From a virus, in IMG/VR virus record IMGVR_UViG_3300029258_002750, positions 1 through 64,000 of that record: a stretch of 64,000 bases of DNA; one strand, given 5' to 3'. The position numbers were made by a program, and so were the translations under genes. The notes beneath the pieces are model-generated. The model did no database searches. It had not been told where the DNA came from and saw nothing but the letters and a program-made list of their open reading frames with translations. Below, piece by piece: positions 1 to 64,000 of the stretch; positions within the stretch are counted from its first letter, which is position 1; each line of letters opens with the position of its first letter.

Positions 1-2
1 GC

Positions 3-209
3 GCCCGCACCGAGGAGTCCGGCGTTCCGCTCGACTACCTCCGCCGCATCCACGACAAGCACGAGATGCTCGCGGACGCGATGTCTCGCTACACTCGCGT
101 CCTACGCGTGGACTGGAACGAGTTCGGCGACGTCGAAAACCTCAACGCGGAGATCAACAAGATCGCGGCCGAGGAGCGCCCGTTCATGAAGACGTGGAAT
201 GGATTGTAG
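3..209 (+). CDS. Deoxynucleoside kinase, C-terminal part (gene runs off the left edge)
   Basis: Only the last 68 codons are inside the window. The stretch ESGVPLDYLRRIHDKHE matches the conserved C-terminal block of the deoxynucleoside kinase/thymidylate-kinase-like family, in which an Arg and Glu precede a P-L-x-Y-L motif. Such enzymes phosphorylate deoxynucleosides for dNTP supply. A thymidine kinase gene about 1 kb downstream fits a nucleotide-salvage cluster. The P-loop lies outside the window, so the substrate cannot be judged. Confidence 0.72.
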   Translation, partial: ARTEESGVPLDYLRRIHDKHEMLADAMSRYTRVLRVDWNEFGDVENLNAEINKIAAEERPFMKTWNGL

Positions 210-484
210 GGGTGGCGTTCAAGGCGCCTTCCCCAGATCCGAAGGACTACGAGCTACTGTGCAATGATCTTCGCGAGCGCGGATTCGAGTTTGGCGACGA
301 TGCTGTGTGGCGGCACAAGTGCGGTGCGCGGCTCGACGACGGGGCGTGCCGCAACCTGCTCGGGATGTGGGGATCGAGTATCCGGGAGGATGTCCTCGAA
401 ACACTCGCGCCCTACATCCCGGCCCCGCCGAGTGCGATCGAGAAGCTCGGTGACATCGTGAGACTCGCCGCCGTGTGCGGCTAG
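194..484 (+). CDS. Small protein ending in the recurrent PSAIEKLGDIV peptide
   Basis: I do not recognise this 96-residue protein. ATG 194 overlaps the preceding gene by 16 nt; a GTG at 212 is an alternative start. The body contains two spaced cysteines (HKCGARLDDGACR). The C-terminus carries PPSAIEKLGDIVR, a copy of the short peptide that recurs in many unrelated proteins of this window. The gene lies between the kinase and a second small protein in a tightly packed + strand run. Confidence 0.6.
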   Translation: MEWIVGVAFKAPSPDPKDYELLCNDLRERGFEFGDDAVWRHKCGARLDDGACRNLLGMWGSSIREDVLETLAPYIPAPPSAIEKLGDIVRLAAVCG

Positions 485-496
485 AAAGGAGAAGAC

Positions 497-982
497 GTGG
501 AGAACGTCGTGCAAGGCGGGACAGTGCCCATTGTCCTCTCTTATCGCCGCGTCTCGAAGCGGCCAAAGCTGCGCCGGGTCAAGCGGTTCGTCGGCTTCCG
601 CCAGGTAGCCCGGAACCTAGTGGAGAAGGCCATCGACTTCGTGCAGGAGGTCGCCTACGAGACCGACCACGAGGTGCTCGAGTGCGGCAAGACCGAGGTT
701 GTCCACTGGGCCTTGCAGGTCGCTGATCCCTGGAGCAACGACAACGAGGGCGAGCTGGTCGTAACGCGTGTGCCGGACAAGCCCGCATGTGGGGCCAACT
801 TCGAGATCATCACGATCGACGCGAACATGGGCCGCCCGCCAGCTGACCCCGGCAACGGGACCGGCGAAGAGAAGTTCGCAGCCCGGCCTGTCAACCACGA
901 GGTGGCCCGGCAGAGGATGCGAGAGATGCTCGCCCGCGAGGCCCAGCTCGAACAGGATCAGGCCGGTGAGGAGGCCGCGTGA
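497..982 (+). CDS. Hypothetical protein, 161 aa
   Basis: The protein has no recognised domain. It starts at GTG 497, preceded by a good ribosome binding site (AAAGGAGA, about 6 nt away), and its stop overlaps the next GTG start. The N-terminal third is basic (several RR and KR pairs). The C-terminal 40 residues are rich in E, R and Q and look helical, possibly coiled coil. It sits in the nucleotide-metabolism cluster. Confidence 0.6.
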   Translation: MENVVQGGTVPIVLSYRRVSKRPKLRRVKRFVGFRQVARNLVEKAIDFVQEVAYETDHEVLECGKTEVVHWALQVADPWSNDNEGELVVTRVPDKPACGANFEIITIDANMGRPPADPGNGTGEEKFAARPVNHEVARQRMREMLAREAQLEQDQAGEEAA

Positions 983-1209
983 CAGCGACACGCACCAAGC
1001 GACAGGTCATCCTTGTACGCGAGAACAACCACGGCCTGCGTGAGGAGCGCCGGGTGAGGATGCGCGACCTGGTGATGGGTGACTTCTTCCGCATCGAGAC
1101 GGACGATCCCGAAGATCACCTGTTCGGATCGCGGGAGGTGTTCGAGGCCCTCTCCGAGCCATACAAGGAGAAGGACGTGTGGGGGATCGACGTGAGGATC
1201 GAGGAATGA
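979..1209 (+). CDS. Small hypothetical protein, 76 aa
   Basis: The gene starts at GTG 979, overlapping the previous stop (GTGA), and ends just after the thymidine kinase start codon. The protein is charged and compact, with the segment RVRMRDLVMGDFFRIETDD, which looks like a short beta-rich fold. I recognise no family. The translational coupling on both sides suggests expression with the kinase. Confidence 0.55.
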   Translation: MTATRTKRQVILVRENNHGLREERRVRMRDLVMGDFFRIETDDPEDHLFGSREVFEALSEPYKEKDVWGIDVRIEE

Positions 1210-1817
1210 AGCTCCTCATCGCGTACATCGGCCCGACCCACGCCGAGAAGTCCACCAAGGCCATTCAGGCGTGCCAGCGGCTCCAGCGCCTCGGCAAACT
1301 CGTCATCCTCATCCGGCCCGTGAAGTCCATCCGGCCCGACCCCGACGATCCCGAGAAAGGCGACCGGCTCGGGATGCTCGTCACGAAGCACGGCGACGAG
1401 TTCCCCAGCCTGGACACAGAGTCGGCCGACGACGTGGAGAGCATCGCCTCGAGCTGCGGCGCGGACGTCGTCTGGATCGATGAGCCCCCGCTCTGGGATG
1501 ACGAGGACATCCTCTGGCCGTCCATCCAGAGGATCCGCCAGTGGGCCGACGTGATCGTGTCCGGGTGCTCCTGCACGTCCGAGGGCGAGCCCTTCGGCGA
1601 GACGATGCCCAAGATCGTGGCCTGCGCCGATCATCGGATCGACTGCAAGGCCGACTGCGACCTGTGCGCCTCCTTCAACACCGCCACCAGGTCGGTCTAC
1701 ATCGGCAAGGAGCCCAAGGTCGGCCAGGTCAAGGTGGGCGGGGCATCGGAGTACGCGGCGGGCTGCCCGACCTGCTGGACCCGCCACATCCAGGCCCTTG
1801 TGGGCGCGGGGGCCTGA
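1206..1817 (+). CDS. Thymidine kinase (TK1/type II-like) with an altered P-loop
   Basis: The 203-residue protein has the order of a type II thymidine kinase: a P-loop at residues 8-16, a Walker B-like IDEPPLWDD, a lasso region and a C-terminal four-cysteine zinc site (CDLC ... CPTC). TK1 enzymes phosphorylate thymidine with ATP. The P-loop reads GPTHAEKST where the family usually has G-P-M-F-S-G-K-[ST]. The Gly before the catalytic Lys is therefore Glu, which is unusual and may affect activity. ATG 1206 overlaps the previous stop. Confidence 0.8.
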   Translation: MKLLIAYIGPTHAEKSTKAIQACQRLQRLGKLVILIRPVKSIRPDPDDPEKGDRLGMLVTKHGDEFPSLDTESADDVESIASSCGADVVWIDEPPLWDDEDILWPSIQRIRQWADVIVSGCSCTSEGEPFGETMPKIVACADHRIDCKADCDLCASFNTATRSVYIGKEPKVGQVKVGGASEYAAGCPTCWTRHIQALVGAGA

Positions 1818-1863
1818 TTCCGAGAAATCTCGTGAGAATAGAACGCTGAGTTGTTGAGAGGGG

Positions 1864-1888
1864 TGAGGAGCGAAACGGTTGCTCCTCA
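1864..1888 (+). terminator. Hairpin between thymidine kinase and the MoxR gene
   Basis: An 8-bp perfect stem (TGAGGAGC / GCTCCTCA) with a 9-nt loop lies in the 142-bp gap after the kinase stop. It is followed by only a short T run (CTCTTTC), so it may be a terminator or an mRNA end structure. Confidence 0.45.
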
Positions 1889-1925
1889 GCTCTTTCGGAA
1901 TCTGGCACAGGCGAGCCCGGGACCC

Positions 1926-1934
1926 GGGTAGAAC
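1926..1934 (+). promoter_or_regulatory. GGGTAGAAC promoter-like motif before the MoxR gene
   Basis: This is one copy of the motif GGGTA[GT]AA[CT] that recurs in front of genes in this window. The core TAGAAC resembles an extended -10 element. A ribosome binding site (CAGGAGAGA) and ATG 1960 follow 26 nt later. Confidence 0.55.
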
Positions 1935-1959
1935 CTGAGCAGGAGAGACAACCAGCGAT

Positions 1960-3102
1960 ATGAACTTCAACGAGATCCTCAACATGGCAGCCGTCTTGCC
2001 GCACGAGGTGCCCCTGTTCTTCCTGGGGCGCCCCGGTATCGGCAAGTCGGCGCTCGCCCAAGCGATCGGTGCGGCCGAGCGGGCTCGTGCCGAGGCGGCC
2101 GGTACAGCCGGTCTCACGGTCAGACGGGAACTCACCGGGCACCTCCCCGAGGATATGTCCGGCGTCCCGTTCATGGTCACCTTCACGTTCGACGGCAGCG
2201 ATCAGCGGTTCACCGACTTCTGTCCGCCCAAGTTCCTCGGCCAGCTCGCCAAGGGTGCCGGGCCGGGCGGTTCCGATCCCTACGGGGTCCTCGTGCTCGA
2301 GGACATCACCCAAGCGCAGCGCGCCGTCCAGACGGCCTGCTTCCAGCTCGTGCAGGAGCGGTCGATGGGCGACCTGGAGCTGTCTCCCAACGTGCGGATC
2401 ATCCTCACAGGGAACCGGGCCAGCGACAAGGCGGGCGCGCGTGAGCTGCCCTCCCCGCTCCGCAACCGGGTCTGCCTGATCAGCCTGGAGCCCGAGCTGG
2501 AGGAGTGGATGTACTGGGCGGCGAGCCAGAGCCTCCCGGCCGTGATCGGCGGTTTCCTCCAGTGGAAGCCCTCCTTCTTCAGCCAGCTCCCGACTCAGCA
2601 GGACAAGGAGAACGGCCAGTTCGCGACTCCGCGCGCCTGGCACAACGTCGGTCTCCTCTACGACGCGTCCGTCGCGTTCGGGAAGGGCGACCTCGGTCCT
2701 CTCTACACCGTCTCGGCCGGGCTGGTCGGCGTCGGCGTCGCGACCGAGTTCGTCGCCTTCGTCCGGCTCCAGAAGGAGCTGCCCAACCCGAAGGCGGTGC
2801 TCGACGATCCCGAGAAGGCCATGCCGAGCCCGCCCGAGGAGCCCGATCGGCTCGCGGCGCTCGTCACGGCGCTCGGCGAGTTCGCGGCCCTCAACCAGAC
2901 CAAGGACAAGAAGATCTACATCAAGCTGCTCCTCGCGCTGGCGCACGTCTCCCAGAAGAGCCGTGAGTGCGTGGCGGCCGGTGTCTCGGTCTTCCAGGCC
3001 AACGGCGGCGACGTGTCCAAGCTGGTCGACGCTGCCGACAAGCACAAGAAGGATCCCAGGGTCCTCGCGGTCCTGAAGTTCTTCGCGGAGAGCACCAAGT
3101 GA
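1960..3102 (+). CDS. MoxR-type AAA+ ATPase (first of two)
   Basis: The 380-residue protein has Walker A GRPGIGKS near residue 27, Walker B VLVLEDI, and a sensor 1 segment ILTGNRASD followed by PSPLRNR, the usual MoxR order. MoxR ATPases typically act with a VWA-domain partner as a chaperone or metal-insertion pair. The next gene, overlapping by 4 nt, encodes exactly such a VWA protein. A ribosome binding site precedes ATG 1960. A second MoxR/VWA pair occurs at 36.3-39 kb. Confidence 0.85.
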   Translation: MNFNEILNMAAVLPHEVPLFFLGRPGIGKSALAQAIGAAERARAEAAGTAGLTVRRELTGHLPEDMSGVPFMVTFTFDGSDQRFTDFCPPKFLGQLAKGAGPGGSDPYGVLVLEDITQAQRAVQTACFQLVQERSMGDLELSPNVRIILTGNRASDKAGARELPSPLRNRVCLISLEPELEEWMYWAASQSLPAVIGGFLQWKPSFFSQLPTQQDKENGQFATPRAWHNVGLLYDASVAFGKGDLGPLYTVSAGLVGVGVATEFVAFVRLQKELPNPKAVLDDPEKAMPSPPEEPDRLAALVTALGEFAALNQTKDKKIYIKLLLALAHVSQKSRECVAAGVSVFQANGGDVSKLVDAADKHKKDPRVLAVLKFFAESTK

Positions 3103-4367
3103 GCGCGGCCCAGGCTCCCACAGTCGACGTCTCCTACGTGGTCTCGAAGGCGCGCACGAGGCTCGTCGCGCGCCTTCCCTTCCTGGGCCGGATTGCCATG
3201 AACATGGCGCCCCGGGCCGCGAAGCCCGAAGACGGCGTGAAGACGGCAGGGATCGCCCGGGACGGAACGGCGGTCTTCAGCGCTGAGTACCTCGCCACGC
3301 TCTCCGACAAGGAGATCGCGGGCGTGGTCGCTCACGAGGCGCTTCACCCGGCGCTCCAGTTCTGGGCGAGGAAGGGCAACCGGCACCACCTCCTCGCCAA
3401 CATCGCCCACGACCTCTCCTTCAACTTCTGGATCGAGGAGATGGCGTGCGGCGAGATCGAGCTGCCCAAGGGGTCTCTCCTCGATCCCAAGTTCCACGGG
3501 ATGTCGATGGAGGAGATCTACGCCTACCTCCTCAAGGGAGACAACGGCTCGGGCAAGACCACGATCAAGTGCAAGGGTGGTGGCCAGATCGTCGTGGACA
3601 CGAAGGGCGGCGGCGGCGACCAGTACGGCGACTGCCGAGACGACCTGGCCGAGTCGCCGGGCGGCAAGAAGGCGTCGCGCGGCGACCGCTCGGCACAGAA
3701 GAAGCTCGAGAGCGAGTGGAAGATGACGCTGGCCGAGGCCGCGCAGCACCACGAGCAGCGCTCGAAGAGCAAGGGCACGCTCCCGGCCGGGCTGCGCCGC
3801 TACATCGAAGAGCTGCTCCACCCGAAGCTCGACTGGACCGAGCTGCTCAGGAAGTGGTGCGGCGAGAACGGGCGGCGCGAAGACTACTCGTTCCTGCGGC
3901 CGAACCGCCGGTCCTACTCGCTGGGGACGATCCTCCCCTCGCAGTGCGCAGGCGGCTACGCTGATGTGGTCTTCCTGCTCGACTCGTCCGGTTCCATGAG
4001 CCAGCGAGAGATCCGGCGCGGCCTCTCGGAGGCGCAGGGGATTCTGGAGGAGATGGGCTGTGAGATCCGCGTGATCGTCTGCGACGCGGCCGTCCACACG
4101 GACATGAGCGTCGAGGAGGCGTGCGAGATCGAGGTGAAGGGCGGCGGCGGGTCGAACTTCTGCCCGGCGTTCGAGCTGCTCGACGAAGACGGGTTTGACG
4201 GCGCGGTCGTCGCCTTCACGGACGGCATGATCGACGTCCCGACCGAGATGCCCGTCAACATGCAGGGCTGCCTCTGGGTCACCACGGGCGACTACAGGCC
4301 GCCGACCGAGACGTGGGGCGAGCACATCTCGATCCCCGACGACAAGAACGACGAGGAGGAGTACTAG
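3099..4367 (+). CDS. VWA-domain putative metallopeptidase (DUF2201-like), MoxR partner
   Basis: The protein has 422 residues from GTG 3099, which overlaps the MoxR stop. The N-terminal half has HEALH, an HExxH zinc-peptidase motif, as in the DUF2201 'VWA-like metallopeptidase' family. The C-terminal half carries a MIDAS motif DSSGSMS and a GGGGSNF loop with an AFTDG strand, typical of VWA metal-dependent binding. The middle is Gly/Lys rich. Pairing with MoxR suggests a protein-remodelling machine; its target is unknown. Confidence 0.8.
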   Translation: MSAAQAPTVDVSYVVSKARTRLVARLPFLGRIAMNMAPRAAKPEDGVKTAGIARDGTAVFSAEYLATLSDKEIAGVVAHEALHPALQFWARKGNRHHLLANIAHDLSFNFWIEEMACGEIELPKGSLLDPKFHGMSMEEIYAYLLKGDNGSGKTTIKCKGGGQIVVDTKGGGGDQYGDCRDDLAESPGGKKASRGDRSAQKKLESEWKMTLAEAAQHHEQRSKSKGTLPAGLRRYIEELLHPKLDWTELLRKWCGENGRREDYSFLRPNRRSYSLGTILPSQCAGGYADVVFLLDSSGSMSQREIRRGLSEAQGILEEMGCEIRVIVCDAAVHTDMSVEEACEIEVKGGGGSNFCPAFELLDEDGFDGAVVAFTDGMIDVPTEMPVNMQGCLWVTTGDYRPPTETWGEHISIPDDKNDEEEY

Positions 4368-4368
4368 G

Positions 4369-4521
4369 ATGCCTCCCTCGACCTACACGGTTGACCAGCT
4401 CCTCGCCCTGCCCCCGGACGCGGCAGGTCAGCGGGTCGCCGCCTCGGTCGCCAACGCCATGAGGAGTTGGACGACTGCTACATGGCCGCCACCGGGAGGC
4501 GCGGATGACCGAGCAGCGTAG
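4369..4521 (+). CDS. Possible small ORF, 50 aa
   Basis: ATG 4369 follows the VWA gene stop by one base, and the frame runs 50 codons, overlapping the next gene's start by 17 nt. The N-terminal part (STYTVDQLLALPPDAAG) looks protein-like, while the tail is low complexity. It fills an otherwise empty 137-bp gap and sits behind AGGAGGAG, a good ribosome binding site. No family is recognised. Confidence 0.4.
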   Translation: MPPSTYTVDQLLALPPDAAGQRVAASVANAMRSWTTATWPPPGGADDRAA

Positions 4522-5272
4522 GACGGGGACACGCGAATGGGCAGAGTCGAATCTCAACATTGCGGACGGGTGTAGCCACGGCTGTAGGTACTGCTACGCC
4601 CGGCACAACGCGGTCACCCGGTTCAAGCGTGTCAAGGCCGACGACTGGCCGACCGAGGTTGTGGACCAGAACCGGGTGACCAAGCGCTACGGCCTGCGGG
4701 CGGGGAAGACGATCATGTTCCCCACCGCGCACGACATCACGCCCGCGATCCTCGACGACTGCGTCACCGTGCTCAAGAAGGTGCTCGGTGCTGGGAACCG
4801 CGTGCTCATCGTCACCAAGCCACACCTCGAGTGCGTCCAGCGCATGTGCGCCGAGCTGGAGGAGTGGAAGGACCAGGTGCTCTTCCGCTTCACGATCGGC
4901 GCGACAAACGACGAGGTGCTCTCGTTCTGGGAGCCGAACGCGCCATCGTTCGCGGAACGCATGGACAGTCTCGCGTTCGCGAGCACGCGCGGCTGGCAAA
5001 CGAGCGTCTCGATCGAGCCGATGCTCGACCCGAAGCACATCGACATCCTGGTGCTCGCGGTTCAGCAGTGGGTCACAGATACGATCTGGATCGGCAAGAT
5101 GAACCACATCAGGATGCGCTGTCGCGACGTGGACGACGCGACCCTGGCCGCGCTCGAGGCCGAGATCACCGACGAGAAGATCCTCGCAATGGTCGACCGG
5201 CTCAGCGACAGCCCGAAGATCCGATGGAAGGACTCAATCAAGCTCGTCATCGAGGAGGCGAAGAAGCCGTGA
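4505..5272 (+). CDS. Radical SAM protein (phage Gp37/DUF5131-like)
   Basis: The 255-residue protein carries CSHGCRYC near residue 22, the CxxxCxxC signature that binds the 4Fe-4S cluster of radical SAM enzymes. The order FPTAHDITP, VLIVTKP, FTIGA and SIEPMLD matches the radical SAM barrel of the phage Gp37/DUF5131 group, whose substrate I do not know. ATG 4505 overlaps the preceding small frame and the stop overlaps the next GTG. Confidence 0.82.
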   Translation: MTEQRRTGTREWAESNLNIADGCSHGCRYCYARHNAVTRFKRVKADDWPTEVVDQNRVTKRYGLRAGKTIMFPTAHDITPAILDDCVTVLKKVLGAGNRVLIVTKPHLECVQRMCAELEEWKDQVLFRFTIGATNDEVLSFWEPNAPSFAERMDSLAFASTRGWQTSVSIEPMLDPKHIDILVLAVQQWVTDTIWIGKMNHIRMRCRDVDDATLAALEAEITDEKILAMVDRLSDSPKIRWKDSIKLVIEEAKKP

Positions 5273-5706
5273 CCGAGAAGCAAGTACCCACCCCGGCCAA
5301 GTTCATGAAGAAGCCCGACCCAGCTGACCTGGAGGGGGCCAGCGCCGACCAGCTCCACAACCTTGCGGTCGGCCTCGCCCGCCGGGTCTGCAAGCTCGAG
5401 CTGGAGCACCCGGAGGGGGAGGAGCGCCGGGAGCACGTTCGCACGCTGCTGCGCGCGGCGGCGGCCATCGCGAAGCACGATGTCCATCTCTCATGCTCGC
5501 TGATCAACTACCTCCAGAGCGAGAACCAGGTCGAGGGCTTCGTCGCCACGCTGGTGAAGGTCGCCGAGGATTCGAGGGACGACGAGCAGATCGGCGAGTT
5601 CCTCGCGCTCCTCAAGGCGAACCTCATCAACGTCGGCGAGGAGGCGCACACCGCCTTCATGGAGGCGGTCGACGCGAAGAAGGAGGAGGTCTGGTCGTCG
5701 AGCTAG
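5269..5706 (+). CDS. Hypothetical helical protein, 145 aa
   Basis: The gene starts at GTG 5269, overlapping the radical SAM stop. The protein is acidic and helix-rich, with leucine and alanine heptads across residues 25-130, and has no recognised domain. Coupling to the radical SAM gene suggests a shared transcript rather than a shared function. Confidence 0.6.
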   Translation: MTEKQVPTPAKFMKKPDPADLEGASADQLHNLAVGLARRVCKLELEHPEGEERREHVRTLLRAAAAIAKHDVHLSCSLINYLQSENQVEGFVATLVKVAEDSRDDEQIGEFLALLKANLINVGEEAHTAFMEAVDAKKEEVWSSS

Positions 5707-5714
5707 GGTAGGAT
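5706..5714 (+). promoter_or_regulatory. GGGTAGGAT, variant of the recurrent promoter motif
   Basis: This variant of the GGGTAGAAC motif overlaps the previous stop codon and lies 17 nt before ATG 5732, with a GGAGGAG ribosome binding site between. Confidence 0.35.
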
Positions 5715-5731
5715 CCCCCTGGAGGAGTTCC

Positions 5732-6046
5732 ATGAGCGGGATCCCTGCCCGGTCGGCCGACGCCGACTCCATCGACGACATCGCCTACTTCGCGAAGAAG
5801 ATCGCGCGGTCCCAGCTCCGGCTTGAGACTCAGCTGGCCGCCGGTCTTCCCGATGACCATCCGACCGTGAAGACTGAACGCGGGATCGCCGAGCGCGAGA
5901 CGAAGCGGCTCGCCCTGCTGCTCGAGGCGGTCAGCACGGCCGGGAACCTGCCTGAGCCCGATGCGCTCGCCGCTGCCTGCGAGGACGAGGAGGAGGGCAT
6001 CGGACCCCTGGCCGTGATCGCGATCATGGAGGCGGCCGGGAGCTGA
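5732..6046 (+). CDS. Hypothetical protein, 104 aa
   Basis: ATG 5732 has a strong ribosome binding site (GGAGGAG). The protein is helical and charged, with an acidic patch (ACEDEEEGIG) near the C-terminus. No domain is recognised. The next gene begins 3 nt after its stop. Confidence 0.6.
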   Translation: MSGIPARSADADSIDDIAYFAKKIARSQLRLETQLAAGLPDDHPTVKTERGIAERETKRLALLLEAVSTAGNLPEPDALAAACEDEEEGIGPLAVIAIMEAAGS

Positions 6047-6048
6047 GG

Positions 6049-6438
6049 ATGGGCTGGAGCTTCTACGAGGATCACGAGGACCCGGACCACACCGTTTACG
6101 CAGTCTACCGCTACGGCACCGGCAAGGCGCGGACGTGGAAGCTGGGTCGGGGGACCATCGAGGAGATCACCAGCGCGGTCCTGCCTGCGGGAACCGCTCC
6201 CTCGGCCGTGGACTCGCTGGGCGAGCTGGAGCGGCCCGACGCGGGCGGCATCGAGTCCTTCGACGAGAACCCCGCGAACCGGATCATCCAGTTCGAGGGG
6301 ACCATCTACGCCGCGCACGCGAGCCGGGTCTGGCGGCTCGACGAGGGGAACGACGATTGGCGGCCCTCCGAGTTGCCCGATGGCCTGGTACTGACCGAGG
6401 GCGGGGCGCTCCGGGTCGAGTTGCCGGGGGCTCCCTGA
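6049..6438 (+). CDS. Hypothetical protein with an internal PSAVDSLGEL peptide
   Basis: This 129-residue protein looks beta-rich, with repeated strand-turn units (YAVYRYGTG, TIYAAHASRVWRLDEG). Residues 51-63 read APSAVDSLGELER, an internal copy of the recurrent peptide, here between two beta segments rather than at an end. The function is unknown. Confidence 0.65.
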   Translation: MGWSFYEDHEDPDHTVYAVYRYGTGKARTWKLGRGTIEEITSAVLPAGTAPSAVDSLGELERPDAGGIESFDENPANRIIQFEGTIYAAHASRVWRLDEGNDDWRPSELPDGLVLTEGGALRVELPGAP

Positions 6439-6525
6439 CGCACACCGGAGCCCGTGGCGGGCCGATCGAGGGGGCTCGCGGCTCCTGATACCTACCCCAG
6501 GGAGAGGGCCTCAGAGGGCCGGGAT

Positions 6526-6598
6526 GGACGTGGTGGGAGTCGAACCCACAACTTCAACCATTTTAAGTGGTTAGCCTCTGCCGTTGGGCTACACGTCC
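6526..6598 (-). tRNA. tRNA with anticodon UAA (Leu codon UUA), short variable loop
   Basis: A 7-bp acceptor (GGACGTG/CACGTCC), an anticodon loop CTTAAAA on a perfect AACCA/TGGTT stem, and a T-loop TTCGACT are visible. The D-loop has G18-G19 and the T-loop has U55, so this is the canonical elbow, unlike most tRNAs in the array. A leucine anticodon on a short-variable-arm body is unusual for bacteria. Confidence 0.8.
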
Positions 6599-6603
6599 GC
6601 GCG

Positions 6604-6822
6604 CTAGGCGGCGCCCTGCTGGGCGCCCTTGCAGCACGGGCATAAACCCTTGGCGGAGCAGGATCCGCACGTGAAGATCCACTCGACCTCGGGATCCGAT
6701 GCGAGCGTCGGGTCCTGGGCGAGGATGGCGCGGAGCCGCTCCTCGAACTCCTCTGGGTGGGACTGCCCACATACGGAGCACGTGGCGGCGAGGCTTGCGG
6801 CAACTACATCGGAGCGGCTCAT
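6604..6822 (-). CDS. Small zinc-ribbon protein, 72 aa
   Basis: The protein has three CxxC pairs (CSVC, CGSC and CPCC), suggesting one or two zinc sites. A similar CSVC...CGEC...CPHC arrangement occurs in the protein at 10221-10709. ATG at 6822. The gene ends 6 nt before the UAA tRNA gene in the direction of transcription. Function unknown; probably nucleic-acid or protein binding. Confidence 0.65.
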   Translation of the reverse strand: MSRSDVVAASLAATCSVCGQSHPEEFEERLRAILAQDPTLASDPEVEWIFTCGSCSAKGLCPCCKGAQQGAA

Positions 6823-6874
6823 GGGTCAAGCTCTCTACCCAGAGCCTAGCTCGTCCTGTTGGATAAATCTAGGT

Positions 6875-7195
6875 TTATGGAAGAACGCTTGGGGGACCTG
6901 TGTTCCCCGACCCCAGGTCAGCGCTGACCAGGCTCCCCAGGAGCGACACGACGTCGTCCAGCTCGCGGGCGCCGCGCCGCTTCGCTTCGACGAGGGCCTG
7001 CTGCGCCGAGGCCCGCGCCCACCATCGGCCGGTGCAGACGTAGTAGGTCGTCGCGCCATCGAGTCCGAGGATCTTGTGCGGCTCGGATGCGTAGATCACC
7101 CGGTAGCTCCTGCCAATCGGTGGCGCCCAGTTGTTCTTGCGCATCCACCACTCGGCCTCTGATCGCGTACATGCGATGACGAGGATGGTGATCAC
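6875..7195 (-). CDS. Hypothetical protein, 106 aa
   Basis: GTG 7195 overlaps the stop of the upstream gene. The protein opens with a hydrophobic strand (MITILVIACTRSEA) followed by a compact alpha/beta pattern. Near the C-terminus, ELDDVVSLLGSLVSAD resembles a diverged copy of the recurrent PSAVxxLGDLV peptide. That part also contains the palindrome at 6916-6929. No family is recognised. Confidence 0.6.
   Translation of the reverse strand: MITILVIACTRSEAEWWMRKNNWAPPIGRSYRVIYASEPHKILGLDGATTYYVCTGRWWARASAQQALVEAKRRGARELDDVVSLLGSLVSADLGSGNTGPPSVLP
6916..6929. repeat. 14-bp palindrome GGTCAGCGCTGACC
   Basis: This perfect palindrome shares its 12-bp core GTCAGCGCTGAC with sites at 20044-20055 and 23282-23297. 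It is coding here. Confidence 0.6.
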
Positions 7196-7404
7196 ACCAG
7201 CTCCGCCAGCTGATCAACGGCGCTCAGATGCGCCAGGCAGCTCTGCGTGAAGTAGCACGGCGCGCGGCCGTCGTCCCAATTCACGTACACGTCGCTGCCC
7301 ATCATCGTCGCGATGTAGGCAGCTGTCCCCTTCGAGCCGCGCGGGATCTCCGGGTGGATCCCGTTCCTCACCAGCACGACGCGATCGTTCTTCTGAATCC
7401 TCAC
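7192..7404 (-). CDS. Small KOW/SH3-like protein ending in SAVDQLAELV
   Basis: The protein has 70 residues from GTG 7404, which overlaps the upstream stop. A strand pattern with a central Gly (RGSKGTAAYIATMMGSDVYVNWDDG) resembles small SH3/KOW barrels. The last ten residues are SAVDQLAELV, a C-terminal copy of the recurrent peptide. The stop overlaps the next GTG, so the run of small - strand genes is translationally coupled. Confidence 0.6.
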   Translation of the reverse strand: MRIQKNDRVVLVRNGIHPEIPRGSKGTAAYIATMMGSDVYVNWDDGRAPCYFTQSCLAHLSAVDQLAELV

Positions 7405-7787
7405 CGGCCGCGCGTCCGGCGCTTCGCCCACTTCTTCTTGAGCCGCCTGATGTGCCTCGGTTCCCCGTTCGCTCCGCGAGCCTCGTCTGCTCGTCGGGCC
7501 TCGGCCGCCCACTGGCGGTACTCCCACTCGTAAGCCTTCATCAGCTTCGAGACGATATTGTCGGCCGCGCGTTTCGGCCTGGCGCCCGAGTAGCGACGGC
7601 CCTTCAGCACGTTCATCGCCGCATCGTGGATTCGCGAGCGAGCGGTCACAGGGGAGACGTGCGACGTCTGACACCACGCGGCCATCGATTCGGCGGCTTC
7701 GCGCATCAGCTGGCGGATCTCCTCCGGCGTCTTGCCGATCTCTGCCAGGATGTCGATGGCGCTTCGGTTGTTGGTCGTCTTGGGCAC
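7401..7787 (-). CDS. Hypothetical basic protein with an N-terminal SAIDILAEIG peptide
   Basis: The start is taken at GTG 7787; a TTG at 7796 overlapping the upstream gene is also possible. Early in the protein, NRSAIDILAEIGKT is another copy of the recurrent peptide. The C-terminal 35 residues are strongly basic (RHIRRLKKKWAKRR), which suggests nucleic-acid binding. Function unknown. Confidence 0.55.
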   Translation of the reverse strand: MPKTTNNRSAIDILAEIGKTPEEIRQLMREAAESMAAWCQTSHVSPVTARSRIHDAAMNVLKGRRYSGARPKRAADNIVSKLMKAYEWEYRQWAAEARRADEARGANGEPRHIRRLKKKWAKRRTRGR

Positions 7788-7788
7788 G

Positions 7789-8352
7789 TCAATCAAACTC
7801 GGCCCACCAGCGCAACGGCATTAGCGGGTTCAGGTGCCGCGCCGGTAGCACGTAAGCTCCGCTGAAGGCCCCGCCGGTGGCAACCTCGTCCGGCAGCATT
7901 CTCGTGCTCGCCCATCCGACCAGCAGGACAGACGCGGCTGCCCTGCTGTACTTCTCCACGAGGAGAAGCATGTAGATCCAGTCGTCGTGGCGTTCCCTGG
8001 GCCGAACGAGCAGGTTGTAGTCGAGCGGCGGCCTGTCGGGGGACCGCATCAGGCTCGTCTTGAAGTCCACGTTGCATCCCGTGACGTCGTAGCCGATGTC
8101 GCCCACGGTCGGATTCCGGTTGGCGTACCAGCGGGTGACCTTGTAGTCGTTGGCGTTGCCGAACATGAAGCGGTGGCCAGCGAGCGTCCCGACCTGGCCG
8201 ACGATCTGGTCTTCGGAGAGACACTCACCGCGCTCCTCGTCCCCACGAACGTGCGAGACTCCGCCGATCTTCGCGGCCTCCGCCATCGCATAGGCGAATT
8301 CCATCTCGTAGCTGCGGATCGTCATGCGAACGATGTCAGGCTTGTCGATCAT
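7789..8352 (-). CDS. Possible PD-(D/E)XK-fold nuclease, 187 aa
   Basis: ATG at 8352. The stretch GDIGYDVTGCNVDFKTSLM has the D ... (D/E)xK spacing of PD-(D/E)XK nucleases (VDFKTS as the second motif). Downstream helices and the strand WIYMLLLVEKYS fit that fold. If active, it would be a DNA endonuclease. It lies immediately downstream of the RNA array on the same strand. The assignment rests on the motif only. Confidence 0.45.
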   Translation of the reverse strand: MIDKPDIVRMTIRSYEMEFAYAMAEAAKIGGVSHVRGDEERGECLSEDQIVGQVGTLAGHRFMFGNANDYKVTRWYANRNPTVGDIGYDVTGCNVDFKTSLMRSPDRPPLDYNLLVRPRERHDDWIYMLLLVEKYSRAAASVLLVGWASTRMLPDEVATGGAFSGAYVLPARHLNPLMPLRWWAEFD

Positions 8353-8375
8353 CGAGTCTCGCGGGGGTGTGTGAG

Positions 8376-8530
8376 CCCACGACGTAAGGGGCGGGGGACT
8401 TCATGGTGTTTCCACCTCTGGCGCGTCTACCATTCCGCCACCGACCACTGAGACGGCCGGGCGGGACTCGAACCCGCACGCTCTATCGAGCACCAGCTTG
8501 CAGGATGTAGTCTCCCAAGGCATTCGTGGG
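8376..8530 (-). ncRNA. Y RNA-like element enclosing a circularly permuted tRNA-Leu module
   Basis: The outer helix P1 is CCCACGA/TCGTGGG (8524-8530 with 8376-8382). It is followed by ATGC, then P2 GGGAGAC/GTCCCCC and the loop start TACATC, the core shared with six other elements here. Inside lies a tRNA in permuted order. The 3' half (8454-8507, anticodon arm to acceptor) comes first, then a 6-nt linker, then the 5' half (8422-8447, acceptor and a leucine-type D-arm). The two acceptor strands pair 7/7 including two G-U pairs. If read as tRNA, the loop TGCAAGC places CAA. The T-loop (TTCGAGT) and D-loop GG are canonical. Confidence 0.65.
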
Positions 8531-8540
8531 TTGTTCTAGT

Positions 8541-8610
8541 GGACCGACGTTGTGGGGTCAGCGAGACGAAACAGCTCCAAAAGATGTAGTCCCGCCGGAG
8601 CATTCGGTCC
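8541..8610 (-). ncRNA. Y RNA-like element, short form
   Basis: P1 is GGACCGA/TCGGTCC, followed by ATGC; P2 is GCGGGAC/GTCTCGC (7 bp with one G-U); the loop begins TACATC and the 3' junction ends in ACG. No tRNA module is present; the loop is about 20 nt. The P1-ATGC order resembles the Ro-binding helix of Y RNAs (GGUCCGA followed by purine-U-G). Confidence 0.6.
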
Positions 8611-8641
8611 TATGACGACCGTGGGGCTTTCACCCACGGCC

Positions 8642-8771
8642 GCCGGATCGGCGACGCGAGAGCTTGCGTTCACGCCGCCGGGTTGCTGCGGCCCCTCTTG
8701 GCCCTGCCGAGTCCAGGTAACCACCAAGGGGCCTGCCATTCACTGATGTACTCCCGTCAAGTTCATCCGGC
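8642..8771 (-). ncRNA. Y RNA-like element with a large internal hairpin
   Basis: P1 is GCCGGAT/ATCCGGC and P2 is GACGGGAG with an imperfect partner (CTCTCGCGTC), and the loop starts TACATC as in its relatives. The interior holds a strong hairpin built on GGCCCC/GGGGCC. The J1/2 sequence differs from the ATGC of the other copies, so this is the least certain member. Confidence 0.45.
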
Positions 8772-8802
8772 TGCTGGCCGACGTTGTAGACGACGAGAGG
8801 GA

Positions 8803-8876
8803 TAGCGCGGGCAGGATTTGAACCTGCGATCTCCGGGTTATGAGCCCAGCGTCATACCGAACTAGACTACCGCGCG
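8803..8876 (-). tRNA. Initiator-type tRNA-fMet (CAU)
   Basis: The anticodon loop CTCATAA sits on a stem with three consecutive G-C pairs (GGG/CCC), and position 1-72 is an unpaired C-U, both hallmarks of initiator tRNA. D-loop GG and T-loop TTCAAAT are canonical. Confidence 0.85.
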
Positions 8877-8945
8877 TCGTTGTGCAGGGAGAACAGAGTC
8901 CCTTTGTCCTGGTCGAGCCAGGCTTACGCGACCTGCACCGCGATT

Positions 8946-9300
8946 TGGAGCTGGCGAGAATCGAACTCGCGTCCTGTAACCTATCCACCCGCGCGTCTAC
9001 GTGCGTAGCTCGCTCTCCTTAGTCCCCTCGTCTGAGCGCGAGCGTCTCTGGCGAGCGGGCGCCTCTAGGGAGTGTTCTCGTCCTTCACCGGGCGAGGCCC
9101 CGGATCAGGTACCAGCCCATCTTGTGGCCCAGACCTTTCACCCCATGGGCGGGGGATCCAGCTGGGGGCGGCCTTTTAGGCTGCCAGGCGAACAGGTGCG
9201 TTGGCAACTATTCAGTTTCCAGGTTGTTTATAGAGGCCAACCTGGGACCTCTACACGCAACGCGAGCTTCACCGGCCCAGTCGATACCAGTGTCAGCCCC
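8946..9300 (-). ncRNA. ssrA: tmRNA (ssrA)
   Basis: The 5' end GGGGCTGACACTGG and the 3' end with T-arm TTCGATT and CCAGCTCCA match the conserved tmRNA tRNA-like domain. The tag reading frame is at 9176-9205: after AATAGTT, the codons GCC to GCC-TAA encode ANAPVRLAA, giving AANAPVRLAA with the charged alanine. Several pseudoknot-like hairpins lie between. tmRNA rescues stalled ribosomes. The phage copy keeps the canonical TTC T-loop, unlike most phage tRNAs around it. A GGGTATAAC motif lies 120 nt upstream. Confidence 0.9.
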
Positions 9301-9419
9301 GTGTGTTCGTGCCCAAGTTGTCAAAGAGCGGAGGAACGGACCGGACGCTTCTCATAAGGGGGAAAGTGGGGATTCGATAGGCGCTACCCGGTCCGCTTCT
9401 CCTTCTCACTCGCTGTCTT

Positions 9420-9429
9420 GGTTATACCC
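9420..9429 (-). promoter_or_regulatory. GGGTATAACC promoter-like motif upstream of tmRNA
   Basis: The motif lies on the - strand between the Lys(UUU) tRNA and the tmRNA and is identical in core to motifs before protein genes. It would start transcription toward the tmRNA. Confidence 0.5.
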
Positions 9430-9458
9430 TGCGGCCGACAGCCGCAAGGAAGTTTCAT

Positions 9459-9529
9459 GGGTCCGCAGGGATTCGCACCCTGACCGCCTCGGGTAAAAGC
9501 CGAGCGTGCTCCTGTTACACCACGAACCC
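9459..9529 (-). tRNA. tRNA-Lys (UUU), A18/G55 class
   Basis: Acceptor GGGTTCG/CGGACCC; loop CTTTTAC on a perfect CTCGG/CCGAG stem gives UUU. The D-loop reads ...CAGG with A18-G19 and the T-loop is TGCGAAT (G55). Confidence 0.85.
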
Positions 9530-9534
9530 GTGGT

Positions 9535-9600
9535 ACCCCCGCCCGGAGTCGCACCGGGGTCGCCGGGTTTAGAAGACCTGGCCGCCTCTCTGCCGGGGGC
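9535..9600 (-). tRNA. tRNA-Arg (UCU), shortened D-arm, A18/G55 class
   Basis: The anticodon loop CTTCTAA gives UCU. The region between acceptor and anticodon stem is only 13 nt, against 18-19 in its neighbours, so the D-arm is truncated and the gene is 66 nt. The T-loop is TGCGACT. Confidence 0.7.
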
Positions 9601-9604
9601 AAAA

Positions 9605-9674
9605 GCGGGCACCGGGAATTGCACCCGGGTCATCGGGATGGAAGCCCGACGCTCTACTTCTAAGCTATGCCCGC
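9605..9674 (-). tRNA. tRNA-Gly (UCC), A18/G55 class
   Basis: Acceptor GCGGGCA/TGCCCGC; loop CTTCCAT gives UCC. The D-loop is TAGAAGTAG where the usual glycine tRNA has TAGTGGTAG, and the T-loop is TGCAATT. Confidence 0.85.
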
Positions 9675-9679
9675 GAGAT

Positions 9680-9750
9680 GACCCCGGTGGGGATCGCACC
9701 CACACCTTCGGCGTGAAAGACCGACATCCAGACTACTAGACCACGGGGCC
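9680..9750 (-). tRNA. tRNA-Glu (UUC), A18/G55 class
   Basis: Acceptor GGCCCCG/CGGGGTC; loop CTTTCAC gives UUC. The D-loop begins AGTAG in place of AGTGG, and the T-loop is TGCGATC. Confidence 0.85.
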
Positions 9751-9837
9751 AGGTGGCCGAGCGGGAGGGCTCGGCCGGGGGCGACCGGAAGACCGGACGC
9801 ACTCCACCATCACAGACTCGCTCGCGCGAGTTGCGAT
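9751..9837. other. 87-bp spacer with a strong hairpin
   Basis: The spacer between the Glu and Val tRNAs holds an 8-bp perfect inverted repeat (GGCCGAGC / GCTCGGCC) and two smaller ones. I see no T-arm, no open frame and no Y-like core; it may be a processing or termination structure. Confidence 0.35.
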
Positions 9838-9908
9838 GGGCACGGTGAGAATCGCACTCACGACCTCTGCTACGTCAAAGCAGCGCTCTTCTACTGAGCT
9901 ACGCGCCC
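9838..9908 (-). tRNA. tRNA-Val (GAC), A18/G55 class
   Basis: Acceptor GGGCGCG/CGTGCCC; loop TTGACGT gives GAC. D-loop AGTAGAA and T-loop TGCGATT. Confidence 0.83.
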
Positions 9909-9995
9909 CGGCAACCGCCCGGTCCGTCAGGACCGTATTCCACCTTGGACGGATGGTGCATCCCTTCATCTAAACACGGGTCTAAGAGGCGGCAC

Positions 9996-10076
9996 GGAAG
10001 GCGGAGGAGTTGCACCCCATCCCGAAGGACCATCCGGTTTCAAGCCGGTACTCGGCGCTGGCCGAGATCGCCTTCC
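9996..10076 (-). tRNA. tRNA-Ser (UGA), class II, A18/G55 class
   Basis: Acceptor GGAAGGC/GCCTTCC; loop CTTGAAA gives UGA; a long variable arm closes with TCC/GGA. D-loop CCAGCG and T-loop TGCAACT. Confidence 0.82.
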
Positions 10077-10082
10077 AGACAT

Positions 10083-10154
10083 GGAGCCTACGGGACTCGC
10101 ACCCGTGCCCTCCGACCTGCCAGATCGGCGCTCTCCTAACTGAGCTAAGGCCCC
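10083..10154 (-). tRNA. tRNA-Ala (GGC), A18/G55 class
   Basis: Acceptor GGGGCCT/AGGCTCC; loop CTGGCAG gives GGC. D-loop AGTTAGGA numbers as A14-G15-U16-U17-A18-G19-G20-A21; T-loop TGCGAGT. Confidence 0.86.
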
Positions 10155-10159
10155 TCGAT

Positions 10160-10230
10160 GGAGCAGAAGGGAATTGCACCCTCAACCTCGGCGTTGCGAA
10201 CGCCGCGCTCTCCTATTGAGCTACTGCCCC
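10160..10230 (-). tRNA. tRNA-Ala (CGC), A18/G55 class
   Basis: Acceptor GGGGCAG/CTGCTCC; loop TTCGCAA gives CGC. D-loop AATAGGA; T-loop TGCAATT. Its first bases contain the stop codon of the zinc-ribbon gene 10221-10709. Confidence 0.85.
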
Positions 10231-10709
10231 GTGTGTTCGTGTTCTCCGCAGTCGCCGCAGTCGTGATCGCAGTGGGGACACTTGCCCTCCTCCGAGCACT
10301 CGCCGCAGACCGTGGTGACGGTCGTCATGTCCGGGTACTCCCTGAGCATCTTCTCGGCTAGCTGCCGGATGGGCAGCCCCGGAACACTCGGGTCCGGCTC
10401 GGCAGCCTTGCCGCAGACCGAACACTTCGTGTTCTCCAGGTGTTTGGCGAGCGCGTCGATCTTCGCTGCGTCGATCTTCGCGAAGGCATCGTGCTCGAAC
10501 TGGAGGACAGCGACCTGCCCGGTTGAGTAGTTCTCGGCGACCGGGTAGTCGGTGCCGCCGCGACCACATCGTGCGCAGGCGCGCATCATCATCGGATCGA
10601 GCGGTCGCTCCGGCTTGACCTCGGTCTGCGTGTGCTGCACGACCACGATCATCCGGCCGACGGATGGCGCGTCCTCACAGAACGCGCACCAGACGGGCTC
10701 ATCAACCAC
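10221..10709 (-). CDS. Zinc-ribbon protein, 162 aa, stop codon inside tRNA-Ala(CGC)
   Basis: The start is taken at GTG 10709 with GGAGG about 5 nt upstream. The protein has CAFC and CARC near the N-terminus, then CSVC ... CGEC ... CPHC and a His/Cys-rich tail (CDHDCGDCGEHEH). The second half resembles the 72-aa protein at 6604-6822, so the two are probably related. The TAG stop is formed by tRNA positions 8-10, so the gene and the tRNA overlap by 10 nt and must be cut from one transcript. Function unknown. Confidence 0.65.
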   Translation of the reverse strand: MVDEPVWCAFCEDAPSVGRMIVVVQHTQTEVKPERPLDPMMMRACARCGRGGTDYPVAENYSTGQVAVLQFEHDAFAKIDAAKIDALAKHLENTKCSVCGKAAEPDPSVPGLPIRQLAEKMLREYPDMTTVTTVCGECSEEGKCPHCDHDCGDCGEHEHTGQ

Positions 10710-10720
10710 TACGACCTCCG

Positions 10721-10783
10721 AATCGGGCACCCGGGATTCGCACCCGGAGTCTCTCCTGATGAGATGAGAGAGACAACCCAATC
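10721..10783 (-). tRNA. tRNA-like gene with no D-arm
   Basis: A T-arm CCGGG-TGCGAAT-CCCGG is clear, and GATTGGG/CCCGATT could close an acceptor. Between them is only one 8-bp hairpin with a 10-nt loop containing CAT. No D-arm is present. It may be a degenerate or D-armless tRNA of the G55 class. Confidence 0.4.
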
Positions 10784-10852
10784 GGGGAACCCGGAGTTGC
10801 ACCGAGATTACACCGTCCCGAACGGCGCGTGTTGCTGTTACACCATTCCCCG
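10783..10852 (-). tRNA. tRNA-Pro (CGG), A18/G55 class
   Basis: Acceptor CGGGGAA/TTCCCCG; loop TTCGGGA gives CGG. D-loop TAACAGCAA; T-loop TGCAACT. The stop codon of the upstream nuclease gene lies in its D-arm. Confidence 0.84.
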
Positions 10853-11458
10853 TAGTTCGTCGATGTCCCGAATCTCGTCCACGACCGCAGCCAACCGCGC
10901 CCGCCGCTTCGCGCCGAACACACCGCGCTTGTCGTTCACGAAGGCGATCTTCCGCCTCGGGTCATCTTGAATGTCCTCGAACCTGACGATCATGTCGTCG
11001 ATTCCTCGTCGGGCGTGCGTCGAGTGCTCGATGATCAGATCATCGTCTGCGAAGTCCACAGCGCGCTCCCCGATCCACTCCTTCCGAAAGGTGCGGCCGA
11101 AGAGGCGCTCTAGCTTCCGCTTCACCGGCAACTCGTCCTGCCGATACGCTAGGCCAGCTTGCTTGAGGTTCGCACGAGTCGCGGTGAGACAGCCCTCGCG
11201 GTTGTTCTCCCACGCGGCTCGACCGCCTTGCTTGCCCCACGCACGGCGCTGCGCTTTGGTTCCGGCGATCTGGCCGGATGTTGGCGACGGCCGACGCACC
11301 GTGATCGCTTCTCGCTGCTTGGCCGAGAGCTTGATGTCTCTGACCATGTAGCGAATCGTGCTCTTGCCAAGCTCAAGTTCCTCGGCAATCTCGGTGAGCG
11401 ACGCGCCGTCCCGTCGAAGGCGTCTCGCTCGATCGCGGATCTCTTTCGGGTAAGCCAT
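10838..11458 (-). CDS. HTH protein with a Vsr/EDxHD-like nuclease domain, probable homing endonuclease
   Basis: The protein has 206 residues from ATG 11458. Residues 1-45 form a helix-turn-helix (LTEIAEELELGKSTIRYMV). The middle has basic segments and GRAAWENNREG, typical of DNA-binding repeats in phage homing enzymes. The C-terminal part, with FRKEWIGERAVDFADDDLI followed by IEH, fits the Vsr-like/EDxHD nuclease fold. Its position between tRNA genes suits a free-standing homing endonuclease. Its stop codon TAA is inside tRNA-Pro(CGG). The catalytic call is by motif only. Confidence 0.6.
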   Translation of the reverse strand: MAYPKEIRDRARRLRRDGASLTEIAEELELGKSTIRYMVRDIKLSAKQREAITVRRPSPTSGQIAGTKAQRRAWGKQGGRAAWENNREGCLTATRANLKQAGLAYRQDELPVKRKLERLFGRTFRKEWIGERAVDFADDDLIIEHSTHARRGIDDMIVRFEDIQDDPRRKIAFVNDKRGVFGAKRRARLAAVVDEIRDIDELRGMV

Positions 11459-11465
11459 ACGAGCA

Positions 11466-11526
11466 TCTTACCCACGCGACCTCTGCGATTACAAGAGCGC
11501 GCTGACTAGACTGCGCTACAGTCCGT
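11466..11526 (-). other. 5' tRNA-like fragment upstream of the HTH-nuclease gene
   Basis: The segment reads like an acceptor strand, TA, a D-arm (GCGC-AGTCTAGTC-) and an irregular anticodon arm. It runs into the nuclease gene start without a T-arm or 3' acceptor. It is probably a broken tRNA. Confidence 0.35.
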
Positions 11527-11531
11527 TGAAC

Positions 11532-11615
11532 GGAACGCGGAGGACTTGCACCCCAGACCTTTCGGCCCCAGCCGGGTTCGAGCCGGTGCCCGCGCGCTTG
11601 TCGGGTTCGCGTTCC
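11532..11615 (-). tRNA. tRNA-Ser (CGA), class II, A18/G55 class
   Basis: Acceptor GGAACGC/GCGTTCC; loop CTCGAAC gives CGA; the variable arm is GGCC-GAAA-GGTC. D-loop ACAAGCG; T-loop TGCAAGT. Confidence 0.83.
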
Positions 11616-11704
11616 TTGGAGCAGCGCGCCTGGCGTCTCACCAGGAGACGCCGAAGCGCCCAGGGATACCGTTGCCGTACGACCGGCTCCCACGCCTGCA
11701 AGAT
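11616..11704. other. 89-bp spacer with an 8-bp hairpin
   Basis: It contains the perfect inverted repeat GGCGTCTC/GAGACGCC with a 5-nt loop. No T-arm, reading frame or Y-like core is seen. Confidence 0.3.
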
Positions 11705-11772
11705 CCCGCAGGAGAGGCTTGCACTCTCTTGCTCGTCCTTATGAGAGACGGCCCACTCTACGTGTCTGCGGG
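11705..11772 (-). tRNA. tRNA with CAU anticodon (elongator Met or Ile2), short D-arm, A18/G55 class
   Basis: Acceptor CCCGCAG/CTGCGGG; loop CTCATAA. The D-arm is CAC-GTAGA-GTG with a 5-nt loop that still has A18-G19. T-loop TGCAAGC. Identity depends on whether C34 is modified to lysidine. Confidence 0.75.
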
Positions 11773-11777
11773 TTGAA

Positions 11778-11847
11778 GCCCTAGCCCGGAGTCGCACCGG
11801 GGTCTCCTCCGTACCAAGGAGGTGTTCTGCTCTTGGACCACTAGGGC
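11778..11847 (-). tRNA. tRNA-Thr (GGU), A18/G55 class
   Basis: Acceptor GCCCTAG/CTAGGGC; loop TTGGTAC gives GGU. D-loop with AAGAGCA; T-loop TGCGACT. Confidence 0.84.
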
Positions 11848-11852
11848 AAGAT

Positions 11853-11925
11853 CAGGGCGGTGGGATTCGCACCCACGGTCTCGTGTCCCCCAGACACGCG
11901 CCTTACTAGACTAGGCCACGCCCTG
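11853..11925 (-). tRNA. tRNA-Pro (GGG), A18/G55 class
   Basis: Acceptor CAGGGCG/CGCCCTG; loop CTGGGGG gives GGG. D-loop AGTCTAGTA; T-loop TGCGAAT. Confidence 0.84.
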
Positions 11926-11930
11926 TTGAT

Positions 11931-12001
11931 ACTCGCGCCGGGAATCGCACCCGGATCTCCTCTTTCGGAGAGAGGTATCCTATCTTTTGGACGACGCGAG
12001 C
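11931..12001 (-). tRNA. tRNA-Arg (CCG), A18/G55 class
   Basis: Acceptor GCTCGCG/CGCGAGT; loop CTCCGAA gives CCG. D-loop AAAAGATA; T-loop TGCGATT. Confidence 0.83.
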
Positions 12002-12006
12002 TTGGT

Positions 12007-12079
12007 ACTCCCGGCAGGATTCGCACCTGCGAAGACCTCTTTAGGAGAGAGGCGCCTTAGTCTGCTCGGCCACGGGAGC
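12007..12079 (-). tRNA. tRNA-Arg (CCU), A18/G55 class
   Basis: Acceptor GCTCCCG/CGGGAGT; loop CTCCTAA gives CCU. D-loop with GAGCAGA; T-loop TGCGAAT. Confidence 0.84.
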
Positions 12080-12083
12080 GCAA

Positions 12084-12154
12084 GCCCCGACTCGGAGTTG
12101 CACCGAGTTCTCCTCCGTACGAAAGAGGCACATCACTCTTTATGCTTTCGGGGC
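12084..12154 (-). tRNA. tRNA-Thr (CGU), A18/G55 class
   Basis: Acceptor GCCCCGA/TCGGGGC; loop TTCGTAC gives CGU. D-loop AAAGAGTGAT; T-loop TGCAACT. Confidence 0.82.
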
Positions 12155-12247
12155 AGGATCGGGCATGTCCCAAGAGCACCCGGCCCCTAGAAGGCCGGAC
12201 TCATGGGCGTGCATCGCAGCGCCTAGAACGCCGTGAGTCCCGATCAC
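12155..12247 (-). ncRNA. Structured spacer RNA, unassigned
   Basis: A closing helix GATCGGG/CCCGATC brackets two internal hairpins (ACTCA...TGAGT with GGCGT/ACGCC, and CCGGCC/GGCCGG), each with TTCTAGG in it. It lacks the ATGC/TACATC core of the Y-like elements. It is probably a structured RNA, but I cannot name it. Confidence 0.4.
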
Positions 12248-12330
12248 GGAGGAGGGGGGAGTCGCACCCCAACCTGACGGACCACCCGGATTCCAGCCGG
12301 GGCTCGGAGCTACTCCGAGTTCTCTCCTCC
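12248..12330 (-). tRNA. tRNA-Ser (GGA), class II, A18/G55 class
   Basis: Acceptor GGAGGAG/CTCCTCC; loop CTGGAAT gives GGA; long variable arm. D-loop AGTAGCT; T-loop TGCGACT. Confidence 0.83.
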
Positions 12331-12356
12331 AGCAGAGCTGGGTCAGCGCAGACCTG

Positions 12357-12926
12357 CTACGCGACCCGCTCCTTCGCCAGGAACGGCTCCCAGCTCGCCA
12401 GGACCACACCGCGCGGGACCCGCAGGCCGGGCTTCCAGCTCGGGGCGGCAGGCTTCTTCCTGGGCCGCATCTTGGCTTCCTTCGGCATCTTGTCGGCCTT
12501 GCGCGCGTTGCAGCTCTCGCAGGCCGCGACGCAGTTCTCCCAGGTCGTCGGCCCGCCCTTGGAGCGGGGCGTGACGTGGTCGATCGTGAGCTTCCTCGGG
12601 GGAAGCTCGGCGCCGCAGTACTGGCAGGTGTGCTCATCGCGCCTGTAGAGGTTCGGCCGGTTGAAGCTGACCCTCTGTGGTGGCCGCTCGCCGTACTTCT
12701 TGCAGACGACCACCTCGGGGGCCGGGATCGGCTGGCCCGCCGTCTTGATCATCCGATCGGTGTCGGCGCGCTCGATCCACTCCTCGAGCGTCATCAGGTA
12801 GAAGCTCGTCGGGCACATGATCGAGGCCATGTCCCTCATCACGTTGCAGAGGGCGACCTTGATCGGCAGGAACGTGACCGGCTGCCAGTTCCTATTCAGC
12901 ACCAGGCAAGGTTCGTCGATGATCAC
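12357..12926 (-). CDS. HNH endonuclease, 189 aa
   Basis: The core CQYCG, LTIDHVTPRSKGG, WENCVAAC and CNARK is a complete HNH motif with two CxxC zinc pairs, near residues 97-145. The N-terminal 90 residues (MIIDEPCLVLNRNWQPV) match the common actinobacterial/phage HNH type with an N-terminal recognition segment. Such enzymes cut DNA and are often mobile; this one sits alone between tRNA-Ser(GGA) and tRNA-Pro(UGG). ATG 12926. Confidence 0.85.
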   Translation of the reverse strand: MIIDEPCLVLNRNWQPVTFLPIKVALCNVMRDMASIMCPTSFYLMTLEEWIERADTDRMIKTAGQPIPAPEVVVCKKYGERPPQRVSFNRPNLYRRDEHTCQYCGAELPPRKLTIDHVTPRSKGGPTTWENCVAACESCNARKADKMPKEAKMRPRKKPAAPSWKPGLRVPRGVVLASWEPFLAKERVA

Positions 12927-12939
12927 GGCTCTCTCCGAT

Positions 12940-13012
12940 CAGGGAGGCGGGAGTCGCACCCGCATGATGTCCTGGTCCCAAACCAGGCGGCTTACTGTTA
13001 GCCCACTCCCTG
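12940..13012 (-). tRNA. tRNA-Pro (UGG), A18/G55 class
   Basis: Acceptor CAGGGAG/CTCCCTG; loop TTTGGGA gives UGG on CCTGG/CCAGG. D-loop AACAGTA; T-loop TGCGACT. Confidence 0.85.
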
Positions 13013-13028
13013 GTGGCTGGTTGGTGGC

Positions 13029-13179
13029 ACGCAGACGAGGACTCGAACCCCGCAAAGACCATCGGCCTGGGCCGTTTCCTACGATAACCCGGAGCACCCT
13101 TCCCTCCCTCTCCGTTCCGAGCTTCGCGTAGGACTCCACTCGACACTGAGTTCGCTCGTGGCGCTCTGCCGATCTGCGC
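13029..13179 (-). ncRNA. Interrupted tRNA-like RNA with canonical T-arm
   Basis: The 3' part has T-arm CGGGG-TTCGAGT-CCTCG, acceptor TCTGCGT and an encoded CCACCA-like end. The matching 5' acceptor GCGCAGA lies 144 nt upstream, followed by a small D-like hairpin. About 70 nt of extra sequence, including TCCTACG/CGTAGGA, separates the halves. It could be an intron-containing tRNA or another tRNA-mimicking RNA. Confidence 0.4.
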
Positions 13180-13188
13180 ACCGATGAC

Positions 13189-13270
13189 GGAAGGCGGGAG
13201 ACTCGCACTCCAACCCGAAGGACGCACGCCTTAGCAGGGCGGCCCGGCTCGCTTGTCCGGTTCACCTTCC
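13189..13270 (-). tRNA. tRNA-Ser (GCU), class II, A18/G55 class
   Basis: Acceptor GGAAGGT/GCCTTCC; loop CTGCTAA gives GCU; long variable arm. D-loop with ACAAGCG; T-loop TGCGAGT. Its first nine bases contain the stop of the sulfotransferase gene. Confidence 0.82.
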
Positions 13271-13825
13271 AGTGGTCTTGGGGTAGCCGAAGCGATCGAA
13301 GTCGTCGCCCCACTTCTCGACTACCATCCGCTCGATCTCCGGCGTGTACTGGCTCTGCCAGTCGGCCGTGATCGGGCTCTGCGGGACGATGTGCAGCCGC
13401 TCGTTGGCGACGAACGGCAGCTCGCTGAAGCTCGCCTGGAGCTGTTCGTAGCGGATCAGCTGGGCGGGCTCGATCTCTCCCAGCCGAGCTGACTGGGACT
13501 CGAAGCCGGACCCTGCGGTCCTCTCAACGAAGGCCCCGAAGTCGTCCGGCCTCGCGCGGACGAACTCGCCCAGCTCGTTGGGCCACCGGGACACCCAGTT
13601 CCAGCAGGAGACCATTCTGCTGAATGGGTTCCTCACGGTCGCGATCACGAGGTAGCTCTCGCACCCGGTCGGGATCCCGATCCGATGCGTGAGCATCCGA
13701 CCGTCCTGCTCGCCGCCGATGCAGCCGAACCTGTCGCGCAGCGTGTGGAACACGCAGCGGGTGCCGGTCCGCATGTTGGCGAGGAAGACGAAACGGTGCG
13801 CGTGCGAGACGTTCATCTCGCGCAT
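13262..13825 (-). CDS. Sulfotransferase-family protein, 187 aa
   Basis: The N-terminal FLANMRTGTRCVFHTL fits the 5'-phosphosulfate (PAPS) binding loop, and VRNPFSRMVSCWNWV fits the 3'-phosphate binding motif of the sulfotransferase-2 family. The substrate is unknown. Candidates include a nucleoside, an RNA base or a host glycan, but that is speculation. Two starts are possible (13825 and 13816). The gene lies between tRNA-Ile(GAU) and tRNA-Ser(GCU), and its TGA stop falls inside the tRNA-Ser acceptor. Confidence 0.72.
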   Translation of the reverse strand: MREMNVSHAHRFVFLANMRTGTRCVFHTLRDRFGCIGGEQDGRMLTHRIGIPTGCESYLVIATVRNPFSRMVSCWNWVSRWPNELGEFVRARPDDFGAFVERTAGSGFESQSARLGEIEPAQLIRYEQLQASFSELPFVANERLHIVPQSPITADWQSQYTPEIERMVVEKWGDDFDRFGYPKTTGR

Positions 13826-13833
13826 CGTCGCAT

Positions 13834-13906
13834 AGGGCCACTGGGACTTGCACCCAGCGCCTCCGGCATATCAGACCGGCGCTCTACCTGCATGAGCTAT
13901 GACCCT
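13834..13906 (-). tRNA. tRNA-Ile (GAU), A18/G55 class
   Basis: Acceptor AGGGTCA/TGGCCCT; loop CTGATAT gives GAU. D-loop ATGCAGGTA; T-loop TGCAAGT. Confidence 0.84.
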
Positions 13907-13911
13907 GTGAT

Positions 13912-13986
13912 GGTCCCGGTCGGATTTGCACCGACAACCTCTTGGCCCTCGACCAAGCGCCTCTGCTGTTGGGCTACGAGACCGGA
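13912..13986 (-). tRNA. tRNA-Leu (GAG), short variable loop, A18/G55 class
   Basis: Acceptor GGTCTCG/CGGGACC; loop TCGAGGG gives GAG but with C33 in place of U33. The variable loop is short, unlike bacterial leucine tRNAs. D-loop AACAGCAGA; T-loop TGCAAAT. Confidence 0.74.
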
Positions 13987-13987
13987 C

Positions 13988-14052
13988 GCTCGACGTTGTT
14001 GGTGCCGCAGACGTGCATGTGTTCAGGATGTAGTCCACGACGGCATTCGAGC
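13988..14052 (-). ncRNA. Y RNA-like element, short form
   Basis: P1 GCTCGA/TCGAGC, then ATGCC, P2 CGTGGAC/GTCTGCG (two G-U pairs), loop start TACATC, 3' junction ending CAACG. There is no tRNA module. It lies two bases from the flanking Leu(GAG) tRNA. Confidence 0.6.
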
Positions 14053-14056
14053 TGAT

Positions 14057-14128
14057 GATCCTGGTCGGATTTGCACCGACAACCTCCGCATCCTGAGTGC
14101 GGCGCCTCTGCTGTTGGGCTACAGGATC
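14057..14128 (-). tRNA. tRNA-Leu (CAG), short variable loop, A18/G55 class
   Basis: Acceptor GATCCTG/CAGGATC; loop CTCAGGA on CCGCA/TGCGG gives CAG. D-loop AACAGCAGA; T-loop TGCAAAT; class I variable loop. Confidence 0.82.
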
Positions 14129-14132
14129 GTAT

Positions 14133-14203
14133 GTCCCGGGAGGGATTTGCACCCTCAACTCTGGTGTTTGAGACCAGCGGCGTTGCTATTAGCCTACCGG
14201 GAC
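14133..14203 (-). tRNA. tRNA-Leu (CAA), short variable loop, A18/G55 class
   Basis: Acceptor GTCCCGG/CCGGGAC; loop CTCAAAC on CTGGT/ACCAG gives CAA. D-loop with AATAGCAA; T-loop TGCAAAT. Confidence 0.82.
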
Positions 14204-14209
14204 TCTTCC

Positions 14210-14301
14210 GATGTTCTTTCCGCAGAACGTCGGTGTCTGACTGTTGCAGTTGGGGCAGAGGAAGCACCAGACCAGTGCCTCTGCTGTTGGGCTAGCGGAG
14301 C
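14210..14301 (-). other. tRNA-like 5' fragment
   Basis: It starts like a tRNA (GCTCCGC, TA, then a D-arm identical to that of the Leu tRNAs with AACAGCAGA), followed by hairpins but no recognisable T-arm or closing acceptor. It is probably a decayed tRNA. Confidence 0.35.
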
Positions 14302-14305
14302 TGGT

Positions 14306-14378
14306 AGGGCGCCTGGGAATCGCACCCAGCTTGGAAAGGGTTATAAGCACCTCCGCGACACCTAGCCGCCCGCGCCCC
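14306..14378 (-). tRNA. tRNA-Ile (UAU), A18/G55 class
   Basis: Acceptor GGGGCGC/GCGCCCT; loop CTTATAA gives UAU on a stem with one mismatch. D-loop GCTAGGTGT; T-loop TGCGATT. Confidence 0.75.
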
Positions 14379-14382
14379 TCAT

Positions 14383-14455
14383 GCCCCCGGTGGGAGTTGC
14401 ACCCACAATCTCTCGGTCCGTAGCCGAGCGCCTTAGTCTGTTTGGCCACGGGGGT
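14383..14455 (-). tRNA. tRNA-Arg (ACG), A18/G55 class
   Basis: Loop CTACGGA on CTCGG/CCGAG gives ACG. Acceptor ACCCCCG/CGGGGGC has a 1-72 mismatch. D-loop with AACAGA; T-loop TGCAACT. Confidence 0.82.
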
Positions 14456-14460
14456 TGGAT

Positions 14461-14531
14461 ACCCGGACTGCGAGTCGCACGCAGAACTCGAGGTCCACAA
14501 CCTCGCGTGATCACTGTTTCACCATCCGAGC
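14461..14531 (-). tRNA. tRNA-His (GUG), A18/G55 class
   Basis: Acceptor GCTCGGA/TCCGGGT; loop TTGTGGA on CGAGG/CCTCG gives GUG. D-loop AAACAGTGAT; T-loop TGCGACT. Confidence 0.83.
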
Positions 14532-14536
14532 TGGAA

Positions 14537-14606
14537 GCGGCCTGCGGGAGTTGCACCCGCGCGAAGAGCTTGGGAAGCTCTCATGCTGCTGCTACATCAA
14601 GGCCGC
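14537..14606 (-). tRNA. tRNA-Gly (CCC), A18/G55 class
   Basis: Acceptor GCGGCCT/AGGCCGC; loop TTCCCAA gives CCC. D-loop TAGCAGCAG; T-loop TGCAACT. Confidence 0.85.
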
Positions 14607-14672
14607 GTGCGCCGGATACCCAGGGGGGCTCCCCAGGCCAGCCGGTCCTTGCCGTGCTGCTTGCGATCCGAT
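14607..14672. other. 66-bp spacer, unassigned
   Basis: It has a GGGG/CCCC hairpin and a weak closing CGGAT/ATCCG pair. I see no gene in it. Confidence 0.25.
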
Positions 14673-14754
14673 CCGCCTGCGTGGATTCGCACCACGTTGC
14701 TCCGAAGAGACCCGGGTTACAGCCGGGCACGACCACTAGGTCGACCCCAGACGG
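14673..14754 (-). tRNA. tRNA-Tyr (GUA), class II, G55 class
   Basis: Acceptor CCGTCTG/CAGGCGG; loop CTGTAAC on CCCGG/CCGGG gives GUA; long variable arm TCTCTTCGGAGC. T-loop TGCGAAT; the D-arm is compact (GACC-TAGT-GGTC). Confidence 0.78.
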
Positions 14755-14759
14755 TTGAA

Positions 14760-14829
14760 GCGGCCTACGAGAATCGCACTCGTGACTACAGCATGGCAAG
14801 CTGTCGCGTTACTACTACGCCAAGGCCGC
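14760..14829 (-). tRNA. tRNA-Gly (GCC), A18/G55 class
   Basis: Acceptor GCGGCCT/AGGCCGC; loop TTGCCAT on ACAGC/GCTGT gives GCC. D-loop TAGTAGTAA; T-loop TGCGATT. Confidence 0.85.
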
Positions 14830-14839
14830 GTTGTAAGGG

Positions 14840-15017
14840 GCTCTCGCTGGGAATTGAACCCAGATCCTCCACACCACGATCGCTTCATAGCCGACCGAAG
14901 CCATCCACGGTCGCGCGGTCTGTGCGGCGTGCTTGCCATCCGACGAGCGTCAGAAACCGGGGCTGCTCGGCCCGGCACTGCGGTAGCTCGTGGACGACCC
15001 CATACACCATCGAGAGC
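14840..15017 (-). ncRNA. Interrupted tRNA-like or Y-like RNA with canonical T-arm
   Basis: T-arm CTGGG-TTCAATT-CCCAG and acceptor-like CGAGAGC lie at the 3' end; the complementary GCTCTCG lies 171 nt upstream and is followed by ATGGTGTATGGGG. That start resembles the 5' part of Y RNAs. The middle has several hairpins, including a 6-bp one whose loop contains CTATGAA. I cannot decide between an intron-bearing tRNA and a tRNA-mimicking Y RNA. Confidence 0.4.
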
Positions 15018-15103
15018 ATGTGTTCAGCTGGGCCATGAGGGAGTCGCACCCCCGCCTTCTCGGTGTGAACGAGATGCGCTTCTGTTACACCAATGGCCCG
15101 GGT

Positions 15104-15234
15104 TCCGACGACGTGAAGGCGACGAGAGGGTTATCTAGCCACCACGGCCCTCTCCACGAAAGCGGAGAGACTGGGAGTCGAACCCAGATCGATCGAGTTA
15201 CAGTCGATGTACTCCCATCAGGGCATTCGTCGGA
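15104..15234 (-). ncRNA. Y RNA-like element enclosing a permuted tRNA-Tyr-like module
   Basis: P1 TCCGACGA/TCGTCGGA (8 bp), ATGCC, P2 GATGGGAG/CTCTCGTC, then TAC. The interior first gives an anticodon arm ATCGA-CTGTAAC-TCGAT (GUA), a canonical T-arm (TTCGACT) and acceptor TCTCTCC (15164-15208). After an 8-nt linker comes GGAGAGG (15149-15155), which pairs with that acceptor. The D-arm is less clear than in the Leu and Met modules. Confidence 0.55.
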
Positions 15235-15235
15235 T

Positions 15236-15306
15236 GGAGTAGGTGGGAGTTGCACCCACGACCCTCGGTTTGCAGGACCGACGCTCTCCTACTGAGCTAC
15301 TACCCC
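15236..15306 (-). tRNA. tRNA-Ala (UGC), A18/G55 class
   Basis: Acceptor GGGGTAG/CTACTCC; loop CCTGCAA gives UGC, with C33 instead of U33. D-loop AGTAGGA; T-loop TGCAACT. Confidence 0.78.
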
Positions 15307-15311
15307 AAGAC

Positions 15312-15382
15312 GGCCCCCGTGGGATTCGCACCCACAACCTCACGGTCCAAAGCCGCGCGCTCTGCTGTTGAGCTAGGGGGCT
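15312..15382 (-). tRNA. tRNA-Gln (UUG), A18/G55 class
   Basis: Loop CTTTGGA gives UUG. Acceptor AGCCCCC/GGGGGCC has a 1-72 mismatch. D-loop AACAGCA; T-loop TGCGAAT. Bases 8-10 supply the stop codon of the 15373-15624 frame. Confidence 0.82.
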
Positions 15383-15624
15383 AGGTTCTTCTCGCGCTCG
15401 CGCGCTCGAATGATCGCAAGCTCGACCTTGCGCTCGCGGGCGGTCTTCTTCCCGCGCTTCTTCGCCAGGCACGTGTAGCAGTGCCTCGGCGGTTGGTGGC
15501 CGCTCCGCGCGGCCCGTTCGATGTGCTTCAGCTTGATCGGCCGATCGCACGCCCTGCATCGTCGGCCGCTCTCTTCAGCGAAGTGCGGCCAGTGGTAGTC
15601 CTTCTCTCGCTTGTTGGTGGCGAT
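15373..15624 (-). CDS. Small zinc-finger protein, possible ATC start, stop inside tRNA-Gln
   Basis: An 83-codon frame has CRAC and CYTC pairs separated by a basic helix and followed by a highly basic tail (KKRGKKTARERK), which suggests a nucleic-acid-binding zinc finger. No ATG, GTG or TTG precedes the conserved part. The only signal is AGGAGG followed by ACT-ATC, so either a rare ATC start is used or the 5' end is damaged. The TAG stop is formed by tRNA-Gln(UUG) positions 8-10. Confidence 0.45.
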   Translation of the reverse strand: MATNKREKDYHWPHFAEESGRRCRACDRPIKLKHIERAARSGHQPPRHCYTCLAKKRGKKTARERKVELAIIRAREREKNLAP

Positions 15625-15644
15625 AGTCCTCCTGGCTGGCGGAT

Positions 15645-15716
15645 AGCGTCGCCCGGATTCGAATCGGGATCCTCACAGGTTATGAGCCTGGCGAGCTACC
15701 GTTGCTCTACGACGCG
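15645..15716 (-). tRNA. tRNA with CAU anticodon (Met), canonical elbow
   Basis: Loop CTCATAA; acceptor CGCGTCG/CGACGCT with an unpaired C1-U72 as in the initiator, but without the GGG/CCC anticodon pairs. D-loop AACGGTA and T-loop TTCGAAT are canonical. Confidence 0.78.
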
Positions 15717-15718
15717 AC

Positions 15719-15791
15719 GGCCCCCCTGGGATTTGCACCCAGAAACCTCCGGTTCCAGAGACCGGCGCTCTACTGATTGAGCTAGGGGGCT
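15719..15791 (-). tRNA. tRNA-Gln (CUG), A18/G55 class
   Basis: Loop CTCTGGA on CCGGT/ACCGG gives CUG. Acceptor AGCCCCC/GGGGGCC. D-loop AATCAGTA; T-loop TGCAAAT. Confidence 0.84.
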
Positions 15792-15794
15792 AGG

Positions 15795-15861
15795 CGCCCG
15801 ACGTTGGTGGTTGCCGTGTCGAGCACATGTTGGAGATGTAGACACAGCTGGCATTCGGACG
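15795..15861 (-). ncRNA. Y RNA-like element, short form
   Basis: P1 CGTCCGA/TCGGGCG (7 bp, one G-U), ATGCC, P2 CTGTGTC/GACACGG, loop start TACATC, 3' junction ending CAACG. There is no tRNA module. The CGTCCGAATGCC start is the copy most like metazoan Y RNA 5' ends. Confidence 0.62.
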
Positions 15862-15863
15862 AC

Positions 15864-15934
15864 AGGCCGCCTGGGAATCGCACCCAGCAGACGGCAGGTT
15901 TTGGAGACCCGCCCGCGTACCTAGCGCGCGACCT
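15864..15934 (-). tRNA. tRNA-Trp (CCA), A18/G55 class
   Basis: Acceptor AGGTCGC/GCGGCCT; loop CTCCAAA on CGGGT/ACCTG gives CCA. D-loop CTAGGTA; T-loop TGCGATT. Confidence 0.8.
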
Positions 15935-15938
15935 AGAA

Positions 15939-16009
15939 GTGCCGCCCCGGAGTTGCACCGGGCTCTTCGGTGTTGCAGACCGACGGATGAACTGATCTCC
16001 CTGCGGCAC
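15939..16009 (-). tRNA. tRNA-Cys (GCA), A18/G55 class
   Basis: Acceptor GTGCCGC/GCGGCAC; loop CTGCAAC on TCGGT/ACCGA gives GCA. D-loop GATCAGTTCA; T-loop TGCAACT. Confidence 0.83.
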
Positions 16010-16014
16010 GTGGC

Positions 16015-16085
16015 TTACCCCCTGGGATTCGCACCCAGAACATCCTGGTTAACAGCCAGGCACTCTACTATTGAGCTAGGGGTAA
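16015..16085 (-). tRNA. tRNA-Asn (GUU), first copy, A18/G55 class
   Basis: Acceptor TTACCCC/GGGGTAA; loop CTGTTAA on CCTGG/CCAGG gives GUU. D-loop AATAGTA; T-loop TGCGAAT. Confidence 0.85.
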
Positions 16086-16086
16086 C

Positions 16087-16157
16087 TCAGCCCCTCGGAT
16101 TTGCACCGAGACCTCCTCCGGTAACAGCGGAGCGCTCTACTACTAAGCTAGGACTGA
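16087..16157 (-). tRNA. tRNA-Asn (GUU), second copy, A18/G55 class
   Basis: Acceptor TCAGTCC/GGGCTGA; loop CTGTTAC on CTCCG/CGGAG gives GUU. D-loop AGTAGTA; T-loop TGCAAAT. The stems differ from the first Asn copy. Confidence 0.83.
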
Positions 16158-16158
16158 T

Positions 16159-16229
16159 GACCCGGACGGGAATCGCACCCGCACTCTTCGGCGTGAGAGA
16201 CCGACGTGTTTCTGTTACACCACCGGGCC
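16159..16229 (-). tRNA. tRNA-Glu (CUC), A18/G55 class
   Basis: Acceptor GGCCCGG/CCGGGTC; loop CTCTCAC gives CUC. D-loop TAACAGAAA; T-loop TGCGATT. Confidence 0.84.
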
Positions 16230-16233
16230 AGAT

Positions 16234-16304
16234 GGGCCTGCTCGGATTTGCACCGAGAACATCCTGGTTAAGAGCCAGGCGTGATCCTGTTTCACCACAG
16301 ACCC
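16234..16304 (-). tRNA. tRNA-Lys (CUU), A18/G55 class
   Basis: Acceptor GGGTCTG/CAGGCCC; loop CTCTTAA on CCTGG/CCAGG gives CUU. D-loop AAACAGGAT; T-loop TGCAAAT. Confidence 0.85.
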
Positions 16305-16308
16305 AAGC

Positions 16309-16381
16309 GGGGAGATTCGGGAGTTGCACCCTCATTCACCGGCACGTGCTGCCGCTCGTGACGGATACCTGCTCGGTCCCC
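16309..16381 (-). tRNA. Irregular tRNA-like gene, possibly Val (CAC)
   Basis: A D-loop with CAGGT and a T-loop TGCAACT place it in the A18/G55 class. Only 5 bp of acceptor (GGGGA/TCCCC) pair, and the best anticodon loop, AGCACGT, has G33. It may be degenerate. Confidence 0.4.
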
Positions 16382-16386
16382 AAGAC

Positions 16387-16460
16387 GGCCGCGACGGGAT
16401 TCGCACCCGCGATCTCCACCGTGACAGGGTGGCATGTTGACTTGGCTACACCACGCGACC
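16387..16460 (-). tRNA. tRNA-Asp (GUC), A18/G55 class
   Basis: Acceptor GGTCGCG/CGCGGCC; loop CTGTCAC on CCACC/GGTGG gives GUC. D-loop TAGCCAAGTCAA; T-loop TGCGAAT. Confidence 0.84.
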
Positions 16461-16466
16461 AGGTTG

Positions 16467-16602
16467 ACGTCCGAGTGAGGGAACCGCGAGTAGGTGCTCT
16501 TCCACTTGAGCTAGTTCGCCCCGAGTGGCGAACCCTGGAGTCGAACCAGGAACATCCCGCTGATGAAGCGAAAGTGCGTGTAGGATTCTCTCGGCCGGAC
16601 GC
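16467..16602 (-). ncRNA. Y RNA-like element enclosing a permuted tRNA-Met module
   Basis: P1 GCGTCCG/CGGACGT and P2 GAGAGAATC/GGTTCCCTC (one mismatch) enclose a complete tRNA in permuted order. The 3' half (16527-16572) has TTCGC-TTCATCA-GCGGG (CAU), T-arm CCTGG-TTCGACT-CCAGG and acceptor GTTCGCC. A 6-nt linker follows, then GGCGAAC, TA and a perfect D-arm GCTC-AAGTGGAA-GAGC (16495-16520). Joined at position 26/27, the parts give a 72-nt cloverleaf with canonical G18-G19 and U55. This is the clearest permuted module. Confidence 0.68.
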
Positions 16603-16606
16603 CGAT

Positions 16607-16677
16607 GGGACCCCTCGGAATTGCACCGAGACCTTCCGGTTTTCAGCCGGGTGCTCTACTGGTTGAGCTAAGGCCCC
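16607..16677 (-). tRNA. tRNA-Phe (GAA), A18/G55 class
   Basis: Acceptor GGGGCCT/GGGTCCC; loop CTGAAAA gives GAA. D-loop AACCAGTA; T-loop TGCAATT. Confidence 0.82.
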
Positions 16678-16812
16678 AAGACAGCGAGTTGTCAATGAGC
16701 AGTGCGTTGACGCGCCGATCCGACTAGCTAGGTCAGGGGCAACGCCCTCGTCTTGTGCTTCCCTGGACTGAGGAGGCCGCGATTCCTTTCCACGATTCTC
16801 CTTTTGTCCTAA
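16678..16812. other. 135-bp leader-like gap between Phe and Thr tRNAs
   Basis: On the - strand it has TTGACA (16689-16694) just before tRNA-Phe and a 21-codon frame with a good ribosome binding site (AAAGGAGA). Neither is convincing alone. Confidence 0.25.
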
Positions 16813-16879
16813 GCCCTTGCTCGGAGTCGCACCGAGACTCGCGGAGTACAAGACCGCGATCCGTCTCACGGACAAGGGC
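16813..16879 (-). tRNA. tRNA-Thr (UGU), shortened D-arm, A18/G55 class
   Basis: Acceptor GCCCTTG/CAAGGGC; loop CTTGTAC gives UGU on CGCGG/CCGCG plus a T-T pair. The D-arm CCG-TGAGA-CGG has a 5-nt loop. T-loop TGCGACT. It is the first gene of the array in transcription order. Confidence 0.76.
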
Positions 16880-16892
16880 GGGTGTCGGTCCG

Positions 16893-17108
16893 CTACCCGG
16901 CGGGCCGAAGGCGCGCGGTGCGCGACCGAGAACCTCGGTCGGCGCGCCTACGCGCCGCTTGTATTCTCGGGATGATCCGTGTCGAGAAGTTCGTGCGTTC
17001 CTGAAGCGATACGGCCTCCGAGCGCGTCATCGGTGACGTGACGCACTGGATGTTGCCCGCGTCGTCCACGCGGGCCAGACACACGGTCTTCGGCTCGCGG
17101 CGCTTCAT
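16893..17108 (-). CDS. Small basic protein, 71 aa
   Basis: ATG 17108. The first half (KTVCLARVDDAGNIQCV) looks like a folded beta-rich domain; the second half is very arginine-rich and may bind RNA. It is the last small protein gene before the tRNA array in the direction of transcription. No family is recognised. Confidence 0.45.
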   Translation of the reverse strand: MKRREPKTVCLARVDDAGNIQCVTSPMTRSEAVSLQERTNFSTRIIPRIQAARRRADRGSRSRTARLRPAG

Positions 17109-17149
17109 CGTTCTCGTTCGTGCTGCGGATGCAGATCACGCCTCTAATC

Positions 17150-17335
17150 CTAGAGCACGTCTTCCGCTTGTCCAGACGTTTCTCGAAGCCCGCGCCTGGC
17201 GGCCCTTCGATCGAGCTTGTGGAACCGACGCCGGGCGGCGCGCTTCGCTCGACGGGTCTCCCGCCGCAGCTCGCGGTCCCTCTCCAGCTGACGCCAGTAG
17301 GGCTTCCACCCTCTGCTGTCCGGCGTCGGTTCCAC
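17150..17335 (-). CDS. Small arginine-rich protein downstream of Ro60
   Basis: The protein has 61 residues from GTG 17335, starting 5 nt after the Ro60 stop. The composition is dominated by Arg in helical repeats (RELRRETRRAKRAARRRF), suggesting RNA binding. It is cotranscribed with the Ro gene and points toward the RNA array. No known family. Confidence 0.5.
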   Translation of the reverse strand: MEPTPDSRGWKPYWRQLERDRELRRETRRAKRAARRRFHKLDRRAARRGLRETSGQAEDVL

Positions 17336-17339
17336 TCGC

Positions 17340-19016
17340 TTACGCCTCCGGCTGCTCGAGGCTAATCGCCTCGATCTCTGCGACCCAGGCGTCCACGTCG
17401 TGCGTGTCGCCCCGGGCGAACCGATCGACCGTGCTCCAGATCGCGTCCGAGAACCCGCCGATGTTGAGGATCTCGTCGGGCGCGCTCGGCGCCTGGGTGG
17501 TCGTGTTCGGCGAGATGTCGATGCAGACCATCCGCGCCCCGCCCGCCTTCTTATGGAGCTGGCGGAACTCGGACATGAGCTGGGTCCCTCGCCCGTAGCG
17601 CAGGCTCCCGCGCGAGTCGACCCACGACTCGTTGTCGCTGACGATGACCACGAGCTTGAACTCGTGCGCCCTCTTCAGGCCGTTCAGGTGACGGAGGGCC
17701 AGCGAGAGGTTGGTCCCGCCGCCGCCCATCTGACCCAGCTTGATGGCGTTCGTCATGACCGTGTCGCGGGGGTTGATGAGCCGCGTGCTGTGGACGCTGG
17801 TGTCCACGGGAATCGCGATCGAGCCCTTGTTCCGCCGAAGCACGGTGGCCGCCATGAGACCAGCCACATCCACGCAGCGGACCTTGGTCGTCGAGCCCTT
17901 CCGCACGCCCGTGACCGGGCTGTGCATCGAGCCGCTGACGTCCACGATCACGGCCGTGGGCACACCGAAGCTGGGGACACTCTCGGTCGCGACCTCCATC
18001 GCGTCCTGAAGGGAGTCCCTGACCTCGAAGGGCAGGTCGATGGGCTCCGGCGCGCCGCTCTCCATCGCGTAGCGACGGTAGTACTGCGCGTACCGCTCGT
18101 AGATCGGGTCTGGGTGCTTGCCCGAGTTCAGGTACGCGACGAGCAGCTGGTAGGGGAAGACCCGGGCCTTCGCCAGCTCCTCGCGGTCGGCGATCCGAGC
18201 TGCGACCAGCTCGGCAATGCCGGGCTCGTCGAAGACGCTGTGGCGCGCTGCCGTGTTGAGGTTCTTGATTGTGAACTGGTAGCCGCCGTTGCGGACGATC
18301 TGCGCCCAGTGGTGCGGCTTGAGGGGCAGCGAGGTGAGCTGCCGGAAGTCGACGTCAGGGACCTCGGCCGACTCGCCGCGCTTGAACGCCTCGTAGTGCT
18401 GGACGATGCCGGGGAGCTTCGCCGCGTCGTGCTCGCGACCGAGGATGTAGCCGATGAGGGCCTTCTGCTCCTCGTCGACCGCCTTCGGGTGGGCGAGCCG
18501 GATGACGTCGGCCAGGCTCGGGTTCTTCCCAACCGTCGCGCGGAAGAGCGCGCGGGCCGACCGCTGCCGGATCCACTTGTTGACGAGCCGCTTGAGGCCC
18601 GACCCCATCGACTTCCGGCCGAGGACGCCGGACCGGACCATCTGGACCAGGTTGCGGACCATCTTGCCGTTGTCGATGACGCGGGTGAAGACCAGGTCGC
18701 ACAGGCGCGGGTCGGCCTTCGACAGCATGACCATAAGAGCCGCAGGCATGTCCTTCATCCCGCCCTTCTGGCGCGCGTAGACCGCGCACTTGGCGAGGAA
18801 GACGGGCTCGACCTGGTCGGCCGCCTGGCGAATGCCCTCGAGCTGGTCGACGGGGGAGGTGTAGTAGGTCGGGTTGAACGTGCCGGTGCACGCCAGCTGC
18901 GCGAGCGCGTGCTTCGGCCCAAACTGGTAGGCCGTGCCTCCGGCCTTGTTCGTGGTGTCGGTTGCGGGAACCGAGCGCCCTGCGGACGCACTCTGGAAGA
19001 CGGCCTTGTTCGCCAC
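17340..19016 (-). CDS. rsr: Ro60/Rsr homologue (TROVE + VWA domain)
   Basis: The protein has 558 residues from GTG 19016 with GGAGGGG upstream. The first 320 residues match the TROVE HEAT-repeat ring (YQFGPKHALAQLACTGTF, ALMVMLSKADPRLCDLVF, GMKDMPAA). The rest is a VWA domain with the MIDAS motif DVSGSMHS and a GGGGTN loop. Ro proteins bind Y RNAs on the outer ring surface and misfolded RNA ends in the central hole, often acting with exonucleases in RNA quality control. The gene is transcribed toward an array holding Y-like RNAs and unusual tRNAs. Confidence 0.9.
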   Translation of the reverse strand: MANKAVFQSASAGRSVPATDTTNKAGGTAYQFGPKHALAQLACTGTFNPTYYTSPVDQLEGIRQAADQVEPVFLAKCAVYARQKGGMKDMPAALMVMLSKADPRLCDLVFTRVIDNGKMVRNLVQMVRSGVLGRKSMGSGLKRLVNKWIRQRSARALFRATVGKNPSLADVIRLAHPKAVDEEQKALIGYILGREHDAAKLPGIVQHYEAFKRGESAEVPDVDFRQLTSLPLKPHHWAQIVRNGGYQFTIKNLNTAARHSVFDEPGIAELVAARIADREELAKARVFPYQLLVAYLNSGKHPDPIYERYAQYYRRYAMESGAPEPIDLPFEVRDSLQDAMEVATESVPSFGVPTAVIVDVSGSMHSPVTGVRKGSTTKVRCVDVAGLMAATVLRRNKGSIAIPVDTSVHSTRLINPRDTVMTNAIKLGQMGGGGTNLSLALRHLNGLKRAHEFKLVVIVSDNESWVDSRGSLRYGRGTQLMSEFRQLHKKAGGARMVCIDISPNTTTQAPSAPDEILNIGGFSDAIWSTVDRFARGDTHDVDAWVAEIEAISLEQPEA

Positions 19017-19095
19017 GTGACCCCTCCGCGTGGTTCAAGGGTGGTTTGTTCCGGTGACTAGGACGCGGCTCTCCCGCATCGCCTGTCAGCCGAAT

Positions 19096-19407
19096 CTAGG
19101 ATTTCGCGAGTCTCCCCATCTCTGACACAGCGTCGGTGAGTGCAAGCCTCGCCAAGCGGACCGCCTCATCGAGCGTGTCGAACCGACAGCGCTCCAGGAA
19201 GGCGTCGTCGCGGCTCGACGGCATGGGCTCGTACTCCCACTTACCGACGCAGTTCAGGCAGCGTGATCCGCAGATCACCTTCCACTTGATGCTGCCGTCG
19301 ATCTGACCCATGCGATTCACCGTCACGCGGCGAAGCTCGTCGAGCTTGGCGATCTCGTACTCGGTCGCGATCGGCTCGTCGTGGATGGTGATGCCACCGT
19401 GGATCAT
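19096..19407 (-). CDS. Hypothetical protein, 103 aa
   Basis: ATG 19407. It has a CGSRCLNCVG cysteine cluster and a helical C-terminus whose TDAVSEMGRLAKS is a possible diverged copy of the recurrent peptide. The start codon overlaps the end of the next gene upstream. Function unknown. Confidence 0.6.
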   Translation of the reverse strand: MIHGGITIHDEPIATEYEIAKLDELRRVTVNRMGQIDGSIKWKVICGSRCLNCVGKWEYEPMPSSRDDAFLERCRFDTLDEAVRLARLALTDAVSEMGRLAKS

Positions 19408-19712
19408 GTCCTGGTCTCCTCTTCACGTTTTACCCAGGACTCGTTCGACGTCCTGTGCGCAGAAGACTGGGCAACCACCGGCCACTCGATGTCTTCACTG
19501 ATCGCGTTCGCCAGGAGGGTCACGACGTCGTCGGGCTCCTCGAGATCCGATGCCCAGCACGACCCAGCGTGATTGTCAACCGTCTTCCACTGGTACCGCA
19601 TCACGATCACGTGCTCGTTGAAGAACGGAACCGAGCCGGTGATGCGCACCCGGTGGCGCTCCCGGTGGTGTCGGAGGATGTAGGTACCGCCGATCTTAGG
19701 CTGGATCTTCAT
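19404..19712 (-). CDS. Hypothetical protein, 102 aa
   Basis: The N-terminal 60 residues are beta-rich (GGTYILRHHRERHRVRI). The segment EEPDDVVTLLANAISED looks like a variant of the recurrent peptide (compare LPDDAVTRLGDLVRDD at 26.2 kb). It is coupled to its neighbours by short overlaps. Confidence 0.58.
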   Translation of the reverse strand: MKIQPKIGGTYILRHHRERHRVRITGSVPFFNEHVIVMRYQWKTVDNHAGSCWASDLEEPDDVVTLLANAISEDIEWPVVAQSSAHRTSNESWVKREEETRT

Positions 19713-20004
19713 CGTCCAGCTCCCCCAGCGACACGATGGCCGACCGCTCTTGCACCCACGCGGCGAAAACCACGCTCACCAGTTCGGGGAGGTCGGGGCC
19801 GGTCGCCTGCGCGAAGTAGCCGATGTGATCGATACGCGCGCCTGCGGGAGGTACGGGTTTGTCGCGTATCGACTCCGGTCCCCAGTGGCGTAGTTTGCGG
19901 TGGCCGTCCCCGGTCGAGACAGTCACCACGTAGTCGCCGTCCTCGCGGAAGCAGACGGTCGCGTTCATCCGCTCGAGTCGTCGAATCGTCTTGTCGTCGA
20001 TCAT
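19696..20004 (-). CDS. Hypothetical protein ending in SAIVSLGELDD
   Basis: The protein has 102 residues from ATG 20004, which overlaps the upstream stop. Residues 20-60 suggest a small beta domain (DYVVTVSTGDGHRKLRHWG). The C-terminus ERSAIVSLGELDDEDPA is a copy of the recurrent peptide with an acidic tail. Its end overlaps the next gene by 17 nt. Confidence 0.58.
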   Translation of the reverse strand: MIDDKTIRRLERMNATVCFREDGDYVVTVSTGDGHRKLRHWGPESIRDKPVPPAGARIDHIGYFAQATGPDLPELVSVVFAAWVQERSAIVSLGELDDEDPA

Positions 20005-20327
20005 CGCGCCAGGTCTGCCAGCTGATCGATCGCCGAGGGCTCGGTCAGCGCTGACGCCCAGACGCGGACCCGAGCTTCCGTCTGTGCGCCAAACTCGATC
20101 GAGCCGTTGCCAGCGATACCGTTCAGAGTGAGCGTCTCGCCATCTCGGAGGAGGGTCGGTCCCACGCCGCCCTGGCCGCCAATTCTCGCGACAACATCGC
20201 CGCCCTCGGCCGCGAGCATGAGCAGGTCCGTCGAGATGTGGTTCGGGATGCACCGGACGATCGACTGGCACTCCGGTACGACGACCTCCTCGTAGAACTC
20301 GACGCGGATGTGGGGCAGCTCAGGCAC
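20001..20327 (-). CDS. Hypothetical protein ending in PSAIDQLADLA
   Basis: The protein has 108 residues from GTG 20327. The middle is beta-rich and Gly-rich (ARIGGQGGVGPTLLRDGE). The last 12 residues, EPSAIDQLADLAR, are a near-consensus copy of the recurrent peptide. A copy of the GTCAGCGCTGAC palindrome lies in codons just before it. Confidence 0.6.
   Translation of the reverse strand: MPELPHIRVEFYEEVVVPECQSIVRCIPNHISTDLLMLAAEGGDVVARIGGQGGVGPTLLRDGETLTLNGIAGNGSIEFGAQTEARVRVWASALTEPSAIDQLADLAR
20044..20055. repeat. 12-bp palindrome GTCAGCGCTGAC
   Basis: Second copy of the palindrome seen at 6916; coding, next to the recurrent peptide. Confidence 0.5.
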
Positions 20328-20541
20328 GGGGCTTCCCCCACACCGCGATGTCGGCCAGGCGGTCGACCACCGAGGCGGGCCGCAGATCGTAGCCGTCTGG
20401 GGAGACGTAGCGGTTCGGGTGCCCGTGCCAGCAGACCTCGACGACCGGCCGGGGAACCCGGAGGCCGCTGTCGTCCTTCACGAGCCGCCCGACGCGGCGT
20501 TCGCCCTCGACCCTGACCAGAACCCACTCCGGCTGCTCCAT
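20320..20541 (-). CDS. Small SH3-like protein with SVVDRLADIA peptide
   Basis: The protein has 73 residues from ATG 20541. A TAGAAC core ends 6 nt upstream, fitting a leaderless mRNA. The fold pattern (EWVLVRVEGERRVGRLV, RPVVEVCWHGHP) is a small beta barrel. The near-terminal PASVVDRLADIAVWG is a copy of the recurrent peptide. Confidence 0.6.
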   Translation of the reverse strand: MEQPEWVLVRVEGERRVGRLVKDDSGLRVPRPVVEVCWHGHPNRYVSPDGYDLRPASVVDRLADIAVWGKPRA

Positions 20542-20547
20542 ACCCAC

Positions 20548-20556
20548 GTTCTACCC
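20548..20556 (-). promoter_or_regulatory. GGGTAGAAC promoter-like motif, leaderless spacing
   Basis: The core TAGAAC is 6 nt before ATG 20541, the spacing expected of a -10 element for a leaderless transcript. Confidence 0.6.
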
Positions 20557-20671
20557 CGGTTTTTCTCGGGCCGTAACCAGCCGCAACCGGGCTAGTTGCG
20601 ACCGAGTGATGCACATCCCTGTGAGAACGAGAGGCGGTGTTGTTGGGAGAGGCAGAAGGAGTCAACGGAAC

Positions 20672-22105
20672 ATGCAGAAGTCGATCAAGGTCAAGGGAAA
20701 CACGGTCACCCGCTCGGACGTGCTCGCTGCTATGGCGGAGTGCGACGAGATGGGCGAGACCGCGTTCCTGCGCCACTACGGCTTCGGCCGCAGCCAGAAG
20801 TTCTGGCTGCGCGGCAACAAGACTCACCGGCCCTACCCCAGCAAGGCGATCCTGGCGGTGGCCGCGCGCTGCACCAAGGTCCACGGCTACAAGGGCCAGT
20901 TCTTCGGCGGCGTGGCCCACACGGTCGCCCAGCTCCGCCAGCTCGGTTTCGAGTTCAGGATCGGCAGCCAGCCGGTCCGCACGATCGGGATCGACGAGCT
21001 GCGCAAGCAGGCGATCGAACTGGACCCCGAGTTCGCGATCGTACCCGAGTGGGAGAAGCTCTCGACGACCGGCGTAACGCCGGTCGCCGTCTTCGCTTCC
21101 GGCACCAACACCGCCAAGACGATCCGGGGGATGGCCGCCGTTCGGATGGACGTGGGTGTCGCCGCTCCGCATATCAGCCGGGTCTGCGCTGACTGCAAGA
21201 AGCTCAAGGGCAAGAAGAAGGTCGTCGCCTGCTCGCACAGCAACGAGGCCGCCCTCAAGGCGCTCAAGGGCACAGACGTCTGCGTCTTCTGCGACAGCGG
21301 CGCTTTCAGCGAGGTGGTCTTCGAGACGCTCTGCAAGGGCAAGGGCTCGCAGAACCAGACGCCCAAGTGGAAGAAGGGCTCGCACAAGTACCCGAAGGGC
21401 TCGAAGCACTGCAAGTTCTGCGGCAAGCACAAGGACGAGAACGCGAGCGGTCCCCGCGTCGTGAAGCCGATCACGGACGCCAAGTGGCAGGAGATCCTCG
21501 ACCTCTACGAGCGGCTGGGCAACGCGCTCGGCGAGCAGCTCTGGGTGGTCGCGCCGGACCAGGTCGGATCGCAGGAGGTGACCCTGGAGCGGCTGGCTCG
21601 CTACAGCAATCGCCTCCAGACGATCGCCGATACCGGCGCGATCGTGATGGTTGTCGCACAGAAGGGCAAGCTCTCGCAGGCCAAGTTCTTCAAGGCCGCC
21701 CTGAAGGCCGCTGGCCTGAATGGTCGCTCAAACGTCGTCAGCGCCCTCCCCTGCAAGAAGGCCGCGACCTCGGCTGGCGAGCTGAAGACCTTCGTCGAGA
21801 CGCTCAAGCCCGAACACGTCCACTGCCTGGGCCTCGGGCCGACCAACCCGCAGGTCGCCAGCTACCTCGACGCCTTCGAGGGGAAGAGCACCACGGTCAG
21901 CCTCGATTCCTGCTGGATCGCGGCCAACACCGGCAAGCAGGGCAAGGGCCGCCCCTACACCAACGCGCAGGCGGTCGCGGGCGAGGTTCTCGCGCCCCTC
22001 GGCAAGGGCGACGATCTGGAGCTGAAGCTCGAGCTGGCCCTCCTCCTCTGCCTCGGCGCCCCCCTCCCGGTCGTCCAGCACGTCGCCGAGGCGAAGGCCG
22101 CCTAA
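20672..22105 (+). CDS. TGT/DpdA-like protein with N-terminal ScoMcrA-like head domain
   Basis: The protein has 477 residues from ATG 20672. Residues 1-95, with a YPSKAI helix and FFGG turn, resemble the N-terminal head domain of ScoMcrA-type proteins. The rest has CVFCDSGAFSEV, VVAPDQVGSQEVTLERL and HCLGLG in the order of tRNA-guanine transglycosylase-like enzymes, including phage DpdA proteins that insert 7-deazaguanines into DNA. A zinc-like C..C..H cluster lies in between (CKFCGKHKD). Substrate (tRNA or DNA) is open. No preQ genes are seen in this window. Confidence 0.65.
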   Translation: MQKSIKVKGNTVTRSDVLAAMAECDEMGETAFLRHYGFGRSQKFWLRGNKTHRPYPSKAILAVAARCTKVHGYKGQFFGGVAHTVAQLRQLGFEFRIGSQPVRTIGIDELRKQAIELDPEFAIVPEWEKLSTTGVTPVAVFASGTNTAKTIRGMAAVRMDVGVAAPHISRVCADCKKLKGKKKVVACSHSNEAALKALKGTDVCVFCDSGAFSEVVFETLCKGKGSQNQTPKWKKGSHKYPKGSKHCKFCGKHKDENASGPRVVKPITDAKWQEILDLYERLGNALGEQLWVVAPDQVGSQEVTLERLARYSNRLQTIADTGAIVMVVAQKGKLSQAKFFKAALKAAGLNGRSNVVSALPCKKAATSAGELKTFVETLKPEHVHCLGLGPTNPQVASYLDAFEGKSTTVSLDSCWIAANTGKQGKGRPYTNAQAVAGEVLAPLGKGDDLELKLELALLLCLGAPLPVVQHVAEAKAA

Positions 22106-22112
22106 GCGGCAA

Positions 22113-22121
22113 GGGTAGAAT
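22113..22121 (+). promoter_or_regulatory. GGGTAGAAT promoter-like motif, leaderless spacing
   Basis: TAGAAT ends 7 nt before ATG 22129, with no ribosome binding site in between. Confidence 0.58.
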
Positions 22122-22128
22122 CGAGCCT

Positions 22129-22617
22129 ATGAGCTACTACGACTGGACCACCGGCATGGCGCTTCGCGACGTCATCCGCCGATGGCAGGAAGACGGCGAG
22201 AAGATGTACGATCGGTCGATGCCGGTCATGGTCCCGTTGTCCGACCTGTGGCCTCACAGGGAGTACACGTGGAAGCGCGGGTCGGCTCGTCGCTCGCCGG
22301 AAGAGTGGGACGACCTGGCGGCCTCCATGAAGCGCGGCTGGCAGAAGCGGGAGCCGCTGCACTTCTCGATCGGCCGGAAGGGCGGTGCCAAGGTCGGCGA
22401 GGGGAACCACAGGCTGGCGATTGCCAGGCAGCTCGGGATCAAGCAGATCCCGGTCGAGTTCCATTTTCAGTCGGGCAAGGTGGAGAAGACGCGGCTCCCG
22501 CGACGGCCCCTCAAGACCGTCCGGCGGAAGCCGAAGCCGCGCCCCACAGGACGCACGAAGCCGTCCCCCGGTTCCGAGAAGCACATCGACGACATCCTGA
22601 AGCTGCTCGGAGGCTAG
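22129..22617 (+). CDS. ParB-like (sulfiredoxin-fold) protein
   Basis: The protein has 162 residues. The segment EPLHFSIGRKGGAKVGEGNH followed by RLAIARQLG matches the ParB/Srx nuclease fold (G-[ED]-G-N-H-R). The C-terminus is basic and proline-rich, then a short helix. Phage ParB-like proteins often bind or nick DNA or regulate partner genes. It is preceded by a leaderless-type promoter. Confidence 0.7.
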   Translation: MSYYDWTTGMALRDVIRRWQEDGEKMYDRSMPVMVPLSDLWPHREYTWKRGSARRSPEEWDDLAASMKRGWQKREPLHFSIGRKGGAKVGEGNHRLAIARQLGIKQIPVEFHFQSGKVEKTRLPRRPLKTVRRKPKPRPTGRTKPSPGSEKHIDDILKLLGG

Positions 22618-22682
22618 AAGATCGTGCGCGTCGTCGGATACGACGCTGGCTGCGCCGACAACAGACCTGCCCAAGGTCGGCC

Positions 22683-22716
22683 AGGCGCCGACACGCCACA
22701 GGCGCCGACACGCCAC
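22683..22716. repeat. Tandem 17-bp direct repeat
   Basis: Two exact head-to-tail copies of a 17-bp unit beginning AGGCGCCGACACG lie in the intergenic region after the ParB-like gene. Confidence 0.75.
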
Positions 22717-22742
22717 AGGCCCCCGGCTTCGGCTGGGGGCCT
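22717..22742 (+). terminator. Strong hairpin terminator between convergent genes
   Basis: An 8-bp GC stem (AGGCCCCC/GGGGGCCT) with a 10-nt loop is followed by TTCT. It separates the convergent ParB-like and HAD genes and could serve both. Confidence 0.65.
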
Positions 22743-22817
22743 TCTGCGTTGGTTAGGACTCCTACTACCTGTGCGGCGAGATCGTCGCTCTGGGAGGCTC
22801 CTGTGGCGCCTGGGAGG

Positions 22818-23372
22818 CTACCAGGGGGCGAGCGCGATCTTCACCCGAGCGACGATGTAGTCCACGACGTTCGCGCCTTCCGGCACCGACGTCCCGTTCC
22901 ACGGCTGTGGGAACAGGACGGCCTTGCCGCCCGCCTTGATGAAGCCCTCGACGTTGTCCGGCGAGTCGTCCACCAGGACGCATCGCGGGTGATGCGCGAG
23001 CAGCTCCTTTCGGTAGGTCGGGATGAAGTTGCGGAAGCCCTTGCCGAACTTCCGATCGAACCACATCTTCTTTCCGGCGATCGTCGTCCAACTCCAACTC
23101 GGCCGGGTGAGGAAGACGACCTCAGCTGGGATGGAGCACAAGGCTGTGTACAGCGCCTCAGCCCACGGGTACTCCGGCAGGTCGCGCCAGAACTCGACCC
23201 CGGCCGCGTCGATCGGCTTCCAGAACTCGGGGCCGGTGATCCCCATGATCGTCGCCATGTCGTAGTAGGTGATGTCCTCGGGGGTCAGCGCTGACCCGTG
23301 GACACGGAGGGCCGCGCCCACGAAATCCACGAAGACGCCGTCGTGGTCGAGGAAGACGACCGGCTCAATCAC
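22818..23372 (-). CDS. HAD-superfamily phosphatase, possibly a 5'-deoxynucleotidase
   Basis: The protein has 184 residues from GTG 23372. The motifs FLDHDGVFVDF (motif I), LTRPSWSW (motif II region) and CVLVDDSPDN (motif IV) fit HAD phosphatases of the deoxyribonucleotidase type. The usual first DxD is DHD here. It may recycle nucleotides or serve hypermodification. The end of the gene faces the terminator at 22717. Confidence 0.75.
   Translation of the reverse strand: MIEPVVFLDHDGVFVDFVGAALRVHGSALTPEDITYYDMATIMGITGPEFWKPIDAAGVEFWRDLPEYPWAEALYTALCSIPAEVVFLTRPSWSWTTIAGKKMWFDRKFGKGFRNFIPTYRKELLAHHPRCVLVDDSPDNVEGFIKAGGKAVLFPQPWNGTSVPEGANVVDYIVARVKIALAPW
23282..23297. repeat. 16-bp palindrome GGGTCAGCGCTGACCC
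   Basis: Longest copy of the GTCAGCGCTGAC palindrome, inside the HAD gene. Confidence 0.55.
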
Positions 23373-23623
23373 GGCTCCACGCCTGCTAGCTTGAGCACAC
23401 CGATCAGACGCTTCTGCGTACGCTCCAGCTGGTCGCGGTGCTTGTCGATCTTGCGCTCGACGTCCCGCTTCGACACGATCCACCACGTACCATGCGGCGT
23501 GTGGAAGTTGAGCCCCTCGCCGTTGTCGAACACGAGGATCTTGTTCTCAGGCTCGACCAGAACGCCCTCGACCCTGCGGCCGATGAAGTGCTCGAAGCAC
23601 TCGACCGTATTGGACGCGGGCAT
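23369..23623 (-). CDS. Hypothetical protein, 84 aa
   Basis: ATG 23623 overlaps the GroES-like stop. The first 45 residues look like a small beta domain (VEGVLVEPENKILVFDNGEG); the rest is a charged helix, possibly coiled coil. It sits between the GroES-like and HAD genes in one operon. Confidence 0.55.
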   Translation of the reverse strand: MPASNTVECFEHFIGRRVEGVLVEPENKILVFDNGEGLNFHTPHGTWWIVSKRDVERKIDKHRDQLERTQKRLIGVLKLAGVEP

Positions 23624-24039
23624 CAGCGAACCTTCGAGCTGCTGCCCTCGGCCACCCTCCCCAGCAGGCCGTTCTCGTCGAGGAGGTGGTAGTCGAAGCC
23701 GTTGACGGTCAGCTCGACCATCGCCTGGAACTTCTTGAAGACGACCCGGTCGCCGACCTTCACGCGCATCGGGATGCACGACCCGTCGCCCTTCATGGTA
23801 CCGGGGCCGACCGCGATCACGGTACCGACCATCGTGCGAAACTGGCCCTGTCGCGCGGTCTCGGGGAGGATGATCCCGCCCTCGGTCATCTCCTCGACGT
23901 CGTCACGCTTGATCACGATGTTGTTGCCGAACAGGTCGATTGGGAACTGAGTCGTCGTCCAATCAGGCTCCTGCGGCTTCTCGGCCTCTTCCTTCGTCTC
24001 TTCGACCTTTGCTCCGGGGGGCAACTCAAGCTCTGCCAT
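23623..24039 (-). CDS. Co-chaperonin GroES-like protein
   Basis: The protein has 138 residues with AGGAGG before ATG 24039. NNIVIKRDDVEEMTEGGIIL followed by PETARQ and GTVIAVGPG matches the Cpn10 fold and its mobile loop. The N-terminal 30 residues are an acidic extension. GroES-like phage proteins (such as T4 Gp31) pair with host GroEL to fold capsid proteins; no GroEL is seen here. Confidence 0.82.
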   Translation of the reverse strand: MAELELPPGAKVEETKEEAEKPQEPDWTTTQFPIDLFGNNIVIKRDDVEEMTEGGIILPETARQGQFRTMVGTVIAVGPGTMKGDGSCIPMRVKVGDRVVFKKFQAMVELTVNGFDYHLLDENGLLGRVAEGSSSKVR

Positions 24040-24086
24040 CTGGTGTTTCCTCCTGGTGGGCGGCAGAATACACGAATGGAGGGACG

Positions 24087-24632
24087 ATGATGACCCGATT
24101 TTCCAGGCTCGCGGTTCTGGCGCTGGCCCTAGTTCTACCCAGCGGATGCGTCATGGTGGACAAGGCGGCGGACGCCATGGGCTACGAGACCTACGATCTC
24201 GAGGAGGAGTGGGCTCCCCTCGTCGTGATGGCCGAGCGGCCAGATATGCTCGGCGGCGAGAACCAGATCACCACAGTCGGCAACCATCTGTATGTCGAGT
24301 CGATCGATAAGTGGCTGACGAAGAATCCGCCCGGCAGCAGCTCCTATCGCGCCAAACTGCGCCACGAACAGGAGCACTCGAAGCGCCAGTTCGCGATGGG
24401 CGTGCTGCTCTGGATCGCTCGCTACAGCACCGATCCGGCATTCATGTGGTTCCAAGAGAGGTGCGGCTGGTACTACGAGATCAAGGGAATGCCGTGGCGT
24501 CGATCCGAGGAGATCGCTCTTATCCTGAAGGGCTACAAGGGTCTGCTCGGCCGCATGATCTCCTACGAGGATGCGCTCGAGTGGGTGAACGAGGTGAAGG
24601 CCGGAACCTGGGAACCGCCTCCGATCGAGTAG
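24087..24632 (+). CDS. Lipoprotein, 181 aa
   Basis: The start is taken at ATG 24087 (a second ATG follows immediately). A short basic N-terminus, a hydrophobic stretch (LAVLALALVLP) and a lipobox-like PSGC near residue 20 indicate a lipoprotein signal peptide. The mature part has HEQEHSKRQFAMG, possibly a metal-binding helix. It is probably membrane-anchored; the role, perhaps in lysis or exclusion, is unknown. Confidence 0.65.
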   Translation: MMTRFSRLAVLALALVLPSGCVMVDKAADAMGYETYDLEEEWAPLVVMAERPDMLGGENQITTVGNHLYVESIDKWLTKNPPGSSSYRAKLRHEQEHSKRQFAMGVLLWIARYSTDPAFMWFQERCGWYYEIKGMPWRRSEEIALILKGYKGLLGRMISYEDALEWVNEVKAGTWEPPPIE

Positions 24633-24647
24633 CAGACACCGGGGCTG

Positions 24648-24656
24648 GGGTAGAAC
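24648..24656 (+). promoter_or_regulatory. GGGTAGAAC promoter-like motif before the small-gene cassette
   Basis: It lies in the 37-bp gap before ATG 24670, followed by GTAGCAGG. Confidence 0.55.
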
Positions 24657-24669
24657 GTCTGGTAGCAGG

Positions 24670-25089
24670 ATGACCGTCCGCACACTACCCGTAGCTCCGA
24701 TCAACACCACGGCCAGCGAGCTAACGGCTGCGGTCGCGCGCGTGCAGGAGAAGATCGCGGCCCGGCGCATGATCGGCGAGCTGTGGAGCCCGGAGATGAC
24801 CGGCCGGATCCGACTCACCAGCGCCTCGCACGTCGTCGTCGGCCTGCGCGTGAAGGAGGACGGGTCGCTAGAGGCCGACTTCGAGTTCGTGGACAACGAG
24901 CAGGGGAGGATGGCCGAGAGTTTCGCTGAGATTGGCACCTCCTACCCGGTGCACGGCACACTTCGAGCCTACGGAACGAGTCGCGGTCGCCTGGTCCGCG
25001 ACCTGGAGATCATCACCGTAGACCTGAGCGTCGGCGACTACCCGGACAACCCGTGCGCCATCGATCTCCTCGGGGATGTCGTCCGATGA
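24670..25089 (+). CDS. Hypothetical protein ending in CAIDLLGDVV
   Basis: This is the first of seven overlapping small genes, 139 residues. The body has alternating strands and helices, and the end is NPCAIDLLGDVVR, a copy of the recurrent peptide. Its stop overlaps the next ATG. Confidence 0.6.
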   Translation: MTVRTLPVAPINTTASELTAAVARVQEKIAARRMIGELWSPEMTGRIRLTSASHVVVGLRVKEDGSLEADFEFVDNEQGRMAESFAEIGTSYPVHGTLRAYGTSRGRLVRDLEIITVDLSVGDYPDNPCAIDLLGDVVR

Positions 25090-25493
25090 GCACCGTAGAG
25101 AGGGCGAAGCGCGAGATCCTCGAACGGTTCGAGCGACGACTACAGAAGGAGATCCGAGCCCAAGGGGGCGGGGATGTTCCGCCGTGGGTGAAAGCTGGCA
25201 TGGCGCTGATCAACCAGTCCCGGCTCCACGATCCGCTGCGCCCGCCGATCGTGTCGGTCCAGCCGATGACCCAGCCGGTTGGCGGCATCACCTTCTACCG
25301 ACCCCGGTACGGCAGCTGGGAGCCCTCGGCCGTCGATCGGCTAGCCGCGCTGGCCGAACCCGATAGCGAGATGGCGAAGAGGATCGCGGAGTACGACGAG
25401 CAGGAACGGCGGCAGGAGGAGTTCTTCCGCAGGCACGCGAGGGCGATTCTGATGCTGGGATCCAAGGACGAGCGAAGGGAGATGTCGTCGTGA
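25086..25493 (+). CDS. Hypothetical protein with extended PSAVDRLAALAEPDSEMAKR motif
   Basis: The protein has 135 residues. The N-terminal 35 residues are a charged helix. WEPSAVDRLAALAEPDSE, then a charged helix, is the long form of the recurrent peptide. It shares the D-x-E-(I/V/M)-x-K-(R/K)-(V/I/L) extension with proteins at 25861, 26604 and 46396. Confidence 0.6.
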   Translation: MSTVERAKREILERFERRLQKEIRAQGGGDVPPWVKAGMALINQSRLHDPLRPPIVSVQPMTQPVGGITFYRPRYGSWEPSAVDRLAALAEPDSEMAKRIAEYDEQERRQEEFFRRHARAILMLGSKDERREMSS

Positions 25494-25864
25494 GCGCGGC
25501 CGACGACTGGGGCAAGGACGAAGACCGCGATCTCATTGCCGAGCTGGGCGATCTGTCCTGCCCGCCCGAGGAGCAGGTGCTTCGCCGCCGGAAGCGCAGC
25601 TTCAAGCACTGGCTCCACACGTCAGTTGGCGTCGGCATCAGCTCGCGCGGCACCGGAGAGCGGAAGGACGATGTCGAGAAGATCTCCAAGACCTACGACG
25701 AAGGGAACGAGCAGCAGCGGACGATACTCGACACCTTCCGCTTCGTGACCGAAAGCACCAAAACCCACATCGAGCGGCTCGGCGCCGAGTCCTTCATGAC
25801 GACAGCGGATCGATGGGAGAGCGTGAGGAAGCTGGCCGATCGGGCGGCCGAGGATGGCCTGTGA
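25490..25864 (+). CDS. Hypothetical protein, 124 aa
   Basis: It starts at GTG 25490, overlapping the previous stop. The protein is charged and mostly helical. DLIAELGDLS near the N-terminus may be a weak version of the recurrent peptide. No domain recognised. Confidence 0.52.
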   Translation: MSAADDWGKDEDRDLIAELGDLSCPPEEQVLRRRKRSFKHWLHTSVGVGISSRGTGERKDDVEKISKTYDEGNEQQRTILDTFRFVTESTKTHIERLGAESFMTTADRWESVRKLADRAAEDGL

Positions 25865-26109
25865 ACGATCCAGACGAACTGCCCGAGGACTGGGACGATC
25901 TGCCCGAGATCGAGCTGAACATCCGCTCCGAGGAGGTCATCGCCAAGCCGAGGAAGCTGCGAATCGCCGGTCTACCAGCCGAGCCCTCTGCCGTCGAGAA
26001 GCTCGGGGCGGTGGTGGATCCTGAGGTGCAGAAGAAGCTGGAGGACTACGACAAGGCGAGGGCTCGTTTCGATGAGATGCTGGCTGATCTGAGAGCGCTG
26101 TGGGGGTAG
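25861..26109 (+). CDS. Small protein with PSAVEKLGAVVDPEVQKK motif
   Basis: The protein has 82 residues from GTG 25861. After an acidic N-terminus and a short beta part, EPSAVEKLGAVVDPEVQKK leads into a coiled-coil-like helix ending DLRALWG. It is a long-form copy of the recurrent peptide. Confidence 0.58.
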   Translation: MNDPDELPEDWDDLPEIELNIRSEEVIAKPRKLRIAGLPAEPSAVEKLGAVVDPEVQKKLEDYDKARARFDEMLADLRALWG

Positions 26110-26369
26110 CTTCTACCAGGCTCAAGTGCTACGGCGAGGTCAACTACAAGACCGGCGAGCTGCTCATGGTCTTCGACAAGCCGCCGCCGAAGGGGGGCTA
26201 CGTCACGGCCGACTACATGATGCTGCCAGATGACGCGGTCACACGACTCGGCGACTTGGTTCGGGATGACAATGAGAAGCGAGCGCCGAGCGTGTTCGCC
26301 GGACCGTTCGTCCAGGGGGAAACGATACGCGGCGACGTATCCGGCATCCGGCCCGGGAAGACTAAGTGA
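26100..26369 (+). CDS. Small protein with internal DDAVTRLGDLVRDD
   Basis: The protein has 89 residues from GTG 26100. The first half is a small beta unit (CYGEVNYKTGELLMVF); LPDDAVTRLGDLVRDD is internal, between two ordered parts. Confidence 0.55.
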   Translation: MGVASTRLKCYGEVNYKTGELLMVFDKPPPKGGYVTADYMMLPDDAVTRLGDLVRDDNEKRAPSVFAGPFVQGETIRGDVSGIRPGKTK

Positions 26370-26623
26370 ACACCCAGGGCTCTGGCGGCGGAGGCGGCGC
26401 TTGCACCATCGTCTACGGCGTCGGCACGATCACGATGGGCGGCGTCGCCGGAGCTGATGGAAGCAACGGCAGGCTGACGCCTAGCATCACCGCCGGGGGT
26501 GGCGGGGGAGGCGCGGGCGGCAACGGTGGCGGAGTCATCTTCGTGCACCCTCGGCGTCTTCCACGGAGCGCGGTCGAGCAGATGGGCGACCTGGTGCGGG
26601 ACGATGAAGATCCAGATGCTTGA
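26366..26623 (+). CDS. Glycine-rich small protein ending in RSAVEQMGDLVRDD
   Basis: The protein has 85 residues from GTG 26366. Two Gly-rich tracts (GSGGGGGAC, GGGGGGAGGNGGG) flank a short beta strand. The C-terminus PRSAVEQMGDLVRDDED is a copy of the recurrent peptide. Confidence 0.55.
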   Translation: MNTQGSGGGGGACTIVYGVGTITMGGVAGADGSNGRLTPSITAGGGGGGAGGNGGGVIFVHPRRLPRSAVEQMGDLVRDDEDPDA

Positions 26624-26936
26624 CGGTGGCGAGGTCGACGTACCGGCCAACGGCTGTATCGACGCGGGCCAGATGCTCTTCGTCCGCATCGACGGGACCG
26701 TGACCGGACATCAGGATGGGAAGTCACCGGCGATCGGCATCGCGGTCGAGTCGAGCGGACCGCTTGAGCCATCGGCGGTCGAGAGGCTCGCGGCGATCGA
26801 GGACCCCGAGATTAAGAAGCGGGTGGACGCTTGGGATCGGCGGAACACACTCCACCTCGCGCCGTTCGACCCGGTGCCCGATCCTTCGGCGCCAGGTGCG
26901 GTGCCGCTTCTAAAGGACGCTCTGCGTTCTTCATGA
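26604..26936 (+). CDS. Small protein with PSAVERLAAIEDPEIKKR motif
   Basis: The protein has 110 residues from ATG 26604. The N-terminal half looks like a small beta domain, then LEPSAVERLAAIEDPEIKKR and a proline-rich tail. It is the last gene of the cassette, and its end overlaps the convergent gene by 125 nt. Confidence 0.55.
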   Translation: MKIQMLDGGEVDVPANGCIDAGQMLFVRIDGTVTGHQDGKSPAIGIAVESSGPLEPSAVERLAAIEDPEIKKRVDAWDRRNTLHLAPFDPVPDPSAPGAVPLLKDALRSS

Positions 26937-27234
26937 TGTCGGCGTCGATGGCCGCGAAGAGGCTATCCCCTCGGGGAGGTGGGAGCAGCGCCTCTGGTCG
27001 GCTGTCCTCGATCCTCACCATGACTGTGAACGGGTACAGCCGGTAGACGTACTTGCAGCACTCGCCGGTGATGATCCCCATCGGATCGGCGTCGTCCCAC
27101 TGGATGATTCGACCGCACTTCTTGCAGCGGCACCGCAGCGCGTGGGACATGGTGAGGTGCATCTTGTCTTCGAGAGGCACTGACGGCTTCGTCCGACAGG
27201 ACTCCTCTATGGCTCTGCGTCGCGCTGACTCCAT
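26812..27234 (-). CDS. Zinc-ribbon protein, 140 aa
   Basis: CRCKKCG ... CCKY forms a zinc ribbon in the N-terminal half, followed by beta segments. The last 40 codons lie antisense to the gene at 26604-26936; both frames look real, so a convergent overlap is likely. A later start at the second or third Met is possible. Confidence 0.5.
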   Translation of the reverse strand: MESARRRAIEESCRTKPSVPLEDKMHLTMSHALRCRCKKCGRIIQWDDADPMGIITGECCKYVYRLYPFTVMVRIEDSRPEALLPPPRGDSLFAAIDADIMKNAERPLEAAPHLAPKDRAPGRTARGGVCSADPKRPPAS

Positions 27235-27259
27235 GCCACGATTCTACGGGATGAGCGCG

Positions 27260-27964
27260 CTACGGCCCGCCATACTCACCTGCGGCGGGATTGAACTTGA
27301 TCGGGATCGCGTCGTCGGTGTGGAACTCGCGCGCCGCGTCCACGAAGAGCTTCTTCGGGCGCGGGTTCGCGGCTACCGCGTTGGACGGGTCGAGGCGCAG
27401 CACAATGTCGGCATAGTCGGCCAGTCCCCTGGGCAGACCGTAGCCGCTTCGGTCGGAGTGTGCCGTCGCGATGATCGGAATGCTGTGGCTGATCGCGAGC
27501 TGCTTTAGCCTGGACGCGTAGTGCGTCTCCCCGCGCCGGGGGTCTCTGGACCGGCCGCCTGAGAACATCATGTCGTCTACGAACAGACCGACAGTAGGAG
27601 AGACCGCGCGTTCGACCAGCGCGTCGAACGTGGGGGAGAGCATGGACGGGTCAAACACCGCGATGCGCTCGTCCCTCTCCCCGATCTCGGCCAGCTGATC
27701 GACAGCGCACCGCCTGACGGTGTTGTAGGACTGCTTCGCGCGGATCGCGTAGAGGCGCATCTGGACCTCGCGTGCGGTGGTGGTGGTCGGAAAGACCAGC
27801 ACCCTCCTGTTTGGAGGAAGGGATCGCGCCGCCTCGTTCGCCATCGTGAGCAGGACCCACGTTCGACCACGCTTCGCCTTGCCGGTTACGAGAATCAGCT
27901 CGCCCGCCCGGAAGCCGAGGGAGAGCGCGTTGAGCTGTGGCCATGGGCTCGGAAGGATTGTCAC
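27260..27964 (-). CDS. DnaB-like RecA-fold ATPase with degenerate Walker A
   Basis: The protein has 234 residues and resembles the RecA-fold core of the DnaB protein at 33684-35186. The Walker A position reads TGKAKRGRTW where DnaB has LAKRKVGKTW, so the catalytic Lys is Arg. A DDMMF strand fits Walker B. CAVDQLAEIGERDE is inserted mid-domain and is another copy of the recurrent peptide. It may be a regulatory, ATP-hydrolysis-impaired paralogue. Confidence 0.68.
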   Translation of the reverse strand: MTILPSPWPQLNALSLGFRAGELILVTGKAKRGRTWVLLTMANEAARSLPPNRRVLVFPTTTTAREVQMRLYAIRAKQSYNTVRRCAVDQLAEIGERDERIAVFDPSMLSPTFDALVERAVSPTVGLFVDDMMFSGGRSRDPRRGETHYASRLKQLAISHSIPIIATAHSDRSGYGLPRGLADYADIVLRLDPSNAVAANPRPKKLFVDAAREFHTDDAIPIKFNPAAGEYGGP

Positions 27965-28221
27965 CAGTATCCGCTCTCTCGCAGGTAGGTCATCATCTCG
28001 TCGTGTGCCTCCATGACCCGCCTGGTCTCAGCTGGCAGTCCTATCTCGTCGGTGGACTGGAGTGCGCGAACACCGTCAGCGACGACCTCGATGTCCCCGT
28101 TCTCCCGGGCCGCCTTCAGGCCACGCTCGCCGTCGCGCAGGCGGCGACGGATGATCGGCGCTAGCCGGTCCCAGGACATCTCGGAGATGTCGAACGGCCG
28201 CTTGGGCACACGCTTGACCAT
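27961..28221 (-). CDS. Hypothetical protein, 86 aa
   Basis: ATG 28221 is preferred because it begins just after the upstream tRNA end; a GTG at 28227 would overlap it. The protein is basic at the N-terminus and helical throughout. Its stop overlaps the DnaB-like gene start, so the two are probably translated together. Confidence 0.55.
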   Translation of the reverse strand: MVKRVPKRPFDISEMSWDRLAPIIRRRLRDGERGLKAARENGDIEVVADGVRALQSTDEIGLPAETRRVMEAHDEMMTYLRESGYW

Positions 28222-28223
28222 AC

Positions 28224-28297
28224 ACACCCGGAGGGACTCGAACCCCCGACCAGCACGATCTACCGTCGCACCGCTCTACCTTCTGAGCTACGGGTGC
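28224..28297 (-). tRNA. tRNA with canonical elbow, anticodon reads GUA with G33
   Basis: Acceptor GCACCCG/CGGGTGT, D-loop AGAAGGTA (G18-G19), T-loop TTCGAGT. The 7-nt anticodon loop CGGTAGA would give GUA, but U33 is G, so identity is unsure. It stands alone, outside the array. Confidence 0.7.
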
Positions 28298-28301
28298 ATG
28301 A

Positions 28302-28322
28302 CCCCCCGGACCGCCCGGGGGG
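28302..28322 (-). terminator. GC-rich hairpin after the 28353-28889 gene
   Basis: CCCCCCGG/CCGGGGGG closes a short loop, between the stop of the - strand gene and the solitary tRNA. There is no T tract. Confidence 0.4.
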
Positions 28323-28352
28323 AGGAACAGAACATGGCAACTGCAACTGCTC

Positions 28353-28889
28353 CTAAGCGACAGTTCTACCCGGCTCGTCCGACAGCTCGTAGCCCTCGGC
28401 TACACCCTCGACCCAGTCGGCCTGGGTTTCCAGGGTGATCGGGAACCCGATGCCAAGATCCTCAGCCGTCGTCCGCTTCGTGCGCGGGCAGAAGTGGAGC
28501 TTCCCGCGCATGTGCGCCCGCAGCGCGCACAGGAGGGTGTAGTCCAGCTCCATCTGCCAGAACGACCAGCGGGTCCGATCGCCGATCTTGCGCGCGTAGC
28601 TCTTCCAGAACTTCGGGTCCTTCGCGACCAGCGTCTCGGGGACCTGTGGCCACGAGACCCAGCGCCGCTCTCGCTGCGCCTGCTTGTGGTCCAGCTTGTA
28701 CTGCCGCAGCGCAGGTGCCAGCAGGTTGATCTCGTGCTTGATCTTCTTCACGTCCAGCTTCGTCATGTCGATCTCCTCATTGTCGTAGTCGTAGTCGTAG
28801 TCGGGGTGCAGCACCACGGGCTCGGCCACCGGCGGCCGGGGCCTCGGGATGCCTAAGGCAAATCGCAACAGCTTCCTGATCACGGTCAC
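28353..28889 (-). CDS. Hypothetical protein, 178 aa (or 137 aa from an internal ATG)
   Basis: GTG 28889 overlaps the stop of the peptidyl-tRNA hydrolase-like frame. An internal ATG at 28766 has a better ribosome binding site (GAGGAGAT) and follows a DYDYDYD tract encoded by a GTAGTC repeat. The main domain is helical, with many Lys, Arg and Trp. No family recognised. Confidence 0.55.
   Translation of the reverse strand: MTVIRKLLRFALGIPRPRPPVAEPVVLHPDYDYDYDNEEIDMTKLDVKKIKHEINLLAPALRQYKLDHKQAQRERRWVSWPQVPETLVAKDPKFWKSYARKIGDRTRWSFWQMELDYTLLCALRAHMRGKLHFCPRTKRTTAEDLGIGFPITLETQADWVEGVAEGYELSDEPGRTVA
28363..28371 (-). promoter_or_regulatory. GGGTAGAAC motif upstream of the solitary tRNA
   Basis: It lies at the end of the 28353-28889 gene, 66 nt before the tRNA 5' end, and may drive that tRNA. 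Confidence 0.4.
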
Positions 28890-29219
28890 TCCAGAAGGGA
28901 AAGGCGGCCGAGCACGCGCTGGATGCGGCGCCGGTCGCGGGTGGGAGGGAGCCCAATCGCCATCGCCTGGCCGTGCCAGGGAGGGTCGGGCTCTTGGACC
29001 AGATGGAAGGGAATCCCGGCGCGCTCCAGCCTGTCCGCGATGCGCAGCAGCGCCTCTTCGCCAGGAACGGCGAGGACTACAGCGTGGGTGCCAGGTTGAG
29101 GAAGCGGGTCGGCCGACTCGCCAGCCGCGTGAACGGCCTGTACGACCTGAACAGGAGCCGGAAGATCGTCACGCGCGACGATGTAGTGAGTGACGGGGTT
29201 ATGGTCGTAGTCGGCTCAT
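28886..29219 (-). pseudogene. Peptidyl-tRNA hydrolase 2-like gene with a 1-nt frame break near the start
   Basis: A long frame without any standard start encodes HYIVARDDLPAPVQVVQAVH, then THAVVLAVPGEEALL, ERAGIPFHLV and GQAMAIGLPPTRD, the order and spacing of the Pth2 fold. The only start with a promoter (GGTATAAC, 6 nt upstream) is ATG 29219, whose frame stops after six codons. Removing one C near 29212-29216 would join them as MSDYDHNPVTHYIV. This is either a sequencing indel, a real mutation or a +1 frameshift. The pathway (recycling peptidyl-tRNA) would suit a tRNA-rich phage. Confidence 0.6.
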
Positions 29220-29225
29220 GCCTCT

Positions 29226-29233
29226 GTTATACC
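29226..29233 (-). promoter_or_regulatory. GGTATAAC promoter-like motif, leaderless spacing
   Basis: TATAAC ends 6 nt before ATG 29219 of the broken peptidyl-tRNA hydrolase-like gene. Confidence 0.55.
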
Positions 29234-29284
29234 GGAACCCACCAAAACCGTTAGGCCCAAAAGCGAGGAAGGCGAGGTGAGGCC

Positions 29285-30025
29285 GTGAGTGACGATGTAA
29301 ACGGAAACGAGCCGGTCAACATTACCCCAGGCGACGACGGCGCTCACCCCGCTTCGACCGATCCCGAGGTCTTGCGCGCGCAGGCCGAGCTAGTCCTTGC
29401 CCAGGCACGGCTGAAGGAGGCCGAGGCAAAAGAGCGAGATTCCGAGACGAAGGCGGACAAGGCCCACACTCCGCTGGTCGACCGGATCATCATGCGCGGG
29501 CTCATTCCGATCGCACTGCTCATCGCCACCCCACTCGCGACCTACTACTTCACCGACCGGGCCGAGGAGGGCATCCGCCAGGTCCAGGCGACGAACCAGG
29601 AGGTCGAGGAGGCGGTCGCCGAGCTGGATCAGCTGGGCGGGCTGGTGACCCAACTCGACGGGCTCTTCAAGGGGGCTGACCAGAGGATTCAGGAGATGGA
29701 CCAGGCGCGGGCCGCCGAGCTGACCGCCCTGCGGGTGCTTGTCACCAGGCTGGATGATGCGCTCAAGCTCGTGCTGATCCAGATGACCATTGCCCAGGCC
29801 GCCGAGTCGCACTTCGACGAGCTGCGGGCGAACGGCGGCGCCGGGATGTCGAAGGGAGGGGTACTCGCCTCGTTCCGCGCTCGGCGCGAGAAGGTCGTCA
29901 AGCAGGCGCAGCAGCAGATCCAGACGCAGTGGCCGGGCGACGACGACGAGATCCGGGAGAAGGCCGAGGCCGCGTTCGACCGCTACCTAGAGACCCAGGA
30001 ACAGCTCCAGTACCAGGACGAGTAG
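29285..30025 (+). CDS. Membrane-anchored coiled-coil protein, 246 aa
   Basis: GTG 29285 with GAGGTGAGG upstream. An acidic and then Ala/Glu-rich helical N-terminus precedes one transmembrane segment (GLIPIALLIATPLATYYF, about residues 79-96). A long coiled coil with regular heptads and a Gln-rich tail follow. Topology suggests an inner-membrane anchor. Possible roles are in exclusion or organisation of replication; neither is shown. Confidence 0.6.
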   Translation: MSDDVNGNEPVNITPGDDGAHPASTDPEVLRAQAELVLAQARLKEAEAKERDSETKADKAHTPLVDRIIMRGLIPIALLIATPLATYYFTDRAEEGIRQVQATNQEVEEAVAELDQLGGLVTQLDGLFKGADQRIQEMDQARAAELTALRVLVTRLDDALKLVLIQMTIAQAAESHFDELRANGGAGMSKGGVLASFRARREKVVKQAQQQIQTQWPGDDDEIREKAEAAFDRYLETQEQLQYQDE

Positions 30026-30080
30026 CGCGCCCCAATCAGGGAAGACTCACTAGGCTGCAAGACCTGACGCCTATAGTGCC

Positions 30081-30103
30081 GGTGCCCCCATCGTGGGGGC
30101 ACC
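30081..30103 (+). terminator. Hairpin with GGTGCCCCCA/TGGGGGCACC stem
   Basis: A 10-bp perfect stem with a 3-nt loop lies after the coiled-coil gene. A near-identical hairpin lies at 31887-31903 after the second wHTH gene, so both probably end transcripts. Confidence 0.55.
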
Positions 30104-30336
30104 AGGTCGCACTATGGTTTCGTTCTCGATGTGCAGCCCGACCACGGGCTACCATAGATGCGCCGAAGCCCGGCCGACCGCCGACCGGGCTCCCAGCATG
30201 TCGCTCTACCAACCCGAGGAGTGGAGGCCAGGCCGCCGCGCCCCGAGAGGCACAAGACCCGGAGGTCCCATGCCCCAATCAGAGTACCATGATGAGCATC
30301 CTGCGCCAAGTGCTGATGCTGTAGGTCTCTGCCGCA

Positions 30337-30345
30337 GTTCTACCC
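30337..30345 (-). promoter_or_regulatory. Orphan GGGTAGAAC motif pointing left
   Basis: It lies in the 367-bp gap 30026-30392, on the opposite strand to the genes, divergent from the motif at 30366 and about 235 nt from the hairpin at 30081-30103. It could express a small RNA. Confidence 0.35.
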
Positions 30346-30365
30346 GGCCTTCACGAACCGTTGAC

Positions 30366-30373
30366 GGTAGAAC
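30366..30373 (+). promoter_or_regulatory. GGTAGAAC promoter-like motif before the wHTH pair
   Basis: It overlaps TTGACGGTAGAAC, 20 nt before GTG 30393. Confidence 0.5.
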
Positions 30374-30392
30374 CTCCGGTGAGAGGTTTCCC

Positions 30393-30713
30393 GTGGAGGA
30401 CGAAGAGAGCGCCGAGTACGAGATTCGGCTCCCTGAGTGGGACTGGTCGCACGTGCCAGCCGGGCTCCTGGCTGACGCGATCTCGGAGAAGCTAAGCAAC
30501 AACGATGTAGTGGCTTACTGCCTGCTCCAGTCGATCGTCGGCGACCCGCCGAGGACGCGGGGCGAGCTGGCCAAGATGTGGGGCATGAGCAAGCGCACGT
30601 TCCAGAGGCGGATCGCCGCGCTCGAGGGCGCGGGCTGGCTGATCCGCGAGGGAGACGAGGAGAACGGCTACTCGCTTCTCATCCTCCACGAGCGCGAGGA
30701 GGCGGGGCCATGA
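30393..30713 (+). CDS. Winged-helix protein, 106 aa, replication-initiator type
   Basis: The start is taken at GTG 30393, behind the promoter motif. GELAKMWGMSKRTFQRRIAA is a helix-turn-helix followed by a wing (GWLIREGDEENGYSLLIL). It resembles the N-terminal domain of phage replication initiators and is followed directly by a larger protein with the same domain. Its stop overlaps the next ATG. Confidence 0.65.
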   Translation: MEDEESAEYEIRLPEWDWSHVPAGLLADAISEKLSNNDVVAYCLLQSIVGDPPRTRGELAKMWGMSKRTFQRRIAALEGAGWLIREGDEENGYSLLILHEREEAGP

Positions 30714-31885
30714 GCAAACTCTCGGACGCCGCCGCCCACCAGGCGAGGCTCAAGAAGTGGCCCAACTCGTGGCTTCCTAACGCCATAGCGTTCGACGACG
30801 ACGTCAACGACTCCGAGGCGCGGATCTTCTGGAAGCTCCAGTTGTGGGGCGGCAAGGACGGCCGGGTCTGGATGAACCGCGCCCGGCTCGCCGAGGAGCT
30901 GAAGGTCAGCAAGCGGACGCTGAAGAGGAGGTTGAACCGGCTGGTGAAGGCCGGGTGGATCGACCGCTCGGTCGAGTCACCTGATGGGAGGTTCGCCTAC
31001 CCGAGGTACGTTCTCCAGCTCCGCAGAACCAAGCGGGGGGTGCCGGAAGTGGCCCCCCATGACAGAGTTGTCACGGGGGAGGGGGTGCCAGATTTGGCCC
31101 CCCCTGGGGTGCCAGATGTGGCACCCCAGAAGGAACAGAAGAAAGGACCAACCCCTTCAGAGAAGGGGGCGCTCCCTTCGGGAGCCCTTGCGTCGGCGGA
31201 GCCGCCGTTGGCCGGAGAAGAGACCAGCGGAGGGGAAGGGGGCGTAAATCAAGAAGTTACGTCGGATACGGAAACGAAAGAAGTTATGTCCACGGCGCCC
31301 GAGGACCCCGTCGAGCGGGCCAAGGCGCGGGCACGCGAGCGGAAGCGCCAGGCCGGGCTCTCACCTGGCGAGGTCGAGGGTCGGCCCGACATCAAGAAGG
31401 CCGCGCCCGAGCCCGCCGAGCCGAAACGCCGGGGCCGGGAGATGGTCTGGCCGCCGCGTGACGGCCGCGATGTCTGCCTCCGCTGGAACCAGGAGATGCA
31501 GGAGCGGGATTCCGGGTTCGCTGGGGTGGACCCGGGCTACGCCAACCAGAAGACCGGGGCCGGGCTGAACCTGCTGAAGGCGTTCCCAGATCATGATCTC
31601 CTGGTCGCGATCATGCGCGTGGCGATCTGGGACTGGCCCGCGATCCGTGGCTCGCTGGAGGCGTGGTACACGAAGGACAAAGAGACCCCGACTCCTGCGG
31701 TGATCTACAAGCTCGCGGAGCAATTGGCGGGCAAGACCAAGACCGGCTACGTGACCGGCAAGTGGCCGTGCTCCGCCTACAAGGCGAAGTGGATCGACCC
31801 TCCCCAGAAGGACTTCACCGACGAGAACGGCCTCAGCCTGGCCGAGCAGGCGCGGGCCGCCCGAGGACTGGCCACCAGGTTCTAA
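30710..31885 (+). CDS. Replication initiator-like wHTH protein, 391 aa
   Basis: ATG 30710. Residues 60-110 form a winged helix (LAEELKVSKRTLKRRLNRLV). A low-complexity linker with repeated GVPDxAP units and many acidic residues follows, and then a C-terminal domain (WPCSAYKAKWIDPP). This architecture matches phage DnaA/O-like initiators that load the replicative helicase. It sits first in the replication operon, before the clamp, loader, DnaB and primase. Confidence 0.68.
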   Translation: MSKLSDAAAHQARLKKWPNSWLPNAIAFDDDVNDSEARIFWKLQLWGGKDGRVWMNRARLAEELKVSKRTLKRRLNRLVKAGWIDRSVESPDGRFAYPRYVLQLRRTKRGVPEVAPHDRVVTGEGVPDLAPPGVPDVAPQKEQKKGPTPSEKGALPSGALASAEPPLAGEETSGGEGGVNQEVTSDTETKEVMSTAPEDPVERAKARARERKRQAGLSPGEVEGRPDIKKAAPEPAEPKRRGREMVWPPRDGRDVCLRWNQEMQERDSGFAGVDPGYANQKTGAGLNLLKAFPDHDLLVAIMRVAIWDWPAIRGSLEAWYTKDKETPTPAVIYKLAEQLAGKTKTGYVTGKWPCSAYKAKWIDPPQKDFTDENGLSLAEQARAARGLATRF

Positions 31886-31886
31886 T

Positions 31887-31903
31887 GCCCCCATGGTGGG
31901 GGC
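31887..31903 (+). terminator. Hairpin with TGCCCCCA/TGGGGGCA stem
   Basis: This is a sequence relative of the hairpin at 30081-30103, located just after the initiator-like gene. Confidence 0.5.
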
Positions 31904-31938
31904 ACCGGACGCTCTCGACTTGGTCTCAGCTGGGCGCT

Positions 31939-31947
31939 GGGTAGAAC
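31939..31947 (+). promoter_or_regulatory. GGGTAGAAC promoter-like motif, leaderless spacing
   Basis: TAGAAC ends 7 nt before the GTG start of dnaN at 31955. Confidence 0.6.
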
Positions 31948-31954
31948 GAGCTTC

Positions 31955-33067
31955 GTGAGATTCAAGACGCAGGCAGTCCTCCTCAAGCCGTTTGTGGATG
32001 CGACGGCCAGCATCGTTCCCAAGAACAACAAGCGTCCCCAACTCGAATGCACGCGGATCGACGTCGATCGCGGCGTGGTTACCCTGTCGGCGACCAACCT
32101 CAACGAGACGATCCGGCTGGTCTTCTCCGACGAGTGCGAGACCGAGGACGGATCGGTCTTTCTGCCGTCCGTGAACCTCCAGCGCACGATCAAGGAGGCG
32201 GGCAAGAGCGAGCTGGACATCAAGTGGAACGGCAAGACGCAGAAGGCGGCCTGCCGATTCGACAACACCCTGGTGAACCTGCCGGTCGAGCCGCCAGAGG
32301 ATCTGCCCAACATCCCGCGCTTCTCTGAGAAGGGGTCGGCCGTCACGATCCCCGGGCCAGCGCTGACCGCGATCCTGTCCCGGGCGGTGTTCTCGGTCCA
32401 GTCGGACTTCGTCGCGCGCGCGTTGGCGGGCGTGAGCGTGAAGATTCGCAAGGACGAGATAGAGTTGGCCGCGACGAACGGGATGGGGATCGCGGTCGTT
32501 CGGCACAAGGTCGGCAACCCGGACGGGCTCGAGCGGAGCGCGATCTTGCCGCCGGTGCCGCCGAAGATCGTCGCGTGGATCGCGCCCGAGCCGGACGATG
32601 TCGTCGAGTTCCAGTTGGTCGTGAACCAGCTGAGACTGCGAGGGCCGCGCGGCGAGTTGTCATTCCGGCTGATGGCCGGGCAGTTTCCCGACTACGAGGA
32701 CCACGTACCCGAGAAGCTCCCCAAGAGCATGGACATCGAGCGCAAGCCGCTCCTCGAGATGCTCGAACAGAGCAAGCTCCTCAAGGTGGTAGGGCTCACG
32801 CGCTACAAGTTCACCCTGACCACAGACCGGCTGGAGATGGTCGCCGCGTCCGGCGTGGACGGGAAGATCACTGCTGCGCTGGAGGTCCCCTGGTCGTGGG
32901 AGGACACGGCGCTGTCGCTGGACCCGAACCTGATGATCCCGGTGCTCAAGGCCATGAAGGCGACCCACGTCGTCTTCGGCGTGGCCGGGCCAGAGGAGCC
33001 GGTCCTGTTCCGCGAGGTCACCGACAAGTTCTCCAACCGCTACATGCTGAGTCCGAGGTTTGAGTGA
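31955..33067 (+). CDS. dnaN: DNA polymerase III beta sliding clamp
   Basis: The 370-residue protein has the length and three-domain strand pattern of bacterial beta clamps. It contains KNNKRPQLECTRI (domain 1), RLMAGQFPDYEDHVP (domain 2) and the C-terminal YMLSPRFE, where the host version usually ends in M-P-M-R. The clamp tethers polymerase to DNA. A phage-encoded bacterial-type clamp beside a family A polymerase implies processive replication with its own clamp. GTG start, leaderless type. Confidence 0.88.
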   Translation: MRFKTQAVLLKPFVDATASIVPKNNKRPQLECTRIDVDRGVVTLSATNLNETIRLVFSDECETEDGSVFLPSVNLQRTIKEAGKSELDIKWNGKTQKAACRFDNTLVNLPVEPPEDLPNIPRFSEKGSAVTIPGPALTAILSRAVFSVQSDFVARALAGVSVKIRKDEIELAATNGMGIAVVRHKVGNPDGLERSAILPPVPPKIVAWIAPEPDDVVEFQLVVNQLRLRGPRGELSFRLMAGQFPDYEDHVPEKLPKSMDIERKPLLEMLEQSKLLKVVGLTRYKFTLTTDRLEMVAASGVDGKITAALEVPWSWEDTALSLDPNLMIPVLKAMKATHVVFGVAGPEEPVLFREVTDKFSNRYMLSPRFE

Positions 33068-33684
33068 GACCCCGCGAGGTGCTAGATCCTCTGCCGAACC
33101 CGGACATCGTGTGGGGCCGGGCTCGCGCTCACGCTTGTATCCCAGTTCGCGCGTGGGACGCCGACCTGCGCCTGATCCCGGACACGGTTCCCTACAAGAC
33201 CCGAATCTTCGACTACATCGCGAAGATGCACGAACTGGAAAAGGCGGGGTTCGGGCTGATCCTCTACGGCGAGCAAGGTACGGGGAAGACCACCATTGCC
33301 GTGCAGGTCATGAAGGAGGCGATGGCGCGCGGCGCGGTGCGCGGCTACTTCGTGGAGGCGGCCGAGATCCCAAAGCTCGCGATCCGGCGGCCCGACACAG
33401 CGTACGATGAGTCGGTCTGGGACCAGCTCCGTGGCAGCGCCCAGTTCTTGGTGATCGACGATCTCGGGAGCGAGAGCGAGGAGTCGTCCTTCTGGGATGA
33501 CCGCACGATCCGGGAGATCCTCTCCTCTCGGTACAACAACGCGCTGCCCACGCTGATCACCGCGAACCTCTCTCTAGCAACTCTCTATGAGCGAGTGCCG
33601 AGGCTCGGCAAGATCGCTGGCGACTGCTACGCCACGATCGAGGTCTCCGAGCCCAAGTGGCGCGCGCCTGCGCAGGTGGTCTGA
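33064..33684 (+). CDS. DnaC/IstB-like helicase-loader ATPase
   Basis: The protein has 206 residues. Walker A is LYGEQGTGKTTIAV near residue 70, Walker B is FLVIDDLGSE, and LITANLS fits sensor 1. This is the DnaC/DnaI loader fold. Its position directly before dnaB supports the role of loading that helicase. Confidence 0.83.
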   Translation: MRPREVLDPLPNPDIVWGRARAHACIPVRAWDADLRLIPDTVPYKTRIFDYIAKMHELEKAGFGLILYGEQGTGKTTIAVQVMKEAMARGAVRGYFVEAAEIPKLAIRRPDTAYDESVWDQLRGSAQFLVIDDLGSESEESSFWDDRTIREILSSRYNNALPTLITANLSLATLYERVPRLGKIAGDCYATIEVSEPKWRAPAQVV

Positions 33685-35186
33685 TGGACGAGATCACGCT
33701 CGACCGCGCGATGCTCTACGGCATCCTCCAGAAGAACGACCCCGCCGCATACTTCCGAGCGCGCGAGCACGGCGTCGAGCCGGAACACGTGCTGGACGAG
33801 GACCAGAAGGTCTTCGAGTTCATGGGGAAGTTCATCCGTACCGGCCGCCTTCCGACCACGACCGAGATCAAGGCGCAGACTGGCGTCTCCCTAATCGTCC
33901 CGGACGTCGCAGTTGAACCGTTCGATGTGGACGTCTTCGCTGGGCAGATCCAGAGGCGTGCGCTTCAGAACGCGATGAAGGACCCGTTCGGTGAGATCGC
34001 GACGCTGATCGTGACGGACCCGTTCGAGGCGCGAAAGCGGATGTCTCAGCTGGTTCGTGAGACAGCCTGGAGCCTCGGTAAGCTCACGTCGTACGCCGAC
34101 CCGGCGCTAGCCCAGGAGACGCTCGGCGACTACGAGCGGGCGCGAGATAACGCGGGCGAGCTGCTGGGCCTGTCGTCGCCGTGGGAGGATGTGGACGCGC
34201 ACAGCCTTGGTCTCCAGCCCGGTGAGCTGACGGTGCTCCTCGCCAAGCGCAAGGTCGGCAAAACCTGGCTGATGCTCAAGTGGTTCATGCACATCCTCCG
34301 GTCGAAGAAAGACCTGAGGCCCGGAGAATGTCTGCTAGTCGTCTCGATGGAGATGCCCAAGAAGCAGATCTACCGGCGGCTCGCCGCGATCGATCTGCTG
34401 CTGAACTACCAGGGCTTCCGCTCCGGTCGCCTTACCAGCGAGGAGGAGCGCCGTCTCACCGACCACGTCAAGGCGATGATGACGCCGGACCCGACCCGGA
34501 AGGACATCCACATCGCCTGTGCTGACGTCGTGCGTGACGTGGCCGACATCTGCGACAAGGTGGCCGAGCTGAACCCCAAGGGGGTCGCGATCGACGGTAT
34601 GTACATCCTCGGCCGCGACCGCCGCATGGGCATGTGGGAGCGCACGATCCAGAATTGCGCCGAGATCAAGCTCGACCTCTGCACCGAGATGAACATGCCG
34701 GTCCTGGCGACTACCCAATTCCGTGGGACCAAGAGCAAGCACGCGCTCGAGGCCGACGCCGACGACGCCGCCTACGCGAAGGCGATCGGAGACTGGGCCG
34801 ACGCGATGCGCGGGATCTTCATGGACGAGGAGTACGAGCGGGCGGGCAAGCGCGTGTTCCGCGCTATGGAGTCGCGCGAGTTCCGGGGCGTGGACATCCA
34901 GATCTCGTTCAACCTGAAGTCGATGGACTTCAAGCAGCTCAAGCTCATGGACGAGGACAAGAAGGGTGAAGGCGAAGGGGCGCAGCCTGTGGAAGATGCC
35001 GATCCCGACGCCGACCCGACGCCGATCCTCAGTGGCCTGCCGGACGGGACGGTGCCCGAGGCGATGGTCTCGCCTGTCGCGCCGGAGACGGAGGCGGCGG
35101 ACGACGAGGACGCGGATACCGATCAGCCAGCCGACCCTGACGGTGGTCAGCCGACGCCGTCCGACGAAGAAGGGATCGTCTTCTAG
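33684..35186 (+). CDS. dnaB: Replicative DNA helicase, DnaB-like
   Basis: The protein has 500 residues. An N-terminal helical domain is followed by a RecA fold with LAKRKVGKTWLML (Walker A) near residue 194 and GVAIDGMYILGRD (Walker B). The C-terminal 80 residues are acidic and disordered. ATG 33684 overlaps the loader stop. A short degenerate relative of its ATPase domain is at 27260-27964. Confidence 0.88.
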   Translation: MDEITLDRAMLYGILQKNDPAAYFRAREHGVEPEHVLDEDQKVFEFMGKFIRTGRLPTTTEIKAQTGVSLIVPDVAVEPFDVDVFAGQIQRRALQNAMKDPFGEIATLIVTDPFEARKRMSQLVRETAWSLGKLTSYADPALAQETLGDYERARDNAGELLGLSSPWEDVDAHSLGLQPGELTVLLAKRKVGKTWLMLKWFMHILRSKKDLRPGECLLVVSMEMPKKQIYRRLAAIDLLLNYQGFRSGRLTSEEERRLTDHVKAMMTPDPTRKDIHIACADVVRDVADICDKVAELNPKGVAIDGMYILGRDRRMGMWERTIQNCAEIKLDLCTEMNMPVLATTQFRGTKSKHALEADADDAAYAKAIGDWADAMRGIFMDEEYERAGKRVFRAMESREFRGVDIQISFNLKSMDFKQLKLMDEDKKGEGEGAQPVEDADPDADPTPILSGLPDGTVPEAMVSPVAPETEAADDEDADTDQPADPDGGQPTPSDEEGIVF

Positions 35187-36286
35187 TGGACGCGGACGGG
35201 ATCGTCGGTGTGTGCAACGCGCTGGGCCTGCGCCACGGCCGGGTCCGCGACACCAAGCGCGGGCCGAACATCTCGATGGCCTGCCCGCTTGCCGCGATCA
35301 CACACGGCGATCCCGATGACCGCAACAAGAGCTGCTCGGTCTCCGTCGACCCGGACGGTCTGAGCTACGCCAAGTGCTTCAGCTGGAACTGCGGCTACAA
35401 CGGCACCTTCTTTGGGCTGCTTCAGAAGGCGATCCTCGGGATGCCGACGCCGCCCGAGCATCTGCTGGAGATGCTCGAGCGGATCGCCGAGACCGAGCAG
35501 GACAACCCGGAGTCGCGTGCCAGGCGCATGAGGGAGCAGCTCGAGATTCAGCAGGGCGAGGAGAGCAACCCGAAGCCGCTGCCGCCGCGCGAGGTTGAGC
35601 GGGACGTGCTAGAGGAGGCGGTGTTCGCGCCGTTCTCTCGGAAGATCCCGAAGTACGCGGTCGATCGCGGTGTCGACAAGGAAGCGGCTGCGGCCTGGGA
35701 CCTTGGCTACGACGAGGGCCAGGGTCGGCTCGTCTTCCCGGTGCGCAGGGGCGACGGTGCTCTGGTGGGCATGACCGGCCGGATTACGCCGGAAGCGCAA
35801 TGCCGTGCCGCGAACCGTGGGGTCGAGGTCACCAAGTACCACAACTACTCCGGCCTCAACAAGACGCGCTACCTCTACGGCGTGCACACGTGGACCGACA
35901 AGAAGCTGCCGATCGTTCTGGTCGAGGGACCACTGGACGCGGTGCGTACCTGGATGGCCTTGCGCGATCGAGGGGTCAACGTGGCCGCGACGATGGGCGA
36001 GGGATTCTCGTCGGACCATCGGCGCATCGTGCGCGGGGCCTGGCCGCCGGTCGTCTATATCTTCGCTGACGGGGATTCGGCCGGGCGCCGGATGGCCGAG
36101 AAGATTCACTACCTGCTCGACGACGCGCTCATGCTCAAGCTGATGCGCTGTCCGGTACGCGTGTGGGAGGATGACGAGACCGGCGAGGAGCACAAGGAGT
36201 ACTCCGATCCGGGGAGTATGACCGACGAGGAGATCGTCTACGCCTTCGAGAACGCGGAGGTCATCCTGGGCGAGATCAGGTGGTAG
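35186..36286 (+). CDS. DNA primase (DnaG-like, TOPRIM)
   Basis: The protein has 366 residues from GTG 35186, overlapping the dnaB stop. An N-terminal zinc-like segment (CPLA ... CFSWNCGYNG) precedes a TOPRIM fold with VLVEGPLDAV and IFADGDSAG, the metal-binding motifs of primases. It ends the dnaN-loader-dnaB-primase cluster. Confidence 0.85.
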   Translation: MDADGIVGVCNALGLRHGRVRDTKRGPNISMACPLAAITHGDPDDRNKSCSVSVDPDGLSYAKCFSWNCGYNGTFFGLLQKAILGMPTPPEHLLEMLERIAETEQDNPESRARRMREQLEIQQGEESNPKPLPPREVERDVLEEAVFAPFSRKIPKYAVDRGVDKEAAAAWDLGYDEGQGRLVFPVRRGDGALVGMTGRITPEAQCRAANRGVEVTKYHNYSGLNKTRYLYGVHTWTDKKLPIVLVEGPLDAVRTWMALRDRGVNVAATMGEGFSSDHRRIVRGAWPPVVYIFADGDSAGRRMAEKIHYLLDDALMLKLMRCPVRVWEDDETGEEHKEYSDPGSMTDEEIVYAFENAEVILGEIRW

Positions 36287-36296
36287 GAGGAATAGG

Positions 36297-37304
36297 ATGG
36301 CCGGTCGAGCCAGTCGAGCCAAAGCCTCGGATGTGATCAGGGCGCTGAAGGGGCGTGGTGGGCTCACGCCCCTGACACCGCCTCCGCCATGTCCGCCCCC
36401 TCCGGTGGCCATCAAGATGCCATCGCCGAAGGTCGCGCCGAAGGCAACCCAGAAGGCGCCGCCGCCGAAGAAGAACGGCAAGGCCGATAAGGACTTCTAC
36501 CTCAGGCCGTCGTGGTACGACGACCTGAAGGCGTTCGTGGACGCAGGCGTGTCGGTGCTCCTGATCGGCCCAGCTGGCTCCGGCAAAAGCCGGGGCGTGA
36601 AGGAGGTCTTCAAGGAGCGGCAGCAGTTCCTCCGCGTCGTCTCGTGTACGCCGAGGCTGAACGCGAACGACCTGGAGGGCGACTTCGATCTGCTCGTCGA
36701 GAACGGCAAGCAGGTCACCAAGTTCTCCCCCGCCGGTCCCGCTCTGGCCAGCCAGCATGGCGATGGGCTTCTGTTCGATGAGGTGGACGCGGCCCCGGCC
36801 GAGGCTATGTACTCGGTCTACCGGCTCCTCGACGGCGAGGAGATGCACATCGTTCGCAAGGGGCAGGACGCGCTCGTCCAGCGGCATCCCGAGCTGCGGA
36901 TCGTCGGGACGCAGAACACCGAGGGGCGCGGCGACGATCGTGGGCTCTACCACGGCCGGTCGCACCAAGACGAGGCGTTCCTCGACAGGTGGGAGAACAC
37001 GATTCGGGTGAGCTATCCCACGCCCGACGACGAGGCGGTCATCCTCTGCGGTCGGACCGGGATTGGCGAGGTCCAGGCGAAGCGGATCGTGGCGGCGGCC
37101 AACGCCTTCCGGGCCGCGCTCGCGAACGGCGACGAGATCATGTTCACATGCTCGTTGCGGCGGACGCTCGCTGTGGCCGCGAACCTCGCGCGCGGTCACA
37201 CGCCCAGGCGCGCCTGGGAGTTCGCGGTGCTCAATCGGGCGACTCCCGAGGACGCGGCCAGGATGCCCGAGACGCTGAACAGGATCTACGGAACGAAGTG
37301 GTAG
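36297..37304 (+). CDS. MoxR-type AAA+ ATPase (second)
   Basis: The protein has 335 residues from ATG 36297. A proline-rich N-terminal linker is followed by LIGPAGSGKSRGV (Walker A), GLLFDEVDA (Walker B) and IVGTQNTEG (sensor 1). It pairs with the VWA gene overlapping its end, repeating the arrangement at 1.9-4.4 kb. Confidence 0.82.
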   Translation: MAGRASRAKASDVIRALKGRGGLTPLTPPPPCPPPPVAIKMPSPKVAPKATQKAPPPKKNGKADKDFYLRPSWYDDLKAFVDAGVSVLLIGPAGSGKSRGVKEVFKERQQFLRVVSCTPRLNANDLEGDFDLLVENGKQVTKFSPAGPALASQHGDGLLFDEVDAAPAEAMYSVYRLLDGEEMHIVRKGQDALVQRHPELRIVGTQNTEGRGDDRGLYHGRSHQDEAFLDRWENTIRVSYPTPDDEAVILCGRTGIGEVQAKRIVAAANAFRAALANGDEIMFTCSLRRTLAVAANLARGHTPRRAWEFAVLNRATPEDAARMPETLNRIYGTKW

Positions 37305-38950
37305 CTCGCCGTGCGCTGATGGACGCGCAGCAGTCTGTCGTTACTGGGCTGCTGCGAGAGGGGGTGACGGTCGTCTTCGACGCCGAGACTCCCTATGCGG
37401 ACCTTCACGCGCGCGTGATGCACGTGCGCCCGTTGCCGGAGGAGGTTGACGAGACGGCGCTCCTCCATCTGCGGGCCGACTGCGACCACGAGATGTGCCA
37501 TCTCGCTCAGTCCGATCCGAAGGTGCTCGACAAGATCGAGCGGCCGATGCTCAAGCTGGTCCACAACGCGATCGAGGACGGCTTTGTCGAGCTGTGGGGC
37601 TCGTCGATGTGGTTCGGTGTGGCTGAGAATCTACGCCGCTCAAACGCGCTGGTCAGCGCAGACCTGCGAGAGAGGGCGACCGGGGCTCGGTCGTGCACGC
37701 GGGCGCGCGCTGTCAGCGCTCTCCAGTTTCTCGTCATGGGCGAGGACACCAAGGACGTGTGCGATCGGCTCGGCGATGACATTCGCCCGCTGATCGGGGA
37801 GATCGGCGGACTCCTCCCAGAGCTTCGCCAGGTGCGCAGTAGTTCGGCCGGGCGAGTTGTGGCCGAGAAGGTCTGCGACATCTGGCGCTGGGGCAACCGC
37901 TCCGAGCCGAGGAACAAGCCGCTGTGTGCCGATGAGAAGACGCGCGCCCGAGAGGACAAGGTAGCCGTGCAGCTCGAAGCGATGCCCACGCTCGCCAAGG
38001 CCAGGAAGAAGGTCATTCGCACGATCGGGGCCGCGCCCGGTTCCTATCGCGCTTACACCAACCGCGACGTTATCGAGACGGTGCAGGTTACGGCCGATCA
38101 TAGGACCGGGGTGAGCGAGTTCATTCGCTCGGTCCGGCACGTGGTGCCGCCGCTCCGTAGGCGGCTGCTGATGGAGTTCCGGTCGGTCGGTCGGCGCTAC
38201 GAGTACGACCGCAGGAGCGGTCAGCTCGACCGCAGCGCCCTTCACCGTGTTGCGCTCGGCGACGACCGGGTCTTCAGGCGCGAGGTTCCTGTTCCCGTGG
38301 TCGATGCCGATGTGACCCTACTGGTGGACATCTCCGGGTCGATGACGCTCAAGGCGCCGTCCGGCGGCACGCGCATTCAGCTGGCTGCCCAGGCGGCTGG
38401 CGCAACCAGCATGGTGCTGGACCTGATCGGCGTCTCGAACGAGTGCCTGGCGTTCACGACGCGCGACAGCTTCGTTCCGCCCGGTGTGCGCGTGTCCTTC
38501 GATCGCGGCGTCTACCAGCGAGTACGCGCGCTCCGTCACCTGGTGGTCAAGGACGTCCGCCAGAGTTTCCGCCAGGCGCGCGCGGCCTTCGTGTCGATGG
38601 CGGAGTTCATGGGCTGCGACGAGAACATCGACGGCGAGTCCCTGCTCTGGGCGGCTCGCAGGCTCCTCGCGCGCGCGAGACCCGGCGTTGTGCCCATCCT
38701 GATCGTCTACAGCGACGGCGAGCCCGCCAGTTCGCCCGAGGAGGCGCACGTTCTCGCTGACCACCTCAAGCGGTCCGTCGAGCGGATCACCGCCGCTGGC
38801 GTCGTCGTGCTGATGATCGGGATCGGTACCGACTCCGTACGCCGTTTCTGCCGGGACTCAACGGTGATCGGCAACATAAGTGATCTGACGGAAGCGAGTT
38901 ACGAGCTGCTGCGTAGGGTGCTCCGGCGATCTCAGAATCTCCGATTCTGA
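37298..38950 (+). CDS. VWA-domain protein with HExxH, CobT-like, MoxR partner
   Basis: The start is GTG 37298, overlapping the MoxR stop (ATG 37319 is the alternative). DHEMCHLAQ carries HExxH; a central helical region follows; DISGSMTLK is the MIDAS motif and YSDGEPAS a metal-loop strand. The fold resembles CobT/DUF2201 proteins that act with AAA+ partners. The target is unknown. An identical 17-bp word to that at 12341 lies in this gene (37651). Confidence 0.75.
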   Translation: MVARRALMDAQQSVVTGLLREGVTVVFDAETPYADLHARVMHVRPLPEEVDETALLHLRADCDHEMCHLAQSDPKVLDKIERPMLKLVHNAIEDGFVELWGSSMWFGVAENLRRSNALVSADLRERATGARSCTRARAVSALQFLVMGEDTKDVCDRLGDDIRPLIGEIGGLLPELRQVRSSSAGRVVAEKVCDIWRWGNRSEPRNKPLCADEKTRAREDKVAVQLEAMPTLAKARKKVIRTIGAAPGSYRAYTNRDVIETVQVTADHRTGVSEFIRSVRHVVPPLRRRLLMEFRSVGRRYEYDRRSGQLDRSALHRVALGDDRVFRREVPVPVVDADVTLLVDISGSMTLKAPSGGTRIQLAAQAAGATSMVLDLIGVSNECLAFTTRDSFVPPGVRVSFDRGVYQRVRALRHLVVKDVRQSFRQARAAFVSMAEFMGCDENIDGESLLWAARRLLARARPGVVPILIVYSDGEPASSPEEAHVLADHLKRSVERITAAGVVVLMIGIGTDSVRRFCRDSTVIGNISDLTEASYELLRRVLRRSQNLRF

Positions 38951-38960
38951 CGGGCGCCCC

Positions 38961-38969
38961 GGGTATAAC
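38961..38969 (+). promoter_or_regulatory. GGGTATAAC promoter-like motif before the SSB-like gene
   Basis: It lies in the 72-bp gap before ATG 39023, which has its own AGAGGAG ribosome binding site. Confidence 0.55.
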
Positions 38970-39022
38970 GATGCCACGGCCCAGTCGTGTGAGAGACAAA
39001 AGGGTCGAGAAAGAGGAGTTCT

Positions 39023-39808
39023 ATGGGATACGCAGGAGACGGTGGACCTCCCCCGCCCCCGGGGCAAGGAGGAGGCTTCCGAAGGAACGAGCCGCAGTAC
39101 GGCTTCAGCGAGCAGGTCACCAAGGACGGCAAGACCTTCATGAAGAGGGTCAAGACCTGGTACATGCCGCCCGGGGCGAACGACAAGCCCTGTGTCATGC
39201 TCGACCGGAAGGGTGATCGCTACACCCTCACGGTCCACGAGTTCGTCGGCCCGGACGGCCGGAAGGGCTCGATGGTGCGCTGCATCGCGCGTGCGAACCC
39301 CAAGGAGGGCTGCCCGCTCTGCGAGGCCCTCGGCAAGGAGGGGCGCTGGTACTGGGCGCTCACGTGCATCGACCAGAGTCGGTTCATCCCCAAGGAGGGG
39401 AAGAACGTCGGCAACGTCTACACCAACTTCCGGCGGCTGATCCTGGTCACGTCGAAGCAGTTCGACGACATGAAGGGCATCGAGAACAAGGCGGAGGACG
39501 GCTGGCACGGTCGACGGTTCGACGTCTCGCGTGCCGATGACTCGAAGAGCGCGAAGATCGGCACGTCCTGGTACCCCAAGACGGAGCGGCCGGTGCTCAC
39601 CGACGACGAGATGAAGGCCGAATTCGAGGAGGCGGCGGCCAACTACGGCATCCCCGTCGAGAACTTCATCGAGCCGTTCGACTACGACACCGTGCTGGCT
39701 CTCCCGTCCTATGAGGACGCCAAGCAGATCGCCGCTGCGATCAAGGGCACGGTCGACGGCGGCGGCGACGACTCCCCGGACGGAGATTCAGGGGCAATCA
39801 GCTTCTGA
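39023..39808 (+). CDS. Single-stranded DNA-binding protein-like, 261 aa
   Basis: A short proline/glycine-rich N-terminus leads into a beta-rich core with CPLCEALG (zinc-like) and YTNFRRLILVTSKQFDDM. The C-terminus DDSPDGDSGAISF is acidic with a terminal Phe, the hallmark of SSB tails that recruit partners. Its location among replication genes fits a gp32-like SSB. Confidence 0.7.
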   Translation: MGYAGDGGPPPPPGQGGGFRRNEPQYGFSEQVTKDGKTFMKRVKTWYMPPGANDKPCVMLDRKGDRYTLTVHEFVGPDGRKGSMVRCIARANPKEGCPLCEALGKEGRWYWALTCIDQSRFIPKEGKNVGNVYTNFRRLILVTSKQFDDMKGIENKAEDGWHGRRFDVSRADDSKSAKIGTSWYPKTERPVLTDDEMKAEFEEAAANYGIPVENFIEPFDYDTVLALPSYEDAKQIAAAIKGTVDGGGDDSPDGDSGAISF

Positions 39809-39827
39809 GCTAGCCTACACACGCTAG

Positions 39828-39862
39828 TGCCGGGACCAGGTCACCACACCTGGTCCCGGCCG
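39828..39862 (+). terminator. Strong hairpin terminator after the SSB-like gene
   Basis: A 12-bp stem GCCGGGACCAGG/CCTGGTCCCGGC with an 8-nt loop lies between the SSB-like stop and the methyltransferase. Confidence 0.65.
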
Positions 39863-39870
39863 GAGCTTGC

Positions 39871-40761
39871 ATGAAAAGCCCCTGGCTACAGTCGTTCCGC
39901 GTTGATGTCCAAGACGGCTGCCCAGACATCCCCGACGAGAGCTGTGACGTCGCGATCTTCTCGCCGCCCTACAAGAAGGCGGACGGCTACAGCGACGATC
40001 TGATGTTCGATCTCGGTCAGGTGCTCATCAGGGTGATGAAGTCCGGCGGCCGTGTCTTCCTCAACTTCGGCTTCTTGCGCGAGTCTCTCGGTCGACCCTA
40101 CTGCGCGCTCGGTCAGCTGGTAGCCGGAAGCTGGTGGAACGCCGACGAGACCGGGCACGGTGGACTCGAGTACGGCCAGACGATCGCCTGGGTGAAGAGC
40201 GCCGCCTTCCCGAGCTGGCGCGAGCTGATCCTCGAGTATCTCAAGACGCTCCCGCGCCACGGCCTGGCCGCCCAGAGCGTGATCAGGAAGATCCTCCGCG
40301 AGCCGGGCCGGATGACCCAGCGCGGCCACTACCAACCGATCACTGGCACCCGCAAGGTCTTGAACTACTGCTGGGAGCCGGTCTTCACGCTGTGGAAGCC
40401 CCCCGAGCCCGACTTCGACAGGCTCGCAGTCGGCGTCCCGTTCACGCACAAGAGCAACCGGACGCGCGGGACGCGCGGCCGTCACGGCGATCTCCATTGC
40501 GCGGGCGACGTGTGGTTCATCCCGCACAAGACGACCGGCAAGGAGAAGAAGAAGCTGCACAAGCACGAGTTCCCCGAGGCGCTCGCCGAGCGCGCGCTGA
40601 AGGTGAGCGGCGTGCAGCCCGGCGGGACGGTCTTCGATCCGTTCCTCGGCTCAGGAACCACCGCCGTGGTCGCGAAGCGACTGGGGCTGAACGTCTACGG
40701 AACCGACAGAGACCACCGGGAGCTGCGCGTGGCGCGGACGCGGTGGAGCAAGGAGGGGTAG
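39871..40761 (+). CDS. DNA methyltransferase, beta-group order
   Basis: The protein has 296 residues. FSPPYKKA (motif IV, catalytic SPPY) comes first and FDPFLGSGTTAV (motif I, SAM binding) near the C-terminus, so it is an N4-cytosine or N6-adenine MTase of beta order. SPPY favours N4-C or N6-A; the sequence does not decide. It probably protects the genome from restriction. Confidence 0.82.
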   Translation: MKSPWLQSFRVDVQDGCPDIPDESCDVAIFSPPYKKADGYSDDLMFDLGQVLIRVMKSGGRVFLNFGFLRESLGRPYCALGQLVAGSWWNADETGHGGLEYGQTIAWVKSAAFPSWRELILEYLKTLPRHGLAAQSVIRKILREPGRMTQRGHYQPITGTRKVLNYCWEPVFTLWKPPEPDFDRLAVGVPFTHKSNRTRGTRGRHGDLHCAGDVWFIPHKTTGKEKKKLHKHEFPEALAERALKVSGVQPGGTVFDPFLGSGTTAVVAKRLGLNVYGTDRDHRELRVARTRWSKEG

Positions 40762-40879
40762 CCAACCGAACGTCTTCACGGCCCCTCGTATCGGCCCGAT
40801 GTGTCTTCGGGCGACAGAGACCCGGAAACGAGAGGCTCACTTCAGCGTGGCGTGCCGGGCCGCCACTGAGAGAGTTCTC
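40762..40879. other. 118-bp gap before the polymerase
   Basis: No gene or clear motif is seen. A weak ribosome binding site (GAGAGA) precedes ATG 40880. Confidence 0.3.
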
Positions 40880-43639
40880 ATGCCACAGCTCATCAAAGAC
40901 ATCGACACCGGCGACGTAGAGCCGGAGCGCCTCATCGAGGCCGCGCGAGATCGCGGCGCGTTCGTATTCGATTTGGAAACTACCGGATTGGTGCCCAGGC
41001 GGGATCGTATCGAAGGTATCGCCTTCTACGTTCCGCCAGATCCGGTCACCAGGCTCGGGGACGTCGTTCGCGAACCGCAGCCCGAACTTCGAGCCTGGTA
41101 CCCCTTCATCCCTGACTCATTCCGCACCTGGGTTCAGCCGGACGACGGCAGTAAGCCGATCGTCAGGAACCTCCGGCCCGCGATGCCGCAGGCCGAGACG
41201 ATGAACGCGCTCCGGCCGCTGTTCGAGGACAGCCCGGGGACGATCGCGGTCGCCCACAACGCCAAGTTCGACGTGGCGTTCCTCAAGTATGCGAGCGGGT
41301 GCGCTCGAGGCTTCTGGATGGAGCGCTCGGCCGTCGATCAGCTGGGCGACCTGGTGCGCGGCGAGGACGACGACCCGGCCGTGTGGTGGTGCAACGGCCT
41401 GCTCCTCGCCGACTCGATGCTGGCCGACTTCCTCTGCGACGAGAATCTCTACCAGTACGGCCTGAAGCACCGGGTGAAGGACGTGCTCGGCCACGAGATG
41501 ACGACCTACATGGACGTGGCTCGCACCCGCAAGCAGGGCGTGCTGTCGTTCATGGCCGATGACGTCCAGACGCTCGGCTACTACGCGATGGAGGACTGCT
41601 ACTGGACCTGGATGCTGTTCGAGGACCGGATGAGGGAGCTGGACAGCCAGACGCCCGGCACGCCGATTCCCGAGGACGCGGTGGACGCGCTCGCCTGGCT
41701 CTATGAGGAGGGGCTAAAGCTCAGTCCGTTCGACAAGACCCGGGCGATGGGCAACCTCGAGCGGCTCTTCTGGGGAATCGACATGAGGATCTGCCAGATC
41801 CTCGAAGAGATGGAGAGCACCGGCATCCTCATCGACTGGAAGTGGCTCCGGCAGGTCACCAAGGATCTGGAGGAGAAGAAAGAGAAGATCATCCGCCGGA
41901 TCGAGGAGCGCGTCGGCTGGACGCTCAACCCGAACAGCCAGCCGCAGGTCAGCTCGCTGCTCTTTACCGCGAAGGAGCACGGCGGCCTGGGCCTCTCCTC
42001 CAAGGGGATCAAGCGCGGCAAGAGCGGCGCGATCTCGACCGGGTCGAAGGAGATCGGGCACCTCCGCCAGGCTGATCCGGTCGTGGCCGACATCCTCGAC
42101 TGGCGATCGGCCGACACCGTGCGCGCGAACTTCTCCGAGAAGCTCGCTCGGATCGCTCAGGAGGAGCCCGACTGCCGGGTCTACTCTCACTTCAATCAGA
42201 CCGGCACGGTGATCCATAGGCTCAGTTGCGTCTCCGGTTCTACGAAGCTCTCTATTCGCGTAGGAAACGACGATTCCAAGCGTTCAATCAGAATTTCAGA
42301 CATGCAGCCCGCCGATGGGCCGGTATGGATCGAGACGCACAAGGGGCGGGAGCGCCGGATCACGCACCGGATCAACAAAGGTCCGGGCTTCATGTTCGAC
42401 GTGGAGACCGACGATGGTCGAACGATTCGCTGTACCGAGGATCATATCTTTCTCACTGATCGTGCGTGGCTCCCGCTCAAGGACATTCAAGCGACCGACT
42501 CTCTGGTCGGACCTGATCACCAGCTGGCCGCGATTGCTTCCGTTGTTCCGGCAGGCGTAGAGACCGTCTGGGACATCACCGTCGAGGAAGATGCCAGCTA
42601 CGTCGCGCACGGGTTCCTGAACCACAACAGCTCGGATCCCGTCAACCTCCAGAATCAGCCCCGCGACCGCAACCTGATCCGCAAGGCGTTCTGCGCCTAC
42701 TTCGAGGACGAACTGGAGCCGGACATGCTCCTGTTCGGCGCCGACTACGGGCAGGTCGAGCTGCGCGTGGCCGCGCACCTCTCTGGCGACAAGGGCATGA
42801 CGGAGGTCTACCAGACCGGCAAGCCGTGCACGCGCGGGCCTCGCGGGGGCGCCTGCGAGCGCTACAAATGGTGGGAGTGCGAGAACAAGCACGAGGATGG
42901 CTCCTACTGCGGTCACACGTGGATCCCGAAGCAGTGGGATCCGAAGAAGCCCGGCGCTCCTCTCACATGCCCCAAGTGCGGCGGGCCGGAGATCGGCCAC
43001 CAGAAGCGGTGCCGTCACGTGGACCTGCACCAGCGCACGGCCGAGGACGTCGGTGTCCCCCGCAACCCGCTCGCGAAGAATGCGAATTTCGGATTGCTGT
43101 ACCGGATGGCCGCGCCTCGGTTCTGCCAGTACGCGAACCTCTACGACAAGAACGGTGAGCCGAGGATCGACTACGCGCAGGCGCTGATCGATGGGTGGTT
43201 CAACGCCTACCCGGCGATCCAACCGTTCCACGACCGCACCGAGCGCTGGCTGCGGCAGAACGGCTGGTACGCCTGCACATTGACCGGGCGCCGTCGCCGC
43301 CTCGACCGGGAGCGCTGGAAGAACGAGTACCGCGCGGTCACCCAAGGGATCCAGTTCCGCGTCAGCGGCTCGGCACAGGACATCCTCAAGCGCGCGATGG
43401 TGGACATTGCCGAGGAGCGCGAGCGGAAGATCTTCTGGTCCCGGCCTGCCGAGCGGAAGCTCTGGAAGAAGCTCCGCTACATCATCCAGGTGCACGACGA
43501 GGTCATGCTTCAGGGAGCTGCGGCGCTCAAGGACGAAACGATCGAGCTGATCAACGACAAGATGTGCGGCGCGGCCACGCTGAACGTGCCACTGACGGCG
43601 GACTGTAAGGCGGGGAGGACGTGGGATGACATTCACTGA
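40880..43639 (+). CDS. Family A DNA polymerase with mini-intein, zinc insert and two inserted recurrent peptides
   Basis: The precursor has 919 residues. 3'-5' exonuclease motifs FDLETTGL and HNAKFDVAFL are followed by ADYGQVELRVAAHLSGD (motif A), KNANFGLLY (motif B) and HDEVMLQ (motif C), so both activities look intact. Between exonuclease motifs, DPVTRLGDVVREP and RSAVDQLGDLVRGEDD are inserted copies of the recurrent peptide. A zinc-ribbon-like block of about 65 residues sits between motif A and LHQRTAEDV. An intein (42227-42628) splits RLS from SSDP. It is the phage replicative polymerase. Confidence 0.88.
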   Translation: MPQLIKDIDTGDVEPERLIEAARDRGAFVFDLETTGLVPRRDRIEGIAFYVPPDPVTRLGDVVREPQPELRAWYPFIPDSFRTWVQPDDGSKPIVRNLRPAMPQAETMNALRPLFEDSPGTIAVAHNAKFDVAFLKYASGCARGFWMERSAVDQLGDLVRGEDDDPAVWWCNGLLLADSMLADFLCDENLYQYGLKHRVKDVLGHEMTTYMDVARTRKQGVLSFMADDVQTLGYYAMEDCYWTWMLFEDRMRELDSQTPGTPIPEDAVDALAWLYEEGLKLSPFDKTRAMGNLERLFWGIDMRICQILEEMESTGILIDWKWLRQVTKDLEEKKEKIIRRIEERVGWTLNPNSQPQVSSLLFTAKEHGGLGLSSKGIKRGKSGAISTGSKEIGHLRQADPVVADILDWRSADTVRANFSEKLARIAQEEPDCRVYSHFNQTGTVIHRLSCVSGSTKLSIRVGNDDSKRSIRISDMQPADGPVWIETHKGRERRITHRINKGPGFMFDVETDDGRTIRCTEDHIFLTDRAWLPLKDIQATDSLVGPDHQLAAIASVVPAGVETVWDITVEEDASYVAHGFLNHNSSDPVNLQNQPRDRNLIRKAFCAYFEDELEPDMLLFGADYGQVELRVAAHLSGDKGMTEVYQTGKPCTRGPRGGACERYKWWECENKHEDGSYCGHTWIPKQWDPKKPGAPLTCPKCGGPEIGHQKRCRHVDLHQRTAEDVGVPRNPLAKNANFGLLYRMAAPRFCQYANLYDKNGEPRIDYAQALIDGWFNAYPAIQPFHDRTERWLRQNGWYACTLTGRRRRLDRERWKNEYRAVTQGIQFRVSGSAQDILKRAMVDIAEERERKIFWSRPAERKLWKKLRYIIQVHDEVMLQGAAALKDETIELINDKMCGAATLNVPLTADCKAGRTWDDIH
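42227..42628 (+). other. Mini-intein, 134 aa, in the DNA polymerase
   Basis: It begins with Cys (CVSGSTKLSI) after RLS and ends VAHGFLNHN before Ser-Ser-Asp, meeting intein end rules (C1, His-Asn, Ser+1). Removing it restores RLS-SSDPVNLQNQ, the usual polymerase A motif. The short length leaves no homing endonuclease. Its AT content is visibly higher than the flanks, pointing to recent acquisition. Confidence 0.86.
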
Positions 43640-43661
43640 AGTCTTTATGGTGCAGTAGGTT

Positions 43662-45065
43662 ATGCCCAAGCCGACCGAGTATCCGACTGTAGCTCTCACC
43701 AAGCTGAAGCTCGACAAGAAGATCAAGGCGCTCGTGCCCAGGCCATCGAAGGAGGACCGGGCCTCGCTCAAGGCGGGGCTCAGGGCCGAGGGGCAGAAGA
43801 AGCCTGTCTCGGTTCTCCCAGACTGGACCCTGGTGGACGGCTATACGCGCTACGAGCTGCTGAAGAACGACGGCGCCAAGAAGATCAAGTACGAGGTCGT
43901 GGCCAAGCCTCCGACCGAGGCCGATCTGCATCTCTTCGCGATCTCGGTCAACTTGGAGCGGCGCCAGCTCGATGACTTCCAGCGCGGCGAGCTGATCCTC
44001 TCGCGCAAGGAGATCGTCGAGCGGGTCCAGGCCCAGGCCGAGAAGGCGAGGACAGCTGGACGGCGCAGGGGCGGCGCGGCTGGCAGGGGCAAGCCGAAGC
44101 CGAGGAAGAGCAAGGAGGACTCGGGGGACACTCGTCCCCCAAGCACTCGTAGGGAGAAGGATCGCGGCCCGCGTTCGCGCGATCTCCTCGCCAAGGCCGG
44201 GGGCCTTCGGTCCGGCCGCCAGCTCGAGAAGATCGCCAAGATCAAGGACGTCGGTACGTCCGAGCAGCAGGCGCGGGTCCGAGAGAAGAAGGCCACCATC
44301 AACCAGGTCTACAACGAGATCCGCAAGGCAGAGAAGGCTGAGGAGGCGGCGAAGAAGGCGGCCAAGATCAAGCCCGAGGAACTGGGCGGCAAGGTCGTCC
44401 ATGCCGATGCGTTCGAGATGGAGGTCGAGAACCCTGGCACCGTGGACCTGGTCATTGTCGACCCGCCCTACGGGATCGCGCACGAGGCTAAGGGCATCAA
44501 GCAGGCCGGGGCGATGGTCTCGGTCTCCGAGGCCCTCGTCGAGTGGGGTCTGGAGGACGGCATCGCGATGATGGCCGACAGCCTAGCGCTGATCGACAAG
44601 CTCCTCCGGGCGGGCGGCTCCTACTACCTCTTCCTCGACCGCCTCCTGGTGACGCTCGCCTGGGAGCAGTCCATTCGGCTCGGGCTCAAGCCGCGCAACA
44701 CCGTCTACTGGGGGAAGACGAATCCTACACCGAGCGGCCGGGGCAACTGGTCCTCCGCTGTCGAGGCCATGATCTACGGCGTGAAGCCTGGGAAGAAGCA
44801 CACCTGGAACCTGCCCGGCGATGCGCCAAACCTCATCATGACGCCGGTTGTCGCAGGCAAGGAGCGCACCGACCACCGGACGCAGAAGCCCGAGGCCCTC
44901 TACCAGAAGCTCATGGAGGCCAGCTCCAATCCCGGCGACCTGGTCTGTGACTTCATGGCCGGGTCTGGGACATGCGGCGCAGTTGCGAGGAGGCTCAAGC
45001 GGCGCTTCATCCTGGTGGAGAAGCTCAAGAAGAACGTCAACCTCATCAAGGCGAGGTTGGCCTGA
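43662..45065 (+). CDS. ParB-domain / DNA methyltransferase fusion
   Basis: The protein has 467 residues. The N-terminal 100 residues have the ParB/Srx motif DGYTRYELLK; a basic linker of about 100 residues follows. The C-terminal half has IVDPPYGIA (motif IV) and CDFMAGSGTCGA (motif I), an N6-adenine or N4-cytosine MTase of beta order. Such fusions are common in actinophages and may methylate a ParB-recognised site. Confidence 0.82.
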   Translation: MPKPTEYPTVALTKLKLDKKIKALVPRPSKEDRASLKAGLRAEGQKKPVSVLPDWTLVDGYTRYELLKNDGAKKIKYEVVAKPPTEADLHLFAISVNLERRQLDDFQRGELILSRKEIVERVQAQAEKARTAGRRRGGAAGRGKPKPRKSKEDSGDTRPPSTRREKDRGPRSRDLLAKAGGLRSGRQLEKIAKIKDVGTSEQQARVREKKATINQVYNEIRKAEKAEEAAKKAAKIKPEELGGKVVHADAFEMEVENPGTVDLVIVDPPYGIAHEAKGIKQAGAMVSVSEALVEWGLEDGIAMMADSLALIDKLLRAGGSYYLFLDRLLVTLAWEQSIRLGLKPRNTVYWGKTNPTPSGRGNWSSAVEAMIYGVKPGKKHTWNLPGDAPNLIMTPVVAGKERTDHRTQKPEALYQKLMEASSNPGDLVCDFMAGSGTCGAVARRLKRRFILVEKLKKNVNLIKARLA

Positions 45066-45111
45066 TGATTCACACGTCCAAAGCCCAGGCGAAAAGCAAG
45101 GAGGTGAGGCA

Positions 45112-45297
45112 ATGGCGGGTGGTGCGTACGGTGTTCGCGCGAGCGAACGCGAGATCGGGAGGATCATGAGGCTCCACGACGAGGGGCTGAACTACGAGCA
45201 GATTGCTCGTCGGTTCAACCTGACCGCGCGAACGATCTCTAGGATCGTCAAGCGCGAGAAGGCGAAGCGCGGGCGGGGAGAGAAACAGCTCGCGTGA
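45112..45297 (+). CDS. Small HTH protein, 61 aa
   Basis: ATG 45112 has a strong ribosome binding site (AAGGAGGTGAGG). NYEQIARRFNLTARTISRIV is a helix-turn-helix of the sigma-4/resolvase kind, and the tail is basic. It is probably a DNA-binding regulator or homing-type accessory. Confidence 0.65.
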   Translation: MAGGAYGVRASEREIGRIMRLHDEGLNYEQIARRFNLTARTISRIVKREKAKRGRGEKQLA

Positions 45298-45521
45298 TCA
45301 GAGCGACGTGTCAATTCTGTAGGAGGCCGGTCTTCGTGGACGAGAGGGTACGGGCGACGATGGAGTTGCACAAGAACGCGAAGGGCGTGACGTGCGAGGG
45401 GTCAGGTCGCCGGATTGACCGGAGCCTGATCCCCTCCTGGCACCCGATGCACGTATGTGGGATGTTCTGCGATGGCCAAAGACGCACACGCGGCTGCTGC
45501 TCGACCTGCCCGGCGATCTGA
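45294..45521 (+). CDS. Zinc-ribbon frame fused to a foreign tail, 75 aa
   Basis: GTG 45294 overlaps the HTH stop. CQFCRRPVFVDE and a later Cys suggest a zinc ribbon. Its last 25 codons overlap the next gene in another frame and look unlike protein, so the natural C-terminus may have been lost in a deletion. Confidence 0.45.
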   Translation: MIRATCQFCRRPVFVDERVRATMELHKNAKGVTCEGSGRRIDRSLIPSWHPMHVCGMFCDGQRRTRGCCSTCPAI

Positions 45522-46072
45522 AGACTGACATCCTGACCGACACGGACCTGCTCTACTACAGTCTCTACGCGTGGGAGAAGCAGACCACTGAGAAGATGTT
45601 CGGCAGCTATCCCTTCCCGCCGAACCTCTACGAACGGAACTACGTCGAGTTCATCCTCGTGTTCGTCAAGCCCGGCAAGCCTCCCAAGTACGACTCGGCG
45701 ATCAAGGAAGCGTCGAAGCTCACGTCCGAGGAGTGGATGGAGTTGACCAAGCAGATCTGGTGGATCTACCCGGCCAACGTGGCCAGGAAAACAGGGCACC
45801 CGGCGCCGTTCCCCGAGGCACTGCCCAACCGGCTGATCAGCATGTACACCTTCGCGCAGACGGACGGGCACCCCGGCGACATCGTCCTCGATCCGTTCGC
45901 TGGCTGGGGGACGACCTGCGTCGCGGCCAAGCGGACCGGCCGGAGGTTCATCGGCATCGATGGTTCGCCGTCGTTCTGTCGAGAGGCGAACCACCTGCTG
46001 GCGGAAACACCGGTGACCGGCCCACGGGTCATGCCAGCCACGCAGCCCTCCAAAGGCGGCCTGGTAGAGTAG
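45455..46072 (+). pseudogene. DNA methyltransferase fragment lacking the catalytic motif
   Basis: The 205-residue frame has DPFAGWGTTCVAAKRTGRRF (motif I region) and the usual C-terminal half of a beta-order MTase. The DPPY/SPPY motif expected upstream is absent. The frame starts inside the previous gene. The most likely reading is a deletion that joined a zinc-ribbon gene to the C-terminal half of an MTase. It may still make a SAM-binding protein. Confidence 0.55.
46063..46070 (+). promoter_or_regulatory. GGTAGAGT promoter-like motif, leaderless spacing
   Basis: TAGAGT ends 6 nt before ATG 46077, inside the end of the previous frame. Confidence 0.45.
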
Positions 46073-46076
46073 GAGT

Positions 46077-46412
46077 ATGACGAATCCGGCTCACGTGCTG
46101 TGGCCGCCGCCAGGCTACTTCTGGTCCAAGAACCCGACCGTCACGACGCGGGACAAGACCGTCGTGATCTACCCGCTCGACGACGACGTTGTGGTAGGCG
46201 GCACGCAGCGCTACCAGCTCCCCGACGCGCCGGTCGAGCCGGGTTCCGTCTTCGTGGACGGCTACCTGTGGTCCCAGCCCACCGGAGAGCTGATCGCGCC
46301 CGATGGGACGCTCGCAGGCGAAGTGGACTTCATCACGGGTCTGCTCTCGATCGACACGACCGTGAGTTCAGGCATCACGTCGCGCCGCGCGCAGTATGTC
46401 GTCGCGGCTTGA
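46077..46412 (+). CDS. Hypothetical protein, 111 aa
   Basis: It is beta-rich (KTVVIYPLDDDVVVGGTQRY, GELIAPDGTLAGEVDF), resembling small structural or baseplate-like domains, but no family is clear. The promoter motif lies 6 nt before the ATG. Confidence 0.55.
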   Translation: MTNPAHVLWPPPGYFWSKNPTVTTRDKTVVIYPLDDDVVVGGTQRYQLPDAPVEPGSVFVDGYLWSQPTGELIAPDGTLAGEVDFITGLLSIDTTVSSGITSRRAQYVVAA

Positions 46413-46623
46413 GGTGACCGGCGAGTTCCACCAGGTCGACAGGCCGAACGGGCCGATCTCTAAGCACTACAACGAGGCGATGGAGCCGCTCCGCGTGTTG
46501 TTGAGAGAGCCCTCCGCCGTCGAGCGGCTGGCCGCACTGGAGGATCCCGAGATCGCTGCGCGGGTAGCGAGGTGTGATCGGTTCCGTTCTTACTACGGGA
46601 CGGTCGAGAGCACGAACCTCTAG
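46396..46623 (+). CDS. Small protein with long-form PSAVERLAALEDPEIAAR
   Basis: The protein has 75 residues. Beyond a short N-terminal part, REPSAVERLAALEDPEIAAR and a following helix are the best match to the consensus of the recurrent peptide. The start overlaps the previous gene by 17 nt. Confidence 0.58.
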   Translation: MSSRLEVTGEFHQVDRPNGPISKHYNEAMEPLRVLLREPSAVERLAALEDPEIAARVARCDRFRSYYGTVESTNL

Positions 46624-46631
46624 GGTAGAAC
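46623..46631 (+). promoter_or_regulatory. GGGTAGAAC promoter-like motif before the Dam-like gene
   Basis: It overlaps the stop of the previous gene; GTG 46657 starts 26 nt later after GAGAGAGG. Confidence 0.52.
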
Positions 46632-46656
46632 GATAGCGTCCGAGAGAGGTCGGCCG

Positions 46657-47481
46657 GTGTTCTACTACTACGGGGCGAAGAACCGCTACGCCAAGCGCTA
46701 TCCGGCTCCGCAGCACTCGCTGATCGTGGAGCCGTTCGCGGGCTCTGCCGGATACGCCATGCGTCACCTGGAGCAGGATGGTGGCCTGCGCGCGGTGCTG
46801 GTCGAGAAGGACCCGCGCGTCGCCGAGCTGTGGCGGCGGCTGCTGGGGATGTCCCCCGAGGAGGTCGAGAGCTACCCGCTACCGGACGTCGGTGATCGGA
46901 CCACGGACTACTTCATCATGTGCTCGGCCGCGAGCAACGCTCTGGCGAAGTGCAAGACGTTCAAGGTGACCGAGCGTGCCGCGACTGAGTTCCGCAGGAT
47001 GCGGCGGCGGGTGGCGAGGATCCTGCGAGCTGTACGCGGCCGGGTCGAGGTCATCGAGGGTGACTACACGCGGGCGCCGAACGATGAGGCGACATGGTTC
47101 ATCGATCCGCCCTACCAGGTGCCAGCTGACTCCGCGTCTCGCGCGGCGAACCCGGCGGGCATGGGATACGCGCGCGGTTGTGACGCCTCGTCGATGGACT
47201 ACAGGCGGCTCGCGCGCTGGTGTCGGTCTCGCCGGGGCCAGGTGATCGTGTGCGAGTACGCTTCGGCAACCTGGCTACCGTTCCGACCGCTGGTGAATGC
47301 GCAGAACGCCTCCGGCAAGAAGCACCTGGAGGGGGTGTGGGAAGCGAGCGAGCGGTGTCCAGGGTGCGCTGCGCTCATGCGCCTCAACGGGTCGTCGTGG
47401 GAGTGCTCTTGCGGCTCGCGCGTGCGGTACCTGCCACTGAACGAGGAGACATGCAAGCTCATTACCCGCAATCGATCGTGA
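46657..47481 (+). CDS. N6-adenine DNA methyltransferase (D12/Dam class)
   Basis: The protein has 274 residues from GTG 46657. YYGAKNRY, EPFAGSAGYAM (SAM motif I) and FIDPPYQVP (motif IV) are in the alpha order of the D12 class. The C-terminus has an added zinc ribbon (CPGC ... CSCG), unusual for Dam. It probably modifies phage DNA for protection. Confidence 0.82.
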   Translation: MFYYYGAKNRYAKRYPAPQHSLIVEPFAGSAGYAMRHLEQDGGLRAVLVEKDPRVAELWRRLLGMSPEEVESYPLPDVGDRTTDYFIMCSAASNALAKCKTFKVTERAATEFRRMRRRVARILRAVRGRVEVIEGDYTRAPNDEATWFIDPPYQVPADSASRAANPAGMGYARGCDASSMDYRRLARWCRSRRGQVIVCEYASATWLPFRPLVNAQNASGKKHLEGVWEASERCPGCAALMRLNGSSWECSCGSRVRYLPLNEETCKLITRNRS

Positions 47482-48113
47482 GCGGGGGTCAGACGGGGGC
47501 CGATCGTGGTGGCCTGATCGCTGCCGCGATCCTCGGCTACCTCCACGGTGGCTACTGTACCGACGACCGGAAAGCCGAGGACGGCAAGATCCCCGACTGC
47601 TACCCGATGACGCCGTGCGGGTCGGGCCTCTACCCGGACCGGACGCGCATGAACGTCGAGTGCTCTGACGCGACGATCGTGTTCACGCGGGAGGAGCACG
47701 CGAGCGGGGGGTCGGCGCTGACCCTGAAGCTCGCGAAGCAGTATCACCGCCCGGCGATGCACGTCTGGCTAGAGCCGGACCGCCCGAAGGAGTCCAACGC
47801 CCAGGTCGCGAAGGCGATCCGCGCCTGGCTGGCCCAGGTCCGGCCCCGGGACCTGAACGTCGCTGGCCAGCGCGAGAGCAAGGCGCCTGGGATCCAAGAT
47901 CAGGTCGCAGAGGTGATGCTCCTGGCCCTCCAGAGCCCCTCTCGCTGCGTCTGCGGGCGTGAAATCCCGGATTCGATCTGGGAGTCGGCCCGAGCCCAGG
48001 ACAAGCCTCTCGTGTGCTCCCAGTGCGACCACACGACGTGGTGGAACGACTTCGACCCGGGTGACGTAAGTCTTGAAGAATCGGTGACACCCTCTGTCGA
48101 TCCAAGAGGGTAG
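47451..48113 (+). CDS. SLOG-family (YpsA/LOG-like) nucleotide-binding protein
   Basis: The protein has 220 residues from ATG 47451 with ACGAGGAGAC upstream. SGGQTGADRGGLIAA is the Rossmann glycine motif of 'putative molybdenum carrier'/SLOG proteins, which bind nucleotides. A C-terminal CVCG ... CSQCD zinc ribbon follows. SLOG proteins occur in phage-defence and nucleotide-signalling contexts; the role here is unknown. Confidence 0.68.
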   Translation: MQAHYPQSIVSGGQTGADRGGLIAAAILGYLHGGYCTDDRKAEDGKIPDCYPMTPCGSGLYPDRTRMNVECSDATIVFTREEHASGGSALTLKLAKQYHRPAMHVWLEPDRPKESNAQVAKAIRAWLAQVRPRDLNVAGQRESKAPGIQDQVAEVMLLALQSPSRCVCGREIPDSIWESARAQDKPLVCSQCDHTTWWNDFDPGDVSLEESVTPSVDPRG

Positions 48114-48116
48114 AAC
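48108..48116 (+). promoter_or_regulatory. GGGTAGAAC promoter-like motif, leaderless spacing
   Basis: TAGAAC ends 6 nt before ATG 48123 of the helicase. Confidence 0.58.
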
Positions 48117-48122
48117 GGGGGT

Positions 48123-49613
48123 ATGAGTTCCGCATCTCTTGAGGAGACACTGCCTGCCGCCATCATTCGGGGTGAACTAGGTATTCGTCTCGACGAGCTG
48201 GATGATGACCAGCGGGAGTTCCTCGAGCAGCAACTCACCCTGGTCTCGCGGCCTTGGGGGGACAACCCGCCCAGGACGGTCCGCTGCTACCGGGAGGAGG
48301 ACGGCTACCTCTGGATCCCACGCCACTTCGAGCCGATGTCGATGTGGCAGCTGGTCGAGGAGTGGGCGTGGACCACCGGCCGCCGCTACCAGTTCCGGGT
48401 CAAGGCGACGCTCGATCCCGAGCGCGGCCAGGTCAAGGCCGTACCAGCAATGATCGAGTACCTCAAGCGCCACGGCGCAGGCGTGCTCTGCTCGGGCACG
48501 GGTACCGGGAAGACGGTGTCGGGGCTGGTCATCGGCGCCCAGTTCGAGAGCTTCATCGGTATTCCGGTCTACAACGGACACATGGTCGATCACTGGACCG
48601 AGGACGCGATGAAGGTGCTCGGTCTCTCCGAGGATGACATCGGGATCGTGCAGAGCGACCGATGCGATCTGGGCAGGCCGGTCACGATCATGATGATCCA
48701 GAGCCTCCTCGCTCGCAGGTACCCGGACGAGCTGTACGAGCAGATCGGGTTCCTGATCGGCGACGAGACGCCGCACTTCGGCGCCCCGGAGTGGAAGGAC
48801 ACGGTGGGGCTGTTCCCGGCCCGATACCGACTCGGGCTTACCGCCAATCCGACCAGAAAGGACGGGCTCGACCAGATCATCAACTGGACGTTCGGCGAGG
48901 TCGGCTACACCGCCAAGCGCATCCGTACGGGGGCTGTCCAGGCCCCAACGGTAACGGCGATCTTCTGGAAGAAGACCTACCCGTGGGGCTCCTACTGCAA
49001 GTGGGAGAAGGACTCGTCCGGCCAGTGGGAGATGGGCGATGAGGGGCACCCGTCCAAGTACGACAACGTGCTCGCTGGCGACGAGGACCGTACCGACATG
49101 CTCGTCGAGGAGATCAAGAACGCGGCCGTCAAGCAGCGGTCGATTCTGGTGTTCTCCTCCCGTGTCGACCACCTGGTGGAGATGCGAGAGAAGCTCTCCC
49201 GGCTCCTCGATCCTCTAACAGCGATCGAGCGCCTGGCGCGGCTTCGCGCACCGCCGCCGAACATGCCAGTGACCGGCCACCTGAAGAGGGGGCTGAAGGT
49301 GAACCAGCGCGCGTGGGTGCTCAAGGCGGACATCATCTTCGCGACCTTCGCGATGGCGCGAGACGCCTTCGACGCGCCCAAGCTCGATACCGAGTTCTTC
49401 GGGACGCCGCCGGGCGATCCCGAGCAGCCAGCTGGTCGGTTGCGCGAGAAGGCCGAAGGGCACGACCGCAAGCCGCTGATGATTGTCGAGGTCTACGAGG
49501 ACACGCCGTATGGGCGCGACAAGTGGTGCAAGCGGCGAGACTGGTTCAGGAGGCGAGGGTTCAAGGTTCAGGAAGTTACCCGGGTTCCTCCCCGGGGCAA
49601 GGGGCGCAAGTGA
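48123..49613 (+). CDS. SF2 helicase with an inserted recurrent peptide
   Basis: The protein has 496 residues. GTGTGKTVSGL (motif I), LIGDETPHFG (motif II, DETPH) and RSILVFSSRVDHL fit a DEAD/DEAH-type SF2 helicase. DPLTAIERLARLRAPP, a copy of the recurrent peptide, interrupts the second RecA lobe. It may act in recombination or repair. Confidence 0.82.
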   Translation: MSSASLEETLPAAIIRGELGIRLDELDDDQREFLEQQLTLVSRPWGDNPPRTVRCYREEDGYLWIPRHFEPMSMWQLVEEWAWTTGRRYQFRVKATLDPERGQVKAVPAMIEYLKRHGAGVLCSGTGTGKTVSGLVIGAQFESFIGIPVYNGHMVDHWTEDAMKVLGLSEDDIGIVQSDRCDLGRPVTIMMIQSLLARRYPDELYEQIGFLIGDETPHFGAPEWKDTVGLFPARYRLGLTANPTRKDGLDQIINWTFGEVGYTAKRIRTGAVQAPTVTAIFWKKTYPWGSYCKWEKDSSGQWEMGDEGHPSKYDNVLAGDEDRTDMLVEEIKNAAVKQRSILVFSSRVDHLVEMREKLSRLLDPLTAIERLARLRAPPPNMPVTGHLKRGLKVNQRAWVLKADIIFATFAMARDAFDAPKLDTEFFGTPPGDPEQPAGRLREKAEGHDRKPLMIVEVYEDTPYGRDKWCKRRDWFRRRGFKVQEVTRVPPRGKGRK

Positions 49614-50128
49614 CCGGCGGTACCGGCGGCGACTGGGCGCAGTTCATCAGCTACGACTCGGCTGAGGAGCGACAACGGGCGCTCGCGCGAAAGCGCAGGC
49701 GTTACCGGACCGACGATGCTTATCGCAAGGCGAAGCAGGCTGCGTCGCGGGCGCGCTACAAGCCGAAGGGCCGGAAGAAGCGGAGCGGCCGGGGGCGAAA
49801 CAAGCCGCGCCCGTACCCCTACCAGGGTCGGGTGATCCTCCTCGTTGGGCTGGGCCAGTTTTCCGACGAGACGGGCGTCAGCAAGGCGACCCTGCGGCGC
49901 TACGAGGACAAGGGGATTATCCCCATCAACCGGATCATCGACGAGCGCGGGCGGCGCTGGTACCCGAAGGAGTTCGTAAACTGGCTCGCGCCGCTCTTGA
50001 TCGGCCAATCCCAGAAGAGGGAACCGCACTGGAGTCTGAAGGCCCGGGTAGAACGGGAGTGGGGAAAGGCGCTCGCCGAGGGTATGCCCGTCCTGAAGGA
50101 GGAACAAGATGGCCGAGACGACGACTGA
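49610..50128 (+). CDS. MerR-type HTH protein with basic N-terminus
   Basis: The protein has 172 residues from GTG 49610. The first 70 residues are strongly basic (RKRRRYRTDDAYRKAKQ ... KGRKKRSGRGR). Then ETGVSKATLRRYEDKGIIP followed by RWYPKEFVNWL is a MerR-like winged helix. It is probably a transcription regulator or DNA-packaging protein. It overlaps the next gene by 20 nt. Confidence 0.62.
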   Translation: MTGGTGGDWAQFISYDSAEERQRALARKRRRYRTDDAYRKAKQAASRARYKPKGRKKRSGRGRNKPRPYPYQGRVILLVGLGQFSDETGVSKATLRRYEDKGIIPINRIIDERGRRWYPKEFVNWLAPLLIGQSQKREPHWSLKARVEREWGKALAEGMPVLKEEQDGRDDD

Positions 50129-50474
50129 ACCTGTTGCCCCCTCGATTGTTGCAGCGACCACGATCACGGTCCTGCGCACTGTCAAGGTGGGGACCGACGA
50201 CTCGGACGGCGAGTCCGAGCTGACCGAGACCCTCGAGGTCCACAAGTTCGCCGTGCAGCCCGCCATCGCCAAGGCCGGGCTGTCCGTGCGGAAGAGCAAG
50301 CAGACCGTGCGCGGCGACTGGGTTGCCGGTGAGGTCACGCTCGGCGTCGACCGTCCCTGCTACATGGAGGAGCTTCCCCAGGGAGCCGAGGTCGCCTACG
50401 ATCTGGTCAAGGAGCGGATGCAGGTCGAGCTGCCGAAGATGCTCGCGGCGCTGGATCAGCTGGCCAAGTCCTGA
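50109..50474 (+). CDS. Hypothetical protein, 121 aa
   Basis: ATG 50109. It has a beta-rich start (ITVLRTVKVGTDDSDG), with repeated KVG/EVTL strands, and a short helix at the end. No family recognised. It lies between the MerR-like gene and recA. Confidence 0.55.
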   Translation: MAETTTEPVAPSIVAATTITVLRTVKVGTDDSDGESELTETLEVHKFAVQPAIAKAGLSVRKSKQTVRGDWVAGEVTLGVDRPCYMEELPQGAEVAYDLVKERMQVELPKMLAALDQLAKS

Positions 50475-51733
50475 TGGCGGCTGCCAAGAAGAAGGCCGCC
50501 AAGAAGAAGAAGACTGCGAAGAAGGCCGCCGCTAAGAAGGCGGCTCCCAAGAAGGCGGCCAAGAAGAAGAAGGCCGAGGAAGACGGCTTCGCTGCGTTCA
50601 CGGCCCAAGCCAAGAAGGCGTGGCCGGACACGATCATCGTCGCGTCCGAGGGCGTGCAGGAGATTCCCTGCTTCTCGACGGGCAACATCGGCCTCGACAT
50701 CGCGACGTTCGGCGGCTGGCGGCGTGGGCGCATTCACCGGATCTACGGGCTCGAGAAGGCGGGGAAGACCGGCACGATGCTCAACTCGGTCCTCGCCTGG
50801 CAGAAGCACTGTGCGCTCTGCTACAAGCGGGGTCCGTGCGAGCACGGGGAGGAGTCCGGCGTCGACCGGCCGAAGGCGCCAGCTCTCTACATCGACGCCG
50901 AGCACAGGCTCGCCGATATGTGGAAGCGCGTGGCCGATCACGGTATTGACCTGGACCGGATTCTCGTGCAGCAACCGCCGACCGGACAACACGTCGTCGA
51001 CTTCGTCGACTCGGCGATCCGGGAGAAGGGCGCGAACATCGGTCTCGTGGTCGTCGACTCGGTCGCGCACATCACGTCGAAGGAGGAGATCGATAAGGCG
51101 ACCATGAAGGGCCGGACGATGGCCGTCAACGCGCAGCTCATCAACCGGGCCGTGCGCAAGTGGACGGCGGCGGTCTGCGCGCTGGGCATCTCCAGTGAGA
51201 AGAAGCCGACGATTCTCCTCGTCAACCAGCTGCGACAGTCGCCCGACCAGTTCAAGCCGGAGGTTCAGACCGGCGGCAAGGGGCTCGACTACGCGACCAG
51301 TCTGGACCTGCGCCTGTCGGCTGGGAAGTACCACTACGTGGTCCCCACCAAGGACGGGAAGGGCTGGGAGGACAAGGTCCCCAAGTTCTCGAAGAGCGGC
51401 CAGGGGTGGAAGCCTGACCCTGACGCGGCGCCGGACTACGTGGAGATCAACTACCGCGTGACGAAGTCCGGCGTCTGCCCGAACGGGCGCTACGGTTCGT
51501 TCCAGTACTGGCTGCGGCCGACGCACGGGCGCCGGATCGGCGACCCCGACAACATGGGTCGTCTGTGGGAGTACTCGCGGAAGTACCTCATGGAGAAGGT
51601 CGGGCGGAACTACAGTATCCTCGGTATCGAGGCCAGCACACAGAACGCGCTCAAGAACCAGTTCGTCAACGACCCGGACGCGGTTGAGAAAGCGTGGTCC
51701 ACGCTCGTGTCGGTGCTGTCGGAGCTGTCGTGA
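50474..51733 (+). CDS. recA: RecA recombinase with an H1-like basic N-terminal tail
   Basis: The protein has 419 residues. IYGLEKAGKTGTML is Walker A and LVVVDSVAHITSK the Walker B region; LLVNQLRQ is the L2-side motif of RecA. The first 35 residues are almost all Ala and Lys (AAKKKAAKKKKTAKK), as in histone H1-like tails, which is unusual for RecA and may bind DNA. ATG overlaps the previous stop. Confidence 0.87.
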   Translation: MAAAKKKAAKKKKTAKKAAAKKAAPKKAAKKKKAEEDGFAAFTAQAKKAWPDTIIVASEGVQEIPCFSTGNIGLDIATFGGWRRGRIHRIYGLEKAGKTGTMLNSVLAWQKHCALCYKRGPCEHGEESGVDRPKAPALYIDAEHRLADMWKRVADHGIDLDRILVQQPPTGQHVVDFVDSAIREKGANIGLVVVDSVAHITSKEEIDKATMKGRTMAVNAQLINRAVRKWTAAVCALGISSEKKPTILLVNQLRQSPDQFKPEVQTGGKGLDYATSLDLRLSAGKYHYVVPTKDGKGWEDKVPKFSKSGQGWKPDPDAAPDYVEINYRVTKSGVCPNGRYGSFQYWLRPTHGRRIGDPDNMGRLWEYSRKYLMEKVGRNYSILGIEASTQNALKNQFVNDPDAVEKAWSTLVSVLSELS

Positions 51734-52131
51734 GCGGGCCTCGCTACTTCGATGAGGTTCACCGTGCCGAGGGTCCCGACTACTTCGGCAAGGCGAACAA
51801 GCCGAAGACCGGCGACTGGAAGCAGCACGAGAAGGACATCGCCGAGCGCACCGGCGAGCATCAAGTGCGCGGGTCCGGCAACCAACCGGGCCGCCCCGGC
51901 GATACGATGGGGGCCGACTGCCTCCGCGATGGCAAGCTGTCGCAGGGGGCCGGGATCACGATCAAGGCGAGCTGGCTCAGGAAGCTCATCGACGAGGCTC
52001 TCAACATGGGGAGGCGGCCGGTCCTCGAGGTTCGGCTCGCAAAGGCCGAGACGCCTGTGCCCCGCGATTGGGTCTTCATTCCTGCGGCCGACTACGACGA
52101 CCTACGGGAGCGCGCTGGATGGTCGACATAG
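51730..52131 (+). CDS. Probable Holliday junction resolvase-like nuclease, degenerate
   Basis: The protein has 133 residues from GTG 51730. GSGNQPGRPGDTMGADCL followed by ITIKASWLRKLIDEALNMGRRP has the framework of the phage PD-(D/E)XK Holliday junction resolvase-like family. The expected E-x-K is not clear, so it may be inactive. It lies between recA and the Cas4-like nuclease. Confidence 0.45.
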   Translation: MSGPRYFDEVHRAEGPDYFGKANKPKTGDWKQHEKDIAERTGEHQVRGSGNQPGRPGDTMGADCLRDGKLSQGAGITIKASWLRKLIDEALNMGRRPVLEVRLAKAETPVPRDWVFIPAADYDDLRERAGWST

Positions 52132-53036
52132 CTGACGTTCTGGCCCTGCTCGATGAGCACGCCATCACTCCGACATCCTCGCTCGTGCGGACGCCCGCGA
52201 CGGACACGGCCAGCGTGTTCTTGGAGGATCTCTACGAGTGGATGGAGACCGACGAACGGAGACGCGAGGCGGATGACCCGAGCTACCTCCGCGCATCGGG
52301 TCTCTACAAGGTCTGCGCCAGGCGAGAGTCGTTCCTCATGGAGCGGCCAGCAATGCGCGTGGTGGAGGCGTTCTCTCCCGGCAGGCGGATGAACTTCGAT
52401 GTCGGCCACGCGCTCCACTGGTGGTGGCAGAACCGATACCTCGGGCCGATGGGTCGGCTGTGGGGCAACTGGTTCTGTGCGCGTTGCGACAAAGTAGTGA
52501 CCCAGGGCCTCATGCCAAAGCGGTGTCCAGGCTGCAACCAGGGCTACAAGAAGGTGCTCACCTACGAGGAGCTGTCCCTGAAGGACGAGCGGCTCAAGTA
52601 CACCGCTCACCCGGACGGGCTCCTGGTCGATGCGCCCGGTCCGCCTCGGCTCCTCTTCGAGCTGAAGACGAAGAAGCCGGAGGGGTTCGAGACGCTCAAG
52701 AAGCCTGACGGCGAGCACAGGATTCAGGTGCACGCGTACATGCGCCCGCTCGGCGTGAGAGAGGCGCTCATCACGTACGTGGACAAGGGCAAGCAGACAT
52801 TGTGGAAGGTGATGGGCGGGCGGATTGTGCCAGTGGGCATTCCGCGCGTGAAGGTCTTCCACGTGCTGTTCGATGACGGGCTGTGGGCAGACATCGAGCG
52901 GCGCATCCTCGATTACTGGCGAGCAAAGGATGGCGCTCCGCCGGAGGATCTGTGTAGGATCTGTCCCTCTCCAACGAGCAGCTTCGCGCGGATCTGTCCG
53001 GCGAGAGATGACTGCTTCTCTCGGAGGGCGCCATGA
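52119..53036 (+). CDS. Cas4/RecB-like exonuclease with Fe-S cysteines
   Basis: The protein has 305 residues from ATG 52119. YTAHPDGLLVDAPGPPRLLF followed by ELKTKKP provides the PD-(D/E)XK motif (D...ELK). CARC ... CPGC in the middle and DLCRIC ... C ... DDC at the end resemble the 4Fe-4S cysteine cluster of Cas4/AddB-type nucleases. It probably resects DNA for the RecA and RuvC proteins around it. Confidence 0.75.
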   Translation: MVDIADVLALLDEHAITPTSSLVRTPATDTASVFLEDLYEWMETDERRREADDPSYLRASGLYKVCARRESFLMERPAMRVVEAFSPGRRMNFDVGHALHWWWQNRYLGPMGRLWGNWFCARCDKVVTQGLMPKRCPGCNQGYKKVLTYEELSLKDERLKYTAHPDGLLVDAPGPPRLLFELKTKKPEGFETLKKPDGEHRIQVHAYMRPLGVREALITYVDKGKQTLWKVMGGRIVPVGIPRVKVFHVLFDDGLWADIERRILDYWRAKDGAPPEDLCRICPSPTSSFARICPARDDCFSRRAP

Positions 53037-53557
53037 CCCCGATCCTCACCCTGGACCTGGGAACATACACAGGGTGGTCGCTCCGTGACTGCAACGGGAC
53101 CGTCACAAGCGGCAGGCAGTCGTTCGAGCTGACCAGGTGGGAGAGCCATGGGATGCGCCAGCTCCGGTTCCGCAAGTGGATCCGCGAGATGCTCGACGAC
53201 CACCTCTTGGCCGATGGCCCGGAGCAGGCGTTCGTGGTCTACGAGCGCCCGATTATCGCGGGCCGGGGGAAGAACCAGCATCGATCGGGCAACGAGGTCG
53301 GGAAGCTCCTGGTGGGCACACTCCTGCCCGAGCTGGAGGAGCGCGAGCTGCTCCACGCTGCGCCAACGCCGGTACAGGTCAAGAAGCACGCGACGGGCAA
53401 GGGGAACGCGAACAAGCACATGATGGTTGAGGCGGCCGAGGAGCGGTGGGACCACTACAGCAGGCCGAAGAAGTACAGCGAGAAGGATGGCGACGACGAG
53501 GCGGATGCGCTGGGCATCATGGGATGGGCAATCGACGAGGTGGGAGAGTCGGACTAG
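53033..53557 (+). CDS. RuvC-like Holliday junction resolvase
   Basis: The protein has 174 residues. LTLDLGTYTGWS (first catalytic Asp), VVYERPI (catalytic Glu) and DGDDEADALGI (C-terminal acidic motif) match the RNase H-like RuvC fold. It overlaps the Cas4-like stop and forms a recombination module with recA. Confidence 0.82.
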   Translation: MTPILTLDLGTYTGWSLRDCNGTVTSGRQSFELTRWESHGMRQLRFRKWIREMLDDHLLADGPEQAFVVYERPIIAGRGKNQHRSGNEVGKLLVGTLLPELEERELLHAAPTPVQVKKHATGKGNANKHMMVEAAEERWDHYSRPKKYSEKDGDDEADALGIMGWAIDEVGESD

Positions 53558-53559
53558 GC

Positions 53560-53568
53560 GGGTATAAC
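53560..53568 (+). promoter_or_regulatory. GGGTATAAC promoter-like motif
   Basis: It lies in the 28-bp gap after the RuvC-like gene, 17 nt before ATG 53586. Confidence 0.5.
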
Positions 53569-53585
53569 CCTGCACGGAAACTGTC

Positions 53586-53912
53586 ATGTCACTGCTGAGG
53601 GAGTACCTCGTTGATGGACGAAGCTGTCGAGACCTTGCGGCCGAACACAGAGTCTCTGAGGCTCTTGTCCGGGCTACCCTCGGAGAGAAGGGTCTGCGAG
53701 TCGATTCTGACAGCGTTCGCGATCCCGTCTGCGCTGCTGTCGGGTGGCTTGGTTACGGGTCGTTCTCCAGGTTCGTACACCAGCGTGGTCTGTCGCCTCT
53801 CAACGCTCAGGCTCAAGAGCTGGGGGTCACGAAGGCCCAGCTCAAGCGGGTCTACGAGATCTTCCGACGGCTAGCGGAGGAGGAAGGCGGCGACGATGGC
53901 ACAGGGACGTAG
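53586..53912 (+). CDS. HTH protein, 108 aa
   Basis: CRDLAAEHRVSEALVRATL is a helix-turn-helix in the first third. A second helical region (VTKAQLKRVYEIFRRL) follows, and the tail is acidic. It is probably a transcription regulator or a small terminase-like DNA binder. Confidence 0.58.
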   Translation: MSLLREYLVDGRSCRDLAAEHRVSEALVRATLGEKGLRVDSDSVRDPVCAAVGWLGYGSFSRFVHQRGLSPLNAQAQELGVTKAQLKRVYEIFRRLAEEEGGDDGTGT

Positions 53913-54705
53913 CAAGGACGAACCAGAGGAGATCAGGAGGCGGCTCAGGGCCAGCAAGAGGGCGATCGACGAGACGTACATCCAGATGGGCCGGGACCTC
54001 TACCTGGTCTACCATCGGCGGCTCTTCGTCCAGTGGGGCCACGACACGTTCGACGACTTCGCTGAGAACGAGATGAAGATCTCGCGGAAGCGGGCCGAGC
54101 GCGTCCGGCTGATCTGGACGCACTTCATCAAGGAGTGCGGGCTGAAGCCGTCCGAGCTGAGTGGTCTCGGCTACACGTGCGCTAACGAGCTGCGCGGCGC
54201 GACCGACTCTAGCAACGTCAAGAGGCGGATCAAGTCGGCGAAGGATCTCAGCTGGCGCGCGCTGCGCCGAAAGATCGCCAAGTGGAAGGAGCCTCCCAAG
54301 GACGTTACCGACGATATGCCGAAGGCGACGGACGACGAGTCGGCTGACGACACGACGCCGCTGACAGCGGCCGATGGGCGCACTGCTCTGGGCTTCAAGC
54401 TCTACCCGTCGCAGCAGAAGGTTGTCCAGGCCGCGCTCGATGAGGTCTCGCGCGGTAAACCGAACGAGATGGCGCCGAACGAGGCGCTTGCCAACATCGC
54501 GACTGAGTTCCTCGCCAGCCGAATGTCCAAGGAGGAAGAGCCGGTCACCAGGTGTCGCTACATGCTCTCTACCCTGGAGAGGGTCTATGGCGGCAAGATC
54601 ATCTGGATTCCGAATGACAAGGCCGCCGAGGCGCTCGCGCAGTACATGGAGAAGCACCCCGATCTGTTCGGGGAACCGACCGAAGAACTGGAGGATGACG
54701 AATGA
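53896..54705 (+). CDS. Hypothetical protein, 269 aa
   Basis: Residues 1-110 are helical and charged (RLRASKRAIDETYIQMGRDL), like DUF-type phage regulatory domains. An acidic linker (TDDMPKATDDESADDTT) leads to a second helical domain (LYPSQQKVVQAALDEV). No family recognised. Confidence 0.58.
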   Translation: MAQGRSKDEPEEIRRRLRASKRAIDETYIQMGRDLYLVYHRRLFVQWGHDTFDDFAENEMKISRKRAERVRLIWTHFIKECGLKPSELSGLGYTCANELRGATDSSNVKRRIKSAKDLSWRALRRKIAKWKEPPKDVTDDMPKATDDESADDTTPLTAADGRTALGFKLYPSQQKVVQAALDEVSRGKPNEMAPNEALANIATEFLASRMSKEEEPVTRCRYMLSTLERVYGGKIIWIPNDKAAEALAQYMEKHPDLFGEPTEELEDDE

Positions 54706-55016
54706 GCGAAGCTGCGACGAAGAAGACAAGGAGCGTCACGCCGCTGCACTACCGGCTGGTGTCCGTCTCGCTGGGCGAGGGCGGGGAGCCGACGCACTTC
54801 GATGTGCTGCCGGTACCGGATGGCGTGAAGGACCCGAAGAGGCGGGATCAGTACAAGCGAGCCGTGCGGGCCGTGCTCGAGGCGGCCGAGGACGGCGAGA
54901 GGGTCAAGCTCTACAACGGGCGCCAGCTCACCGTCGTGTCTTATCCCGATCCGTTCATGTTCCGGGCCGAGATCAAGGAAGAGACCATTCGCACGGTCCA
55001 GATCACCGAGGGCTAG
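54702..55016 (+). CDS. Hypothetical protein, 104 aa
   Basis: ATG 54702 overlaps the previous stop. Beta strands (YRLVSVSLGEGGEPTHFDV) surround a charged helix, an OB- or KOW-like size, but there is no family call. It is coupled to the uracil-DNA glycosylase gene. Confidence 0.52.
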   Translation: MSEAATKKTRSVTPLHYRLVSVSLGEGGEPTHFDVLPVPDGVKDPKRRDQYKRAVRAVLEAAEDGERVKLYNGRQLTVVSYPDPFMFRAEIKEETIRTVQITEG

Positions 55017-55747
55017 TGACCGGCGCTGACGCGGATCCGCTCTTCGAGCTGCGGCTCGAGATCAAAGCCTGCACGGGCTGCCATCTGCGGCACACGAGCA
55101 AGCAGCGCGTGCCTGGGGACGGGAGCAGATCCGCGCCGATCATGCTAGTCGGAGAGGCGCCGGGCTACTACGAGGACAGAGACGGTGCTCCGTTCATCGG
55201 GAAGGCGGGAAAGCGGCTCGACGCGTGGTTGGATCGTGTCGGCCTCGATCGTCACAAGCACCTGTTCATCACCAATTGCTTGAAATGCAGACCGCCGAAC
55301 AACCGCTTTCCCGATTACGAGCGCGGCGGGCCAACCGATTGCTGTATGCCGTGGCTCGTGCGCCAGCTGGAGCTGGTCAACCCGTGGGCGGTGATCCTCG
55401 CGGGAAAGCGCGCGCTTCACCACGTTCTGCTCGACGGGTCGGTCGAGATGGCCGACCCGTTTCGGCCGTGGGTCGGCCGCGTCTGTCGGCGGCGCGATCT
55501 CTACGGCGAGGTCCGCTTCTACCCAATCTGGCACCCGGCCTACATCCTGCGGAACAAGAACCCCTACGAGGAGGAGCGGTGCATGGTCGCTATCGAAAGC
55601 GCCTTCGAGTACGTCGCCTCCAAGCAAGGCGGCGGCGGGGCGCCGGTGGAGGATCTCTACGAGGTCCGACCCGTTGGTTTTGTCCAGCACCAGCAGCGGT
55701 TCCGCTTGTTCGGTGCACCGAAGCCGATCCCGGAGCCAGAGGCATGA
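55016..55747 (+). CDS. Uracil-DNA glycosylase, family 4/5
   Basis: The protein has 243 residues from GTG 55016. CTGCHLR with later CLKCRPP supplies Fe-S cysteines; GEAPGYYEDRDGAPFIGKAG is the catalytic motif; HPAYI near the C-terminus is the second conserved motif. It removes uracil from DNA. A phage UDG suggests canonical (not uracil) DNA and a repair need. Confidence 0.85.
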   Translation: MTGADADPLFELRLEIKACTGCHLRHTSKQRVPGDGSRSAPIMLVGEAPGYYEDRDGAPFIGKAGKRLDAWLDRVGLDRHKHLFITNCLKCRPPNNRFPDYERGGPTDCCMPWLVRQLELVNPWAVILAGKRALHHVLLDGSVEMADPFRPWVGRVCRRRDLYGEVRFYPIWHPAYILRNKNPYEEERCMVAIESAFEYVASKQGGGGAPVEDLYEVRPVGFVQHQQRFRLFGAPKPIPEPEA

Positions 55748-56007
55748 CGCCAGCCGAGAAGCGCGCACACGCGGAGGAGCTGGCGAAGCTCAACGACCTG
55801 CTGCTCGATGCGGCGGGACCCGAAGGCGCGGGCGTGGAAACGAAGCTGGACATGCTATGCTACGCGCTCGCTGGCCTGCTCCGGTTCGAGGGGGATCGCC
55901 TTGCGGCCGAGCTGCGGGACTGCGACGAGGCGGCACCAGATGACCTGGACCAGCTTGAATTGTTCCCCGATTTGCCGCCCCCAACTCCTGATGTGACCGA
56001 TAGTTAG
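55744..56007 (+). CDS. Small helical protein, 87 aa
   Basis: ATG 55744 overlaps the glycosylase stop. Two helices rich in Leu and Ala are followed by DDLDQLELFPDLPPP, a possible binding peptide. No family recognised. Confidence 0.5.
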   Translation: MTPAEKRAHAEELAKLNDLLLDAAGPEGAGVETKLDMLCYALAGLLRFEGDRLAAELRDCDEAAPDDLDQLELFPDLPPPTPDVTDS

Positions 56008-56105
56008 GCCACTCAGGAGAAAAACCCTAAATAGGTGTGACAGGCCGGAGCCGTTTCGGTATTCTAAGGGGTAGCTCTAACCACCCCGAGGAGGAACGCC
56101 GAACC

Positions 56106-57413
56106 GTGCTAGCTGTCGCATACCGGGCTCCTCAGCCTACGGGCCGAGTCCCATCTACTCACAAGCCGTGCTCCGAGTGTGGGCGCGTGTTACCCCGATC
56201 AACCCACTATCGCCTCCGCTACGCCGACGATCCCTACGGTATCGCGCGGGGGCTCACCAAGAAGAAGCGCGCAGCCGTGCTCCAGGCTGCTGCGCCGAAC
56301 GACCGTGTACTCTGCGTGCAGCCTCGTTGCATCCAGTGCGACAACCTGCGCCGGGGGCGGCGCCGTGCGGTGACCGAGCTGCGAAGGAAGCTCAAGCCGC
56401 ACAGCTCGGCGGTCGTCAAGCACGACTCGCTCTTCCACACCGTCGAGATTCGCGGCCGGGTGCCGCGCGAGGTCCGGGAGCTGCTGCTCGAGCCCGCCGC
56501 GCGCGCCGGTCTGGTTGTCGTGGACAAGAAGGGTGCGCCCGTGCTCCCCAGAGAGCCCGAGGCCGCGCTTCGCGTCTGCTACGCGGGGGTGCTTCCGATC
56601 AAGGTGGTCAAAGAGGGCGCGAACCGGAAGATCAAGCCGTCGCGCCTCGGTCACTTCGGAGGCGAACAGATCGCGATGCTGAATGCGATCCCCAAGCTCG
56701 TCGCCAACCTGCCCAAGAGTCCTCTCGCTCGCCTCGCCCGAGACGTGATCGACGTTGCCCTCGTCCGGGAGTGGGGCGAGCACTCCGAGGAGGCGATGGC
56801 ATCGATCCTCGATCGCGTGCGCGTCCGCATGTGGAAGTTCGCGAGGAAGATGATCGCGGCGGGGCTGCTCGACACCGAGGAGGCCGAGGCGCGGCTCCTG
56901 AATGGGATCTACGATGGTGTGAGGACGTGGGACCCGCTGCATCCTTCGCACGCCGCGCTGGTTACCCACTGCGGTCACCGGGTCAAGCGGTCGCTACAGC
57001 TTCGCGGCCGGAAGGACCACAGGATTGCCGCTCGGAAGGGATCGGACGGTCGGTTCCACGGCGGCGCGGTATCGCTCGATGTCCTCGTTCCACCCACGGT
57101 CGCGGATGAAGGTGTGTTCGTGCCCCACGCCCAGAGCTACTCGACCGGGGCGGGCGCGGTCCCCCGCTCCTCGACGGAGCGGCGGGAGGGCAGCCGTCAG
57201 CTCTCTGTGCGGTCGGACGTTACAACGGCGCTATCCGGGCTGGACGAGGTCGACAGACGGATCGCCGAGGGGCTCTTCATGTCCGACGTATCGACGACCC
57301 GGCTGGCGCAGGAGCTGGGTATGACTGTTGGTGACCTGCGCAAGCGCGCCAACGCGATCAGGGAGACGCTCCAGGCTGCGCTCGCGCCGTACCAGCAGGA
57401 GGTGCTTTCGTGA
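56106..57413 (+). CDS. Sigma-70-like factor with N-terminal zinc finger
   Basis: The protein has 435 residues from GTG 56106. CSECGRVL ... CVQPRCIQC is a zinc finger at residues 20-80. The centre has SEEAMASILDRVRVRMW and LLNGIYDGVRTWDPLHPSHA in the pattern of sigma region 2-3. VSTTRLAQELGMTVGDLRKR is a region 4-type HTH. It may be a phage late sigma factor, possibly for the GGGTAGAAC motif. The match is by pattern. Confidence 0.6.
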   Translation: MLAVAYRAPQPTGRVPSTHKPCSECGRVLPRSTHYRLRYADDPYGIARGLTKKKRAAVLQAAAPNDRVLCVQPRCIQCDNLRRGRRRAVTELRRKLKPHSSAVVKHDSLFHTVEIRGRVPREVRELLLEPAARAGLVVVDKKGAPVLPREPEAALRVCYAGVLPIKVVKEGANRKIKPSRLGHFGGEQIAMLNAIPKLVANLPKSPLARLARDVIDVALVREWGEHSEEAMASILDRVRVRMWKFARKMIAAGLLDTEEAEARLLNGIYDGVRTWDPLHPSHAALVTHCGHRVKRSLQLRGRKDHRIAARKGSDGRFHGGAVSLDVLVPPTVADEGVFVPHAQSYSTGAGAVPRSSTERREGSRQLSVRSDVTTALSGLDEVDRRIAEGLFMSDVSTTRLAQELGMTVGDLRKRANAIRETLQAALAPYQQEVLS

Positions 57414-57868
57414 GCGACAACATACAGGCCGCACTGGACGCGCTCGGCGGCGCGCGGCAGCAGAAGACGGGCACTGGTCCCGTCGAGCCCACGCTCGTAT
57501 CGAGCGGCGACGCAATCGAGGATCTGGGCAAGCTCGTCGAGCGGAACGCGGGCGTTCCCCAGGGCGTGCTGGCGCTCGCTTCGCGTGCGGCGCAGGCGGC
57601 CGATGAGTCGCGCGAAGCCGCCGCGAAGGCCAAGATGCTCAAGGCCGAGCTGTCCGAGGCGATGAAGTCGGCCGAGGTCGACCGGATCGAGATGGAAGAT
57701 CGGCAGCCGATCAAGTGGAAGACGAAGAACGACCGCCAGGTGTCCCGCAAGGCGATCATCGGCGTGATCGGGGAGGATGCGGGGCAGAAGCTCTGGGGCA
57801 GACTGCCTTCGCCGCCCAAGACCTATCTCGACATCCCCGCCCGGGAGATCCCCGATCCCGAGCAGTGA
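57410..57868 (+). CDS. Hypothetical protein, 152 aa
   Basis: GTG 57410 overlaps the sigma-like stop. The central segment has regular Ala/Glu heptads (coiled coil). SGDAIEDLGKLVERNAG near residue 33 is a plausible variant of the recurrent peptide. The C-terminus is a compact basic domain. Confidence 0.55.
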   Translation: MSDNIQAALDALGGARQQKTGTGPVEPTLVSSGDAIEDLGKLVERNAGVPQGVLALASRAAQAADESREAAAKAKMLKAELSEAMKSAEVDRIEMEDRQPIKWKTKNDRQVSRKAIIGVIGEDAGQKLWGRLPSPPKTYLDIPAREIPDPEQ

Positions 57869-58221
57869 GCAACTCGTTCGTCGCTGCCAAGCCGTTCTTC
57901 AAGCCGCCGCCCGACGAGAAGCCGAAGGTCATCATCCTCGACTCAGCTGGTCAGCCGCCGTTCTTCCACCACTACTGGCCCTGCCCGTGGAAGCGCGGCG
58001 ATCTGGTGACCTGGTGGTCCGTGGACTACGGCAACCGCCTGGCCAGGGTGTCGCGCCCCGAAGGCCCCGGCCCCTGGGACTCGGTTCACATCCGGCTTCT
58101 ACGCCCGGTCGAGGTGCCCAACGAGCGCGGATCGTTCGATCGGCGCTGGGCGTTCACAGCCGATCGGTGCGATCTGGCCGAACCCAGTGCGATAGACCTA
58201 CTTGCGGACCTGGCCGGGTGA
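57865..58221 (+). CDS. Hypothetical protein ending in PSAIDLLADLA
   Basis: The protein has 118 residues from GTG 57865. It is a proline-rich, aromatic-rich small domain (FFHHYWPCPWKRGDLVTWW) with a barrel-like strand pattern. AEPSAIDLLADLAG at the end is a copy of the recurrent peptide. Confidence 0.6.
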   Translation: MSNSFVAAKPFFKPPPDEKPKVIILDSAGQPPFFHHYWPCPWKRGDLVTWWSVDYGNRLARVSRPEGPGPWDSVHIRLLRPVEVPNERGSFDRRWAFTADRCDLAEPSAIDLLADLAG

Positions 58222-58255
58222 TCTGGTAGCCTTTAGGGACAACCCTGGAGGCGCG

Positions 58256-59179
58256 ATGTCCGAGGCCGCCCTGAGCGAGGTCCAGCAACAGGCCATCGAC
58301 GATTTCAACAAGTTCCCGGTCTGGTGCGACGCGCGGGTGATCCCCATCGACGCCCTCGAGTTCACGGACTGGAACGTGAACGAGATGTCGGATACCGAGT
58401 TCAGCGAGCTGGTGGCCGAGGTCGATGAGAGCGGGTTCGACGAGCCGCTCGGCGTCATCCCGATTCCCGCCGAGGCTGGTAAGTACCTCGTGCCGTCCGG
58501 CGAGCACCGAGCCCGAGCCGCCATCGCTCTGGAGATGACGCACGTGCCCGCCGTGCTGAAGGTGCACCTCACCGAGAAGGAGGAGCACGAGGTCAAGCTC
58601 TGGTCGGTGAAGCGGAACAATCTCCGGGGGAAGGTCAACGAGCAGAAGTGGCGGAAGCTCGAGGCCGACATCTCCACCAAGACCCAGACGCGCGCAGAGA
58701 TCGTGCGCCAGCGCGCCCTACTGCGCGAGGAGACGCTGCGGAACCTGGAGAAGGGCAAGGGCGACCGGGACGAGCGGAGGCGATCTGCGGCCAACAGGAA
58801 GCGGGGCAGCGCTGACCAAGCTTCCCCGTCCGATGATCAGGGGTCGCAGACGCCGCAGACGCCGCAGCCGCCATCCGGTCCGGCGAAGGACAGCGACCAG
58901 GACAAGGCCGATGCCTATCGCGCTCGCGAGAGCCTCGGTCGGGCGTTCAAAGCCGCCTGGGAAGAGGTGCTCGTGCAGAGCGCTGACACAGTGGAGAATG
59001 GCTACCTCGTCCTCGCCGATGGGAGGGACGAGAGGTGTCATGTGGTTGTGGACACGAGTCAGTATCTCGCGCCGCTCGTCAAGCGGATGGTGGCCGCCTG
59101 TAAGGGCAACTCGGCGCACATTGACGAGTTCCTCGTGACAGCCATAACGCGGGAGCTGAAGGAGTGGGAGGACAAGTGA
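58256..59179 (+). CDS. ParB-like protein, 307 aa
   Basis: ATG 58256. VPSGEHRARAAIALEMTHVP matches the ParB/Srx box. A charged linker with QTPQTPQPP and a C-terminal helical domain follow. This is the third ParB-fold protein in the window, after those at 22.1 and 43.7 kb. It precedes the second sigma-like gene. Confidence 0.72.
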   Translation: MSEAALSEVQQQAIDDFNKFPVWCDARVIPIDALEFTDWNVNEMSDTEFSELVAEVDESGFDEPLGVIPIPAEAGKYLVPSGEHRARAAIALEMTHVPAVLKVHLTEKEEHEVKLWSVKRNNLRGKVNEQKWRKLEADISTKTQTRAEIVRQRALLREETLRNLEKGKGDRDERRRSAANRKRGSADQASPSDDQGSQTPQTPQPPSGPAKDSDQDKADAYRARESLGRAFKAAWEEVLVQSADTVENGYLVLADGRDERCHVVVDTSQYLAPLVKRMVAACKGNSAHIDEFLVTAITRELKEWEDK

Positions 59180-60063
59180 ACACTCTCGCCGAGAACGCGA
59201 TCGATGCGCATCTCTTCTTCTCTCGTTATCCCCTCGTGGAGGGCTCCGGTGTGATCGAGAAGCTGGCCAAGAGGGCCATCGCCGGGGACATGAGCGCGCT
59301 TGGCGATCTTGTGACGAAGCTCGACAAGAACCTCAAGGCGACGGCTCGCGCGCGCGGCCGGGGCTCGCTCTCGAACGAAGATGTCGAAGATGTCGTGCAG
59401 GATGCGCTGACCAAGCTCCTCGAGCCGGGTCAGCTGGCGAAGTTCGAGAAGGACCCCGGCGGCATCGTCCCCTGGCTGCACCGGACCGTGATCAATGCGA
59501 CGATCAACTTGCGGAAGAGCAAGGGCAGGCGGGGGATGACCGGCATCTCTGTGGACGTGGCGCCTGGTGGGAGGGGGGTCGCCTCCGGCCTCACCCGGAA
59601 GAAGATGTCCACTACCAAGCGCGAGGTCGTGCGAGGGGCCGTCGCGCGCGCGATGACCGGCCACTTCACCAAGGCCGAGAAGGCGTTCATCATGTCGCTG
59701 TTCGGCGGCGACGACGAGTTCAAGATGCCCAGCAAAGGCGACGCTGAGGGCGCGGCCAAGGCCGCAGGCCGTAAGGGAACGAAGCGCGCGATCGAGGCGT
59801 GGTCCTCGCGGGTGAAGAAGAAGTTCCTGAAGGCGCTCTGCACCGATCGCCAGCTCTGCGACCTGCTCCCGTCGCACCAGGGCGTCACAGGCCGGGTCCG
59901 CAAGAACGTCAAGTACGCTTGCCAGGGCGTCGCCGGTTCGTGCGTCGAGTCCGAGATCGTCGAGTTTGCGTCGGCGCTGACAGAGGACGGTGGAAACTTA
60001 GATGAGGGCGCGGCTTGCGAGCTGGTGCTATCCTGGTTGCAGGAGGTTCTCGCCGAGGAGTGA
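59176..60063 (+). CDS. ECF-like sigma factor, 295 aa
   Basis: GTG 59176 overlaps the ParB stop. DVEDVVQDALTKLLEPG followed by PWLHRTVINATINLRKSKGR is sigma region 2; a C-terminal domain with two cysteines follows. It is a candidate for switching to late genes. Confidence 0.65.
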   Translation: MNTLAENAIDAHLFFSRYPLVEGSGVIEKLAKRAIAGDMSALGDLVTKLDKNLKATARARGRGSLSNEDVEDVVQDALTKLLEPGQLAKFEKDPGGIVPWLHRTVINATINLRKSKGRRGMTGISVDVAPGGRGVASGLTRKKMSTTKREVVRGAVARAMTGHFTKAEKAFIMSLFGGDDEFKMPSKGDAEGAAKAAGRKGTKRAIEAWSSRVKKKFLKALCTDRQLCDLLPSHQGVTGRVRKNVKYACQGVAGSCVESEIVEFASALTEDGGNLDEGAACELVLSWLQEVLAEE

Positions 60064-60752
60064 GCAACTCGGGCAACAACTCGGGCAACAACTCGGGCAA
60101 CAACCCGCAGCGATCTCTGTTGACTCCGAAGCAGCAGGCCGCGATCAGCAAGAACAAGAGGCGCTATCGCTCGCTGGTCGAGAAGCGGCGGCTCGCGGTC
60201 TGGGAGTCCCACTGCGCGGGCGTCCCGAACTACCAGATGGCCCAGGACCACGGAGTCACCGAGCGGACCATCGAGCGTGACATCAAGTGGTGGAAGGACC
60301 GGCTCGGCTATCGTACCGACGAGCTGAAGGATCCGAAGAACGCAGCGATCGACGTCGGCATGACGGCGGCCAAGCTCGAGAAGGTCGCCGAGGACGCTTA
60401 CGTCGAGTACATGGGCGCTACGAACGGCCATCTCAAGGCCAAGTTCCTGATGGTGATGAACAACGCGCTCGTCAACCGCCACAAGATCCTCGCCGATGCG
60501 GGCTACCTGCCGAAGGTCGGCCAGGACCACGAGTGGAAGGAAGAAGTCAAGGTCACCTTCACCCAGCGGTTCGGCAAGGATGCGCCACAGGCTGTGTTCG
60601 ATGACGACAAGAAGCGGCGTCGGGTGCTTGAGGCGACCGAGGCCATCCTCAAGGAGAGCGCGCGGTCCGGTGTTCCGGTCAAGGCGCTCCTCGAACAGGC
60701 GGCGGCCAAGCCCGTGGAGGGCCAGGTCGTTGACGCTGACGATGCGGCGTAG
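60060..60752 (+). CDS. Probable terminase small subunit
   Basis: The protein has 230 residues from GTG 60060. The start NSGNNSGNNSGNN is encoded by three 12-bp repeats. NYQMAQDHGVTERTIERDIKW is an HTH. It lies directly before the large terminase, the usual place of the small subunit that recognises the packaging site. The call rests mainly on position and the HTH. Confidence 0.6.
   Translation: MSNSGNNSGNNSGNNPQRSLLTPKQQAAISKNKRRYRSLVEKRRLAVWESHCAGVPNYQMAQDHGVTERTIERDIKWWKDRLGYRTDELKDPKNAAIDVGMTAAKLEKVAEDAYVEYMGATNGHLKAKFLMVMNNALVNRHKILADAGYLPKVGQDHEWKEEVKVTFTQRFGKDAPQAVFDDDKKRRRVLEATEAILKESARSGVPVKALLEQAAAKPVEGQVVDADDAA
60065..60100 (+). repeat. Three tandem 12-bp repeats (CAACTCGGGCAA)
   Basis: Exact head-to-tail copies encode the NSGN repeat at the start of the small-terminase-like protein. 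Confidence 0.8.
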
Positions 60753-62785
60753 TGATCAGCTACGAGCACGGTCGCTGGCGGTCATCTCGCACTAACACCG
60801 AGAAGCTGAACGCGGCACTCGAGGCCGTCCGTCAGCTGACTGACGAGGAGCGCGCCGCGTTAGGGCTCGTCCTCGGTGAGTTCGAGGGCACCGGCCATAG
60901 CGAGACCGCCGACGAGGCGGCCGAGTTCGAGTGGGAGGAGACGCCGCTTCCGATCGATGAGTGGCTCCAGAGTGAGTACCACATCGGCGAGACCGGCAAG
61001 GATCTCTACCCGATCCTCCGCGAGGATATGTGCGAGCTGTTCCACGCGGGCGCGCTCAAGAAGGGCGGCTACGCGGAGGCCGTACTCACGGGAGCTATTG
61101 GGTGGGGTAAGGATTACTTCGCAACCACGGCCACGATGCGGGTGCTCTACGAGGTGCTCTGCCTGAAGAATCCGCAGCACACGTTAGGGCTGGGCGCGGG
61201 CGAGCCGATTCACATTGTCCCGATCTCGCGAACAGTTGCCCAAGCCAAGAGAGTGGTTTTCGGCGGCCTCTGCAAGAAGCTCAACCTCGCCGACTGGTTC
61301 CGGGGCAAGTTCGTCGAGACGATGGAGGAGGTCCGGTTCCGAGACAAGGGCGTCTACATCGTCGGCGGCGCGTCACAGGATGCAAGCGCACTCGGGTTGA
61401 ACGTAATTTGTGCGTTGGTTGATGAATCGAACTTCATGGGGGAAGGCAAAGTTGCTACAGGAAGCGCCAGTGGTGAGGCGTATGATAAAGCAACAATGAT
61501 CTACAACGCGCTCGCCCGGCGCGTGAAGTCGCGATACGAGCGCCACGGCGTCTCCGGCCTGGTCTTCCTCATCTCGTCCAAGAGGTCTACTGAAGATTTC
61601 ACCGAGCGTCATCTGAAGCAGGCGATGAAGGACGACGATCCCACGGTCTTCGCCCGCGACTACGCCACCTGGCATGTGCATCCTGAGCCCTTCAAGGACC
61701 AGAAGTGGCACAAGGTCATGGTGTCGCCGAAGAGCGGCAAGAGCCGGTTGCTCGAGGAAGATGAGGACGTTGAGGAAGACGAGAACACGATCGTCTTCGA
61801 GTATCCCGACGACTACCACGAGGAGTTCGTCAACGACACGGACGGCGCGGTCCGAGACTTCGGCGGTATCGCGACCGACTTCGCGGGCAAGTTGTGGATC
61901 ACCCGGCGCCAGGCGATCGACGAGATGTTCGATCACGGTCGGCCGCAGTGGTTCGGTACCTCTGAGTGGAGGACCGACCGGATGCTGCGGTTCAACTGGA
62001 AGCTCTTCATGGGCGAGAGTGCGGACAAGGAACCTTGCCCTGCCTGCTGCCCTGGCGCAGTTCGACACGTTCACATCGACCTGAGCACGAACCAGTGCGC
62101 GACTGGCTTCTGTATGGGGCACGTGGCGGGTTCTGTCGAGGTGACCCGGCGCGACCCGGAGACGAACGAGCAGCGGCGGGAGGATGCCGTCGTTATCCAC
62201 ATCGACTGCATCCTGCGGATCGTGGCGCCGGACGGCGGCGATGTGGATCACGGCGAGGTTCGCGGCCTGGTCTACAAGCTGATGAAGGGCGGGGTCCCGA
62301 TCCGGTCGGTCTCGATGGACCAGTACCTAGCTCCCTCCAACCTCCAGATGTTCAAGCGCAAGGGACTCAGGACTGAGGAGATCGGCGAGCGGCGCTTCAA
62401 GCTCAAGCCTTACATCACGACCAGGCAGGCTCTCTACGAGGGGCGCGTGATGTCCCCTGTGTCCGAGAATCTGTCGAACGAGCTGAAGTCGCTCGAGTTG
62501 CACCCGTCCGGCAAGAAGGTGATCGTTCCCGCGAAGGGGTCGAAGGATCTGGCGGATGCGCTATGCGGCGTGGTCTACTACATCTCGGAGAACATGCGGG
62601 CCGGGGTTGTCCTCGCGCCATCGCTGGGGGTATCCGGGAGCGCGAGACCAAGCGGTCCGCAGTGGAGTTCCGGCGGGAATATCGACTGGGGCGACGACGA
62701 TGAGTACGATTATGCGCCTCCGCCTACGTCCGATGGCCCCGGCGGTGATGGTGGAGGGTTCTCGTCGTGGATCATTCTCGGCTGA
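60752..62785 (+). CDS. Terminase large subunit
   Basis: The protein has 677 residues from GTG 60752. TGAIGWGKDYF is Walker A, VICALVDESNF is Walker B, and HVHIDLSTN and SVSMDQY fit the C-terminal RNase H-like nuclease acidic residues. It packages DNA into proheads. A stretch around 61380-61500, spanning Walker B, is visibly AT-richer than the rest. Confidence 0.82.
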   Translation: MISYEHGRWRSSRTNTEKLNAALEAVRQLTDEERAALGLVLGEFEGTGHSETADEAAEFEWEETPLPIDEWLQSEYHIGETGKDLYPILREDMCELFHAGALKKGGYAEAVLTGAIGWGKDYFATTATMRVLYEVLCLKNPQHTLGLGAGEPIHIVPISRTVAQAKRVVFGGLCKKLNLADWFRGKFVETMEEVRFRDKGVYIVGGASQDASALGLNVICALVDESNFMGEGKVATGSASGEAYDKATMIYNALARRVKSRYERHGVSGLVFLISSKRSTEDFTERHLKQAMKDDDPTVFARDYATWHVHPEPFKDQKWHKVMVSPKSGKSRLLEEDEDVEEDENTIVFEYPDDYHEEFVNDTDGAVRDFGGIATDFAGKLWITRRQAIDEMFDHGRPQWFGTSEWRTDRMLRFNWKLFMGESADKEPCPACCPGAVRHVHIDLSTNQCATGFCMGHVAGSVEVTRRDPETNEQRREDAVVIHIDCILRIVAPDGGDVDHGEVRGLVYKLMKGGVPIRSVSMDQYLAPSNLQMFKRKGLRTEEIGERRFKLKPYITTRQALYEGRVMSPVSENLSNELKSLELHPSGKKVIVPAKGSKDLADALCGVVYYISENMRAGVVLAPSLGVSGSARPSGPQWSSGGNIDWGDDDEYDYAPPPTSDGPGGDGGGFSSWIILG

Positions 62786-63057
62786 CTCGTAGGCCGCTCA
62801 AGACCCTGAGCGAGGTCGCGACGGGCCGCGAGCCCCACAAGGCCGACCGTCTGACCAACCGAGTTCGACGGCTCGTGGACAAGTTTGCCTCCAGGCGGTT
62901 CAACCGAGCTGGCTACAACCGCAAGGAGCGGGAGAACTACCACAAGCGGATCCCTCAGTCGCAGGACAAGCGTCGGCTCCACCCAGCTGACACCTCCGGC
63001 AAGAAGCGGGTCGCGCCCGAGAAGCGCGTCGGCGCGGGCAGGCTCCGCCGTCGATGA
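62767..63057 (+). CDS. Small basic protein, 96 aa
   Basis: GTG 62767 overlaps the terminase end. It is strongly basic throughout (NRVRRLVDKFASRRFNRAGY), possibly nucleic-acid-binding; no family. Confidence 0.52.
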   Translation: MDHSRLTRRPLKTLSEVATGREPHKADRLTNRVRRLVDKFASRRFNRAGYNRKERENYHKRIPQSQDKRRLHPADTSGKKRVAPEKRVGAGRLRRR

Positions 63058-63305
63058 GATGCCCTCGTTGCAAGCACCACGGCTCGAAGGTGACGAAGAC
63101 GACGCGCCCGATCGATGAGGGCATGTTCGAGTTCGGCACCCTGAAGAAGCGCGAGCGCCGGTGCGACGAGTGCAAGGGCCGGTTCTTTACCTACGAGATC
63201 CATGAGGATGCGTTTCGTAGAATGCTCACCCTTACTGAGGGTAAGCCTGTCCGCCGGTCGCTCCGAACGGGGGGCACGCCGAAGTACCGCAAGTCGCACG
63301 TGTAG
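63054..63305 (+). CDS. NrdR-like zinc ribbon, 83 aa
   Basis: MRCPRCKHHGSKVTKTTRP and KKRERRCDECKGRFFTYE match the N-terminal zinc ribbon of NrdR. The ATP-cone domain that follows in NrdR is absent. It could regulate ribonucleotide reductase promoters or be a repurposed DNA-binding ribbon. Confidence 0.7.
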   Translation: MRCPRCKHHGSKVTKTTRPIDEGMFEFGTLKKRERRCDECKGRFFTYEIHEDAFRRMLTLTEGKPVRRSLRTGGTPKYRKSHV

Positions 63306-63312
63306 GGGCAGC

Positions 63313-64000
63313 ATGAACTGGGCAACCCTGATCGAGGTCGAATGCGACAAGGACATCAAGATCAAGGATCCGACGCCCAAGCCCGAGGTGCAGGCGTCGC
63401 CGATCATCCTGGGTCGGGTCACGGCCGCGATCGAGCGCGGTCGTCAGCGGGTCGATGCTCAGGCCGCGAAGCTCGCTAAGGCCAAGGCGAAGGTAGGCAA
63501 AGCGAAGACGGACAAGGCGAAGCACAAGGCCGAGGTCTCGGCGGCCTGCGAAGCGCTCCGCGTGAAGGCGCGAGAGGCCGACCTGGAGTTCTCCCTCAAC
63601 AGGTGGAAGAACCTGGAGGTGATGGCGAAGGAGAACCTGGCGAAGGAGAAGGAGACGCGGGCCAACCTCATCGCCAAGGGCAAGCCCACGGACCACGTGG
63701 ACGAGACCATCGCGAAGATCGAGGCGTGGCTGCATTTCGGCGGTAGTGCGTCGAGCCACGGCCAGGATCACCTGGCCAACCACGGGAACGAGGACTTCAA
63801 GCCTGGGCCGATGCTCGGCATCTCCTACAACTACGGCAAGAGCAAACTGCTCGGGCCGGACGGCAACGAGTTCGACCCTATCTCGTGTTTCGAGACTGAG
63901 AAGGAGAAAGCAAAGACCGATGCGGTGATGACGGCCCTCGCGCCTGAGCCATCGCTCGAGCCCGCGACCGAGCCGGTCGTGGCTGGACCGAAGTCGGTCG
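63313..64000 (+). CDS. Coiled-coil protein, start only (runs off the right edge)
   Basis: ATG 63313. After a short N-terminus, a long Lys/Ala/Glu coiled coil (AAKLAKAKAKVGKAKTDKAK) spans about residues 50-130. A Pro/Glu-rich part then begins near the edge. Position after the terminase suggests a structural-region or portal-adjacent gene, but nothing identifies it. Confidence 0.5.
   Translation, partial: MNWATLIEVECDKDIKIKDPTPKPEVQASPIILGRVTAAIERGRQRVDAQAAKLAKAKAKVGKAKTDKAKHKAEVSAACEALRVKAREADLEFSLNRWKNLEVMAKENLAKEKETRANLIAKGKPTDHVDETIAKIEAWLHFGGSASSHGQDHLANHGNEDFKPGPMLGISYNYGKSKLLGPDGNEFDPISCFETEKEKAKTDAVMTALAPEPSLEPATEPVVAGPKSV

Follow-up and report, generated by a model that had tools for sequence, protein, structure and literature searches.

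We analysed a 64,000-nt stretch of virus DNA (IMGVR_UViG_3300029258_002750:1-64000; the window), and all coordinates given here are positions in it. Between 9400 and 16900 its minus strand carries 43 T-arms with a TGC(A/G)A loop, 39 of which have a perfect 5-bp stem, and the plus strand of the same interval contains no such T-arm with a 5-bp stem; in the window beyond 16.9 kb the same scan finds a single one. The T-arms mark an array of tRNA genes whose anticodons cover all 20 amino acids and most of which have perfect stems and U33, with G3:U70 in all three Ala genes (Table 1).

Table 1. Features of the tRNA array and its neighbourhood, with the residues at positions 18 and 55
Feature	Coordinates	Strand	18/55	Remarks
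tRNA-Leu(UAA)	6525..6598	-	G18/U55	short variable loop; likewise in relative (L170 3331)
Probable Y RNA	8423..8530	-		Ro-binding-like stem GAATGCC...ACTACAT, permuted T-arm/D-arm, TTC and GG; boundaries approximate
Initiator-type tRNA-Met	8803..8876	-	G18/U55	C1xU72, GGG/CCC anticodon stem
tmRNA	8943..9300	-	U55	T-loop TTCGATT (canonical)
tRNA array	9458..16879	-		43 G55 T-arms, 20 amino acids
tRNA-Lys(UUU)	9458..9529	-	A18/G55	D-loop AACAGGA (A18 G19 G20), T-loop TGCGAAT
tRNA-Arg(UCU)	9534..9606	-	G55	reduced D-arm, T-loop TGCGACT; kept in relative L047; structure by inspection
tRNA-Gly(UCC)	9604..9674	-	A18/G55	
tRNA-Glu(UUC)	9679..9750	-	A18/G55	
tRNA-Val(GAC)	9837..9908	-	A18/G55	
tRNA-Ser(UGA)	9995..10076	-	A18/G55	not called by ARAGORN
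tRNA-Ala(GGC)	10082..10154	-	A18/G55	G3:U70
tRNA-Ala(CGC)	10159..10230	-	A18/G55	G3:U70
Possible tRNA remnant	10723..10790	-	G55	T-arm at 10747, 5' half not resolvable; boundaries approximate
tRNA-Pro(CGG)	10782..10852	-	A18/G55	
tRNA-Ser(CGA)	11531..11615	-	A18/G55	not called by ARAGORN
Elongator-type tRNA(CAU)	11704..11772	-	G55	C1-G72 paired, 5-nt mini D-loop GTAGA; same D-arm in L047
tRNA-Thr(GGU)	11777..11847	-	A18/G55	
tRNA-Pro(GGG)	11852..11925	-	A18/G55	
tRNA-Arg(CCG)	11930..12001	-	A18/G55	
tRNA-Arg(CCU)	12006..12079	-	A18/G55	
tRNA-Thr(CGU)	12083..12154	-	A18/G55	
tRNA-Ser(GGA)	12247..12328	-	A18/G55	not called by ARAGORN
tRNA-Pro(UGG)	12939..13012	-	A18/G55	
tRNA-Ser(GCU)	13188..13270	-	A18/G55	not called by ARAGORN
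tRNA-Ile(GAU)	13833..13906	-	G55	18 ambiguous, D-loop ATGCAGGTA
tRNA-Leu(GAG)	13911..13983	-	A18/G55	short variable loop
Short Y RNA-like stem	13990..14050	-		GAATGCC...ACTACAT; kept in L047
tRNA-Leu(CAG)	14056..14128	-	A18/G55	short variable loop
tRNA-Leu(CAA)	14132..14203	-	A18/G55	short variable loop
tRNA-Ile(UAU)	14305..14378	-	A18/G55	weak anticodon stem
tRNA-Arg(ACG)	14382..14455	-	A18/G55	
tRNA-His(GUG)	14460..14531	-	A18/G55	A73
tRNA-Gly(CCC)	14536..14606	-	A18/G55	
tRNA-Tyr(GUA)	14672..14754	-	A18/G55	long variable arm
tRNA-Gly(GCC)	14759..14829	-	A18/G55	
tRNA-Val(CAC)	15029..15099	-	A18/G55	
Probable Y RNA	15145..15230	-		stem; TTC tRNA-like domain, tRNA match sub-threshold
tRNA-Ala(UGC)	15235..15306	-	A18/G55	G3:U70
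tRNA-Gln(UUG)	15311..15382	-	A18/G55	
Initiator-type tRNA-Met	15644..15716	-	G18/U55	C1xU72; inside array
tRNA-Gln(CUG)	15718..15791	-	A18/G55	
tRNA-Trp(CCA)	15863..15934	-	G55	short D-region, 18 not assignable; kept in L047; boundaries by inspection
tRNA-Cys(GCA)	15938..16009	-	A18/G55	
tRNA-Asn(GUU), first copy	16014..16085	-	A18/G55	
tRNA-Asn(GUU), second copy	16086..16157	-	A18/G55	
tRNA-Glu(CUC)	16158..16229	-	A18/G55	
tRNA-Lys(CUU)	16233..16304	-	A18/G55	
tRNA-Asp(GUC)	16386..16460	-	A18/G55	
Probable YrlA-type Y RNA, tRNA-like part	16493..16557	-		TTC, GG; YrlA 29.4 bits vs gathering 69
tRNA-Phe(GAA)	16606..16677	-	A18/G55	
tRNA-Thr(UGU)	16812..16879	-	G55	mini D-loop TGAGA; relative in L047 at 12389; boundaries by inspection
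Ro60/Rsr-like protein	17340..19016	-		TROVE and Ro60 vWA domains; adjoins array
Tyr-like tRNA-like gene	28223..28297	-		TTC loop, no U33; not in converted set

The original prediction of about 41 tRNAs with A18 and G55 stands as regards the phenomenon, the count now being 43 G55 T-arms, and Infernal alignment together with cloverleaf parsing bears out that the two changes are paired across all 20 amino acids. Forty of the 43 genes can be parsed as cloverleaves, and 37 of these have A18-G19 under every standard numbering, so G18 is not the majority state; position 18 is ambiguous in the other three (Ile-GAU 13833, Arg-UCU ~9534 and Met-CAU 11704). In the three G55 T-arms that remain (Trp 15863-15934, Thr-UGU 16812-16879 and the one at 10747), the 5' half of the gene is unusual. 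The objection that the apparent residue 55 is truly 56 or 57 fails because Infernal places the T-loop G on the U55 of the model, with the A-G falling on G18-G19, and because 100% of the 83 converted genes parsed in this and two more contigs have G53, U54, C56, A58 and C61 (the parser demanded C56, R57, A58 and also U54, and left G53 and C61 free to vary). A18 is found in at least 96% of these genes and G19 in all parsed D-loops; the surroundings of the elbow (U54, C56, R57, A58 and G19) are unaltered. Loops like AACAGGA are read as A18-G19-G20 rather than G18-G19, since the alternative numbering leaves residue 20 absent. The tRNA model RF00005 (full model, gathering threshold 29 bits) scores about 30 G55 genes of the array at 45-67 bits and either misses the Ser, Trp and mini-D-arm genes or scores them under the cut-off; the converted genes lack the G18-U55 feature of this model and have G19-C56, U54-A58 and G53-C61. 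As predicted, the target bases of Ψ55 and Gm18 are lost, there being no U55 and no G18 in converted genes.

The exceptions to conversion are non-random, in that initiator-type Met tRNAs always keep U55. In the three phages carrying the swap, U55 is found in 7 of 7 initiator-type Met tRNAs and G55 in all four elongator-type CAU tRNAs; tRNA-Leu(UAA) is canonical in two of the three. The claim that genes with a TTC loop keep G18 is correct for Leu-UAA at 6525 and the Met genes at 8803 and 15644, the Tyr-like gene at 28223 being only compatible with G18, and the tmRNA, also listed as a TTC exception, does carry U55 in its T-loop. By contrast, the TTC modules that had been read as permuted are probably Y RNAs of the YrlA type with its naturally permuted tRNA-like domain, and the phage Ro gene is close by. 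Scores with the YrlA model (Rfam RF02553) are 29.4, 26.8 and 19.4 bits, all below the gathering threshold of 69. The stem GAATGC...ACTACAT recurs in the lineage and in phage Mx1, the boundaries of the candidate Y RNAs being approximate. Bacterial Y RNAs would thus account for these modules as RNAs distinct from the A18/G55 set. One Y-like RNA of L171 seems, by eye, to have AG with a CGC T-loop.

A search of related phages recovered the set-wide swap in two further contigs (capsid identity 95% and ~70%), and the three phages G000, G001 and G002 have 30, 28 and 22 unambiguous A18/G55 genes, respectively. The farther Ro-encoding phages Mx1 and L172 have ordinary G18/U55 tRNA sets, and the trait therefore is a property of one lineage. 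Converted genes, the mini-D-arm gene included, persist in relatives despite sequence divergence. In L047, then again, a decayed A18/G55 Asn gene is superseded by one canonical Asn tRNA, so the pair is not strictly needed by every elongator. As in the window, where the two sites had been said to change together, positions 18 and 55 covary almost absolutely in other viral tRNAs (A18/G55 13, G18/U55 458, A18/U55 3, G18/G55 4, the last four looking like parsing errors; Fisher p=1.4e-19), and isolated A18/G55 tRNAs turn up here and there in other phages. The nearest canonical viral tRNA shares the amino acid in 37 of 63 cases (3.5 expected), 13 amino acids being covered. By this similarity the converted genes trace back to 13 or more ordinary isoacceptor families, so conversion took place many times.

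The pair is also found in cellular tRNAs. In some Micrarchaeota every tRNA-Ala gene found is A18/G55: one archaeal genome (G048) has it in all three tRNA-Ala genes read, with G3:U70, and another (G020) in two tRNA-Ala (G3:U70) and one tRNA-Thr, and outside Ala and Thr it is absent from the remaining parsed tRNAs of the archaea checked. These tRNA-Ala genes indicate that the pair works in cells. They resemble the phage genes in the pair and its conserved surroundings, but they are limited to Ala (in one genome also Thr), whereas the phage has converted nearly its whole elongator set. The statement that no tRNA set like this had been described thus needs refinement: the pair is not unique, being present in scattered phages and Micrarchaeota, and the novelty lies in elongators having been converted as a set.

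The Steinberg group reportedly described (J Mol Biol 2004) an A18-G55 'specific purine trap' derived from selected suppressor tRNAs, its rule being said to be that G55 requires A18 and that U54-A58 is kept. By this definition, the sequence features of the trap (A18 with G55, R57, U54-A58) are all present in the converted genes. The trap however came from laboratory selection on one suppressor tRNA, whereas the phage case is natural and comprises a whole elongator set. We know of no report of a different elbow in self-sufficient phage tRNA sets. Sets of this kind, which replace lost host tRNAs, share with ours a near-complete repertoire and a large phage (Yang et al. 2021, cited after PMC12482277). 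Phage tRNAs that evade nucleases (van den Berg et al. 2023, PMC10264068; retrons, PMC11555353) are likewise phage-encoded in large arrays with potentially nuclease-sparing changes. In the former study these changes lie in the anticodon loop, and none of the words T-loop, D-loop or elbow turns up in a word search of PMC10264068, whereas here the D-loop/T-loop elbow is changed in nearly all elongators at once. The tRNAPyl and type II/III mitochondrial tRNAs also have no G18-Ψ55 pair (PMC7609411), but they drop G19-C56 or the loop contact as well, whereas the phage alters 18-55 only. According to reviews, conservation of G18 and U55 extends to all domains of life (PMC7912444, PMC6337575).

But why would a phage replace this near-universal contact, which keeps the tRNA in its L-shape, in one gene after another? 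That it did so with the initiators left normal suggests selection on its working tRNAs to be unlike those of the host. We give about an even chance to the reading that a T4-like large-phage lineage has a near-complete elongator set in which an A18·G55 elbow replaces G18·Ψ55 and sets the phage elongators apart, so that they escape the loss of host tRNAs. A18 would still intercalate between R57 and the U54-A58 pair, with G19-C56 unchanged on top, and the L-shape would be kept together with the surface read by RNase P, the CCA enzyme and the ribosome, leaving no uridine for TruB and no guanosine for TrmH. From the sequences we infer that A18 takes the same stacking position and that the converted tRNAs function in translation. 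Less certainly, the benefit would be that elongators recognisable at the elbow survive when host tRNAs are lost, be it through a tRNA-attacking host defence or through the phage itself, and that phage translation continues meanwhile. The decoding set is near-complete, and the phage could therefore live on its own tRNAs; its genome encodes domains of the RNA-repair type, namely a 2'-5' RNA ligase and a HAD 'Swiss Army Knife RNA repair' domain. That phage tRNAs can withstand tRNA-cleaving defence is established in other systems (PMC10264068, PMC11555353). Evasion of elbow-reading enzymes or nucleases by A18/G55 tRNAs may be envisaged, but no specific elbow-reading nuclease, of host or phage, was identified, and the known defences cited target the anticodon, variable loop or tail. 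Tentatively, and with rather less than an even chance, A18·G55 might serve as a private "elbow code", a mark of self from which the canonical initiators are exempt and by which a host or phage reader of G18·Ψ55, be it a nuclease, a modification sensor or a translation factor, tells host from phage tRNAs during infection.

Both target bases vanish together while U54 and A58 are retained, and no TruB was found in the phage genome, which would also fit an A18·G55 elbow that needs neither Ψ55 nor Gm18 for its stability, so that a burst of many phage tRNAs could skip the wait for host TruB and TrmH, with no nuclease involved. The initiator-type tRNAs and the tmRNA of the same region retain U55, however, as do other phages with equally large arrays, and we consider this account unlikely. 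Nor do we think it at all probable that a rare pair arose in one array member, brought no benefit and was simply propagated through the array by duplication or gene conversion. The array genes are closely spaced, some are mutually similar (Gln, Asn, Phe, Arg) and unrelated phages have the pair in single tRNAs; yet the isoacceptor families stay recognisably separate, gene conversion would have to move two distant sites and leave the remainder alone, the initiator-type gene within the array (15644) is unaffected, and the state is maintained at ~70% capsid identity.

Some cells, namely Micrarchaeota with their tRNA-Ala, use the pair, and the phage might simply copy host elongators that are themselves A18/G55. 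This is quite improbable, as the phage tmRNA and T4-like capsid point to a bacterial host, the archaea checked limit the pair to Ala and Thr, and the conservation of G18 and U55 described in the reviews cited above argues against such a host. A degradation machine of Ro, Y RNA and host PNPase that spares A18/G55 tRNAs would be in keeping with the Ro gene and probable canonical-elbow Y RNAs adjoining the array, and with bacterial YrlA being a TruB substrate that tethers PNPase to Rsr (PMC8394870). Mx1, L172 and Pumpernickel have Ro but canonical tRNAs, and the L171 RNA noted above also speaks against this very improbable mechanism. It is hardly credible, finally, that the array genes are decoys or decaying copies: reduced D-arms (11704, 16812 and Arg-UCU) and the T-arm at 10747 would agree with this, but the mostly perfect stems, U33, 20 specificities and G3:U70 of the Ala genes do not, nor does their retention across diverging relatives.

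A contact described as invariant in tRNA has been replaced naturally and repeatedly across a nearly complete elongator set, with initiators spared, by the sole alternative pair that laboratory selection reportedly suggested. The dozens of natural double mutants would permit testing what purpose the universal contact and the two modifications on it serve, and one may ask whether the elbow is used differently by elongators than by initiators and whether it is read by tRNA-attacking immunity. They might also offer synthetic biology a ready-made second tRNA set. Standard tRNA finders overlook several of the A18/G55 genes.

The original prediction that A18 and G55 jointly replace G18 and U55 in an array of phage tRNAs is borne out. 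Between 9.4 and 16.9 kb of the window the minus strand holds 43 T-arms whose loop reads T-G-C-(A/G)-A, and the plus strand of this interval contains no such T-arm with a 5-bp stem. ARAGORN recovers about 30 of the 43 G55 genes and Infernal a similar number (about 30) above the gathering score, and a cloverleaf parser contributes Ser, Thr, Met-CAU and Ile-UAU genes beyond those of the two programs. A18-G19 is found in 37/40 parsed genes under every standard numbering, and the Infernal alignment places G at position 55 and A-G at 18-19. The loop AACAGGA reads as A14 A15 C16 A18 G19 G20 A21; the GG of loops of this type is not 18-19, because residue 20 would then be missing, and A-G is retained even in GTAGA and TGAGA, the shortest D-loops, which belong to unusual genes. 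Among 83 converted genes (parsed genes with G55) from three phages, all carry G53 and C61 and 98% carry U60, while U54, C56, R57 and A58 were prerequisites of the parser; A57 occurs in 51% of them as compared to 20% of canonical (G18/U55) viral tRNAs. The Infernal placement and these conserved surroundings rule out a register error in the T-loop. As read from the genes, the replacement is limited to the 18-55 contact and leaves the G19-C56 face and the U54-A58 pair unchanged. The anticodons of the G55 genes cover all 20 amino acids, and by our own reading of ordinary wobble only three codons, TTA, CTA and GTA, which add up to about 7 per thousand, are left uncovered, so that the predicted G55 set could suffice for almost all of the phage's translation.

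The window covers the initial 64 kb of an IMG/VR virus record of 275,101 bases, the rest of which contains no tRNA genes. Among the products encoded by the genome are a Gp23 capsid protein of T4 type, a Gp20 portal, a prohead protease, RecA, Cpn10, DNA methylases and a sigma-70 region, and the window itself contributes a DnaB-type helicase along with a DNA polymerase. The phage is a large, T4-like, tailed phage, whose capsid protein shares about 30% identity with those of the nearest named phages; the tmRNA in its genome points to a bacterial host. A search with its Ro protein identified two relatives, the contigs L047 (159,664 bases; Ro 85% and capsid about 95% identical) and L171 (74,465 bases; Ro 52%, capsid about 70%), which contain 28 and 22 unambiguous A18/G55 genes, respectively. 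Large tRNA sets are also present in two Ro-encoding phages that are more distant, L172 and Myxococcus phage Mx1, but these are canonical. Since the swap is present in both relatives and the sets of L172 and Mx1 are canonical, it is a trait of the lineage. Searching with the capsid gene for more relatives gave one contig of 95% identity, 52 kb long and without tRNAs. Mx1 was ruled out as a close relative and clue to the host, as tblastn shows only Ro and an HNH protein in common. It has a lone CAU tRNA with an AG D-loop and a TGC T-loop (15346-15419; poor acceptor stem) in its canonical set, which is the pattern of the window lineage reversed.

Which tRNAs have escaped the exchange? All seven initiator-type CAU tRNAs of the three phages retain U55 (G18 being ambiguous in three owing to loop length); six have a C1xU72 mismatch and one combines U1-G72 with a GGG/CCC anticodon stem. 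The CAU tRNAs with a paired 1-72 carry G55 in 4/4 cases (one, at 16912 of L171, read from the sequence). U55 is retained by the tmRNA as well, and Leu-UAA, which decodes TTA (0.4 per thousand codons), is canonical in two of the phages. That a canonical elongator is tolerable follows from L047, which has a canonical Asn-GUU next to a decayed A18/G55 Asn remnant; the truncated remnant adjoins the canonical gene at 12856-12970, apparently a replacement in progress. Away from the array, the window contains an isolated tRNA-like gene (28223-28297) with GG, TTC and an anticodon loop without U33, and a gene of similar form is found at 4119-4191 of L047.

The array could have arisen by duplication of a single ancestor or by conversion of existing tRNAs. 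The converted genes were compared with canonical viral tRNAs after masking of positions 18 and 55 and the anticodon. In 37 of 63 cases the closest of these tRNAs is specific for the same amino acid, against 3.5 expected, and such matches span 13 amino acids (A, D, E, G, I, K, L, N, P, R, S, T, V); 39/63 genes are nearer to a foreign tRNA of their own specificity than to any tRNA of their array that is specific for another amino acid. This comparison disfavours a single ancestor. Between the window and Mx1, Gly-GCC has GCGT-AGT(A/G)GTA-ACGC in common; of the elbow positions that are invariant elsewhere, 18 and 55 are those that differ. On this sequence evidence the set was converted one isoacceptor family at a time.

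Our literature search found no published A18/G55 arrays, and the rarity of A18/G55 in bacteria is taken from reviews, not from a genome count. Other viral contigs, parsed alike, yielded 13 A18/G55, 458 G18/U55, 3 A18/U55 and 4 G18/G55 tRNAs, the last of which resemble register errors on inspection; the coupling of 18 and 55 is strong (Fisher p=1.4e-19), two of the 13 (L021, L028) coming from loci picked by the A18/G55 pattern and the other 11 not. Single phage tRNAs (Cys, Thr, Pro, Ser and others) thus use A18/G55 as an alternative that is rare but recurs, including in isolates such as Pseudoalteromonas phage J2-1 (Cys). Single A18/G55 tRNA-like genes also occur in the viral contigs L020, L022-L024 and L026-L035; many have perfect acceptor and T stems without a normal 7-nt anticodon loop, and they may form a family of tRNA mimics that do not decode. 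Loci L021-L050 and the Micrarchaeota were retrieved through long-loop or intron-bearing tRNAs, by a pattern with a gap of 28-40 nt between D-arm and T-arm; as the normal gap is 25-26, this pattern misses every tRNA of the window, our positive control, and so yields no census. A pattern with corrected gap detects 3 genes in the window, and A18/G55 tRNAs in 34/295 genomes from the phylum to which a Micrarchaeota archaeon belongs. Among the best 30 tRNA matches per genome, G048 has A18/G55 and G3:U70 in tRNA-Ala UGC, GGC and CGC (3/3 parsed) and G18/U55 in 28 other tRNAs, and G020 has A18/G55 in two Ala genes and Thr-GGU. Because the A18/G55 genes are every tRNA-Ala seen in those genomes, this elbow very probably supports translation in cells. 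The same was seen in L048-L050, G004 and others, where all tRNA-Ala isoacceptors found, and sometimes Thr, are A18/G55; G3:U70 is intact in these tRNA-Ala, and some tRNAs have anticodon-loop introns.

But what would the phage gain from the exchange? In the sequence 18-55 is exchanged as a unit and the remaining elbow is kept. A18 may occupy the intercalation site of G18; in selections by the Steinberg group, G55 reportedly requires A at residue 18. The exchange entails loss of U55, the TruB site, and of G18, the TrmH site (PMC7912444), and in this respect the predicted removal of the pseudouridine-55 and Gm18 sites holds, both residues being replaced. The main rival explanation is independence from host modification. 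Neither TruB nor RtcB of the phage was found in the part of the gene set scanned, which encodes at least two RNA-repair-type domains. With less certainty, we favour as benefit a resistance to some factor recognising the ordinary elbow, which might operate in immune responses directed at tRNAs or where the phage brings about the loss of host tRNAs (PMC10264068, PMC11555353, PMC12482277). The sparing of the initiators suggests that such a factor acts on elongators. With respect to expression, charging and modification, the A18/G55 phage tRNAs are predictions from sequence.

The protein encoded at 17340-19016 (minus strand) has TROVE and Ro60 vWA domains and is a phage Ro60/Rsr protein. TTC modules near 8.45, 15.2 and 16.5 kb, originally read as permuted tRNA genes, have recurrent GAATGC...ACTACAT stems and weak Rfam matches, and that reading gives way to one as probable YrlA-type Y RNAs, some of them inside the tRNA array. 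Similar stems occur in L047, L170 (a further relative locus), L171 and Mx1, and the L171 candidate has a full-length, weak Rfam match. A review describes YrlA as a substrate of TruB and as the tether between PNPase and Rsr (PMC8394870). Ro and Y RNA are disfavoured as discriminators and Ro fails to account for the swap, since canonical tRNAs accompany Ro in Mx1, L172 and Pumpernickel, another Ro-encoding phage.

Probable Y RNA genes in the window
Feature	Position	Strand
Probable YrlA-type Y RNA	8423-8530	
Probable YrlA-type Y RNA	13990-14050	
Probable YrlA-type Y RNA	15145-15230	
Probable YrlA-type Y RNA	16493-16557	-

Several tRNAs of the window are unusual in other respects. Minimal or absent D-arms are found at 11704-11772, 16812-16879 and about 9534-9606 and are kept in L047; D-loops of 5 nt occur among these reduced tRNAs, and Arg-UCU is nearly without a D-stem. 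tRNA-His(GUG) (14460-14531) departs from the form of most bacteria in carrying A73 without an evident G-1:C73, and L047 shows the same. The tRNA-Leu genes at 6525, 13911, 14056 and 14132 have class-I short variable loops, and at corresponding anticodons some Leu genes of L047 and L171 have long variable arms. Finally, tRNAs are under-annotated in the Mx1 record, where ARAGORN finds 38 genes in the stretch and fewer are annotated, and in a stretch of Tunturi_5 (L044), where none of 24 tRNA genes is annotated.

Follow-up and report, generated by a model that had tools for sequence, protein, structure and literature searches.

A short helical peptide shared by unrelated small proteins of a T4-like jumbo phage: a candidate docking tag

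The record and the cassette

The locus described here lies at 24670-26936 of the window, by which we mean the whole stretch of DNA that was analysed, i.e., the first 64 kb (64,000 nucleotides) of a 275,101-bp virus record from IMG/VR (IMGVR_UViG_3300029258_002750) with a G+C content of about 65%. The major capsid protein (MCP), portal, sheath and baseplate wedge of the record match T4-like families, and the record is a T4-like jumbo phage. Its intact MCP gene is located at 194762-196195 of the record, and the nearest named relatives of this MCP are about 30% identical. No DNA match to the record was found among the INPHARED phages, and a search of bacterial genomes with the MCP found no host. 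Using a home-made codon-bias gene caller, 404 genes were called in the record, referred to as G000. The relatives with which it was compared (G001 to G006) are fragments. G005, with a median identity of 50% to G000, and G006 stem from one sample, G006 ending at the MCP adjoining the start of G005, and both are probably parts of one genome.

Several further features were observed along the way. A tmRNA (tag ANAPVRLAA) lies at 8946-9300 of the window, amid approximately 35 minus-strand tRNA genes (window 6525-16678; 36 tRNA genes were counted in all), and a gene pair at 36405-38950 of the window resembles the CobS/CobT cobaltochelatase subunits. At 170537-175789 of the record (L010:7537-12789), a 1750-aa protein carries a helicase at its front, followed by parts that by eye appear 2H-phosphodiesterase-like and HExxH metallopeptidase-like.

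The cassette and its surroundings comprise the following features (window coordinates).

24087-24632, plus strand: left flank, predicted lipoprotein with an HEQEH zinc-site motif (by eye)
24648-24656, plus strand: promoter-like element GGGTAGAAC, about 14-22 nt before the ATG at 24670, from 7-mer enrichment upstream of genes
24670-25089, plus strand: gene 1, 139 aa, degenerate prohead-protease (T4 gp21-like) head and C-terminal tag CAIDLLGDVV (25054-25083)
25086-25493, plus strand: gene 2, 135 aa, MCP piece (MCP residues 67-126), tag SAVDRLAALA (25326-25355) and second helix
25490-25864, plus strand: gene 3, 124 aa, piece with a protease-like SSRGTG motif; degenerate tag-like DLIAELGDLS
25861-26109, plus strand: gene 4, 82 aa, MCP piece (MCP residues ~246-267), tag SAVEKLGAVV (25987-26016) and second helix
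26100-26369, plus strand: gene 5, 89 aa, piece like the MCP insertion domain (~209-247) and tag DAVTRLGDLV (26232-26261)
26366-26623, plus strand: gene 6, 85 aa, Gly-rich head and C-terminal tag SAVEQMGDLV (26567-26596)
26604-26936, plus strand: gene 7, 110 aa, head with no recognised relative, tag SAVERLAAIE (26772-26801) and second helix
26812-27234, minus strand: right flank, Zn-ribbon-like ORF, conserved beside the cassette (G005 102039-102320)

As described in the initial annotation, the seven tiny plus-strand genes (82-139 aa) overlap, by 4, 4, 4, 10, 4 and 20 nt in turn, and share a recurrent peptide, in the following called the tag. It had been counted on six or seven genes: six carry it with position weight matrix scores of 26-32 (26 in gene 1), and gene 3 has a degenerate version only (score 2.6). 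Gene 6 was missed by the codon-bias caller, which called the other six; we regard it as real because a tagged orthologue exists in G001 (55% identity, E 2e-21). Gene 7 likewise has a G001 orthologue (69% identity).

The heads, i.e., the proteins apart from the tag, had been taken to share nothing but this peptide. The tag does sit on unrelated heads throughout the genome, but the cassette heads are not without relatives: three to four derive from the MCP and one or two from the prohead protease, as pieces of these proteins. Gene 1 matches the prohead protease HMM with E 1.7e-5 and its orthologues with 1.4e-7 and 4e-17 (the latter in G005), and by eye the GELDHP-type and SSRG catalytic motifs appear altered in gene 1 and its orthologues. 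The protease match of gene 3 is weak (E 0.29). Gene 2 is 44% identical to the phage's own MCP (E 2e-9; MCP HMM E 3e-9) and conserved in G001 and G005; its AlphaFold2 (AF2) model is of low confidence (pLDDT 60). The T4 gp23 stretch aligned to it, ICGVQPMNSPTG..., includes what we take to be the Gol region that triggers Lit. Gene 4 matches the MCP HMM with E 3e-4, and gene 5 matches the G001 MCP with a phmmer E of 6e-4 and the MCP HMM weakly (E 0.43). The nearest MCPs belong to the own clade for genes 2 and 5 and to foreign clades for gene 4 (33.1 bits against foreign T4-like MCPs vs 24.6 for the own clade).

Occurrence of the tag

The tag also occurs far outside the cassette. Its consensus is P-[S/D]-A-[V/I]-[D/E]-[R/Q]-L-[G/A]-[D/E]-[L/I/V]-[A/V]-R, with a core of ten residues. 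A position weight matrix was grown from the peptide and trained on G000; the relatives serve as an independent test. In G000, 121 of 404 proteins carry the tag, compared to 2 reversed and 0-1 shuffled proteins at the same threshold. This is about one third of all genes of the record, mostly small ones, with a median of 107 aa vs 161 aa for the remaining proteins. In the relatives the tag was found in 46/211 (G001), 13/111 (G002), 3/52 (G003), 25/86 (G004), 35/157 (G005) and 105/271 proteins (G006), with 0-1 matches in the reversed controls. Carriers are dense on both strands at 88-178 kb of the record and rare (approximately 4 out of 78) in the structural region at 200-275 kb. No tag was found in a sister clade (MCP 65-69% identical; structural regions with 139 genes), nor in samples of two more distant T4-like phages or in two named outgroups, and a degenerate DNA scan of IMG/VR detected multi-copy tags in this clade only.

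Carriers in the window, apart from the cassette, include:

212-484, plus strand: tagged small gene
6875-7144, minus strand: tagged gene; in G001 the tail that follows its tag, SADLGSGNTGPPSVLP, sits on another head
7192-7404, minus strand: tagged gene with a barrel-like head; in G001 this head is joined to the 6875-7144 tail, with the junction within the tag codons
19096-20541, minus strand: operon of small genes, four of five tagged (19096-19407, 19696-20004, 20001-20327, 20320-20541)
40880-43639, plus strand: DNA polymerase I type protein with two to three internal tags in its N-terminal half (residues 54, 150, 266)
46396-46623, plus strand: tagged small gene of the long-tag type
57865-58221, plus strand: tagged small gene, tag at the C-terminus

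Except for the polymerase, the replication core proteins of the window are absent from the high-scoring carriers, and thus a simple replication-compartment signal does not fit. A beta-clamp-binding motif was considered, as the phage encodes a beta-clamp and the tag can read DQLGDLV; it was rejected as a main idea because not every copy needs the Q and the distance between the two L residues is wrong for such a motif. A PDB search with the long-tag profile gave nothing below E 0.28. In the openly available journal literature, we found no described counterpart for a shared C-terminal motif in phage proteins.

Selection, position and form of the tag

The tag is conserved as protein and not as DNA. 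When G000 is compared with G001, the tag core has a dN/dS of 0.22, as against 0.42 for the other parts of the 36 proteins concerned and 0.31 for small genes without a tag, and 36 of the 40 orthologue pairs with a tag on either side keep it on both. Synonymous codons are near the genome average at most conserved positions, and Ser is encoded by TCN as well as AGY. An excess of Ser TCG and Asp GAT in the tag leaves room for a degree of common DNA ancestry or for a function at the DNA level.

Approximately half of the 313 tag copies (52%) lie within 5 aa of the C-terminus and 72% within 20 aa. The distance ranges from 0 to more than 30 residues and the last residues are not conserved; the tag is thus presumably recognised as a motif rather than as an end. 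The core opens with a helix cap, S/D-A-V-D/E. For a nine-member family, AF2 predicts a barrel with a C-terminal helix at the tag (pLDDT 85). Phage barrels of a similar kind in BFVD (52-58 aa) cover only about 60 of the 84 residues of this model, and the helix thus looks like an addition to the barrel. The cassette typically has a longer form of the tag, SAVDRLAALADPE..RV..WDE.., with a second helix.

Heads of the tagged proteins

Once the tag is masked, none of the tagged G000 proteins matches another (E<1e-3), and 293-297 tagged heads from four records fall into 212 clusters. The picture of different heads on one tail, originally drawn for the cassette, holds for the genome as a whole. PHROGs and Pfam searches of the heads mostly gave no match, and tblastn against phages found nothing. 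Where Pfam domains were recognised, they comprise RNase H, SNase, WGR, phage Zn fingers, a DnaB paralogue, DNA methylase, the L7/L12 C-terminal domain, Agenet, the DnaJ Zn region, prohead protease and Gp23. SH3/Tudor-like barrels, Zn-ribbons and nucleases are among the head types. The barrel hallmark GDxV is enriched in tagged proteins, with 34/100 tagged vs 10/127 untagged in G006 (p 1e-6) and 16/103 vs 7/142 in G000 (p 0.007). One barrel of a tagged family (L161:4669-4920) shows a weak likeness to the Lon specificity factor HspQ (5ycq; Foldseek E 0.22, not significant).

An HMM built from 81 MCPs matches 12 of 293 tagged heads at E<0.01, compared to 1/558 untagged small genes, 0/879 shuffled and 0/293 reversed sequences. 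These pieces derive from different parts of the MCP and measure 20-85 residues each, without a complete capsid fold; for pieces of 20-30 residues no single match is strong, and the case for them is made by comparing the whole group with the controls. In the G005/G006 set, one member matches Pfam S77 (E 4e-4). Altogether, recognisable MCP or protease pieces make up only about 6% of the heads. A G005 protein (5x_98292) was read as a polymerase piece from the motif RxxxKxxxFxxxYG alone, which it is the only one among all proteins to match; no significant HMM match for polymerase was obtained. Two tiny genes at 103592-103750 and 223708-223905 of the record, one tagged and one untagged, resemble pieces of the portal protein.

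Exchange of heads and tails

It had been suggested to look for gene swapping at the peptide boundary between related phages. Such swapping is seen at the nucleotide level near the cassette and at the protein level inside it. The clearest case is the locus 6875-7404. G001 29372-29656 equals G000 7192-7404 at 72% up to the tag codons GAGCTGGT, and past the tag it equals the tail of G000 6875-7144 at 94%, with 5 nt shared at the junction. Inside the cassette, the protease-like head of G005 carries the tail type of gene 6 and not that of gene 1.

Gene content varies as well. Between the HEQEH lipoprotein, which adjoins the cassette in G001 and G005 too, and the Zn-ribbon gene there are seven genes in G000, eight in G001 and about twenty in G005. 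The G001 cassette lacks gene 5 and has two genes absent from G000; in G005 two neighbouring genes are fused. A single fold in an order conserved among distant phages, which would have spoken against a family of exchangeable heads, was not observed, as the gene order is kept in the close relative G001 and not in G005. A cyclic descending order of the MCP pieces in the G005 cassette was considered and dropped as not significant (p 0.14 and 0.26).

Promoter-like elements

A genome-wide scan yielded approximately 60 sites of GGGTAGAAC in the record, shortly before start codons. The element precedes most operons with tagged genes, the cassette included, and is nearly absent from the structural region. 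In many cases it overlaps the stop codon of a tagged gene that lies upstream. We infer that it acts as an early promoter, and its position suggests short-leader or leaderless transcripts. A second element, TGTGAGAAC-N12-TTGTTGAGAG, lies about 26-30 nt before other start codons (window 1851 and 20620, and approximately nine sites in the record). No T4 late promoter TATAAATA was found.

Interpretation

A peptide that is conserved at the protein level, helical, mostly terminal and present on unrelated proteins has the look of a docking or sorting peptide. We propose that the tag would be a short docking helix, capped and amphipathic (S/D-A-V-D/E...), which exposes V/I, L, G/A and L/V. Placed on more than 100 small and, judging from their promoter class, presumably early proteins, it would let all of them plug into one common partner, either phage- or host-encoded. 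Each head would then be an interchangeable binding module, such as an SH3/Tudor-like barrel, a Zn-ribbon, or a nuclease or other enzyme domain, and new family members would arise through recombination at the tag. Within the cassette, the capsid and protease pieces may be decoys catching what recognises the real phage proteins, be it immune sensors of the host or components of rival phages; the tail would then pass this catch on to the common partner or tether it there. Adaptors and decoys together would serve host takeover and counter-defence. We consider this model close to, though short of, an even bet, and its decoy role for the cassette pieces is the element most open to doubt. The broader picture of a plug-in adaptor platform is held more tentatively: one docking helix on 100-140 small proteins, heads recruited from binders of cell and phage machinery, scrap capsid, protease and polymerase pieces as bait, and recombination at the helix.

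The cassette heads, taken from proteins touched by immune systems and rivals, fit bait or poison. Several defence systems, CapRel and Lit among them, are known to be triggered by capsid proteins (PMC9712102). An anti-defence function of the cassette is plausible. With MCP and protease pieces accounting for so few heads, the decoy reading may not extend beyond the cassette. The pieces could also poison the capsid assembly of co-infecting or superinfecting T4-like phages, with the tag aiding oligomerisation or stability. Their origin from many parts of the MCP, the prohead protease and the portal would suit such a role, as would the pieces nearer to foreign MCPs than to the own clade, and inhibition of virion assembly is among the known exclusion strategies (PMC10884400). 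However, the best-conserved piece, gene 2, is closest to the own clade and might harm the phage's own assembly, and the other roughly 100 tagged proteins would be left unexplained, which makes this reading unlikely. Somewhat less probable again is a capsid-targeting signal as in T4 internal proteins, by which the tagged proteins would be packed in the prohead and injected with the DNA. The T4 proteins also join one short signal to variable, early-acting proteins, the present phage is T4-like, and capsid and protease pieces could well sit in a prohead. Yet T4 signals are N-terminal and removed by gp21, whereas the tag is mostly C-terminal or internal and by eye no cleavage motif was noticed around it; tagged genes are rare in the structural region, from which their promoter class is nearly absent, and more than 100 cargo types would be many.

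Other explanations concern the tag itself. A selfish in-frame peptide-coding element, spreading in the genome and tolerated near C-termini, would be in line with the copies within capsid pieces and the DNA polymerase, with the exchange junction in the tag and with the slight codon bias common to the copies. Against it, synonymous sites have diverged and the protein has not, nearly all orthologue pairs keep the tag, and no DNA-level repeat or target-site pattern was seen; dN/dS and codon use would by themselves already make such an element unlikely, and we give it little credence. We give just as little to the idea that the tag is a degradation signal setting the time at which early proteins are removed. 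The tag is short, mostly C-terminal and borne by small early-type genes, many copies end in ..LA or ..LV, and one barrel resembles HspQ, but that likeness is not significant and both the distance to the C-terminus and the last residues vary. Finally, the tag could be a DNA or RNA signal at gene ends (promoter, ribosome site or recombination site) that is read as protein by chance, as the frequent overlap of GGGTAGAAC with stop codons of tagged genes might suggest. Near-background synonymous codons, the low dN/dS, the switching between Ser codon types, and tag copies inside genes or at operon ends render this extremely improbable.

Most small genes of giant phages are of no known function, and the tag offers a handle on about 120 of them at once. 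It would tie one third of the genes of a phage into a single system. Should the cassette heads prove to be decoys, they would reveal the segments of capsid, protease and polymerase that a phage gains by concealing from hosts or rivals. In addition, a docking tag of this kind would represent a modular tagging system of natural origin, which might be put to use as a tool.

Comparison with known systems

Rickettsia palindromic elements are in-frame mobile peptides, encoded by DNA repeats with palindromes. They likewise place one peptide inside unrelated proteins, but here selection acts on the peptide, the copies are mainly C-terminal, and they are not alike as DNA in the way copies of a mobile in-frame element are. 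C-terminal degrons of the ssrA type have fixed residues at the very C-terminus; the tag has a variable end without fixed last residues, which speaks against a plain C-degron.

The capsid targeting sequence (CTS) of T4 internal proteins is N-terminal, cleaved by gp21 and found on a handful of late proteins. Both systems attach one short signal to different variable phage proteins. The tag differs from the CTS in its promoter class, in its more than 100 carriers and in its mainly C-terminal position, given above, which speaks against capsid targeting of the T4 type. The encapsulation or cargo-loading peptides of bacterial microcompartments and encapsulins are short, terminal amphipathic helices or peptides on unrelated proteins that address one partner, and the tag, too, is a short helical, mostly terminal peptide on unrelated proteins. 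In contrast to these systems, the context is a phage in which no such shell protein was identified, and the heads are small binding modules and pieces of phage proteins.

Gene 1 and its G005 orthologue are homologous to the prohead protease (gp21/S77). The head of gene 2 is homologous to the stretch of the T4-like MCP gp23 that bears the presumed Gol region sensed by Lit; unlike gp23, it is a 60-residue piece that carries a tag and is encoded separately from the intact MCP gene.
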